A stretch of 35,956 nt of DNA from a bacterium. GTDB lineage: Bacteria > Patescibacteriota > Saccharimonadia > Saccharimonadales > UBA4665. Each line of letters begins with the position of its first letter. Position 1 is the stretch's first letter. Made by a program: the position numbers and the translations under genes. Of this stretch, positions 1-35,956 are shown piece by piece. The DNA lies in NCBI GenBank assembly GCA_021829145.1, contig JAJZOE010000012.1, positions 1 through 35,956 on the forward strand, read 5' to 3'. The notes below the pieces were generated by a model, which saw only the letters and a program-made list of their open reading frames with translations, made no database searches and was not told where the DNA came from.

Positions 1-24
1 CAGTAGAATAATGAGAGAGTATTA

Positions 25-675
25 ATGGGTTGGGTGTCATATAAGAATAAAAAATATAGAGTACTGAAAGAATATACAATACTTTGTCTTTCAACTATCG
101 TTCTAATAGTTGTAATGCTAATTATGCCACTACTTAAAGCAGACTATAACCTCACTCGCTTATACCTTCAAGGATTAATAATACTTTCACCCGTATTAGT
201 TTTTGGAACAGAACGGATTTTAATATCTCTAAAAGATAAAGTTGATATAATCATTGCTTGCTTTATTGTAGTCTTTTTCTTAAACTCTTCCGGGGTTATT
301 GCTTACTCTACTAGCGGAATACCACAAGTAATGTACTCAAATAACAGTAGAGATTATTTTCTATATTACTCAACTGGAGGAGATGTAGCGGCAGCACAGT
401 GGCTAGGAAGTAGACAAACATCTCTTACAGTTTATGCAGATCAGCTTGCATCATTAAAGCTTATGTCTTACGGCGGGATTACTAATGTACAGGATGAAAT
501 TTATCCCTCTACAATCACAAAATATTCATACGTATATGCTTCAAGTACTAATATGAAGGGTTTTAACCTTCATTATGGTAATAATGGATTGTTTGAATAT
601 AATTTCCCTATTAACTTTTTAAATAGCTATAAAGACACCATTTATAGCAATCAGAATTCGAAGATCTATAGGTAG
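25..675 (+). CDS. C-terminal part of a DUF2206-type membrane protein
   Basis: 216 residues with membrane helices near residues 15-37, 46-62 and 73-93, followed by an extracytoplasmic tail. The stretch DYNLTRLYLQGLIILSPVLVFG, the VYAD and SYGG motifs and the closing YSN-NSKIY resemble the C-terminal end of DUF2206 proteins, large membrane proteins with GT39/ArnT-like helices often found in surface-glycan clusters. Family members are much longer, so this is either the 3' remnant of a truncated gene or a piece separated from its N-terminus beyond the window. An in-frame TAG at 4-6 closes the frame upstream. A GAGAG lies about 7 bases before the ATG, so it may be translated. It is AT-rich like the following glycan genes. 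The family call is from motif memory, without alignment. Confidence 0.5.
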   Translation: MGWVSYKNKKYRVLKEYTILCLSTIVLIVVMLIMPLLKADYNLTRLYLQGLIILSPVLVFGTERILISLKDKVDIIIACFIVVFFLNSSGVIAYSTSGIPQVMYSNNSRDYFLYYSTGGDVAAAQWLGSRQTSLTVYADQLASLKLMSYGGITNVQDEIYPSTITKYSYVYASSTNMKGFNLHYGNNGLFEYNFPINFLNSYKDTIYSNQNSKIYR

Positions 676-684
676 GAATGAATC

Positions 685-741
685 TTGAAAGTACTATATG
701 TAAATAATTATAGATATAACGCATGGGGTATAGATAAATAA
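685..741 (+). pseudogene. N-terminal remnant of a glycosyltransferase
   Basis: A TTG-started frame reads LKVLYVNNYRYNAWGIDK and then stops at TAA 739-741. The first residues match the usual opening beta-strand and loop of GT4 glycosyltransferases (MKVLYVNNYRY). A TAGGA sits about 9 bases upstream. The intact GT4 gene starts 5 bases after the stop and has its own N-terminus, so this looks like the head of a second glycosyltransferase whose body was deleted. The short length makes the call tentative. Confidence 0.4.
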
Positions 742-746
742 TTAAA

Positions 747-1838
747 ATGAAAATAGTAGTTTATCCGAAAGACCCTAATCCATATCAGGATTTATTATAT
801 AGCTCAATTAAGGATAGGCACACAACAGATAAAATTACCTTTATGTCAGGTCCTACGAAGTATCAAACTATCAACCTGTTTTTCTTGCCCTTTCAATTAA
901 TTTTATATAGATTATTTGGTTACGATATTTTTCATATTCATTGGTTCTACACGTTTGAAATACCTAAACTCAATAACAGGTTAACCCAATGGTTAATGAT
1001 GTATTATTGTGTTTCATTTGTTTATTTTGTAAAAATGCTAGGCTTTAAATTAGTTTGGACAGTTCATGAAACTATTTCTCCAACTGCTTTGACAGATAGA
1101 GAGAAATCAATATCAAAATATATATCTCAATTTACTTCGATTATTGCAGATGCCAAAATTATTCACTCCAGTGTAGTGATTAATGAGATGCTAGATAATG
1201 GTCTTAATACAGACCGTACGTTCATAGTGCCACACGGTAGTTATAAAAATGTATATCCTGACAGTATTACAAGGAAAAAAGCACGAGAAGAATTGAAAAT
1301 TAAATCTCACGAAAAAATGGTATTATTCTTCGGCCTTGTTAGACCCTATAAGGGTGTCGACGATCTAATACTGGCTTTTTCGAAACTAAAATTACCAAAT
1401 TTAAGATTAGTAATTGCTGGAAAATGTATCGATAATGAACTTCTAAGAAGGATTCAAAGTTTGCATAATGCAGTTGAGTTTGACTTCTATGATGAATATA
1501 TTGCAGATGAAGATGTTTCTAAGTACTTTAAGGCTAGTGACATTGTTTGCCTTCCATTTAAATCAATAACAACAAGCGGGTCTACACTGCTTGCGCTTTC
1601 ATTTGGTAAGCCTATCATAGCCCCAAGATTAGGAGCTTTAGTTGATCTTCCGTCTAATGTCGGATATCTTTATGATATGCAAAGACCAGGTTCTCTAGAG
1701 ACTTGTCTTCGAAAAGCCTTAAAAAGCAATAAACATTTATCCAATATAGGCAAAAACTCAAAGTCTTATGTTGATACTTTATCGTGGGATAAAATAGCAG
1801 ATAAAACTTATACGGTTTACGAGGATGTCTTAAAATAG
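747..1838 (+). CDS. GT4-family glycosyltransferase
   Basis: 363 residues with the two-Rossmann GT-B layout. The N-terminal half carries DIFHIHWFYTFEIP and a VWTVHE motif. The C-terminal half has VLFFGLVRPYKGVDDLILAF (start of the nucleotide-sugar domain), a late SDIVCLPF strand and TSGSTLLALSFGKPIIAP, the donor-binding loop of the family. The classical EX7E glutamate of that loop is not obvious. It presumably transfers a sugar from an activated donor to a lipid-linked or surface glycan at the cytoplasmic face. The start has only a weak ribosome site. The 3' end overlaps the convergent flippase gene by 22 bases. Base composition is strongly AT-rich, as in the flippase and GT2 genes. Donor and acceptor cannot be told. 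Confidence 0.85.
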   Translation: MKIVVYPKDPNPYQDLLYSSIKDRHTTDKITFMSGPTKYQTINLFFLPFQLILYRLFGYDIFHIHWFYTFEIPKLNNRLTQWLMMYYCVSFVYFVKMLGFKLVWTVHETISPTALTDREKSISKYISQFTSIIADAKIIHSSVVINEMLDNGLNTDRTFIVPHGSYKNVYPDSITRKKAREELKIKSHEKMVLFFGLVRPYKGVDDLILAFSKLKLPNLRLVIAGKCIDNELLRRIQSLHNAVEFDFYDEYIADEDVSKYFKASDIVCLPFKSITTSGSTLLALSFGKPIIAPRLGALVDLPSNVGYLYDMQRPGSLETCLRKALKSNKHLSNIGKNSKSYVDTLSWDKIADKTYTVYEDVLK

Positions 1839-3172
1839 CTCGTGGGTCCCCAAAGGGAAAGTTTATTGCGGCCAAATATAGCCAAGTATACGAGGGCAGT
1901 TAAAGCTTGTGAAAGCAGCCAGCCCCAAGCTGCTGAAGCTAAACCGTAGGGAGCTAACATATACACAATGCCAACAACTAAAATCGCATTGAAAACGTTC
2001 ATAATAAAGTAAGCGTGAGAATTCTGATTCATATTTAACCATGTGTCACCTAGCCAATTAATGGCAATAAAGAAACTAGCTACTGCTAAAATAACTAGTG
2101 GCCATAGGCCATACTGAACATACTTAATTCCATATATACGTAAGATTGGCCAGCTAAATATTATGATCATCAAAACCACTGGAGTGAGTAAAGAATATGT
2201 ATGATGCAATGCTTTTTTCAAAATGTGTACTTGCAGAATAGTTGTCTTATACTGTGAAGATTCTGAAATCATTGCCGTTCCGGTCGAGTTAGGAATAATT
2301 GATAAGAAAGCCGAAATCTGTATTGGGATATAAAAAAATGCAGCAGACTCTGCTCCAAGTCTATTTAATATGATGATTGGGATAAGGCTACCAGGTAATA
2401 TTCCAAAAATTCCTCCAAAGTAATTCCCTATTGCAAAGTTCTTATGAGACGCTACCTCTTTAATTTTGATCTTAAATGTTTCATTCTTGAGAAGTTTGTT
2501 TATAACTATAAATAAGCTATAAATTATACTAATAATAAAAACAACAACATATATAGTCACTATGCCATTTAAAGCCATAGATGCTACAAAAAAAGGTAAA
2601 ATTATACGAGGTATATTTGTAACTATGGCTTTTGCTAAAATGTATTGACCTTTGCGGTATGCCATAAGTACGCTATCAATAAAGGTACTTAATGTATTGC
2701 CTATAACATAGAATATTAATATAAGGGATAAGTAAAAAGACGTATTTACGAAACTCAAAGACCCTATTAGGTATTTTATAAGAAATACGCCAAATACTCC
2801 TCCAATTATTGACATGATAATGATCAAATACAAAGAGGTTGCAAAAAAACTACCTCGTTTAGTGCTTGTTGGTAAATATCTAATGATGGTATTAGGGAGC
2901 CCAAGATTAGTAAAGGTCGAAATTAAAAGCCCGAAGCTTATAAACGATGTGGCATAACCTATGTTTTTGACCGAAAACAGATGAGCACATATTATCCAGA
3001 ATATAAAAGATATAAAGGCATTTATCCCCTGGCTAATAATTAAATAAAAAGAATTTTGTCGCATGCTATCATGCACAAAATTATTAATAAGATTTTGAAT
3101 GTTGAATCCAATAGTGTAGGATCCTAATGTCTTCTTAGTTTGGCCTTTAGCAGATCTCATAACTGACAACAT
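1817..3172 (-). CDS. Wzx/MOP-superfamily polysaccharide flippase
   Basis: 451 residues, nearly all hydrophobic, with about 12 membrane helices. The N-terminal pattern (a polar lead, then YLIISQGINAFISFIFWIICAHLFSVKNIGYATSF) is typical of oligosaccharide flippases of the MATE/MOP superfamily, as is SFGLLISTFTNLGLPNTIIRYLP. It should carry lipid-linked oligosaccharides from the inner to the outer face of the membrane. The start overlaps the end of the GT2 gene by 26 bases, so the two are probably translationally coupled; an alternative ATG lies four codons in. It is the last gene of the exosortase unit, which suggests that the glycan made here and the sorted proteins belong to one surface layer. 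AT-rich. Substrate unknown. Confidence 0.85.
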   Translation of the reverse strand: MLSVMRSAKGQTKKTLGSYTIGFNIQNLINNFVHDSMRQNSFYLIISQGINAFISFIFWIICAHLFSVKNIGYATSFISFGLLISTFTNLGLPNTIIRYLPTSTKRGSFFATSLYLIIIMSIIGGVFGVFLIKYLIGSLSFVNTSFYLSLILIFYVIGNTLSTFIDSVLMAYRKGQYILAKAIVTNIPRIILPFFVASMALNGIVTIYVVVFIISIIYSLFIVINKLLKNETFKIKIKEVASHKNFAIGNYFGGIFGILPGSLIPIIILNRLGAESAAFFYIPIQISAFLSIIPNSTGTAMISESSQYKTTILQVHILKKALHHTYSLLTPVVLMIIIFSWPILRIYGIKYVQYGLWPLVILAVASFFIAINWLGDTWLNMNQNSHAYFIMNVFNAILVVGIVYMLAPYGLASAAWGWLLSQALTALVYLAIFGRNKLSLWGPTSYFKTSS

Positions 3173-4046
3173 AAATAGATGTATCTTTCAAATCAAGTCG
3201 TGCTTTGTGTGATCCTATAAACAAATAGTATAATCGTCTAAATACAATTCTAATGTCTGGATGAGGAATGACGTATACAAGGTGTATAAAGTAAAATCCA
3301 ATAAGATTAATTTTTCTTTTATTTAAATTTTTATAAAAGAACCTAAACTCATTAGCGAAAGATTCCACGTCCCTAAATAAACCGCTATTTGCCCTACTTC
3401 CACCACTTGCCGTGTGGTAATGCTTTAGTGAGGCCGATGTTTTGTATGTGATTTTATAGCCTTCTGCCATAACTCTGTAAGCCATATCGGTTTCAAATCG
3501 GTGAGCATTTTTTATATATCCGGTATCAAACCCACCTAATTTTTTAATAACACTCTTTCTAAATGACATATTACAACCTATGGCTCCAGATAGAGCTAAA
3601 GAGTCATAATTATAATCAAAGCCACCAACATTCCTTCCAGTACTCGTTATGTGATAAAGAGTCTTTGACTCTGGTTTACCAGGAACTTTTACTCGTCCGG
3701 CAACGCCAGCAACTAATGGATCTACATAAGCCTTAACGTGTTCAGCAATAAATCCTGGGTCAAGCTCAACGTCATCGTCAATAAATATCACTATGTCTCC
3801 TTTTGCCTTTGATATGCCGAAGTTCTCTGCAGCCGGTATAGATGGCGGCGATACATGATAATATCTAAATTTCTTGTCTTGAATACTTTTGATAAATTTA
3901 GTGGTAGCTATTTCATGTTTTTCTGATTGATCGACAATTATTAATTCAAAATTTTTATAATCCTGTTTTAAAACAGACTGTATTGCACGAACTAAGTCTT
4001 GTTCGCGGCGATAAGTTGCAATAATTATGCTTGCCATTATGTTCAT
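3147..4046 (-). CDS. GT2-family glycosyltransferase
   Basis: 299 residues of GT-A type. SIIIATYRREQDLVRAIQSVLKQDY opens the nucleotide-binding fold, PAAENFGISKAKGDIVIFIDDDVELDPGF carries the metal-binding DDD (residues 90-92), GAIGCNMSFRKSVIKKLGGFD is the acceptor-side motif, and ETD in the next helix is a candidate catalytic region. The C-terminal 80 residues contain hydrophobic stretches that may hold it at the membrane. It would add a sugar to a membrane-bound intermediate. The gene lies 16 bases after the exosortase gene and overlaps the flippase gene, all on one strand. A GAGGT lies about 10 bases before the ATG; a second ATG three codons in is possible. AT-rich compared with the exosortase gene next to it. 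Confidence 0.88.
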   Translation of the reverse strand: MNIMASIIIATYRREQDLVRAIQSVLKQDYKNFELIIVDQSEKHEIATTKFIKSIQDKKFRYYHVSPPSIPAAENFGISKAKGDIVIFIDDDVELDPGFIAEHVKAYVDPLVAGVAGRVKVPGKPESKTLYHITSTGRNVGGFDYNYDSLALSGAIGCNMSFRKSVIKKLGGFDTGYIKNAHRFETDMAYRVMAEGYKITYKTSASLKHYHTASGGSRANSGLFRDVESFANEFRFFYKNLNKRKINLIGFYFIHLVYVIPHPDIRIVFRRLYYLFIGSHKARLDLKDTSIYVVSYEIC

Positions 4047-4062
4047 AAAAGTCTTAACCTCA

Positions 4063-5022
4063 TTAAATTGTTTTTATACTCTTATCAATAATCATCCATC
4101 TATAAGAAATTAACCAAAAAATACCGGAGAAGATAATAAAGAAAATCATTCCGGCATAGGTGTGGAATAGACTAAAAGCTATCTGGGGGTTAATGTAGTA
4201 GCCTGCCAGAATAAGGGAATACACTCTTAGGATGTTAAAACCAAAGAGGAGTATCAGGGCGATCGGAAAAGCCCAAAGCAGCTTTCCTTTATTGAATTTG
4301 CCCCAGTCAAGTACACCTATTACTGCATAAAGGCCACTAAAGAGAGCTATAGACTCGATACCTGAGCAGTACTGGGCTACATTAATGCCGAATTTAGATA
4401 ATAGTAAAGTTCGCGGCGCCAATATGGATGCGTGTATGCCGGTAATAGTAAGGAGCCACTTTACAGAATATAGAACGGATGTGGCTAGTATTTGCCATAA
4501 ATTATATACGGCGTATAAAAATCCATAGAATATTACGGACAATCCTAGTGAAATCAGTAGCTCTTTTTTATATGTATTTAATATTTTTCGTAAGATTACG
4601 ACGCCAATTGTGCCTAACGCTGCAAAGACTACGCTGCTTAGCATACTTATGTTAACAACCACTGGCCATAAGATGCCTTGAGTTCCAGCTATTAGCTGTG
4701 AAATACCAATCCATGAGATTATGGCGGCCAATATAGTGAGTACAATCCAGGTTATCTGGCATGGCATCCACTTAGTAAGCTTAATAGTCTGTTTGCGTCT
4801 GCCCACTAATACTGCTAGAACAACTAAGCCAAATAGTAATGACTTGCCTGCTCCGCCGTAGATTTGAAACCCATCTTTGCCTACTAAGCCGTGGCTAATT
4901 ATCCTTGGCCCTATAGTTCCGGTTAATATTAGACAAATAGCTAAAAAGGCTGCCGTCCGTCTGATTAGCGGATAGGCAGCCCTCAAATTGTTTTTTTGGT
5001 ACTTCTTACTTATTGCTTTCAC
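4063..5022 (-). CDS. exosortase/archaeosortase-family transpeptidase
   Basis: 319 residues with about eight or nine membrane helices. The family's catalytic set is complete and in order: Cys219 in NVAQYCSGIES, Arg266 in GFNILRVYSLILAGYY, and His287 in SLFHTYAGMIFF. Enzymes of this family cut C-terminal sorting signals such as PEP-CTERM or PGF-CTERM and are thought to transfer the protein to a membrane lipid or surface polymer. The two genes just upstream encode proteins with matching C-terminal signals, the likely substrates. It starts with GTG inside the last codons of the upstream substrate gene (17-base overlap), which implies translational coupling. The N-terminal 160 residues are an added, poorly conserved membrane region; the core domain is the C-terminal half. 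The exact subfamily cannot be assigned. Confidence 0.9.
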   Translation of the reverse strand: MKAISKKYQKNNLRAAYPLIRRTAAFLAICLILTGTIGPRIISHGLVGKDGFQIYGGAGKSLLFGLVVLAVLVGRRKQTIKLTKWMPCQITWIVLTILAAIISWIGISQLIAGTQGILWPVVVNISMLSSVVFAALGTIGVVILRKILNTYKKELLISLGLSVIFYGFLYAVYNLWQILATSVLYSVKWLLTITGIHASILAPRTLLLSKFGINVAQYCSGIESIALFSGLYAVIGVLDWGKFNKGKLLWAFPIALILLFGFNILRVYSLILAGYYINPQIAFSLFHTYAGMIFFIIFSGIFWLISYRWMIIDKSIKTI

Positions 5023-5473
5023 TTGTGTGTCGGCGACGAACGATCATGAACGCGCCGGCTCCTGCTACAACTGCAATGGAACCAGTAATTACACCGAGTT
5101 CTGGAACGAGAGATACATTAACAATACCTACGTTTAACTTGTCTGTTCCGTACTCATTTATTACGCCGTTGTTTGTACCAGTCATGCCGTTATAGCTAGC
5201 TGTTACATTAATTTGTGAGCCTGCCGGACATAGTAAGCTGGAAAATTGAGCTAAATATGCACCGCTAGCATCTGTTGTTGTTGTGACGGTTGCCGATCCT
5301 TTACCAAAAGCACAAACTGCGGTTACGTCTGCATTAGCTACAGCTGAACCATTATTAGTTACTGTACCGGTTACGTCCGATACGCCACCAGTTAAAGTTA
5401 AAGCATTTGATTTAAGTGGCATAGCTAGTGCTACTAACATCAAAGCGGCTGAAAGAACCAACGCTTTCTTCAT
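5006..5473 (-). CDS. secreted protein with VPELG C-terminal sorting signal
   Basis: 155 residues. Signal peptide at 1-24 (MKK start, hydrophobic core, cleavage probably after SNA). Residues 32-118 look like one small beta-sandwich of the carboxypeptidase-regulatory/CNA-B type, with DVTGTVTNNGSAVANADV and DASGAYLAQF repeats of that fold and two cysteines (54 and 82) that could form a disulfide. The C-terminus is a three-part signal: VPELG at 123-127, a hydrophobic helix at about 128-145, and RRR at 146-148. The next gene overlaps it and encodes an exosortase, so it is a probable substrate, cut near VPELG and attached to the surface. AAGGAG lies well placed before the ATG. It is paralogous to the next upstream gene. 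Function of the sandwich domain is unknown. Confidence 0.85.
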   Translation of the reverse strand: MKKALVLSAALMLVALAMPLKSNALTLTGGVSDVTGTVTNNGSAVANADVTAVCAFGKGSATVTTTTDASGAYLAQFSSLLCPAGSQINVTASYNGMTGTNNGVINEYGTDKLNVGIVNVSLVPELGVITGSIAVVAGAGAFMIVRRRHTSESNK

Positions 5474-5556
5474 TCCTAAAAACTCCTTATATAATAGTAG
5501 GGCTTAATTCACAAGAAACTATGAGCCAAAAGTGCAACAAAGTCAACAATGTTTTA

Positions 5557-6003
5557 CTAAGATTGCAATGTTCTTTTGCGAACTACTAGAAAGGCGCCAG
5601 CGCCAGTCATAGCAGCAATAGTACCGGTAAAGATTCCAACTTCTGGAACCATTGATACATTTATTACGGCAACGTCTACATTGCATTTGCCTTCACTAGA
5701 AACGCCAGTTGCCGTACCGGTTTCACCATTTTTTGTTGCAACGACCGTAATGGTATTACCGTCCCCGCAGTGCTCCATTGTTACATAGTACTTGCCGGCG
5801 TGGTTTGTTAATGTTGTCTGGGTTTTTGTGTCGCAGGTTACTACCACTTTGGCGTGGTAAACAGGACTACCGTTGAACGTAATAGTGCCACTCACAACTG
5901 TTTTATCCGCATGCGGATAAAGCGTTGGGCTGGCAAACGTAGTTAGCGGCATAGCCATAATAGTTAATAAAGATATAACCACCCCGAGCAGAAGTTTCCT
6001 CAT
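5557..6003 (-). CDS. secreted protein with VPEVG C-terminal sorting signal
   Basis: 148 residues, a paralog of the following gene. Signal peptide 1-24 (MRKLLLG...TFAS). The mature part has the same carboxypeptidase-regulatory-like fold: VSGTITFNGSPVYHAKVVVTC, then NHAGKYYVTMEHCG, with cysteines at 57, 79 and 107. The tail is VPEVG (119-123), a Gly/Ala-rich hydrophobic helix, and RKR (142-144). The block from NVS(L/M) to VR(R/K)R is more alike between the two paralogs than the rest, as expected if one enzyme reads it. First gene of the unit, with AAGGAG about 8 bases before the ATG and a plausible promoter further up. It could be a surface coat protein or a carrier for the glycan made by the neighbouring glycosyltransferases (inference). 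Confidence 0.85.
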   Translation of the reverse strand: MRKLLLGVVISLLTIMAMPLTTFASPTLYPHADKTVVSGTITFNGSPVYHAKVVVTCDTKTQTTLTNHAGKYYVTMEHCGDGNTITVVATKNGETGTATGVSSEGKCNVDVAVINVSMVPEVGIFTGTIAAMTGAGAFLVVRKRTLQS

Positions 6004-6043
6004 TTAGTACTCCTTGCCCACCGCTATAAGTTGATAGAACCTA

Positions 6044-6072
6044 TTATTACACTATATTGACAACAATAACAA
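6044..6072 (-). promoter_or_regulatory. candidate promoter of the exosortase unit
   Basis: On the minus strand TTGTTA (6072-6067), a 17-base spacer and TAATAA (6049-6044) precede the first sorted-protein gene. The expected transcript start near 6037 leaves a leader of roughly 30 bases that contains the AAGGAG ribosome site. Consensus match only. Confidence 0.4.
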
Positions 6073-6116
6073 ATACATTTATTCAAAGTGCTCATGGTTA
6101 GTTTGGAGTGGGTATG

Positions 6117-6122
6117 TATACT
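6117..6122 (+). promoter_or_regulatory. -10 box of a probable leaderless promoter
   Basis: TATACT ends 8 bases before the ATG at 6131. A transcript started at the normal distance would begin on or next to the start codon, and there is no Shine-Dalgarno site. No good -35 is visible. Confidence 0.4.
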
Positions 6123-6130
6123 AATAGCCT

Positions 6131-6367
6131 ATGAAATGGCGTCGCTTGGCTCAGTCGGTTAGTCTGGCTTTTACGCTATATGGGTTTTTTGGCTGGGTTT
6201 ACATTGTTATTAACTCAGAAGTTCATATGCAAACACTAGCTATGCAGTTAACTCATTTTGCCTCATGGCCTCATGAGGATACCTTTGGCGAAGTGTGTTT
6301 TCTGGTATCTTTTATTAGCTTTATTATTTATATGAATATCAGAGACAAAAGGCCTAGCGAAAAATGA
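6131..6367 (+). CDS. small two-helix membrane protein
   Basis: 78 residues with hydrophobic helices at about 10-30 and 54-70, joined by a polar loop, and a basic C-terminal end (RDKRPSEK). Not recognised. The frame is the only open one between the divergent exosortase unit and the protease gene, and its last 14 bases overlap the convergent protease gene. The -10 box 8 bases before the ATG supports expression as a leaderless mRNA. Its position between two membrane-processing genes may be chance. Confidence 0.55.
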   Translation: MKWRRLAQSVSLAFTLYGFFGWVYIVINSEVHMQTLAMQLTHFASWPHEDTFGEVCFLVSFISFIIYMNIRDKRPSEK

Positions 6368-7874
6368 AGGCTGCCAGCAGGCTTAGGTAAGTTAGCTTCA
6401 TTAGGGCGTTAGCCGTAGTAGTAAGCATTAAGTTTTCTTTTTTATAGTAGATAAAGCTAAGAAGTCCTCCGGCAATGAGTCCGAAAATGAGAGGCAGATA
6501 AAGGCCATGGCCGTAGCCGATAAAGCCATATAACATGGCTGAGAGGACGGCGGCCGATACTCGGCTCATTATCTTACCGGCTCTATTTTGGATTAGACCT
6601 CTAAAGAACATCTCTTCAGTGAAAGCAAACACAACTGATAATAGACCGACCAGGCCGAAAGATATACCCTTAAAACTATACTGATAGCGCAACATATCAT
6701 AGCCTAGAAAGCCTAAAGCGCCACCGGCTATGACCATTAACGGCAGATAGATTAGGTAACCATTAAACTTAAGCCGGCTTTTTCCTACTGGAGAGGAAAC
6801 GGTAAAACTGTAACGGTACCACAGCGTTAACAGCAAGATAGCAGCATAAAAAACGGTTAATGAACCTAGAGCGTTTGCTTTAGGCAGGCTAAGATTAATC
6901 ATTGTCGCGATCGGCAGAATGGCGGCGGATATGGCCAGCTGGCGGTAAATTTTCTTCCAGATAGCCAGCGCTCCTAAAAGGACAAATGCGCTAGCGTTAA
7001 TGTAGACACCGGCAATTGGTTTATAGCTAAGCGTCAGCTGCGAGCCGATGAGAGAAATAAGTACAACTGATAATACCCAGCCTTCTTTAACAAACCACGA
7101 TTTGATCATACCCAAATACATGCCGCTGGACAGTTTAATAGTTGAGGTATGATTAACCAAATAAGCGGCTGGCACTGACATCTTAGAAATATACTTTTTT
7201 AATTGGGAAGACTGCTGCTTAGACTTGTCTTTATTCTTTTTAGCCTTGGTGCTAGGTGTCTTTTTATTCGGTTTTTTAGGCCTGCTTTTTTTAGACTTGT
7301 CAGGAGCTAATGCGGATAAACCTGGTAATTTAAAGGTGAATTTAGCCGTAGTTTGCTTCATGTAGTTGTTTAGCTGGTGTTTGATTAAGATTAATGATTT
7401 AGTTGACGGTTTGCTTATTATTGGCGGCTCGATATGGGCAAAGCTGGGAATTCTAAAGATATATTTGCTGTTAGCTATTGCCGAGTTAGGCAGTCTTTTT
7501 AATTTGTCTAGACTTAAGAGTAGTGATCGATTAGCTGCGATTAAATAATGCTTAAGATGACTTGGTCTAGCCGGCTTTGTTTCAGCTTTTGGCGCTTCTT
7601 TGATGATTAAGCTGTTTAGATCTCGGAGTTCGTATCTGGGTATCTGAAGCGCTGGATGGTATTGCTTGTTTAATAATCTGCTGGCCATCTTAGCTAGCTT
7701 CGAGTTAGTTTGTTCTGCCAGTTGATAAGTTAAAACTACTTGCTCCGGCTGTCTAATTACTATTTTCGGAACTTTTACTTGGGGCTTATATGGTTTAATA
7801 ATCCGCTTAAGTCTATAAAAAGATAGTTTCTTAGGTTTAGAGTAATAATTAATATTTAAAAAGCGGATGTTCAC
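6354..7874 (-). CDS. CPBP-family intramembrane protease with long basic N-terminal extension
   Basis: 506 residues. The C-terminal half (about 260-506) has eight or so membrane helices and the CPBP/CAAX-protease signature FTEEMFFRGLIQNRAG (Glu420, Glu421, Arg425), followed by YGFIGYGHGLYLPL with His456. The third conserved element, normally a His with an Asn a few residues on, reads TTTANAL here, so one metal ligand may be missing. Residues 1-260 are soluble and rich in Lys and Pro, with repeated blocks of PKI/IPRY/IPSF/KLPGL type and a very basic stretch near 193-222 (KKSRPKKPNKK and on). Ordinary members lack this extension. GTG start, two bases after the stop of the upstream small membrane gene, so probably coupled. 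Possible roles are prenyl-protein processing or processing of small peptides; the substrate is unknown. Confidence 0.8.
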   Translation of the reverse strand: MNIRFLNINYYSKPKKLSFYRLKRIIKPYKPQVKVPKIVIRQPEQVVLTYQLAEQTNSKLAKMASRLLNKQYHPALQIPRYELRDLNSLIIKEAPKAETKPARPSHLKHYLIAANRSLLLSLDKLKRLPNSAIANSKYIFRIPSFAHIEPPIISKPSTKSLILIKHQLNNYMKQTTAKFTFKLPGLSALAPDKSKKSRPKKPNKKTPSTKAKKNKDKSKQQSSQLKKYISKMSVPAAYLVNHTSTIKLSSGMYLGMIKSWFVKEGWVLSVVLISLIGSQLTLSYKPIAGVYINASAFVLLGALAIWKKIYRQLAISAAILPIATMINLSLPKANALGSLTVFYAAILLLTLWYRYSFTVSSPVGKSRLKFNGYLIYLPLMVIAGGALGFLGYDMLRYQYSFKGISFGLVGLLSVVFAFTEEMFFRGLIQNRAGKIMSRVSAAVLSAMLYGFIGYGHGLYLPLIFGLIAGGLLSFIYYKKENLMLTTTANALMKLTYLSLLAAFIFR

Positions 7875-7876
7875 TG

Positions 7877-8095
7877 TTATGACACCTTGATTTGCTTATA
7901 GGCGGCAAAGATTAAAATGCCAATTAGTACCAGAAATAGCGGATAGAAGTATCTTAGCTCTTTCCTTTTGGCCCTTGGCTTTTCTGAATAAATAAGCTCA
8001 ACCACAATTAAGGCGGCGATCAGTATAACCGTATTAATAATCAGCACCGTGTGCTGCAGAGTGGAACTGAAACTAAATGGCAAATGAAGAAACAC
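7877..8095 (-). CDS. small two-helix membrane protein upstream of the CPBP protease
   Basis: 72 residues, hydrophobic at about 15-35 and 50-66, with a basic loop (EKPRAKRKELR) between. The layout predicts both ends outside and the loop inside. GTG start with a GAGGT rather far upstream. The stop is two bases before the protease start, so the two are likely made together, and it may be a partner or substrate of the protease. No family recognised. Confidence 0.6.
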   Translation of the reverse strand: MFLHLPFSFSSTLQHTVLIINTVILIAALIVVELIYSEKPRAKRKELRYFYPLFLVLIGILIFAAYKQIKVS

Positions 8096-8171
8096 CTGGA
8101 TACTAACCTCAAGTTACAGATGCTAATACTACTATAAAGAACCAAATAGGTCAAATATATGTAGGAGTATG

Positions 8172-8639
8172 TTAATGACGGTTATCGATAATTCGGCCAT
8201 TGTTGTTAATGCCACTAAGTGGATTGTTACCACTTAACTGGCTGGGTGGGGTAACGATTGAGGCGTAAAAAACCAATAGTGAACCGATTAAAGCCAAGCA
8301 TAACGGCAGAATTGAAGTACTAAAACTAATAGCGTCTTTATGTACTTTTTCTAAGTCGGCAACCGTCATTGCCGTGACTCTTGATGGCGGCTTAGTATCA
8401 ACAAGGCTGTCGGCCGTCTCTTTATATTTATAGAGGTGACGCTCGTCAGGGCTAAGCGATGGACCGATAAGCGGACCGACGTAGGTATATGAGTGATAAT
8501 TAAACTCGGTTTTTGGGGAATTTGTGGCTGGACCGGCCGTGTTATAGGCGATTCTAGCAGATTGTAAGTAAGGCCTGCTATCTAAATCAGAGTAAATATC
8601 GCTAATTACTTTACCGGGATGGTATGCTATGTCTCTCAT
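8172..8639 (-). CDS. hypothetical C-terminally membrane-anchored protein
   Basis: 155 residues from the ATG at 8639. The frame extends to a TTG at 8663, but there is no ribosome site there, while TATTCT ends 6 bases before the 8639 ATG. The N-terminal 105 residues are polar and rich in Tyr, Ser and Pro (for example KTEFNYHSYTYVGPLIGP). A single hydrophobic helix lies near residues 108-130, followed by a 25-residue Asn/Gly-rich tail. There is no N-terminal signal peptide, so the long part is probably cytoplasmic and the short tail outside. Not recognised. Confidence 0.55.
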   Translation of the reverse strand: MRDIAYHPGKVISDIYSDLDSRPYLQSARIAYNTAGPATNSPKTEFNYHSYTYVGPLIGPSLSPDERHLYKYKETADSLVDTKPPSRVTAMTVADLEKVHKDAISFSTSILPLCLALIGSLLVFYASIVTPPSQLSGNNPLSGINNNGRIIDNRH

Positions 8640-8727
8640 ACTATTAGAATAGGCCGGAAACAAATAAAAGTGAGTGAATTAAACTACCATGGTTCATTTG
8701 ATATATACTTGAATCAATCAGGCGCTT

Positions 8728-9156
8728 ATGTACCGAAGCAGAAAAACCAAGAATAAATATAATCCCGAGCAGGCTATAAAAAGGCATGCCCTGGGTGTCT
8801 CTCACTGCCCTTTTTGTAACAAGCACATTGAAGTAGTTAAACAAGCTAAGTATTTTCTGGTTGTTGTTAACGGCTTTGCCTATGACTACTGGGAGTTAAT
8901 GAACGTCGAGGATCATTTAATGATTATCCCCGTTCGCCATATATTAAGCATTGCCGAGCTGACTGATAAGGAAAGAATCGAATGGGTCAGCCTGGTAGCT
9001 TATTATGAAAGTCGGGGCTATAACATCTATCTTAGGGAAAAGGACAATATTACCAAGAGTGTTCCCCACCAGCACACTCACCTTATTAAGACCAAAAACA
9101 AACATGCTAAATTTTTTGTCTATTTGCGCCGGCCTTACTTTACATTCAAGGCATAA
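8728..9156 (+). CDS. HIT-like (histidine triad) protein
   Basis: 142 residues. VPHQHTHLI gives the histidine triad H-x-H-x-H (His114, 116, 118) of the HIT superfamily. HCPFC (Cys27, Cys30) and His71 in PVRHILSI match the zinc site found in many HIT and GalT-like proteins. The strand ..LMIIPVRHILSIAELTDKERIEW is the usual core. HIT enzymes hydrolyse or transfer nucleotides (AMP-lysine, diadenosine polyphosphates); the substrate is open. The N-terminus is basic. The ATG is about 20 bases from a TATACT box. The gene ends one base before the convergent gene at 9158. Confidence 0.8.
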   Translation: MYRSRKTKNKYNPEQAIKRHALGVSHCPFCNKHIEVVKQAKYFLVVVNGFAYDYWELMNVEDHLMIIPVRHILSIAELTDKERIEWVSLVAYYESRGYNIYLREKDNITKSVPHQHTHLIKTKNKHAKFFVYLRRPYFTFKA

Positions 9157-9157
9157 C

Positions 9158-10321
9158 TTATTTGATTTGGTCTAGTACTTTCTGGCTTAAGCTGATCCGA
9201 GCTTGACTGGGAAAGGCGTTTTTAAGACTTGCGGCCTGAGACTTTGGAGCAAAAGACGGGCCAGACGGGTTGGAGCTATTAATTTCCAGCGGGTTGTCAG
9301 TTTCCAGCGAGACTATTTCCTGATGGATAATTGAGTGCTTTTGCAACGATCCAGTCCAGTCGACATTGGAGTCTGACTGCATTTGAACCCCGGCATCTTC
9401 CAGCGCCTGCGCTCCGGCCAGAATCTGCGAATTACTTAAGCTATTGATCCCGCTGATAATCCGGTCAAAGGCTGCATTTAAAGCATTTAAGTCAGCTAGC
9501 AGCGTATTGTTAAATTTTTGTAGATCCTGGGGTGGGCGTAAAGCCTGAACGGTTGTGATTAAGGCCGATATGGCCGAAGAGGTGTCTTCGCTGCTTTGCA
9601 GTACCGCTTGCATGTTGTTGGCATTATTAAACGAACTAATGGCGGTAAATATTATAGGGATTTGGGTTTTCTCGATTTGCTCCAGGTTTTGTAGATAAGT
9701 AACTAAGGTACTGAAATTGCTTAAGAAGGTCTGGCTGGTATTAACGTACTGTTTCATTGCCAGATATTTCTTTTCAGTCAGCTTGATTGTATTAAGCAGT
9801 AGTGGGCCGGGTGCGGTCTGCAGAACATTAGCTTTTTCCAATTTGTTGGTACTTGCCTGAGCGGCACTAACGGCAGCGGCGGAAGCAGCATAATTTTTCA
9901 TGTCGCTTTTATAGGTGGTGTTGCTGCTGGTGTAAGCCGGCAGAGCAAATGCTTCGTAAACGCCCAGCATTTTAGCTGACTGCTGGTTATAAGCGGGGGT
10001 TACTTTGGCTAAGTAAGAGTTATCCCATTGATTAGGCAGTATCACAAAGTAAGTTAAAGCTATCCCGATAACTAATACTAAAATAATTACCAGCGGCGTT
10101 AGCCGTAATTTTGAGTGGGCTTTTATTTTCCTGAGCGTAGAGTATGCCTGTTTTGTCGGGCTCGAGTTAACTGTGGGATTAAGCGTATTTATTAACGGGC
10201 TGGCCGGCGGACTAATTAGAGTTGTCGTGGTGAGCGGCGGCTGGTTTTTATCAAAAGCGCTTGCCTGGCTACTGGTTTGTTCCAGTGTCGAGTTTAGTCG
10301 ATCTTTTGATGAAGGCTTCAT
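9158..10321 (-). CDS. hypothetical single-pass membrane protein with helical outer domain
   Basis: 387 residues. A Pro/Ser/Thr-rich cytoplasmic segment (1-72) precedes one membrane helix (about 74-96, LTPLVIILVLVIGIALTYFVI). The outer part is rich in Ala, Asn, Gln, Ser and Leu and looks helical, with two pieces near 150-215 and 225-330 that resemble four-helix or coiled-coil bundles. The C-terminal 60 residues are disordered-looking. No enzymatic motif is seen. It may be a surface spacer or adhesin scaffold, but this is a guess. It is divergent from the small secreted gene at 10424. Confidence 0.6.
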   Translation of the reverse strand: MKPSSKDRLNSTLEQTSSQASAFDKNQPPLTTTTLISPPASPLINTLNPTVNSSPTKQAYSTLRKIKAHSKLRLTPLVIILVLVIGIALTYFVILPNQWDNSYLAKVTPAYNQQSAKMLGVYEAFALPAYTSSNTTYKSDMKNYAASAAAVSAAQASTNKLEKANVLQTAPGPLLLNTIKLTEKKYLAMKQYVNTSQTFLSNFSTLVTYLQNLEQIEKTQIPIIFTAISSFNNANNMQAVLQSSEDTSSAISALITTVQALRPPQDLQKFNNTLLADLNALNAAFDRIISGINSLSNSQILAGAQALEDAGVQMQSDSNVDWTGSLQKHSIIHQEIVSLETDNPLEINSSNPSGPSFAPKSQAASLKNAFPSQARISLSQKVLDQIK

Positions 10322-10408
10322 GCTTATGCTTCATCTTGATAATACCACTTATTACCTACTTTGCCTGCTTATTGTCTAGTCGAGGCAAATTTATGTATTA
10401 ACATATTA

Positions 10409-10414
10409 TATAAT
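10409..10414 (+). promoter_or_regulatory. -10 box just upstream of the 10424 start
   Basis: A perfect TATAAT ends 9 bases before the ATG at 10424. The transcript would have almost no leader, and no Shine-Dalgarno site is present. This is the reason for preferring the 10424 start over an ATG at 10361. Confidence 0.45.
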
Positions 10415-10423
10415 CTATCTGAT

Positions 10424-10630
10424 ATGGCAGGTAAAATTTATCCGCACGGCTTATTTGCTCTTTTGGTTTTGATAGTCGCCGCTGCAATATCCTTAGGCAG
10501 TTTCGCTAATCCTAAAGTCGATTATAAGACGTATCCCAAATCAGGGTCTAACGGCCTGGTTGCCCCGTGCGGCCAGACTACGGGCTGGCTTAAACATAAG
10601 CCGTTTCTATTCAAGCTCTACTTTGAGTAA
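10424..10630 (+). CDS. small signal-anchored protein, possibly the intact head of a decayed gene
   Basis: 68 residues: a short polar lead, a hydrophobic segment at about 8-25 (LFALLVLIVAAAISLG) that would act as signal or anchor, then an outer Lys/Tyr/Gly-rich part with one Cys (49). The frame stays open upstream to 10361, but the TATAAT box lies inside that extension. Directly after it, in another frame, come blocks of protein-like sequence with stops (see 10629-10874). This ORF may therefore be the truncated N-terminus of a longer ancestral membrane protein. Not recognised. Confidence 0.45.
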   Translation: MAGKIYPHGLFALLVLIVAAAISLGSFANPKVDYKTYPKSGSNGLVAPCGQTTGWLKHKPFLFKLYFE

Positions 10631-10874
10631 TTCTCGCTACCCAGTATCGGCTGGCTTCCCTTTTAATGCTAAGTGGATAAACAATTTGGGATAAGGCGCT
10701 AGCCAGAACAATTATAATTGCCAAGCTTATCCGCTAGGCTTCGGAGCGGTATTTAAAACCTGAGCATTTTATGCAGACGTTGCTATGGCTACTGCTTTAG
10801 CTCTAGTAGGCTATGTGCTTAAAAAACCATTAAGTGGTTTAGGGCGATCACTAACAACTAAGAAAAATTCCTAA
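10629..10874 (+). pseudogene. decayed gene, C-terminal part of a small membrane protein
   Basis: One continuous plus frame reads as real protein with two stops inside: NSRYPVSAGFPFNAKWINNLG, TAA at 10692-10694, GASQNNYNCQAYPLGFGAVFKT, TGA at 10761-10763, then AFYADVAMATALALVGYVL and a basic end to TAA at 10872-10874. The last block is a membrane helix with a Lys/Arg tail. The frame is shifted relative to the ORF ending at 10630, so a frameshift plus two nonsense changes would explain the whole. Its end lies 16 bases from the convergent gene at 10891, as for other convergent pairs here. Stop-codon readthrough is unlikely because one stop is TAA and TGA ends ordinary genes in this window. Confidence 0.5.
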
Positions 10875-10890
10875 TAGGTTCTGTTTTAGC

Positions 10891-11133
10891 CTATTTCTCT
10901 CTGCCTTCATGCTGTTTTATGACTTCTGAGATTGTGTGTTTAAACTCTTTAAGTTCGGCAATCGAGTTTAACCGCACTCCGGCTACGACGTCAGCCATAA
11001 CTCCCTGAGGCCCCTGGCCCCGGAATTGAAAGAAGACAATATTAACCTGTCCGTTTTCAGTAATAAAGACACCGTTTCCGTCGCTGGCCACTATTGGTTC
11101 TTTGTAGTTTAGATTTAGATTTTTAGTCTGCAT
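10891..11133 (-). CDS. small hypothetical cytoplasmic protein
   Basis: 80 residues, no membrane segment. A beta-rich N-terminal half (IVASDGNGVFITENGQVNIVFFQFRGQ) is followed by VMADVVAGVRLNSIAELKEFKHTISEVIKQHE, a strand and a helix. The layout recalls DUF3467-type small proteins (strands, then a helix ending in charged residues), but this is a loose resemblance. AAGGAG sits about 9 bases before the ATG, so it is very likely expressed. Confidence 0.65.
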   Translation of the reverse strand: MQTKNLNLNYKEPIVASDGNGVFITENGQVNIVFFQFRGQGPQGVMADVVAGVRLNSIAELKEFKHTISEVIKQHEGREK

Positions 11134-11472
11134 AATATTTGTCTCCTTAGCCTCATCTTATCATTAGCGGTTAGTTTGCTATAACTTTTTATAGTAGTTA
11201 ATCTGAATCACGAAACTCCTGATGTAAATCGTGCCTCTGTTATTCTTGTTAGTGCTAACTCAACAAAAAAACAAATGCGCGAGATACAAAAATATCGTAT
11301 TTTTGATCGAACAATGGCAGATATCTTTCGGACGTTTTAACTACCCAATAAGGTTATGTATACACGCTAAAGTAGTACAGGTACCTAATATAAATCATAT
11401 AGACGACGGTGTTTTTATATTTATTAATCTAACTAACTTTGAAAATCAATTAAATTAGCTTATGCTTTTCTT
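11134..11472. other. AT-rich intergenic stretch with a small hairpin
   Basis: The space lies between divergent genes. It holds an open frame of 75 codons at 11231-11458 (GTG start, no ribosome site, no recognisable protein character), which I do not call. A tight inverted repeat lies at 11287-11305 (CAAAAATA, loop TCG, TATTTTTG), flanked by a partial GAT/ATC extension. A TATGCT 6 bases before the ATG at 11473 could be the -10 of a leaderless transcript. Nothing else is clear. Confidence 0.35.
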
Positions 11473-12150
11473 ATGACTACAGATATTCCGACAATCGTAA
11501 GTGATCAAAACCCGACGGATCGAATAATCAACAATTTTCCTAACGGCAGTAAAAGCACGACTAGGAAATTAATATTAACTCTGGGGGTGGTAATTCTTGT
11601 TATCGGAACCTTTTCGGCAACTTATACATATGAAAATTCAAAACTAGTCAACCAACGGAATCAAGACAAAGCCCAAATTAACCAGTTACAGCGACAAATC
11701 CTAAGTCTTAATCAGCAATTGGCCAATAAAAAAGTTCTCTTAAGCGCAAGCTCAAGCCGAAAGTATCTCGACATTACTCAGCTAGGCATTAAATTGCCGT
11801 TAAGCAACACAATAAACGACCTTAGTTATATTTGGAATTCATCAGGAAATTACGCTTCGCTTTACTCCAAAAACCTAGCCGACTTTGATATTAAACAAGC
11901 ACCTGAATGCGCTTCGTCGGTTAATGTCGTCAAAGGTGAGCTTTTAGGGACTATTAATATCACTGTGCCGACTAATCATAGCGGGCTTATTGAATTAATT
12001 AACGGTAAAAGCTATACCTTTTTCACACCTCAATTTGGCTACGGTTGCGGTAGTATAACAGCGCAACAGGACAACTTGATCGGTCAGCAAGTTATCAATT
12101 ACACTACCGCCTTAGAAGCAGCATTCAAAGCTGCTTCAGTAATAAATTAA
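11473..12150 (+). CDS. hypothetical single-pass membrane protein with coiled coil
   Basis: 225 residues: a polar cytoplasmic lead (1-31), one membrane helix (about 32-52), a coiled coil rich in Gln, Asn and Leu (about 55-88, QDKAQINQLQRQILSLNQQLANK), then a compact outer domain (95-225). The domain opens with KYLDITQLGIKLPLSNTINDLSYIW, a pattern I associate with many uncharacterised Saccharibacteria surface proteins, and has two cysteines (CASS near 144 and GYGCGS near 191) that may pair. The role is unknown. No Shine-Dalgarno site is seen. Confidence 0.65.
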   Translation: MTTDIPTIVSDQNPTDRIINNFPNGSKSTTRKLILTLGVVILVIGTFSATYTYENSKLVNQRNQDKAQINQLQRQILSLNQQLANKKVLLSASSSRKYLDITQLGIKLPLSNTINDLSYIWNSSGNYASLYSKNLADFDIKQAPECASSVNVVKGELLGTINITVPTNHSGLIELINGKSYTFFTPQFGYGCGSITAQQDNLIGQQVINYTTALEAAFKAASVIN

Positions 12151-12206
12151 TAGTCTAATTAAAACCCAAAAAACGAATCGTGCTTGTGTATTCATGTTAC
12201 TTATGC

Positions 12207-12234
12207 TTGCTATGCCCGAAAAGTAGTTTATACT
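12207..12234 (+). promoter_or_regulatory. candidate promoter for the 12262 gene
   Basis: TTGCTA (12207-12212), 16-base spacer, TATACT (12229-12234). The predicted start near 12241 leaves a short leader that contains GAGGT 7 bases before the ATG. Confidence 0.4.
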
Positions 12235-12261
12235 TTAGCTTTAACTTATGAGGTAAGATAA

Positions 12262-12621
12262 ATGGCTCGTTGTGAAGGCTGTCCGTTAGCAAGTGAAACT
12301 AACTCCAGAGGAATTTTGTTTAATGGCGAGGGCGTCGTTAGGCTTTTTTCTAATGGTGCTTTAGATTATCTCTATCTTACCGCTGACGGATATGTCGCTA
12401 GTTTTGGCCAGCTGACGAAGGATGCGGTTGAAAACTCCTTTCCTGAATTACAGCTAAGTATTGATAGTTGCCATGGAGCAGAAACCAGTAAAGAACCAAA
12501 GCCGGGTTTTTTGGGCAAACTTGGTCTTAGAAATAGTGTTAACGTGTGTCCCGGTGTTGCCCGGGTTGTTCCCTATAGACTGGGAGATAGCGTAAAAAGC
12601 TACTTTGACGGCGAAGATTAA
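12262..12621 (+). CDS. hypothetical cysteine-containing cytoplasmic protein
   Basis: 119 residues without signal or membrane helix. It starts MARCEGCPLA (Cys4 and Cys7), with later cysteines near 69 (DSCHGAE) and 96 (NVCPGV); CxxC plus CH could bind metal. The middle (GVVRLFSNGALDYLYLTADGYVASFG) is beta-rich. No family recognised. A good GAGGT site and promoter support expression. It ends 6 bases before the convergent gene at 12628. Confidence 0.6.
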   Translation: MARCEGCPLASETNSRGILFNGEGVVRLFSNGALDYLYLTADGYVASFGQLTKDAVENSFPELQLSIDSCHGAETSKEPKPGFLGKLGLRNSVNVCPGVARVVPYRLGDSVKSYFDGED

Positions 12622-12627
12622 ATACTA

Positions 12628-13212
12628 TTAAGGCTTACTTCCCCCAAAGAACGATACGTCTCTTTCGCACTCTTCGACTAAGTTATATTGTTTGGTTTTA
12701 GTATAAGCGGCCGTTACGCCTATCCGGCAATAGGTTTTTCCCGATTGCTTGTATCCATAAACGGTGTTAACGCCGTAGGCGGCGTACCAAATAAGGTTAG
12801 ACGGAGTTTTCGGACTCCAGCCGTATTGTTTAATTAGTTGCTTGACTTGCTCAGTTCGACTATTAGACAAAACAAACGGGTTACTAATTTCCGAACGTTG
12901 GCAAGGTATTGTTTCGCTAAAGTGATGATAATAACTGTCTCCCGTATTTCTAGCGCCGTTATAACAGCTTGCCGGTGAGTTCTTTAAGATTATATCCGTC
13001 TTAGCCAGGGCCGTATTAAGTTGATTAAAGCCAGATTCAAATACGCCGTTGATACCATTGGTATAGAATATGCTGACATAGACCGGCATTACAGTTGATC
13101 TTATGTATGCGGCCAAAAAGAAATAACTTATGACGTAAGCGAGAAACAGCAGCAATGGAATGCTTAAGAACATTGTCTTTCGGCTTATCTTCTTATGCCA
13201 AATGCTATTCAT
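12628..13212 (-). CDS. hypothetical membrane-anchored protein
   Basis: 194 residues. Basic N-terminus (HKKISRKT), one membrane helix at about 14-36, and an outer domain of about 155 residues with four cysteines (near 83, 104, 162 and 182) spaced as for two disulfides. The domain has SNLIWYAAYGVNTVYGYKQSGKTYC, a beta-rich segment. A TAGTAT box ends 6 bases before the ATG, with no Shine-Dalgarno site. Not recognised; probably a cell-surface protein. Confidence 0.6.
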   Translation of the reverse strand: MNSIWHKKISRKTMFLSIPLLLFLAYVISYFFLAAYIRSTVMPVYVSIFYTNGINGVFESGFNQLNTALAKTDIILKNSPASCYNGARNTGDSYYHHFSETIPCQRSEISNPFVLSNSRTEQVKQLIKQYGWSPKTPSNLIWYAAYGVNTVYGYKQSGKTYCRIGVTAAYTKTKQYNLVEECERDVSFFGGSKP

Positions 13213-13282
13213 GTTTTAATACTAGCACTTATCTAGGGAGTGCTATTATGTAATACTAAATGCTTATACGCTAGAGAGATGC

Positions 13283-14002
13283 ATGATAAATAAGACCTTG
13301 GAAGAGCTGCGGGCTCAGGAAAATAGTTACTTGCCTGGTGTCGATGTTTCGTATCATCTACAAAAGGTAACACTGGCTGCCGTTATCGGTCCGGTAGCGG
13401 TGGGCAAAACCACCTGCCTAAACTATATCTCAACCAATAGTAGTGAGATTGGCCGGGTGCAAAGTTTTACTACCCGCCCCGCTCGCCCGGATGATCCACT
13501 TGGAGATTACCGCTATCTAAAGCATAGTGCGGAAAATATTGCCGTTATTGCTAGCAAAGCTAATGCCGGCGAGCTAGTGCAATATGCCGTGCACCCGACG
13601 ACCGGTTATGTTTACGGATCTGAAGCCAGTGATTATTACCGACCATACATGATGTTGACCGCATTGGCTAATTCGATCAGTGGCCTGCGTCGCCTGCCCT
13701 TTAAGGGGATAGTTGAGCTATGTTTGGTTAGCGAACCGAACGAGTGGCTGAGAAGAATAAGTAGTCGATCTAGTACTGAAGACAGGTTAAAAAGGTTAAA
13801 AGAAGGCATAGCCAGCTTAGAGTGGTGTCTTGATCAAGGGAGTGCAATGAGCTGGCTATGCAGTTCGGCCGGCATCGATAAATTGCCGGCAGTGTGCAAC
13901 GACATGCAGCTAATTATTAAGGGTGAACTTGAGCCTAACAGTAACAACCGCGAGATAGGCATAAAGCTGCTAAGCAAGATCAGAAAACAGACAGCAGTTT
14001 GA
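13283..14002 (+). CDS. guanylate kinase-like P-loop protein
   Basis: 239 residues. Walker A GPVAVGKT at 36-43, then SFTTRPARPDDPLGDYRYL at 61-79, which is the guanylate-kinase GMP-binding signature (S-x-TTR-x-x-R, acidic residue, G-D-Y). The kinase would transfer phosphate from ATP to GMP or a similar nucleotide. The rest diverges: instead of the usual VILDID base-binding strand it has IVELCLVSEPNEWLRRISSRSS, and there are about 30 extra N-terminal residues. It could be a second, diverged guanylate kinase or a P-loop protein of changed substrate. Ends with TGA, showing that TGA is a stop here. The following gene is unknown. Confidence 0.7.
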   Translation: MINKTLEELRAQENSYLPGVDVSYHLQKVTLAAVIGPVAVGKTTCLNYISTNSSEIGRVQSFTTRPARPDDPLGDYRYLKHSAENIAVIASKANAGELVQYAVHPTTGYVYGSEASDYYRPYMMLTALANSISGLRRLPFKGIVELCLVSEPNEWLRRISSRSSTEDRLKRLKEGIASLEWCLDQGSAMSWLCSSAGIDKLPAVCNDMQLIIKGELEPNSNNREIGIKLLSKIRKQTAV

Positions 14003-14051
14003 AGCTAATAATTGACGGCTGGTTGATGTGTTACAATTCACTACAATATTT

Positions 14052-14080
14052 ATGACAGTACCCCTAAACATTGTTATAAT
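14052..14080 (+). promoter_or_regulatory. candidate promoter for the 14105 gene
   Basis: ATGACA (14052-14057, five of six to TTGACA), 17-base spacer, TATAAT (14075-14080). The leader includes AGGA 7 bases before the ATG. One of the best consensus promoters in the window. Confidence 0.55.
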
Positions 14081-14104
14081 ATTTTCTTTAAGATAGGACT
14101 GAAA

Positions 14105-15388
14105 ATGGAAACCAGGCAATCACCGGAATACATCCAGGCTTTGCAAGTAGCCGGAGCGGCATCAAAACACAAGAACTCCTTATTTACCTCTGCATTAATT
14201 GCCGAGACGGTTCGGTTGTATTCAATAGTCCCTCATATGTACGGTATGGTAGCAGTGACTGCCGAGCCGCGGGGCGATTATTATTTTCATGATAATTTGT
14301 CTGATGCGGAGAAAGATATCCTACCACATGGATTAGACAGCTTTCCCTACTCTGATGATCCTTACTCGGTTGATTCAGTCGTCAGGCAGATAGGTTCTGT
14401 TAGTTTGCATAAAGAAAACCCTAATGCACTAGAGTCAAAGAACTATCGTCGAGTTAGACGATCGGTTGTTTCATTTGTTGGTGCTTCAGTTTTATCCAGT
14501 ACTTTTGTCCACGGTATAAACCACGAGACTATCGGGATTGTGCTTGATTCTGTTGTTGGTGCCAACGGGTTTAGTTTTTTTACCAACTATATTCTTAAAG
14601 TATTAGGTCAGCGTCATAACTTGCGTAAACGATCAGAGGATCTAGAAGCAGCCCGTAACAAAGCAACATCCGTTAAGGATGGGGCGATCTACTTATCTGG
14701 GGAGACGATAGCCATGCCTGCCGAATCATATAAAATTATCAGGGAGAAGGAAATCAGTACGATAGAGGGATATTTCTCCCCGGGTAAAGCTTTTGTAGCT
14801 CTGCTCACAAAATCAAAAGATCCTTCTATCTTGTGGACGGCTGGCTTAGAAACTAAGGCTAGGTCGATAAGCGAGTTACAGATGAAATATAAGCAAATAC
14901 AGAATGAGAAACAACAATTACAAGAGTTAGGGTCATACACTAAAACAATCACCTTAGATCAGATGGCACGACTAGACATAGAAGCTCGGTCTATAGTTAA
15001 TGCGATTGTTAACGAGTATCTTGATGCTAAGGAAATAACCCACACACTTGATAATTACGGTAGGGCCAATGATGAGATATCTGAATTGCATAGTCTACTC
15101 TATGAATTAATAGGCGTCGGTCCCACAGAAGGTAAGCCGGATATTTACGATGACAATCTCCAAGTATTTAGGGATGTATTGTTTAGCAGCTTACTGGCAA
15201 CCGAAAATATTAATCCAAATATCTTAGCGGTAGTAAATAAAGCGCAAAGTTATATTAATGGTTTCTCTGGCGGAATCGCAAAGATAGAACATTTAAAACT
15301 ATTTTACGCCGGTTTATATAACCGGTTTGGCAATGACTTTAGTCTTCCTAGCTGGGAAGAAGTCAGGGGTCGGTTTGTAGCTGAGTAA
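14105..15388 (+). CDS. hypothetical 427-residue protein
   Basis: Mostly helical and soluble. Residues 113-170 include two moderately hydrophobic stretches (VSFVGASVLSSTFVHGI and IGIVLDSVVGANGFSFFTNYILKVLG). Charged helices with coiled-coil character follow near 175-190 and 252-276 (ISELQMKYKQIQNEKQQLQELG). No signal peptide and no catalytic motif that I recognise. It has its own promoter and AGGA site. On the minus strand a decayed gene ends 2 bases beyond its stop. It may be tied to the upstream kinase-like gene, which is in the same direction. Confidence 0.6.
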   Translation: METRQSPEYIQALQVAGAASKHKNSLFTSALIAETVRLYSIVPHMYGMVAVTAEPRGDYYFHDNLSDAEKDILPHGLDSFPYSDDPYSVDSVVRQIGSVSLHKENPNALESKNYRRVRRSVVSFVGASVLSSTFVHGINHETIGIVLDSVVGANGFSFFTNYILKVLGQRHNLRKRSEDLEAARNKATSVKDGAIYLSGETIAMPAESYKIIREKEISTIEGYFSPGKAFVALLTKSKDPSILWTAGLETKARSISELQMKYKQIQNEKQQLQELGSYTKTITLDQMARLDIEARSIVNAIVNEYLDAKEITHTLDNYGRANDEISELHSLLYELIGVGPTEGKPDIYDDNLQVFRDVLFSSLLATENINPNILAVVNKAQSYINGFSGGIAKIEHLKLFYAGLYNRFGNDFSLPSWEEVRGRFVAE

Positions 15389-15390
15389 GG

Positions 15391-15641
15391 TCATATAAGT
15401 AATTTGGCGTTAACCCCAAAATTGGAATTATGCTCGAATTGGGCTACATTTCTTCGGTTATAAAAGTCTGTCCGGTCTTTCAAGTCAACTCCTGTCGAGT
15501 CGATATAACTGCTTTCTAGATAAGCTTTCAGCTATTTAGGAGTTAAATAACAGCTGTCCAGATGGTATTCGGGTGCTCTTTAGTTATAGCTACTGTCGGG
15601 TAGAATTTATCTTCTAGAGTACGGTCAATATTATTGGCCAT
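15391..15641 (-). pseudogene. decayed small gene with a frameshift and a nonsense codon
   Basis: On the minus strand an ATG (15641-15639), after a TATAAT at 15658-15653, opens a 32-residue frame (MANNIDRTLEDKFYPTVAIT, then KEHPNTIWTAVI). It stops at TAA, and protein-like sequence resumes in another frame: LTPK, an in-frame TAG, then LKAYLESSYIDSTGVDL and FYNRRNVAQFEHNSNFGVN up to TGA at 15393-15391. The joined product would be about 85 residues. Composition and codon use look like a real gene with two lesions. The end is 2 bases from the convergent stop at 15388, and the promoter follows the gene at 15662. No family recognised. Confidence 0.5.
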
Positions 15642-15661
15642 TCGCGAAATATATTATAGAC

Positions 15662-16423
15662 TTACAGCGATTTAACCAAATCATTGTAAACGTGCTTGGA
15701 TCTTGCAGGGGAAAATGCATTTCGCGTCTTGTAAGCTGCTTGCTCCATAATCACGTTATTATTGGTCGCCAGGCTGCTAAGCAAAGTAACCGATGGATGG
15801 CCAACTCTGCTATGGGCTAGAAGATCACCTGGAGACAGTCTAACTACCGGCCTGGTCGGACCGTCATTATAAACAGGCATGCGCGGCATAACTTGGATGG
15901 CGTGCTTGCTAGGCGAATTACCGCCGTAGCGGAACGAGATGTCGTAATTAGATTGGTTGCTGGTATTATCTGAGCGGGTATAACTGCTTCGGGACATTAG
16001 CGCGTAACTATCAGGAGGCAAATAGCCATTCTCAATTCCCCACCAGATAGATGATAGAATGCTGACCTTGTTTAATATGCCGACGTGCCTTTTGTGGGGT
16101 TCTCTCAGCCAGCCAGCTTCGTGCAGTTCGATGGCTACTTTAGTTAATTCGTTAGCTACTTCGTGTGCCACCTTTTCGGTATGTGCTTCTGCTGAGGCGA
16201 TTTGTATCAGGCTGGGAACTGTTGCTAGAATTGCTCTTACTCTAACAGCGTTGGGCAGCACAAATTTAGAGGTAGGCGGATTATTAACTACAAGCTCACC
16301 AAGATGTTTTTGCATCTCGTTTAGCTGAGTTACTTTTGCTTCGGCACATATACCGGGCGTTTCAAACGTAGTACGGTACAAGGACTCAGTGACTTCACTC
16401 ATTTCCACGCCCAGATTAACCAT
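15662..16423 (-). CDS. hypothetical 253-residue protein
   Basis: No signal peptide or membrane helix. The N-terminal half is helical (AHTEKVAHEVANELTKVAIELHEAGW near 80-107), and a middle block reads HVGILNKVSILSSIWWGIENGYLPPDSYALM. The C-terminal half has low-complexity Ser/Asn segments and ends in a basic helix. GGAG lies about 6 bases before the ATG, and a consensus promoter precedes it. Not recognised. Confidence 0.6.
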   Translation of the reverse strand: MVNLGVEMSEVTESLYRTTFETPGICAEAKVTQLNEMQKHLGELVVNNPPTSKFVLPNAVRVRAILATVPSLIQIASAEAHTEKVAHEVANELTKVAIELHEAGWLREPHKRHVGILNKVSILSSIWWGIENGYLPPDSYALMSRSSYTRSDNTSNQSNYDISFRYGGNSPSKHAIQVMPRMPVYNDGPTRPVVRLSPGDLLAHSRVGHPSVTLLSSLATNNNVIMEQAAYKTRNAFSPARSKHVYNDLVKSL

Positions 16424-16774
16424 TAAATTCTCCAGCTTGTAAATTTACCATAGTTTTATTCCTTATTTAAAGAACTGTCAAGAACATCGCATGAGCTAGT
16501 TGCTTGCCGCCTGATCAGCTAGTCAGGGCCGACAGTGTTATACCAGCACCTAGCCGGTTATTTTTAGGCCTCTCTGGCATTAGTTGTACGGTGGTTCATA
16601 AGAGCTTATCTTAGTGATTTCATGAGCGTGATGGCATCTTTCGCTAGTTCTGTCTGCTTTTTTCCAGCGTCAAGTTTACTCTATTTGCTTAGTAGGGGTA
16701 GTTAATTATTTAATATATGGACAGATGACAATAATTATAATATGGTATAGTTATAGGTTCTAGGGAGGTATATT
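16424..16774. other. intergenic stretch with promoters and a possible gene fragment
   Basis: Between divergent genes. It contains the minus-strand promoter at 16453-16481 and, for the plus-strand gene, TATAAT at 16736-16741. On the minus strand at 16680-16611 a start-less frame reads SKLDAGKKQTELAKDAITLM KSLR-stop, preceded by an in-frame TAG; it could be the tail of a lost gene. No other feature seen. Confidence 0.3.
16453..16481 (-). promoter_or_regulatory. strong candidate promoter for the 15662-16423 gene
   Basis: On the minus strand a perfect TTGACA (16481-16476), a 17-base spacer and TAAAAC (16458-16453), about 30 bases before the ATG. Confidence 0.55.
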
Positions 16775-17173
16775 ATGAGCGAAGTTGAAGAAACGCCTAG
16801 AAGATGGTCTGCTACGAGGATAGCTTCGGCAGCGATTCTGCTGATCGTTATATTGGGGGCGGTTGCCTACGGTATATATTCTTGGGCGAATAGCGGCAGT
16901 AATACTAAACATAACCAGACAGCCTCTAATTCTGTAACTAATAATTCGGCCAATAATCTAGCCCAACCTTTTCCGAAGACTAACAGTTCCGGTAGCAACA
17001 GTTCGGCCGGTGCTTCCGGATCCACCACTAATGGCGTTAGTGGGCAGTCGGCTTCTAACTCCTCCACTCTGACTAACACCGGTCCGGGCGAGACGGCACT
17101 TATTGGTTTTATGGCGGCAACAGCCGTTGGTACTCTTATCCACTACGGCTGGCGTAGGCACCGCGTAAAATAA
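16775..17173 (+). CDS. double-anchored surface protein with LTNTG-type C-terminal tail
   Basis: 132 residues. A short cytoplasmic lead, a membrane helix at about 16-37, then a 60-residue low-complexity linker made of Ser, Asn, Thr, Gly and Ala (40-98). The end is LTNTGPGE (99-106), a hydrophobic segment (107-125) and RRHR (127-130). The tail has the order of a sortase signal: LPXTG-like motif with Thr in place of Pro, helix, positive charge. It differs clearly from the VPE[L/V]G tails at 5006-6003, so it probably goes to another enzyme or stays as a two-helix membrane loop. GGGAGGT precedes the ATG. Function unknown; the linker may be glycosylated (inference). Confidence 0.7.
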   Translation: MSEVEETPRRWSATRIASAAILLIVILGAVAYGIYSWANSGSNTKHNQTASNSVTNNSANNLAQPFPKTNSSGSNSSAGASGSTTNGVSGQSASNSSTLTNTGPGETALIGFMAATAVGTLIHYGWRRHRVK

Positions 17174-17178
17174 ACGCT

Positions 17179-17637
17179 TTAACTTAATGCTACGCTATGT
17201 ACGATTTGGCGCAGATTATTATCTACCTTGGCAACGACATATAAATCCCGGCAAGTTATTTTCTGGCCGGCAGTAATACTACTATCACTACTCAAAGTTA
17301 TGTGGGGTATAAATCCGCGGCCGATGTGTAAGCTTGACTCTAGTTCGCCTATAGGCGATAGCCCATCGATTAATTGCTTATGCAGGGTTGTTATTTGTTC
17401 CGTTTTATTTAGTAGCATGACTTGGACGTTGTGGTCTCTGCCAAACCGGGCACTGTGCTCGACTGTTAGCTTAATAGGCGGGAACGAGCGGGCGGTTGAT
17501 TCAATAAACTGCAAAAATATCGGCAAATCAAGCTCATGGAGCTTGAACCAAGGCACAAGGGTTATATGAAACGGCCAAAATTCGAACTGCTGGTTTAATC
17601 TAGCCTTCTTAAGCATGAAGCAAAGAAGAAGGGTCAT
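17179..17637 (-). CDS. 2H phosphoesterase (LigT / 2'-5' RNA ligase-like)
   Basis: 152 residues with the two H-x-T motifs of the 2H phosphoesterase superfamily: FHITL (His24, Thr26) and PHITL (His112, Thr114), about 88 residues apart as usual. Members hydrolyse cyclic phosphodiesters or 2'-5' linkages in RNA or nucleotides. The ATG directly follows the TAG of ytxH-like 17638, so translation is likely coupled; a second ATG is seven codons in. It lies 5 bases from the convergent surface-protein gene. Exact substrate unknown. Confidence 0.8.
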   Translation of the reverse strand: MTLLLCFMLKKARLNQQFEFWPFHITLVPWFKLHELDLPIFLQFIESTARSFPPIKLTVEHSARFGRDHNVQVMLLNKTEQITTLHKQLIDGLSPIGELESSLHIGRGFIPHITLSSDSSITAGQKITCRDLYVVAKVDNNLRQIVHSVALS

Positions 17638-17886
17638 CTAGCTGCCGATTTTATCTATAGCCTCGTGGGCCGCTTTCCTGGCGGCTGTTAGAGGGTCGTC
17701 TTTTTTACCGACAACGTCACTAACTTTATGCTTGGCGGTTTCAAGGCCTTCTTTAGTTTTATCGGCGATGTCTTCCCTCATCTCTTTACCGCTCTTCGGG
17801 GCGATTAAAAGACCGGTTACTACCCCTACTGCTGAACCGGCTATAATACCGGCAGCGACTGCACCCTTGTACTTAACATTACTCAT
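17638..17886 (-). CDS. YtxH-family small protein
   Basis: 82 residues. A Gly/Ala-rich hydrophobic segment (about 9-28, AVAAGIIAGSAVGVVTGLLIAP) is followed by KSGKEMREDIADKTKEGLETAKHKVSDVV, the YtxH pattern of one membrane helix with a charged amphipathic tail. Family members are linked to general stress, without a known activity. A strong GGAGGT precedes the ATG. First gene of a pair with the 2H phosphoesterase. Confidence 0.85.
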   Translation of the reverse strand: MSNVKYKGAVAAGIIAGSAVGVVTGLLIAPKSGKEMREDIADKTKEGLETAKHKVSDVVGKKDDPLTAARKAAHEAIDKIGS

Positions 17887-17945
17887 TTAAACCTCCAAAT
17901 TTCTTTTATGTTAGATATGTTAAACATTCCAAGCTTAAGCTTCAG

Positions 17946-18338
17946 TTAGGAAATTAACTCGCCGCCAATACTAATCCTCAGTTCCCTTTGTCGTGGACCG
18001 TCAAATTCTATTAAGATTACTCTTTGCCAGCGCCCCAGTAAGAGCTTGCCGTCATTAAAGGGGAGTGTCAGGCTGGTGCCGATAAGCGATGACCATAAAT
18101 GGTCGGGAAAGTGTTCCGGATCGTGAGGATGTTTCCAGTTTGCTAGCGGCGTTAAGCTTGAAACGGCCGTTAAGATGTCTTTGTCGGTGCCCGGATCGAG
18201 GTCGGCAGTGGTAATGGCGGCCGTGGTATGGGTAAGTAATAAGTTGACTAGACCGTTGCGGCTCAGATTTCTTTCAATTTGATCGGTAATATCGATAACT
18301 TGTCTTTTATATTGGGTGGTTATTGTAATATTGGCCAT
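17946..18338 (-). CDS. YjbQ/UPF0047-family protein
   Basis: 130 residues covering the whole family. Landmarks are LLTHTTAAITTADLDPGTDKDIL, NWKHPHDPEHFPDHLWSSLIG, GKLLLGRWQRVILIEFDGPRQREL. The conserved histidines and the Asp/Glu set are kept. Some members rescue thiamine-phosphate synthase activity when overproduced, but the true role is unsettled. AGGGT stands a few bases before the ATG. A perfect 12-base palindrome (AAGCTTAAGCTT, 17931-17942) follows the stop, without a T-run. Confidence 0.9.
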   Translation of the reverse strand: MANITITTQYKRQVIDITDQIERNLSRNGLVNLLLTHTTAAITTADLDPGTDKDILTAVSSLTPLANWKHPHDPEHFPDHLWSSLIGTSLTLPFNDGKLLLGRWQRVILIEFDGPRQRELRISIGGELIS

Positions 18339-18469
18339 ATATACCCTAGCGTTTAAGAGTTATCTTTACTTTTAAACCTCAGACCGGTTACAGCCAGTAA
18401 GTATTCTTATAGTAGATTATAAGAACCGAACCATATCATAGGTTTCACTATAGACAGGAGGGGTCTGCC

Positions 18470-18835
18470 ATGGGGTACAAGGAGTTAATTAAAAAAGTGC
18501 AAGTATATTCCGGCTTTTCTGATTCCGAAAGTAAAGATTCACTGGACTGCTTAGTAGAAACATTGGCTGTCAGATTGAGTGAAAACGAAAGAAAGGATTT
18601 TGCCAGCCAACTGCCTCAGGAACTGCAGGATATGGCTTTAGCGGTTTATCCCAGCGAAGAAAATACCAGCAAGGACATACTGGCGCAGTTCATGGAACTG
18701 CAGAACGTGGTCGAATCGAGGGCTAAAAAAGAAATTCTTTCAGCCTGGCAGGCACTGAAAGACACTGTGTCTAAAAGAGAGATTGATCACTTAAGAGATT
18801 GCCTGCCCAACCAGTTAAACAGCCTGCTCCGATAA
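18470..18835 (+). CDS. DUF2267-family protein
   Basis: 121 residues, all helical. [47 protein letters not shown] is the family's repeat of helices, and a second, weaker half follows ([20 protein letters not shown] and on). DUF2267 proteins are cytoplasmic and of unknown role. An AGGAGG site lies about 8 bases before the ATG. The last 21 bases overlap the convergent transporter gene. Confidence 0.85.
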
Positions 18836-20539
18836 CTTTTTGGTCCCATCGTTTTCTTCGGAAATATACTTGCCGCCTCTAAGCCATGAAGCATAAGCTG
18901 CCACGAGACAGGTAATAATAGCGAAAGTTAGAACGACTACCAGGCCGTGCTTGAAGGGTGTGGCTATTAGCTTCGGGAAATATTCTTTTGATGTCAGCCG
19001 TGCTGCCGCTGACGGGTGGAGAGTACTTAGCACCTTCGGTCCGAGTAGGGTTTTCAGTGGATTGTAGCCTAAGAACGCGGCAAACAGGTAGCTTATAGCC
19101 GGTAAATGCGACAGGTGCGTGGCCAGTTGGGCGGAGACGCCATTGTTAATCAGTCCGTGGTAGATACTGCCGGGAACGCTGGAAGTCAGACCGACGATCA
19201 TCAGGCTGAAGAAGATACCGATAGATAGTGGCATGCCGACATTCATGAAAGTGGCCCGCATACCTGAAGCGACACCACGGAATTCAGAAGGTACCGAGTT
19301 CATAATACCGGCGGTATTGGGGGAAGAAAACATGCCGAAGGACAACCCATTGATCAACAGGATAATGGCAAACAGATAATAAGGGAAGTTTACCGGCAGC
19401 ATCATCATTAGACCGAAACTGAGCGCTGCAATCAGCATGCCTCCGGTGGCAAACGGCCGGGCGCCATATTTATCTGATAACCAGCCGGATACAGGACCGG
19501 CGATTAGAAAGCCAATGGTGGTTGGAATCATATAGATTCCGGCCCAGAGCGGCGTGTTGGTGAATGCATAGCCATGCAGTGGTAGCCATATACCCTGCAG
19601 CCACATAATCAGCATAAACTGCAGACCGCCTCTGCCCATGGCCGCTAAAAGCCCGGCAACATTTCCGGCCGTAAAGGCCCGAATTTTAAACAGGTCCAGC
19701 TTAAACATCGGCTCCTTAACTTTGCGCTCCAGCAGGGCAAATAGCAGCAGCACAACAATGCCGGCAGCAATCAGAGATATGACCATCGGACTGCTCCATC
19801 CCATATCCGAAGATCCGTAAGGCTTTATTCCATATGTCAGTCCAATAAGCACCATGGCCAGTCCGGCGGCGAATGTAATATTGCCGATCCAGTCGATTTT
19901 CGCCGGATGGAAGACGTCGATTTCTTTTAGGGCAATATAGGACCAGATAATGCCGACTATACCCACCGGTACGTTGAATAGAAAAACCCAACGCCAGGAG
20001 AACTGAGCTAGAAAGCCGCCGACTAAAATACCGAAAAATGAACCAGCTAAGGCGGCTATCTGGTTGATGCCTAGAGCCATGCCCCGTTGGTTGTGAGGAA
20101 AAGCATCGGTCAGGATTGCGGCTGAGTTAGCCATTAACAGAGCCCCGCCTACCGCTTGAACCATTCTGAAGATGATTAGCTCTATGGCTCCGGTTGAGCC
20201 ATGACTCCAGGTAAAACCGGCCAGCAGAGCTCCAAGGGAAAATATCACAAAACCGATGTTATACATTTTTACCCGGCCGTACATATCCCCTAGACGACCG
20301 AGGGATACTACTAAAATAGCCGTTACTAGCATGTACCCAAGAAGAATCCAGAGTAGATAGGAAAAGCTGTTGGCGGAAAGAGGATTAATTTTAATACCTC
20401 TGAATATGACCGGCAAAGCAATAATCAGACTGGTGGCATTAATCGAGGCCATCAGCATACCCAAGGTAGTATTAGATAAAGCTATCCACTTATATTTCGG
20501 GCTGGTTCGCTCTGCGTGTTTAAGAACTTTATTTAACAC
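18815..20539 (-). CDS. MFS exporter, DHA2 (14-helix) family
   Basis: 574 residues from the GTG at 20539, with about 14 membrane helices. [17 protein letters not shown] is helix 1 (motif D1-like, with Asn in place of the usual Asp), and [14 protein letters not shown] is the loop 2-3 motif A. The frame reaches a TTG at 20599, but GAGGG 8 bases before the GTG is the better site and the 20 extra residues are not family-like. It should export drugs or small metabolites by proton antiport. The loop near the end (about 485-525) is longer than usual. GC content is among the highest in the window. Convergent overlap with the DUF2267 gene. Confidence 0.85.
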
Positions 20540-20839
20540 TAATGATTCCCTCTTTCTCTTACAACCGGAATAGGCTGCGGTTGGTTTTTGGTTTTTCAAT
20601 AACCTTATTTAATAAATATTATATACCCTAGGTTTAGTTGCCAAGCAACGGCTTTGTGGCTTCTTAAAATTATGTTACCAATAGAAACAGCTGTAGGTCT
20701 TGGCGGTTTTTCGACTCAAGCCGGCCTCGTTAAAAGCTGCTACGAGTTAAGCTAAAAAATATCAGCCGGTACAATGTCTAAGACTGAGTTAAACAACAGT
20801 AAGTTACTTTACGGCTAGTTTGTGTCTACTAAGGCAGAT

Positions 20840-21196
20840 CTAGGAAAACTTCTTAGCTACCGCCGCTAATTCCTTTGGTGATAGGTTGACCTTTAAGAAG
20901 CATTCGACTACGCCATATTTCTGGTAATCATCGATTGGGTCGGATAAGTTACTGACGATAATAGTATTTGTCTCAGGGTAGTTTTTTTTCAGTTTGGCAG
21001 TCTCCAGGAATTCCTTACCGCCCATTACCGGCATTAATATGTCGAGAATAATCAAATCCGGGTTAAAGGCCTTTAGTTTTTTTAAGCCGCTTTCCCCGTT
21101 TTCTGCCGTAGCTACTTTAAAGCCTTCGGTTTGAAGTATTAGGGCGTAGACGTCGCGTAGTGGCTTTTCGTCTTCAATGATTAAAACTTTCTTCAT
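20840..21196 (-). CDS. stand-alone response-regulator receiver domain
   Basis: 118 residues, a single REC domain. Acidic pocket Glu8-Asp9, phosphoacceptor Asp52 (LIILDILMP), Ser82 in the Thr/Ser position and Lys102. There is no output domain, so it acts by protein contact or as a phosphate relay. It begins 29 bases after the histidine-kinase gene and is surely its partner. The 240 bases between this gene and the exporter contain only a 27-codon frame at 20672-20755, which I do not call. Confidence 0.9.
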   Translation of the reverse strand: MKKVLIIEDEKPLRDVYALILQTEGFKVATAENGESGLKKLKAFNPDLIILDILMPVMGGKEFLETAKLKKNYPETNTIIVSNLSDPIDDYQKYGVVECFLKVNLSPKELAAVAKKFS

Positions 21197-21225
21197 ATCG
21201 GCAAACTTATTATAGCTTGTTTCTC

Positions 21226-22998
21226 CTATGGTTTGGCTTTTTTTAGAGGTATGTAGACGTTAAATTCGGTGCCTTTATTGAGTTGGGATTTAACAGATAT
21301 GTTACCTTCATGCATTTCCGTTACTTGTTTGACCAAATATAGACCGATTCCGGTGCCAATCTGCTCCATATTTTGGACGTTAGTGGCCCGGGAAAACTTA
21401 TCGAAAATTTTAGGCAAATCTTCCTCGGCTATGCCTATGCCTTGGTCCTTAACCGATATAATGGCATTGTGCGCATCGCGCTTCAGTTTGACTGAGATGG
21501 TCGAGCGGGATTTAGAATACTTAATTGCGTTATTTATAAGGTTTTCTATTACCATTGGTATGTATCTCGGGTCGGCTTCGACGTAAATCGGACGTTTCGG
21601 TTGAGTAAATACAAGCTTTTGCTGTCTTTTGGCTGCTAGCTTCTGATGATCGGTTACCACTTGTTCCGTGACATCGCTCAGAGACAATCGCTGGCGATTG
21701 ATGACAATGCGGCCCGATCCTAATCGGGCGGCGTTTAAGAATTGGTTGGCGATCTCCAGTTGGTGCTCATTACTGTCATAGGCCGTTTGAATAATTTTTT
21801 GTTGCTTTTTAGGGATAGTGCCGCCGTAATTCTGCAGTAGAATGCCTAAATATTGCTTGACGATTGTTGCCGGAGTCCGTAGCTGGTGCGAAGCTAGTGA
21901 GAGCAGTTCGTCTTTGGCGGCCTGGATTTCTGCCTGTTTTTCCCAGTAAAGTTTCCGTTCACGATAGTAAGTAAAGTACCAGACAAGCAAAGCTAAAACA
22001 GCGCTTAACGCTACACCTATTATTAAAACATTATATGAAGGCTGGCCATCCCGGGATTGTAGTACTGCTTTATTGGTAACGATGCGCAGATACCAGGGAT
22101 ACTTACCAAAGCTCACATGTATTCCTGAGTAAATCGGGCCGTTCATGCGTTTTATAACCGAGGCATATTTAGGAGACTGATAGATCAGATGAGAAGGCGC
22201 CATATTTCGGTCATATACTCTTAAGGCCAGGTTAGAGTTTAAATAACGTCCGAACATACCATTGAAGAACGATCGGGCCGTAACCGCTACGTAAACAAAG
22301 CCATAGATTGACGATGCACGCTCTGCTTTTGTCGAGCTGGGGCCGGCAAAAACAGGTTTAAAAATAATAAACGATGGCTGGCCGTCATTAATGTCGAACA
22401 GGTTGATTTTGCCACTCATGGTCATGCTGCCGGTCTTAATGGCTTCATTAATGGCCGCTGCCTCCATGGGATTGCTTAGTTGGTTATAGCCCATAGCTTT
22501 CATACTATTAGGAGAAACATAACCGATTAGCGATACTGGCGCATAAGCTTTCATCGGCGTGTTAGGAACTATCGATAAGTTAGGGTATCCCTGGCTGCTC
22601 ATGCTGCTTAGATACTGAGAAAGATCAGCAGCCGGTACGTAGCGGCTAAAGCTGACGGCATCAACCCCGGGATAGTTACTGGGTAAGTTATAAGACTGGA
22701 AAAAAGTTAACCATTGGGCTTGGGAGACATTGTTATTGGTAAGGTTAAGCAGGCTAGTTCCGTCATCTAGCAATAAAGAGTATTGGTTCAGACTCTGGAT
22801 GATGATTGATTTTGAGCCGTTAAGCTGCTGCTGGTATTTTATTATCTGTGCTTTTTCGGTCTGGATATTTATGTTATGCCAGAAAAGCAGCGAAATAGCG
22901 GAGCCGAGGACAAAAAGCAGGAATACTACGGCTAGATAGCCATAGCTGTTATTTCTGACTATATACTTAAGTCCCGGTATATCTCTTAGCTGCATCAA
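21226..22998 (-). CDS. CHASE-domain sensor histidine kinase
   Basis: 590 residues. Membrane helix 1 at 21-40, an outer CHASE domain at about 80-260 (YPGVDAVSFSRYVP; GYVSPNSMKAMGYNQLSNPMEAAAINEAIKTG), a membrane helix at about 322-341, a HisKA helix pair with the phospho-His371 in SHQLRTP, and a HATPase domain with N-box Asn490, DQGIG (518-522) and GTGIG (548-552). No HAMP or PAS domain sits between. CHASE domains bind small ligands such as cytokinins or peptides in other organisms; the ligand here is unknown. It should phosphorylate the receiver protein encoded just downstream. ATGATG start; the first or second Met may be used. Confidence 0.92.
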   Translation of the reverse strand: MMQLRDIPGLKYIVRNNSYGYLAVVFLLFVLGSAISLLFWHNINIQTEKAQIIKYQQQLNGSKSIIIQSLNQYSLLLDDGTSLLNLTNNNVSQAQWLTFFQSYNLPSNYPGVDAVSFSRYVPAADLSQYLSSMSSQGYPNLSIVPNTPMKAYAPVSLIGYVSPNSMKAMGYNQLSNPMEAAAINEAIKTGSMTMSGKINLFDINDGQPSFIIFKPVFAGPSSTKAERASSIYGFVYVAVTARSFFNGMFGRYLNSNLALRVYDRNMAPSHLIYQSPKYASVIKRMNGPIYSGIHVSFGKYPWYLRIVTNKAVLQSRDGQPSYNVLIIGVALSAVLALLVWYFTYYRERKLYWEKQAEIQAAKDELLSLASHQLRTPATIVKQYLGILLQNYGGTIPKKQQKIIQTAYDSNEHQLEIANQFLNAARLGSGRIVINRQRLSLSDVTEQVVTDHQKLAAKRQQKLVFTQPKRPIYVEADPRYIPMVIENLINNAIKYSKSRSTISVKLKRDAHNAIISVKDQGIGIAEEDLPKIFDKFSRATNVQNMEQIGTGIGLYLVKQVTEMHEGNISVKSQLNKGTEFNVYIPLKKAKP

Positions 22999-23035
22999 CT
23001 CGATATTATAGAAATAACTGCCGGCAATGTTAAAT

Positions 23036-23254
23036 CTAAGGTACGCTTTTTGCCAGTTTTAGCTGGTTATCTATATTCTGCAAATTATCATTGATGCTTT
23101 TTACCTGGGTATTGAAGTTGTTTACCTTACTACTGATAGTTTGAGATTCCTGGCTGATCTTAATTCCGCCGTATACTAGCGCTGCTGCTATGACGCCTAA
23201 CAGCAAAACGGCAATTGTCAGCATAGTTGCTATGTAGGCTCTCCAAGCATTCAT
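23036..23254 (-). CDS. small membrane protein with coiled coil
   Basis: 72 residues: a membrane helix at about 8-30 and a Gln/Asn/Ser-rich coiled coil at 34-68 (QESQTISSKVNNFNTQVKSIN). The ATG overlaps the stop of the upstream iron-permease-family gene by 4 bases (ATGA), so the two are coupled and may work as one complex. No family recognised. Confidence 0.65.
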   Translation of the reverse strand: MNAWRAYIATMLTIAVLLLGVIAAALVYGGIKISQESQTISSKVNNFNTQVKSINDNLQNIDNQLKLAKSVP

Positions 23255-23730
23255 TTTGATTCCACCGATTTAATTAAGTGATCCATCAGGTTCTCTGCCT
23301 GCTGATAAAAAGTAGGACGCTTGGCTTTCTCGCGTTTAATTGATGAGTGTATCTTATGAACCGGAGATTTCTCATCCAGTCTTTCAATTAAGCGTTGGAA
23401 TTCCAGGTCTAACTCGGCAAGCTCTTCATCAGTTAAACTTTCCAGTCCGATAAACGAATCCCTTGCTTTCTGATCGGCGGATATTAACTCGTTCAATTTT
23501 AGCTGGATTGCCTTACTGTCCCTGTTTTGGGTATTTTGAATGGAAAAAACCATTAAGAAGATAATGACGTCGCTGATAGTGGAAATAACCAGAAGCCAGT
23601 TAGTCGAAAACTTATAATACGGACCGCTAACCAGCCAGATTAAAACACCTAAAAAGGCCACAACAAATGCTAACGGTGAACCGGCGAGATGAGCTATCCT
23701 TATTGACAGATTATTAAATAGTTTTTTCAT
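23251..23730 (-). CDS. low-affinity iron permease-family membrane protein
   Basis: 159 residues. Two membrane helices (about 19-36 and 43-64) around SGPYYKFSTNWLLVISTISDVIIFLMVFSIQNTQNRDSKAIQLKLNELI, which is the hallmark of the Iron_permease family (PF04120). The rest is a charged helical C-terminal tail. Despite the name, transport by bacterial members is poorly shown. Coupled to the small coiled-coil gene downstream. Confidence 0.8.
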   Translation of the reverse strand: MKKLFNNLSIRIAHLAGSPLAFVVAFLGVLIWLVSGPYYKFSTNWLLVISTISDVIIFLMVFSIQNTQNRDSKAIQLKLNELISADQKARDSFIGLESLTDEELAELDLEFQRLIERLDEKSPVHKIHSSIKREKAKRPTFYQQAENLMDHLIKSVESK

Positions 23731-23945
23731 TTTTCTTTAATTAAGTTTAATTATACGCTAACTAAATATTAAACTACTCACTAAAGTCTTGATTCTGGTT
23801 GGCTTTATGTCTAGGCTGATTTCGCAGTTTATGCAAGGTGGGCGGTCTAAACTAATGTTACTATTTTGGTAACTTCCTTAGCTAGGTCCCTGATCGCTAA
23901 ATTGTTTACCGGTGACAAGTAAAGGAAACTTACAGAAAATTGGCA

Positions 23946-23951
23946 TATAAT
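23946..23951 (+). promoter_or_regulatory. -10 box of a leaderless bcp transcript
   Basis: A perfect TATAAT ends 7 bases before the ATG at 23959, so transcription would start on the start codon. An upstream in-frame ATG (23950) lies inside the box itself and cannot be the start. No clear -35 or Shine-Dalgarno site. Confidence 0.55.
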
Positions 23952-23958
23952 GCTAAGT

Positions 23959-24420
23959 ATGGAAAAAGCACCTGATTTTAAGCTGCTTGATCAGGACGGC
24001 CAAGCGCACAGCCTTTCGGATTACTCTGGAAAGTGGTTGGTATTGTATTTCTATCCCAAGGACGATACTCCGGGGTGTACTAAAGAAGCCTGCAATTTCA
24101 GGGACGCCAGAAACGATATTGCTGACATTGGTAGTGTTGAGGTGGTGGGTGTAAGTACTGACAGCGTAGCGTCTCATAAAAAGTTTAAAGACAAGCATCA
24201 GCTAAATTTTACTTTGTTAAGCGACCCTGAGCACCAGGCAATTGAGGCATACGGCTCATGGCAACCCCGAAAATTTATGGGTAAAGAATTCCTCGGTACG
24301 GCCCGGAACACGGTCATTATTAATCCTGAAGGTTTTATCGTCAGGCGATATGACGGAGTTGACCCCAGTGTTCATGCCGAAGAGATCATAAAGGACCTTA
24401 AACAACTGAAGTCAGATTAA
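23959..24420 (+). CDS. bcp: Bcp-type thioredoxin-dependent peroxiredoxin
   Basis: 153 residues, full length for the family. PDFKLLDQDGQAHSLSDYSGKWLVLYFYPKDDTPGCTKEACNFRD holds peroxidatic Cys40 and the resolving Cys45 five residues on. A conserved Arg lies in LGTARNTVIINPEG. It reduces hydrogen peroxide and organic peroxides in the cytoplasm using thioredoxin. The start was chosen from the -10 box position. The stop overlaps the convergent gene by 4 bases. Confidence 0.93.
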   Translation: MEKAPDFKLLDQDGQAHSLSDYSGKWLVLYFYPKDDTPGCTKEACNFRDARNDIADIGSVEVVGVSTDSVASHKKFKDKHQLNFTLLSDPEHQAIEAYGSWQPRKFMGKEFLGTARNTVIINPEGFIVRRYDGVDPSVHAEEIIKDLKQLKSD

Positions 24421-24917
24421 GCGGTTGTTCTTCTTCGCGCCCCAAGATCAAGTATTGTTGCTGGCTCCGGGTATTCAATCACAGGTGGTAAAAACCTCGG
24501 ATACTGTTGTCGGTGTTTTCTTAGCCGGTGAATGGACATTTCATTAACCATTGGCCGGAAATAGTTTGAGAGCATATCTCTCTGGGCCACGAATAGCCCC
24601 CGAATTGCGATGCCGCCTATCTCGCCACCGGTAATATGGTCGACTATCCTTCTGGTTTGCTCTTCAGCCTGACCGTGCGTAAATGCGGCTATGTCGAAAA
24701 AGGCGTTAACGTAATCCTCATAAGCCCTGATAAATGACCGGTGCTCGCCTATCTGTTCATAAATATGATCCGCGACAATTTCCGAGGAAACGCTGCTCGG
24801 GTGTTCGAATGTCGTACAGGCAGTCCAAATAACCGGTTCTATTTTTTCTCTAATCACTTTTTTATAACTTCCGAAAAATATAATTAATACTTTTTCATAA
24901 AACTTACGAGATTTCAA
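24417..24917 (-). CDS. hypothetical protein with basic C-terminus
   Basis: 166 residues from a TTG start, without membrane helices and mainly helical (RAYEDYVNAFFDIAAFTHGQAEEQTRRIVDHI). The C-terminal 40 residues are rich in Arg and Pro. The first 25 residues are unusually AT-rich, and a GTG at codon 21 with GGAAG upstream is another possible start. Not recognised. Confidence 0.5.
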   Translation of the reverse strand: MKSRKFYEKVLIIFFGSYKKVIREKIEPVIWTACTTFEHPSSVSSEIVADHIYEQIGEHRSFIRAYEDYVNAFFDIAAFTHGQAEEQTRRIVDHITGGEIGGIAIRGLFVAQRDMLSNYFRPMVNEMSIHRLRKHRQQYPRFLPPVIEYPEPATILDLGARRRTTA

Positions 24918-25050
24918 GACTGAACTTATGATCAGTAAGCTAAGTCATAGTCTTAGTTACTTTAAGTAGAGGATAATTCTAATTGAAGGGGGGTTAAAAG
25001 CGAAAGTTTAGGTTGACGGTTAAAGGTCGACAGTTTAAACGGGAGGTTTT

Positions 25051-25410
25051 ATGAAAGACATTATTCAATCAAGGATCGCTAGTGGGCTTAGTGTGCTGTT
25101 AGGTATCTGGCTGATTCTGACGCCTTTGGTAATATCGATGAGCGGGGCTGGGCTAGTAAGTATAATTGTTACCGGCGGTGTCTTAACGGTCTCGGGGTTA
25201 GTGCAATTGTTCTGGTTTAATTTACTGCCAAGCAGCCTTAATATATTAGCCTCTATCTGGCTGTTTATTTCTGCTTTCATTTTTACTATGAGCAGCAGCG
25301 CTTCCTGGAATATGGTGATAGCGGCAATCTTTACCTTTATTCTGGCTTTTTGGGATAGCATCGAAACTAACGAGGTGTCTCGTCAGCGGCATCATCATCT
25401 GCACGCTTAA
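25051..25410 (+). CDS. SPW-repeat-like small membrane protein
   Basis: 119 residues with four membrane helices in two similar halves: SGLSVLLGIWLILTPLVIS and SLNILASIWLFISAFIFTMS. These recall the SPW repeat (usually a Ser-Pro-Trp helix end), though the exact motif is lost. The tail QRHHHLHA is histidine-rich. A GGGAGGT precedes the ATG. Function of the family is unknown. It ends 3 bases from the convergent SRPBCC gene. Confidence 0.65.
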   Translation: MKDIIQSRIASGLSVLLGIWLILTPLVISMSGAGLVSIIVTGGVLTVSGLVQLFWFNLLPSSLNILASIWLFISAFIFTMSSSASWNMVIAAIFTFILAFWDSIETNEVSRQRHHHLHA

Positions 25411-25413
25411 GTC

Positions 25414-25863
25414 TTATTGACCGATCTTATTTTCAACCGCTACTTTAAGTGATCTGAGATCGGTATTTAACTCATTGGTCGCCAGTTGTTTTAATACCGG
25501 CAATGTTAATCCGAAAGTCTTGCTTTTGGTAAGAACATTAATATCTAGGGTTACCTCAGTCGCTGAGTCTTTCGCTGTTAGCTTTATTTTCGCCGTGTAG
25601 TCAATAGCGCCCACGGCGTTATTAAACTCTATTAATCGGTCCTTAACATAATCGGTAATAATGACGTGGCTTTTTATGCGGATATCTTTTAGGATTATTA
25701 CTTCTGTATCATAGGATGAACCAATGTTTAAATCGACCTGATCGGAAATGACACGGAGCGAAGGGTTCCAGTAGTAGTGGTATTTAGTGTTTGAAAGGTA
25801 TTTGAATACCTCGCTAGGTTTTGCCTTTATGGTTATCCGGGAACGAGTAAATACTTTTTCCAT
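25414..25863 (-). CDS. SRPBCC-family (START-like) protein
   Basis: 149 residues with the helix-grip fold. SRITIKAKPSEVFKYLSNTKYHYYWNPSLRVI is the opening strand-helix of polyketide-cyclase-like SRPBCC proteins, RLIEFNN and KIKLTAKDSATEVTLDINVL are the later strands, and a C-terminal helix closes the cavity. These proteins bind hydrophobic ligands; the ligand is unknown. TAAAAT ends 8 bases before the ATG and no ribosome site is seen, again a leaderless arrangement. Confidence 0.75.
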   Translation of the reverse strand: MEKVFTRSRITIKAKPSEVFKYLSNTKYHYYWNPSLRVISDQVDLNIGSSYDTEVIILKDIRIKSHVIITDYVKDRLIEFNNAVGAIDYTAKIKLTAKDSATEVTLDINVLTKSKTFGLTLPVLKQLATNELNTDLRSLKVAVENKIGQ

Positions 25864-25971
25864 GCATAACTATTTTAATATATATTTGAAAGGTAGTATT
25901 AATTCTTACTTTATCTTAGCAGGTGAAAGGTTTATTCTCTCTTATTAGGGCTTTCTTTAGCAGAAACAAAG

Positions 25972-26331
25972 TTATCTGATCGGCCGGATTAACCCGACCC
26001 GGTTGCTCTCGGTATCTTTAATGTAAATAGTTTCGCCAATATTCGGCACCATTTGTTTGTCGCCTGCTATTTCACCGCCAGCCCGTCTAACCTTTTCTAT
26101 CATATCGTCGATGTTATCTACGGATATCCAGATGATTGCCGGCTGGTCGGCATAGTCTAGCGGCATGATGGCGCCGTTGATGCCCAGCTGTTTATCATCT
26201 CCGGTATTGGCTAGCCAATAATCGACGTTTTCAATTCCCGTTTTAGTGATGTTCCAGCCAAATATTTGGTAGAACTTTTTAGCTCTTCGGGTGTCTTTAG
26301 CGGTTATTTCAAAATGCACTACCCTTCCCAT
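25972..26331 (-). CDS. VOC-family (glyoxalase-like) protein
   Basis: 119 residues with the two beta-alpha-beta-beta-beta modules of the vicinal oxygen chelate fold: VVHFEITAKDTRRAKKFYQIFGWNI and PAIIWISVDNIDDMIEKVRRAGGEI, ending in YIKDTESNRVGLIRP. His6 and the late Glu position (here within TESN) could be metal ligands. The reaction is not predictable: glyoxalase-, resistance- or epimerase-like. AAGGAG lies about 8 bases before the ATG. Confidence 0.85.
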   Translation of the reverse strand: MGRVVHFEITAKDTRRAKKFYQIFGWNITKTGIENVDYWLANTGDDKQLGINGAIMPLDYADQPAIIWISVDNIDDMIEKVRRAGGEIAGDKQMVPNIGETIYIKDTESNRVGLIRPIR

Positions 26332-26728
26332 ATCGTCTTCTCCTTATTAATTAGCTAATAGGCTACTCTAAAACAGCCGATTAGTCAGGCGGATAAATTA
26401 CTTAATCGGCAGCTTAAATATTAATATCTTTTCGGCTAATGGTCTGAAGTTAGGGCAACGTAATAATCCCCGTTTCCGACACGCTCATCTTTAAGGCGCG
26501 GGACGGGATCCGTTCCTTTTATTAGTTAGTTATTAGGGTTTAACAGTAACAGTTGCCACTAAAAAATATGAGACTAATTAGCGGGAATACTTAAGCAATT
26601 TAAATTTACAATGAAGAATAATACAACAGGGACATTTTAAAGAGTTATATAAGCCTTTGTTGGTAATCAGAGCTTGCTTAAACAGTCTTAATTGAGATAA
26701 AGTCTTTTACGTTAATCTCGAGGGGAAA
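26332..26728. other. 397-base intergenic stretch with a hairpin and a possible gene fragment
   Basis: Between divergent genes. On the plus strand a hairpin at 26500-26516 (GGGACG, loop GGATC, CGTTCC) is followed by TTTT and looks like a terminator, yet no plus-strand gene ends before it; a small RNA ending here is possible. On the minus strand at 26518-26450 a start-less frame reads RIPSRALKMSVSETGIITLP-stop, protein-like and perhaps a leftover gene end. TTGCTT, 18 bases, TAAAGT (about 26674-26703) may be the GH6 promoter. Confidence 0.3.
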
Positions 26729-28105
26729 GTGGGAAATAGTTTCAGCTATTTAGAGAAAATTAAAAAAGCTAAACAAAAGTCGATAATTAAATTTGTTAAC
26801 CGGGGTTTATCTATAGCAGCAACTTTGACACTTATTGCCGTAATAGCGGCCCAGGCCTCATCGGCGCCAGTAAGAATACTAAAGGACGCCGTCAATACGG
26901 ATCATTCGATAAGTGTCTTAAGCCCGGCGCCTGATGCTGCCGTCGGAACACAAACATTGCTTAGTGCCCAATTAAGTGGCGAGCCCGCCGATGCTTATGA
27001 TATGTTCTGGTATGTCGATAACGGTACCTGGAATTGGATGGGAACCAACCCGACCAATCAGCAGAAGCAGGCTGTTATAAACTTTTCTAACTGGACCTGG
27101 CATCAGCCGAACGACCACTACACTATTACCTTAGTTGCCGTTATGCATGGCAGTGGACAGAGATATTACAGCGGCGTCCAGATCAATGTCGCAGCTAATA
27201 CTTCTGCGTCAGTAACTAAACCGGCGGCCTTAGTTAGCCAGGCAGTCAATACGGCCCAGAGCCTTTATGTTGCTCCAGATAGCAGCGCCGCTCAAACGGC
27301 TAACTCGACTAGTGACGTTAATATGAAGCGGATAATGTCTAAGATTGCCGCCCAGCCGGAAGCAATTTGGTTTGGCGATTGGAACTCAAATGTCCAATCC
27401 GCTGTTAATAGCTTGGTCACTTCAGCCGCTGACTTAGGCCAGGTACCGGTTCTGGTGGCTTATAACATACCGCAGCGTGACTGCGGCAGCTACTCAGCGG
27501 GCGGTGCTAGCTCCCCTGATGCCTACAAAGCCTGGATCCAAAGTTTTGCCAGCGGCATTAATAACCGGAAAGTAATTGTTATTTTAGAACCTGACGCTTT
27601 GGCCCAAATTAGTTGTTTGTCTGCTTCCGACCAGACGACCAGATACCAGCTGCTAAGCTATGCCGTTACTACGCTAAAGGCAAATCCTAACGCTCAGGTA
27701 TATCTTGATGCCGGTAATCCTGATTGGATTAGTGTATCGGTTATGGCTCAGCGGCTGAATGCCGCCGGCATAAATAATGCCAACGGTTTTAGCTTGAATG
27801 TTTCAAACTTCATTTCGACAGCCAGTAATATAAGCTACGGCAATCAGCTGTCGGCAGCGGTTAATGGTAAACACTTTGTTGTTGATACTGGAAGGAACGG
27901 CAACGGCTCTAACGGGCAATGGTGTAATCCTTCAGGTATGGCTCTCGGCAGCACGCCGACTGCAAATACCGGTGATCCGCTGGCTGACTATTTTCTGTGG
28001 ATTAAACCGCCGGGGGTATCTGACGGCACATGTAACGGCGGGCCAGCGGCAGGAACTTGGTGGCCCTGGTATGCCGAGCAGCTAGGCCTTAATGCCGGCT
28101 GGTAG
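26729..28105 (+). CDS. secreted GH6-family cellulase
   Basis: 458 residues from a GTG start with GAGGGG upstream. Signal region at about 27-46 (LSIAATLTLIAVIAAQASSA). Residues 58-155 form an Ig-like beta domain rich in Trp (WYVDNGTWNWMG, NWTWHQP). Residues 185-458 are the GH6 catalytic domain: VLVAYNIPQRDCGSYSAGG with general acid Asp251, VILEPDAL, VVDTGRNGNG with Asp386, and WIKPPGVSDGTCNGGPAAGTWW. GH6 enzymes cut beta-1,4-glucan with inversion, as endoglucanases or cellobiohydrolases; the type cannot be told. No known cellulose-binding module is recognised, unless the Trp-rich domain serves as one. It acts outside the cell and may stay anchored by the N-terminal helix. Confidence 0.92.
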   Translation: MGNSFSYLEKIKKAKQKSIIKFVNRGLSIAATLTLIAVIAAQASSAPVRILKDAVNTDHSISVLSPAPDAAVGTQTLLSAQLSGEPADAYDMFWYVDNGTWNWMGTNPTNQQKQAVINFSNWTWHQPNDHYTITLVAVMHGSGQRYYSGVQINVAANTSASVTKPAALVSQAVNTAQSLYVAPDSSAAQTANSTSDVNMKRIMSKIAAQPEAIWFGDWNSNVQSAVNSLVTSAADLGQVPVLVAYNIPQRDCGSYSAGGASSPDAYKAWIQSFASGINNRKVIVILEPDALAQISCLSASDQTTRYQLLSYAVTTLKANPNAQVYLDAGNPDWISVSVMAQRLNAAGINNANGFSLNVSNFISTASNISYGNQLSAAVNGKHFVVDTGRNGNGSNGQWCNPSGMALGSTPTANTGDPLADYFLWIKPPGVSDGTCNGGPAAGTWWPWYAEQLGLNAGW

Positions 28106-28190
28106 AATCTAAGTCCAAAGTTGACTTCAAACTGTTATTAACTTAAGTTAGTTTTTAATCAGAGGAAACCTCCAAGCCTAGTATAAGGCG

Positions 28191-28196
28191 TATAAT
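28191..28196 (+). promoter_or_regulatory. -10 box of a probable leaderless promoter
   Basis: A perfect TATAAT ends 8 bases before the ATG at 28205, with the same TATAATGCTA context as the box before bcp. No Shine-Dalgarno site. Confidence 0.5.
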
Positions 28197-28204
28197 GCTA
28201 GCTA

Positions 28205-28480
28205 ATGTCTTGGCAAGAAGCGGTTTTAACACTCGGTCAAATCATTTTCATAGTCGCTCTGTTGCCATCAGTGTTTACCAAAGATAAGCCGGAAATATGG
28301 ACCAGCATATTAACCGGGGCGGTGGCTTACAGTATTGCCGTCACTTACACCACTTTGCATATGCCCTTGGCTGCTATTTCGGCCGGACTAAACGGGGTTT
28401 TCTGGACAATCTTAGCCGTACAAAAGCATCGACAGAATCAAGTAATCGCTAAAAAAAAGATCCGATCTAAGGTTACCTGA
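28205..28480 (+). CDS. small three-helix membrane protein
   Basis: 91 residues, three hydrophobic helices (about 7-23, 33-52, 54-72) and a Lys/Arg-rich tail. The opening WQEAVLTLGQIIFIVALLPSVFTKDKPEIWTS is a pattern I associate with a widespread uncharacterised family in Saccharibacteria, which supports the lineage guess. Leaderless-type start. Its last 8 bases overlap the convergent glucoamylase gene. Confidence 0.65.
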   Translation: MSWQEAVLTLGQIIFIVALLPSVFTKDKPEIWTSILTGAVAYSIAVTYTTLHMPLAAISAGLNGVFWTILAVQKHRQNQVIAKKKIRSKVT

Positions 28481-30839
28481 CAGTAACTGAGAAGTTTCGG
28501 TTTTCCCAGTCCTTAGCTTGAGTCCAGTAAAAGGTAAACTCAACTACTTCATCTTTGTTCAACCCTCCGGTAGGCAGGTCGGCGATATATATACCAAGAC
28601 CGCTGTCCGATGAATTAATATCTTTACTCGTCTTCCAACCATCAATTGAGTAGTGGATGGTGCAAGCAGATAATGTTTCTATCCGTAGATTCTTACCGGC
28701 CGGTATTTGTCGTAATTTGTTATTAAAGCGCCAGGCTCGTTTATCTGAAGTGGTATTATCCCTCAAATAACGTTTAACTGTTTGCTCGGGCATGTCAAAT
28801 ATCCGTCCGTCTTTTTGGGAGCGAAGCAGCTTAAGGTATTCGGCATGGGCCCAGGCTAGAGGCGTGGCCGATCCGGTGGCCTTACCCTTGTATAGATCAT
28901 GCTCCGGTATGTCTTCACTATCCCATACCTGTTCTGGATAAAGCCCGTTGCTATTGGCAAAACGTTCCATCGTTTCCTTAAGTTCGGCGGCATAACGGTG
29001 ATTATTAGCGGCCAACTCGTAATGGGCTCGTTCTCCCGTCAATAGCGGCCAACCCCGGCCAACCCCGGTACCATTAAACGGCGATCCGTCTTCATTTTCG
29101 CCGTATCCGTCATCGTTATAGCGGTGCCAGGTTGGGCCAAAAGGGGTCTCGATTTTAATCAGTTCGTCGATTATCTTGATGGTGTCGGTAATACGCTTAT
29201 CCTCCGGCGTTCGCAGGCCAAAACGAACTAGCGCCAGCGCGTCAGGGCTTATAAGGTTTATTGCAGGCATGCTGGCATTTTCCGGTTCGACGTTTTTAAC
29301 ATGAACGATCTGCTGGTAACGGGAAAGTTTACTGTTACCAAGCGGCATGATCCGCTCGTAATAACCAGCGACTGAATATTTCTGTGTCCAGTCAGTCCCC
29401 TGGGAATAGAGCCAGTCATCAATGCAGTCATACCAGATGTCTGCCGTTTCGCGCATGATGCAAGCAATATTATTCTCCTGATTTAAATCGGCCAGGTCGG
29501 CAGCAGCCAGTAAGGCGGCTATTTCTGCGGCTAGGGTAAAAGGCGTGTAGCCTGGATCTTCTTCCCATCTGTCCTGTTGGGTTACCGGGCCGTTCATCAT
29601 TAAAAAGGTGGCGGCTTTTTTGACCAGCGGCCAGAAACTTAGTGCCTGATCATCGCTTATTGCTTGCTCTCTCTTGGCTAAGTTGACCAGCAATATCGGC
29701 AAAGCAGTTTCGTCCATCTGGATACCATTCCAATAGGGTGTGCCGTCGGTCCACATGTTTTGCGGCCAATGTCCGTCGGGCTGCTGGGTTCTTGATAAAA
29801 ATTCTAAGCAACTAAGGACCGATTCCTTTTTACCGGCGGCAATCAGCCCGCCAGCCGCCTCAACCATATCTCTGGTCCAGACAACATGGTAACCGTTTCT
29901 GTCATTGTCGCCCTGCGAAAAGCCCCACGGCGTGGCCAGCCCGGCAATCAGCCCGCCAGCCGGATTTTTTGATTCATGACACTTAATTACCGCCAGGCTG
30001 ATTTTGGCCATATCGGGCGTGTCTTTAGTTAAACTATCCAGCCATTTCTTCCAGCCGTTTTTGTATTTAGACTCTGTTTCTTTAAAATTTCTTCCCAGGC
30101 TGTCAAGGGCGGTAATGATGGCTTCTTCAATCGAAGGACCAAAGCCAAGCGCTAGAATGAACTTGCCGTCGCATGTCCTCAGGTCTATTTCGCCGCTCAG
30201 GCTGATGTTACCGTTCATCGCTTGCATATATGGTTTGTCCAGGCACCTGTATCGTTTTAGTTGCTCCCAGCCATCATTAACTCCGACGAAACCGGTAGTT
30301 GCTTTTAAAAAGGGGGTCGAACAAACTAACGCCAGGGCGCAGTTATCTCTTTCGGCTACCAGGATTGATTGCTGGCCATGCCTGATTATTCGGGCGTTGT
30401 TACCGCTGCCCATACCGCCTAAGTGAGGTGTTATATGGGCATAAAGACTCAATTTGCTGACTTTACCTTTGAATTCCACTTGCTGTAGTAGGCAGTTATT
30501 GTCCGGATCGGAGATAATCTTCTTAACAAGAGTGTAGCGTCCGTCACGAGCGATATTGGTGACTTTAAAGGCCGGTACGCCCGGACTGCACCAGACGGTT
30601 GTGCTGTCGGTTTGCGACTGCTCCTCAGACAAATAATCTTTATTGTCGGTAACAATAAAGCCCATGTCTTTGATGCTTGGGGTATCTATTGCCGGATAAT
30701 AGACTTCATTGAGGATGCCCTTACCAACTGTAAACCAGACACTGCTGTCGTCGCTGAAGGCTGTACCAACAATATCTTTAGGACCAGGCGCCCACCTTGC
30801 GTCTGTTCCTGGTCCGTCTGGTGCTATTGTATCTGTCAT
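28473..30839 (-). CDS. GH15 glucoamylase (glucodextranase-like N-terminal domain)
   Basis: 788 residues from the ATG at 30839. The frame is open 11 codons further, into the SDR gene, but APDGPGTDARWAPGPKDIVGTAFS is the usual family beginning. Residues 10-260 match the bacterial glucoamylase/glucodextranase N-terminal beta domain. The (alpha/alpha)6 barrel follows with GFSQGDNDRNGYHVVWTRDMVEA, QQPDGHWPQNMWTDGTPYWNGIQMDETA, the acid Glu in RWEEDPGYTPFT and the base Glu in GRGWPLLTGERAHYE. It releases glucose from maltodextrin or isomaltodextrin ends. There is no signal peptide, so it acts in the cytoplasm, perhaps on storage glucan. It follows the SDR gene by about 16 bases, likely an operon. 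Confidence 0.92.
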   Translation of the reverse strand: MTDTIAPDGPGTDARWAPGPKDIVGTAFSDDSSVWFTVGKGILNEVYYPAIDTPSIKDMGFIVTDNKDYLSEEQSQTDSTTVWCSPGVPAFKVTNIARDGRYTLVKKIISDPDNNCLLQQVEFKGKVSKLSLYAHITPHLGGMGSGNNARIIRHGQQSILVAERDNCALALVCSTPFLKATTGFVGVNDGWEQLKRYRCLDKPYMQAMNGNISLSGEIDLRTCDGKFILALGFGPSIEEAIITALDSLGRNFKETESKYKNGWKKWLDSLTKDTPDMAKISLAVIKCHESKNPAGGLIAGLATPWGFSQGDNDRNGYHVVWTRDMVEAAGGLIAAGKKESVLSCLEFLSRTQQPDGHWPQNMWTDGTPYWNGIQMDETALPILLVNLAKREQAISDDQALSFWPLVKKAATFLMMNGPVTQQDRWEEDPGYTPFTLAAEIAALLAAADLADLNQENNIACIMRETADIWYDCIDDWLYSQGTDWTQKYSVAGYYERIMPLGNSKLSRYQQIVHVKNVEPENASMPAINLISPDALALVRFGLRTPEDKRITDTIKIIDELIKIETPFGPTWHRYNDDGYGENEDGSPFNGTGVGRGWPLLTGERAHYELAANNHRYAAELKETMERFANSNGLYPEQVWDSEDIPEHDLYKGKATGSATPLAWAHAEYLKLLRSQKDGRIFDMPEQTVKRYLRDNTTSDKRAWRFNNKLRQIPAGKNLRIETLSACTIHYSIDGWKTSKDINSSDSGLGIYIADLPTGGLNKDEVVEFTFYWTQAKDWENRNFSVTVR

Positions 30840-30855
30840 TTGTTGGTTGCCTAAC

Positions 30856-31638
30856 TTAACCGCCATGGGCAAAGTCGGGATAATCGGTCATGCCGCCATC
30901 CACAAAAATTGTCCGTCCGGTTATGTAAGAAGCTACGTCTGAAACTAATACTACGGCCATTTTGGCGACTTCTTCCGGCTCGCCGATACGTTTAAGGGGT
31001 ATCTTTTCCAGTAAATCTTTAAGTCCGGCGCTATTGGCCCAGACGTCCTGATTAATCGAGGTTTTTATAGCACCTGGAGCTAAGGCTAAAACCCGGACAT
31101 TGTAAGGTGCTGCTTCTTGGGCCATAGTTTTTGTTAGCATACTTAAGGCGGCTTTGCTGGATGTGTAGGCGCTATGTCCGCTCCAGGCTATGGTTTCATG
31201 GACTGACGAGGTAGCTAAAATAACGCCAGACTTTTGTTTTACCATGCGTTTTAGCGCCTGCCTGGCACAGTAAAAGTTGCCAATTAGGTTAATGTTTATG
31301 ACTTTAGCCCAATCCTTGACACTTATTTCCCAACTGTTGGCATGAACTCCGTCGATTCCGGCATTGTTTATTAAGATATCGATTCCATTCCATTCCCGGT
31401 CTAAGCGGTTGAACATCGATTCGACTTCATAATTGCTGGCTACATCAGCATGGACGGCTAAGGCTTCGCCGCCGCTGCTACGTATTTGCTGGACCATCTG
31501 TTCGGCGGCTGCCTGATTTGTGACATAGTTTATGGCCACTTTGGCACCAGCCGCTGCTAATTCGTTGGCAATTGCCGCGCCTATGCCGCTGTTACCGCCG
31601 GTAACCAAGGTTCTTTTACCTTGAAGGTTAATTTCCAT
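30856..31638 (-). CDS. short-chain dehydrogenase/reductase, glucose-dehydrogenase-like
   Basis: 260 residues, classical SDR. TGGNSGIG (13-20) binds the cofactor, INNAG is kept, the active site has Ser in ATSSVHE and YTSSK, and the C-terminus ends VDGGMTDYPDFAHGG, resembling glucose 1-dehydrogenase-type members. Position 37 region (KVAINYVTN) lacks the acidic residue typical for NAD, so NADP is possible. Standing directly upstream of a glucoamylase, it could oxidise released glucose (inference). Its transcript probably starts in the 76-base space upstream, where TATCAT is a weak -10. Confidence 0.88.
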   Translation of the reverse strand: MEINLQGKRTLVTGGNSGIGAAIANELAAAGAKVAINYVTNQAAAEQMVQQIRSSGGEALAVHADVASNYEVESMFNRLDREWNGIDILINNAGIDGVHANSWEISVKDWAKVININLIGNFYCARQALKRMVKQKSGVILATSSVHETIAWSGHSAYTSSKAALSMLTKTMAQEAAPYNVRVLALAPGAIKTSINQDVWANSAGLKDLLEKIPLKRIGEPEEVAKMAVVLVSDVASYITGRTIFVDGGMTDYPDFAHGG

Positions 31639-31714
31639 TTTCCCACCGCTCTTTAGCTAAAGTGCTTATGTAACTATGATACACCTTAACTTAGTGTGGT
31701 AAAAATAGGGTTTG

Positions 31715-32368
31715 TCAGCCTAGTTCTACGTTGGCATACATCAGCGCGCTCAGCACCTTGAATAACTGGGCTTTGTTCGGTTCTCTCGGTTCTGGATTGG
31801 AAAAGTCATAACTTTCATCATACATGGCTATTTGCGAAGTATGCTCGTCATACATGACTCTGGCATAAGGTTTTAGTGTTACCCCGTCATCCTGGTTCAT
31901 GGTTGCCTGAAAAACGTAAATGTCATCCTGCATATTTTTTATTAACTGGCGCTTGCTCTTGTTAGTCTCAGGGTCATAATGATAGTTTCTGACTTCTACT
32001 ACCCAACCATCAATAGATTTTTGGCCGTTTTTTTCGATGATATTCTTACCGACAATCGGGGATTGGATAGACGCATACGTCCGGGCGAATACAGCTTCTC
32101 TCTGGTGCACCAGCAGATTGGTCGATTGTGGCTGAATAAGTGCGTAGGCCCATAGTGCTGCTTTACCTAAGCCGCTGCGACGGGCTGAGTGCTTCAGCTT
32201 GTCTTTGGTTGAAGCTGCTTCATCACGGATTTTCTTGCCTAAGGTTCCTTGAATAAGCGCCAGGTTGAACTCATGTATACCCCGGGCAATTTCCGCTTTA
32301 CTGGCAGCAATATCTTCCTCGCTGAAGAAATGTGTCTCTCTAAATAGTTTGTCGAATTCTTTGCCCAT
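31715..32368 (-). CDS. hypothetical 217-residue protein
   Basis: Soluble, with a helical N-terminal half (FSEEDIAASKAEIARGIHEFNLALIQGTLGKKIRD) and a beta-rich C-terminal half (SIDGWVVEVRNYHYDPETNKSKRQLIKNMQDDIYVFQATM). No signal, membrane helix or motif known to me. CATAAT ends 6 bases before the ATG, with TTGTAG 17 bases further up, so a leaderless promoter is likely. Confidence 0.55.
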   Translation of the reverse strand: MGKEFDKLFRETHFFSEEDIAASKAEIARGIHEFNLALIQGTLGKKIRDEAASTKDKLKHSARRSGLGKAALWAYALIQPQSTNLLVHQREAVFARTYASIQSPIVGKNIIEKNGQKSIDGWVVEVRNYHYDPETNKSKRQLIKNMQDDIYVFQATMNQDDGVTLKPYARVMYDEHTSQIAMYDESYDFSNPEPREPNKAQLFKVLSALMYANVELG

Positions 32369-32534
32369 AATTTAATTATGAGGGGACAATTAACTGACTA
32401 CAAGCATAAGTCTATAAGTGGCAGACGGCGTTTAAGTTCTACCGGGCCTAAGCCATTGAGCTCCCCTTACTGGAGTTTAAAAGGCTAAAGCCAGATCTAT
32501 ACTAAAGCAGCAAACCAGAATCAAGGGTTAGATA

Positions 32535-33980
32535 TTAGGCTGCCGATGTTAGTGCTTGATCAGGGGCGACCTTCTGGTTTTTTATTACCAGTATGGCAAT
32601 TATAGCCGCACCGAGTGCCAGACCGACGCCGACATGAAGCCCTGCCTGGTAGCCGTGTATTTGCGATAGAGCCATAGAATGACGGCTAATTATATTGGCT
32701 TTGAAGGTTGATGCGTATACTGCCGATAAGATAGCTAGGCCGATTGCTCCACCAACCTGTTGGGAAGTGTTTAGTATGCCTGAGGCCAACCCTGAATAGT
32801 GCTTAGGAATCCCGCTGGTAGCTGCTAGCGTACCGGATATGAAGCTTAAGCCCATGCCAAAGGCGACAATAGCCAGTCCTGGGAAGACGTTGTGCCAGTA
32901 GTTGCCGCCAACTTTCATGGTGTGGGCAATTACCAACAAGCCAAGGCTTAAAAACAACGGACCGGCTACGATAAAGGGCTTATAACCAACTTTGCCGACG
33001 ATACGGGAAACGATGCCGGCGGTCATGGCAATGATGAGTGTTACTGCTAAGAATGCCAATCCCGACTTAACCGGGCTATAACCCAAAACGGTCTGTACAT
33101 AGAGAGTCATAAAGAAGAACATGGCAAACAAAGTACAGGCGATTGCCAGGAAAGTTAAATTGCCACCGGCAACATTGCGGATGCGAAAAATGCTTAGCGC
33201 CATCAGCGGCTGGGATACCCGGCTTTCGTTTATAACAAAAGCAATAAGCAGGGCCACTCCGGCGCCAATGCAGGCTAAGACTGTTAAAGAGCCCCAGCCG
33301 TCGGTCGGCGCCTTGGATAGTCCGAAGACCAGACTCATCAGTCCCGCCGTGGCGGTTAAAGCGCCGGTCAGATCAAGCTTAATTTTCTTGTTTTCTTCGC
33401 CGATATGCTTCGGCAATAACTTGAAGGCGGCCAGAACCACCAATATGCCTACCGGTACATTAACGAAGAAATTCCATCTCCAGGATAGGTACTGGGTGAG
33501 TACTCCCCCCAACAGTACTCCGATAGCCGAACCACCGGCGGCGACTGCGGCCCATACGCCCAGAGCAGCGTTCCGCTCCTTGCCTTCCTTGAATTCGCTG
33601 ATAACAATCGACAGGGCAGCTGGTGACATAATTGCACCTGCCAGCCCTTGGAAAGCCCGGGCATATATGACCCAGCTTTCGGTCTGCGCCAAGCCGGTTA
33701 TAAGCGACATGAGCGAGAAGGCGGCGACAGCCCAGATAAATATTTTCCGACGGCCGTACAAGTCGGCCGCTCGGCCCCCTAGAAGCAGAAAGCCACCAAA
33801 GGTCAACGTATAGGCCGTTATTACCCACTGCAGATTACTGGCAGCGAAGTGCAAATCTCTGGCCATGGAGGGCAAGGCGACGTTGACTACGGTTACGTCT
33901 AAGACCACCATGAATTGGGCCATTGCCAATAAGGCTAAGAGTATCCATTTGTTTTGAGAATGCTTGCTTGATACGGCCAC
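32535..33980 (-). CDS. MFS exporter, DHA2 family (EmrB/QacA-like)
   Basis: 481 residues, 14 membrane helices. LDVTVVNVALPSMARDLHF is helix 1 with the conserved Asp, WVITAYTLTFGGFLLLGGRAADLYGRRKIF contains motif A, and helix 5 has GSAIGVLLGGVLTQYLSWRWNFFVNVP (motif C). It exports drugs or metabolites with proton exchange. GTG start with AAAAGGA before it. It lies 74 bases after galE in the same direction. It is closer to the family norm than the exporter at 18815. Confidence 0.92.
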   Translation of the reverse strand: MAVSSKHSQNKWILLALLAMAQFMVVLDVTVVNVALPSMARDLHFAASNLQWVITAYTLTFGGFLLLGGRAADLYGRRKIFIWAVAAFSLMSLITGLAQTESWVIYARAFQGLAGAIMSPAALSIVISEFKEGKERNAALGVWAAVAAGGSAIGVLLGGVLTQYLSWRWNFFVNVPVGILVVLAAFKLLPKHIGEENKKIKLDLTGALTATAGLMSLVFGLSKAPTDGWGSLTVLACIGAGVALLIAFVINESRVSQPLMALSIFRIRNVAGGNLTFLAIACTLFAMFFFMTLYVQTVLGYSPVKSGLAFLAVTLIIAMTAGIVSRIVGKVGYKPFIVAGPLFLSLGLLVIAHTMKVGGNYWHNVFPGLAIVAFGMGLSFISGTLAATSGIPKHYSGLASGILNTSQQVGGAIGLAILSAVYASTFKANIISRHSMALSQIHGYQAGLHVGVGLALGAAIIAILVIKNQKVAPDQALTSAA

Positions 33981-34054
33981 GATAATCCTTTTAATTACAC
34001 CATGAAATCATATCCTACTTTTCTTTTTTCTAGTAATAAAATGCTGGTGGGCAA

Positions 34055-35068
34055 TTATTTTTTTGCCAGTGTTTGCTGCCAGTTCCAGGCATCAAGCAGT
34101 GCCTCTTCTAGGCTTTTGTCGGCTTTCCAATTAAGCATTTTGTTTGCTTTGTCTACTGCAGCATAGGTGCTAATAATATCGCCTTCCCTTCTGGGACCGA
34201 AAACATAATTAAGCTTAACACCGGTCACTTGCTCGAAAGTATTAATAACTTCAACTACCGATGATCCTTTGCCGGTGCCGATGTTGAAAAAGTCAAACTG
34301 GCCCGCCTGGCGGCCGCTTAAAAAGTCGATTGCTTTAACGTGTGCCCTAGCTAAATCAACGACATGGATGTAGTCCCGGATGCAGGTGCCGTCTTCGGTT
34401 GGGTAATCGTTACCGTAGACAATCAGTTTTTCTCTTATGCCGGCGGCCGTCTGAGTAATAAAAGGTACTAGATTAGCCGGCGTACCGATCGGTAGCTCGC
34501 CAATCCGAGCGGAAGGATGAGCACCTATCGGGTTAAAGTATCTTAACGCCAGAGCCGACAGCTTACTGCTAGCAGCGCTGAAGTCTTTTAGAATTACTTC
34601 GTCCATTTGTTTACTGGCGCCGTATGGAGATGTAGCTGGCTTAACGGGGCTGTCTTCTGTAACCGGTAAGGAATCAGGCTCGCCATAAACGGTACAAGAG
34701 GAAGAGAAAACAAAATACTTTATATTACTGTCACTAATAGCCTCAAGCAGCGAGATTAATCCGCCAACGTTGTTACGGTAGTACTTTAGCGGTTTCGTAA
34801 CTGATTCACCGACTTGCTTAAAAGCGGCAAAATGGATTATTCCTTCAATTTGCTCTTTTTTTAATAGCTGGCTAATCTTTGCCTTGTTAGCGAAGTCTTT
34901 CTGGTAAAAGGGTGTACTTCGACCTGTCAGTTCATTAATGCGATCAATAATAAAAGCCTCTGAGTTGCTCAGGTTATCCAGTATAACTGCCTGATGTCCG
35001 GCTTTGATAAGTTCGACTACTGTATGGGACCCAATATATCCGGCGCCGCCGGTTACCAGTACTTTCAT
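34055..35068 (-). CDS. galE: UDP-glucose 4-epimerase
   Basis: 337 residues, full length. TGGAGYIG (6-13) binds NAD, the catalytic pair is Tyr149 and Lys153 (YGASK), with Ser in FSSSCTVYG. The sugar-binding end has YFNPIGAHPSARIGE and the C-terminal YAAVDKANKMLNW. It interconverts UDP-glucose and UDP-galactose (or the N-acetyl forms) and so feeds glycan synthesis, possibly that of the island at 1-6000. AAGGAG is well placed. It follows the unknown gene at 35094 by 25 bases. Confidence 0.95.
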   Translation of the reverse strand: MKVLVTGGAGYIGSHTVVELIKAGHQAVILDNLSNSEAFIIDRINELTGRSTPFYQKDFANKAKISQLLKKEQIEGIIHFAAFKQVGESVTKPLKYYRNNVGGLISLLEAISDSNIKYFVFSSSCTVYGEPDSLPVTEDSPVKPATSPYGASKQMDEVILKDFSAASSKLSALALRYFNPIGAHPSARIGELPIGTPANLVPFITQTAAGIREKLIVYGNDYPTEDGTCIRDYIHVVDLARAHVKAIDFLSGRQAGQFDFFNIGTGKGSSVVEVINTFEQVTGVKLNYVFGPRREGDIISTYAAVDKANKMLNWKADKSLEEALLDAWNWQQTLAKK

Positions 35069-35093
35069 AGCTACTCCTTGTCTGTAATGTTAG

Positions 35094-35933
35094 TTAAAAA
35101 TCGGCCTGCTCAATCACAGCATCTTGTAGCACCGGAACAAACAGCAGTTCGCCTCCTTGCAGTTGAAGACCTTTTTTCGTGGCGGAGTCCGGGTCAATTA
35201 CCAGGCAGATGCCGGAATTCTGACTAATCATATGTCGGTCTTGCCGCAAGCTCATGTACTTAAGGCCCAGGTTTTCCAGTGCTTCAACGCCTAGACAGAT
35301 GCCGCTGATTACGCTTGAGCTGATGTCGATGCCGGTGACTACTTGCTGGCCGTTTCTTATGCTATTGCTGTAACAAAAACTGCCTTCAATTAACATTGGC
35401 AGATCACGCAGCCCGGTTTCTTCCTCGGCTTGCGCAATTAAAAGGTCTAGTTGTTTCTGTTGACTGTCGTGGCTAAGCTCTCGGAATTCACTAGAATCAA
35501 GCAGCTCCTTTAGCTGCTCAGAAGAGTGTTGAGCGGCAGTAATCTTTTGCTTGAAGGAGCCTTCCGGGAATTCGGGATAAAATAACAGATCTATCTCATC
35601 TGCTACTAAAAATCTGCTTTCCAAGTCGAAGTAAGTGTGAATGTTTAATTCTTTTAGGATGTTTTCACCAATTTTATATGCAATGCGTTCAATTCGTACT
35701 TTCTGGACGATTTCAATTCTTCTTCCTTGATCGTTACGATAATCAAGTGCTGCAAAACCTTCATGTATAGCGTCGCTGGCTGTCGTCGGCTCCCAGTACT
35801 TGTCGATTAGTTTTTTTTGATTGTAAATGTCCGATACGACATGTAAGCCCCTGCCGCTCATATATACCTCTTGTCCGTGGTACGGAAAAAGGAGGTTAAG
35901 GTCGTTTAAAGCGTTAATGCTTCTCTCCAGCAT
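35094..35933 (-). CDS. hypothetical protein upstream of galE
   Basis: 279 residues, soluble, mixed alpha/beta, with acidic helices near 120-180 (SSEQLKELLDSSEFRELSHD). FCYSNSIRNGQQVVTGIDIS and DRHMISQNSGICLVIDPDS are beta-rich segments late in the chain. No known motif. There is no ribosome site before the 35933 ATG; GAGG lies 5 bases before an ATG at codon 25 (35861), which is an alternative start. Probably one operon with galE. Confidence 0.55.
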   Translation of the reverse strand: MLERSINALNDLNLLFPYHGQEVYMSGRGLHVVSDIYNQKKLIDKYWEPTTASDAIHEGFAALDYRNDQGRRIEIVQKVRIERIAYKIGENILKELNIHTYFDLESRFLVADEIDLLFYPEFPEGSFKQKITAAQHSSEQLKELLDSSEFRELSHDSQQKQLDLLIAQAEEETGLRDLPMLIEGSFCYSNSIRNGQQVVTGIDISSSVISGICLGVEALENLGLKYMSLRQDRHMISQNSGICLVIDPDSATKKGLQLQGGELLFVPVLQDAVIEQADF

Positions 35934-35956
35934 TATCTACACTTGTAATAATCAAA

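Follow-up and report, generated by a model that had tools for sequence, protein, structure and literature searches.

The window (the whole 35,956-nucleotide stretch of DNA that was analyzed, which is one contig of a 924-kb genome that is 73% complete) appears to carry a genuine protein-sorting system of Saccharibacteria-type genomes that has received little documentation, because an enzyme-plus-tagged-protein pair found in it recurs in five other genomes and nowhere else among the several hundred relatives that were searched. The best reading of the data is a dedicated, mobile exosortase system that is sporadic in Saccharimonadia and that is marked by a PE[FYLV]G tail in a fixed register. We consider a dedicated system of this kind highly probable; in it, one enzyme would serve 1 to 6 private substrates, cleaving them at the tail and transferring them to an acceptor at the cell surface. 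In the open literature that we searched, no paper pairing exosortase with Saccharibacteria was found, and exosortase occurs together with "candidate phyla radiation" only in a hot-spring virus study. Because the pathway is reduced to one enzyme and 1 to 6 tiny, foldable substrates, it is well suited to finding out to which acceptor exosortases join their proteins.

The exosortase and its tailed substrates

An exosortase-family gene, two genes for small secreted proteins, a GT2 glycosyltransferase gene, and a flippase gene all lie on the (-) strand between positions 1817 and 6003. In the order from substrate A to the flippase, the intergenic distances are 83 nt, -17 nt, 16 nt, and -26 nt (negative values are overlaps), which confirms the initial description of five co-directional genes with overlaps or short gaps. 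Based on this spacing, the five genes are predicted to form an operon. The features of the region are as follows.

1817..3172, (-) strand: Wzx-like flippase, 451 aa, overlapping the GT2 gene; PF01943, E = 7e-13, cutoff passed
3147..4046, (-) strand: GT2 glycosyltransferase, 299 aa, 16 nt downstream of the exosortase gene; PF00535, E = 6.6e-25, cutoff passed
4063..5022, (-) strand: exosortase-family transmembrane enzyme, 319 aa; its GTG start codon lies within the final codons of the substrate B gene
5006..5473, (-) strand: substrate B, 155 aa; signal peptide, transthyretin/CarboxypepD_reg-like beta-sandwich, two invariant Cys, C-terminal sorting tail
5006..5107, (-) strand: sorting tail of substrate B; VPELG, an 18-aa hydrophobic stretch, and RRR
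5557..6003, (-) strand: substrate A, 148 aa; 41% identical to its paralog, substrate B
5557..5649, (-) strand: sorting tail of substrate A; VPEVG, an 18-aa hydrophobic stretch, and RKR
6354..7874, (-) strand: CPBP (Rce1-like) membrane protein, 506 aa, encoded upstream of the two substrate genes; PF02517, E = 4e-10
7877..8095, (-) strand: 72-aa membrane protein accompanying the CPBP gene, recognized by its identity to proteins at other loci

The window enzyme scores 56.1 bits against PF09721 (curated cutoff, 25.7 bits; E = 4.6e-15) and 54.3 bits against TIGR04178 (curated cutoff, 23 bits), and by these matches we assign it to the exosortase/archaeosortase superfamily. Hydrophobic segments run along its entire length, as in a multihelix membrane protein. 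Cys219 (codon 4366-4368), Arg266 (4225-4227), and His287 (4162-4164) are invariant in six homologs and also in three XrtE proteins, and thus the exosortase with this triad that had been read from the sequence is borne out by both the profiles and these comparisons. The AF2 model of the enzyme is of low quality (pLDDT 63), and the geometry of the triad is therefore unsupported by the model.

Both window substrates have a signal peptide, as read from the sequence, and their two tails share a 22-residue register, which confirms that they are C-terminally tagged secreted proteins. Like the tailed proteins of the related loci, each of them also has a single transthyretin-like domain between signal peptide and tail. 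The beta domain of substrate B is modeled by AF2 with a pLDDT of about 94 over residues 31 to 100, and in a Foldseek comparison the model resembles transthyretin-like proteins, SdrD B domains, and SpaA pilin domains. Pfam matches to this domain are weak: CarboxypepD_reg is matched by 10 of the 15 members of the substrate family, including substrate B, in which the match is below the cutoff.

A profile of the enzyme family gave full-length matches in five of 393 genomes of the window's order, to which we added G045, a genome from another order of the same class. The six loci are the window, L009 (G222), L010 (G148), L011 (G045), L040 (G766; same contig as L033), and L041 (G794), and the enzymes of the five other Saccharimonadia genomes are 46 to 57% identical to the window enzyme. 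PF09721 is matched above its cutoff in 4/393 genomes of the class and 7/380 genomes of the phylum, and no match was found in 18 genomes of the same genus. When genome contigs were searched, a single-protein query found no relatives and an alignment query found two; no exosortase relatives were found in viral contigs or among PDB sequences. The start codon is GTG in 5/6 exosortase genes, and the start overlaps the preceding substrate gene in the window, L010, and L041, an arrangement that fits translational coupling.

The number of tailed substrates adjoining the enzyme is 2 in the window, 3 at L009, 2 at L010, 6 at L011, and 1 each at L040 and L041. We looked for homologs without VPE[L/V]G-type tailed neighbors, which the first-pass annotation had named as counterevidence, and found that 6/6 homolog loci carry tailed neighbors. 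In 24 chosen genomes, full-length substrates are confined to these loci. Across 295 genomes of the order, full-length substrates are present in 5/5 genomes with the enzyme and in 0/290 without it, and the remaining substrate matches in these genomes are partial and cover the beta domain only. In the window's own genome, at 73% completeness, one exosortase and two tailed substrates were the only ones found. Since the substrates and the enzyme are present or absent together, the central prediction of the first-pass annotation, that the exosortase is dedicated to substrates of its own, holds for this Saccharibacteria-type genome, and the enzyme-substrate pairing is strongly supported.

The consensus of the tail at the six loci is [VIL]PE[FYLV]G, 18 aa, and RR. 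Its P...22...R register is exact in 15/15 tailed substrates, and two cysteines, the motif Pro, and a basic residue 22 positions later are invariant across the 15 sequences. A loose form of the tail pattern, applied to 1,221 six-frame ORFs (from the larger loci, some of which are counted twice), matched every substrate, and its further matches were two tailed proteins adjoining other Patescibacteria exosortases and two spurious ORFs; with so few nonsubstrate matches among the 1,221 ORFs, the pattern is not a matter of chance. As judged from sequence, the window exosortase very probably recognizes the tail of the adjoining substrates. One substrate at L009 (8236-8673) has a VPVFG motif and a tail shortened to RRS and is possibly a decaying copy, and L011 has seven tandem substrate paralogs, six of them tailed and one with its tail lost.

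The tails might also be ordinary LPXTG-like signals for the genome's sortase, with the exosortase acting elsewhere. PF04203 sortase genes are present in 13/13 genomes tested, including the window's, and the tails have weak matches to the sortase-signal models NF058582 and NF033846. However, sortase is also present in genomes without such tails, while the tails track the exosortase exactly, and there is no Thr at the Thr position of LPXTG. When the 15 substrates were scanned, the 25 most-matched of 30 families included no PEP-, PEFG-, or VPEID-CTERM model, and the sortase-signal models, the sole sorting-signal models among them, all remained below the cutoff. We regard recognition by sortase as very improbable, and recognition by the neighboring exosortase is the reading that we carry forward.

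Genes accompanying the enzyme-substrate pair

The first-pass annotation had joined the GT2 and flippase genes to the exosortase and its substrates in one self-contained unit that would put a small protein on a glycan or lipid at the cell surface. Taken as a five-gene pathway, this means that the GT2 would synthesize the glycan and the flippase would export it. The tight co-directional spacing favors such a five-gene pathway, and it is also consistent with the facts that the loci usually lie inside surface-polysaccharide clusters and that the XrtG and XrtE systems likewise adjoin glycosyltransferases and flippases. However, these genes are not kept at the other loci. Downstream of the enzyme, GT2 precedes the flippase in the window and follows it at L010, and the L010 flippase and GT2 are 28% and 26% identical to their window counterparts; the L010 flippase, at just 28%, is nevertheless the nearest to that of the window. 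L009 carries, after the enzyme, genes for a hydrolase-like protein and for a CsaB-like pyruvyl transferase, at L011 and L040 a pyruvyl transferase gene comes after the substrate array or the enzyme, and L041 has no GT2, flippase, pyruvyl transferase, or hydrolase-like gene. In G019 (L079) and G229 (L080), the glycan neighborhood is present and the enzyme and substrates are absent, with the CPBP and hydrolase-like genes separated by just a few hundred bases, which indicates that the cassette and the glycan genes can be separated. With both genes missing from L041, other genes in their place at L009, L011, and L040, and weakly similar, swapped versions at L010, the GT2 and flippase fall outside the conserved exosortase unit. 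The claim of a single self-contained unit does not stand, and we judge the five-gene pathway unlikely; the dedicated system of enzyme and private substrates does not include it.

A CPBP gene and its 72-aa companion lie upstream of the substrates at 4/6 loci (the window, L009, L010, and L041), and CPBP is absent at L011 and L040. This linkage, like the XrtE likeness described below, was absent from the first-pass annotation. In the order, the CPBP profile is matched in 7/393 genomes, which are 4/5 of the enzyme-bearing genomes and 3/388 of the others (Fisher P = 1.8e-7, a value that treats related genomes as independent). The three CPBP genomes in which the enzyme was not found are G019, G229, and G796; in G796 the enzyme may be missing because of fragmentation, since the contig is just 3.4 kb. 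Thus, CPBP is linked with the exosortase yet is not strictly required.

Of the two motifs of CPBP glutamic proteases (myxosortase-like), EExxxR is kept in 6/7 CPBP orthologs and lost in L010, and the His of HxxxN is replaced in 7/7. Protease activity is doubtful in L010, in which both changes coincide, and the CPBP orthologs outside L010 are putative, unproven proteases. The window CPBP has a long, basic N-terminal extension (506 aa, compared with about 280 in L009, L010, and L041). The 72-aa companion is 65 to 71% identical to those beside CPBP at L009, L041, and L078 and 41 to 52% identical to those at L010 and L079. No strong match to window positions 6354 to 8095, which encode CPBP and the companion, was found in the 18 same-genus genomes.

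Related sorting systems and a proposed mechanism

The closest named relative of the Saccharimonadia enzymes is XrtE/VPEID-CTERM of Rhodobacterales. TIGR04162 (XrtE) is matched by 6/6 enzymes with the best E value of any model, although the window enzyme, at 54.2 bits, does not reach the cutoff of 150. The two systems have the same catalytic residues, a CPBP domain is associated with both, and both often lie in polysaccharide clusters. A tiny tailed gene (57 to 88 aa; VPEI[D/S], a helix, and basic residues) is usually found beside xrtE: in five of the loci examined a small VPEI[D/S]-tailed gene adjoins xrtE, and in a sixth it is three genes away. In contrast, exosortase and CPBP are one protein in XrtE and separate genes here, as seen in three plasmid-derived XrtE proteins that have PF09721 and PF02517 in one chain. 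Furthermore, the window enzyme is just 21 to 24% identical to XrtE, and the Saccharimonadia substrates differ in having a folded beta domain together with PE[FYLV]G as the motif. The first-pass annotation had proposed a tree with the known Xrt and Art families. In the tree that we built, with a reference set that includes XrtE and is without XrtA and archaeosortases, the XrtE proteins group in a clade of their own (99/100), and the six Saccharimonadia enzymes are outside it and group together with moderate support (72/93); a plasmid search with an XrtA-like Patescibacteria enzyme found no reference sequences.

These likenesses raise the question of whether the system is a split XrtE, homologous to the fused XrtE/protease, in which the exosortase and a separate CPBP protease would act sequentially on the same substrates. 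The TIGR04162 matches, the fused XrtE proteins, the small VPEID/VPEIS-tailed genes next to xrtE, and the CPBP association all point in this direction. Against it are the position of the enzymes outside the XrtE clade, the lack of CPBP at L011 and L040, the presence of CPBP without exosortase in G019 and G229, and the missing His of CPBP motif 3. We consider sequential action by a split XrtE possible but doubtful. A broader proposal, which we hold to be a little more doubtful still, is that these bacteria, which have tiny genomes and probably depend on hosts, would have a separate-gene XrtE counterpart in which exosortase and unfused CPBP together process small proteins of one domain each and attach them to a lipid or glycan of the surface, the module moving as a cassette inside surface-polysaccharide islands. 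If true, this would let the cells exchange the beta-domain proteins that they display. The CPBP linkage is in any case a hint, besides the XrtE fusion, of cooperation between exosortases and CPBP proteases.

The dedicated exosortase system can also be compared with better-known ones. The first description of PEP-CTERM/EpsH came from bacteria that have an outer membrane and exopolysaccharide genes (PMC1569441), and the first-pass annotation had treated exosortases as rare in single-membrane bacteria. This was overstated, since the XrtG system of Lactiplantibacillus plantarum, a cluster with a tailed protein, an exosortase, and two glycosyltransferases in a single-membrane bacterium, is a direct precedent (PMC12854382). 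Like XrtG/Firmicu-CTERM of Firmicutes, the Saccharimonadia system combines a tailed protein and an exosortase in single-membrane bacteria (PMC12854382); unlike in XrtG, the glycosyltransferases are not conserved, and the XrtG profile has no match at E<=1 for the six enzymes. With EpsH/PEP-CTERM (XrtA type), it shares a transmembrane enzyme with Cys/Arg/His, a P-E-x tail, and nearby exopolysaccharide genes (PMC1569441), whereas those systems were described from outer-membrane bacteria and have a median of 8 substrates and a PEP motif; the window enzyme scores 33.5 bits against TIGR02602, short of the cutoff of 105. Archaeosortase A/PGF-CTERM is of the same superfamily, with a tripartite tail and an envelope without an outer membrane, but its motif is PGF rather than PE[FYLV]G, and the ArtA model is matched weakly by 1/6 enzymes.

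Dedicated one-enzyme/one-target systems are known for rhombosortase and other sorting enzymes (PMC3237569). Other Patescibacteria exosortases lie beside one tailed protein, with the motifs IPEIS (L024), IPEFS (L027), VPEFS (L028), VPEAA (L029), and LPERA (L030), and these proteins are larger than the small Saccharimonadia substrates. Because several other exosortases adjoin a tailed protein, dedicated exosortase-target pairs may be common in Patescibacteria.

The mechanism that we infer includes substrate cleavage, a lipid or glycan acceptor, and any role of CPBP. Sec would export the substrates, the tail would keep them in the membrane, and Cys219 would cut at the PE[FYLV]G motif or close to it, with formation of a thioester. 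The substrate would then pass to an acceptor that carries an amine and lies on the outside of the single membrane. Lipid attachment has been proposed as a model for archaeosortase A (PMC7157517), and since no glycosyltransferase or flippase is conserved, a general membrane lipid of this kind or a common surface glycan is a likelier acceptor than a glycan made specially for the system. Cooperation of the exosortase with the separate CPBP protease is possible, because in XrtE the equivalent domain is part of the same chain as the exosortase. The fact that the loci have no conserved acceptor-making gene would equally suit an enzyme that is a protease and frees the small domains into the medium without transpeptidation; however, exosortases and archaeosortases are regarded as transpeptidase-like enzymes, and attachment to lipid has been described for ArtA (PMC7157517), and release into the medium seems to us improbable.

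Genomic setting of the loci

Within the window, positions 16775 to 20599 are syntenic with the same-genus genome G013, with identity up to 86%, and an MFS gene at 32535 to 33980 is 82% identical to that of G013. The possibility of a contaminant contig was rejected, since this MFS match and the synteny lie on the same contig. When 39 kb of G013 was compared, positions 1 to 8.1 kb of the window had no counterpart, and from 8.1 to 16.6 kb a single gene had a weak one. Because the left ~16.6 kb is almost without a counterpart in the compared stretch, the predicted operon lies in a variable region. Rfam and tRNA scans of the window gave no matches.

Genes for a response regulator and a histidine kinase are divergent from the substrate-exosortase genes at both L011 (4957-7044) and L040 (4486-6706) and recall the PrsK/PrsR pair near EpsH systems (PMC1569441). 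Runs of similar proteins of ~500 to 680 aa lie beside the exosortase locus at L040 (9718-15852) and L011 (13387-16968), and several of these have a "GDGVTDDT" (pectate-lyase/tailspike-like) motif. The window also has a GH6 gene (26729-28105; E = 8e-68) and a GH15/glucodextranase gene (28473-30872; E = 4e-88), both of which are unusual in so small a genome.
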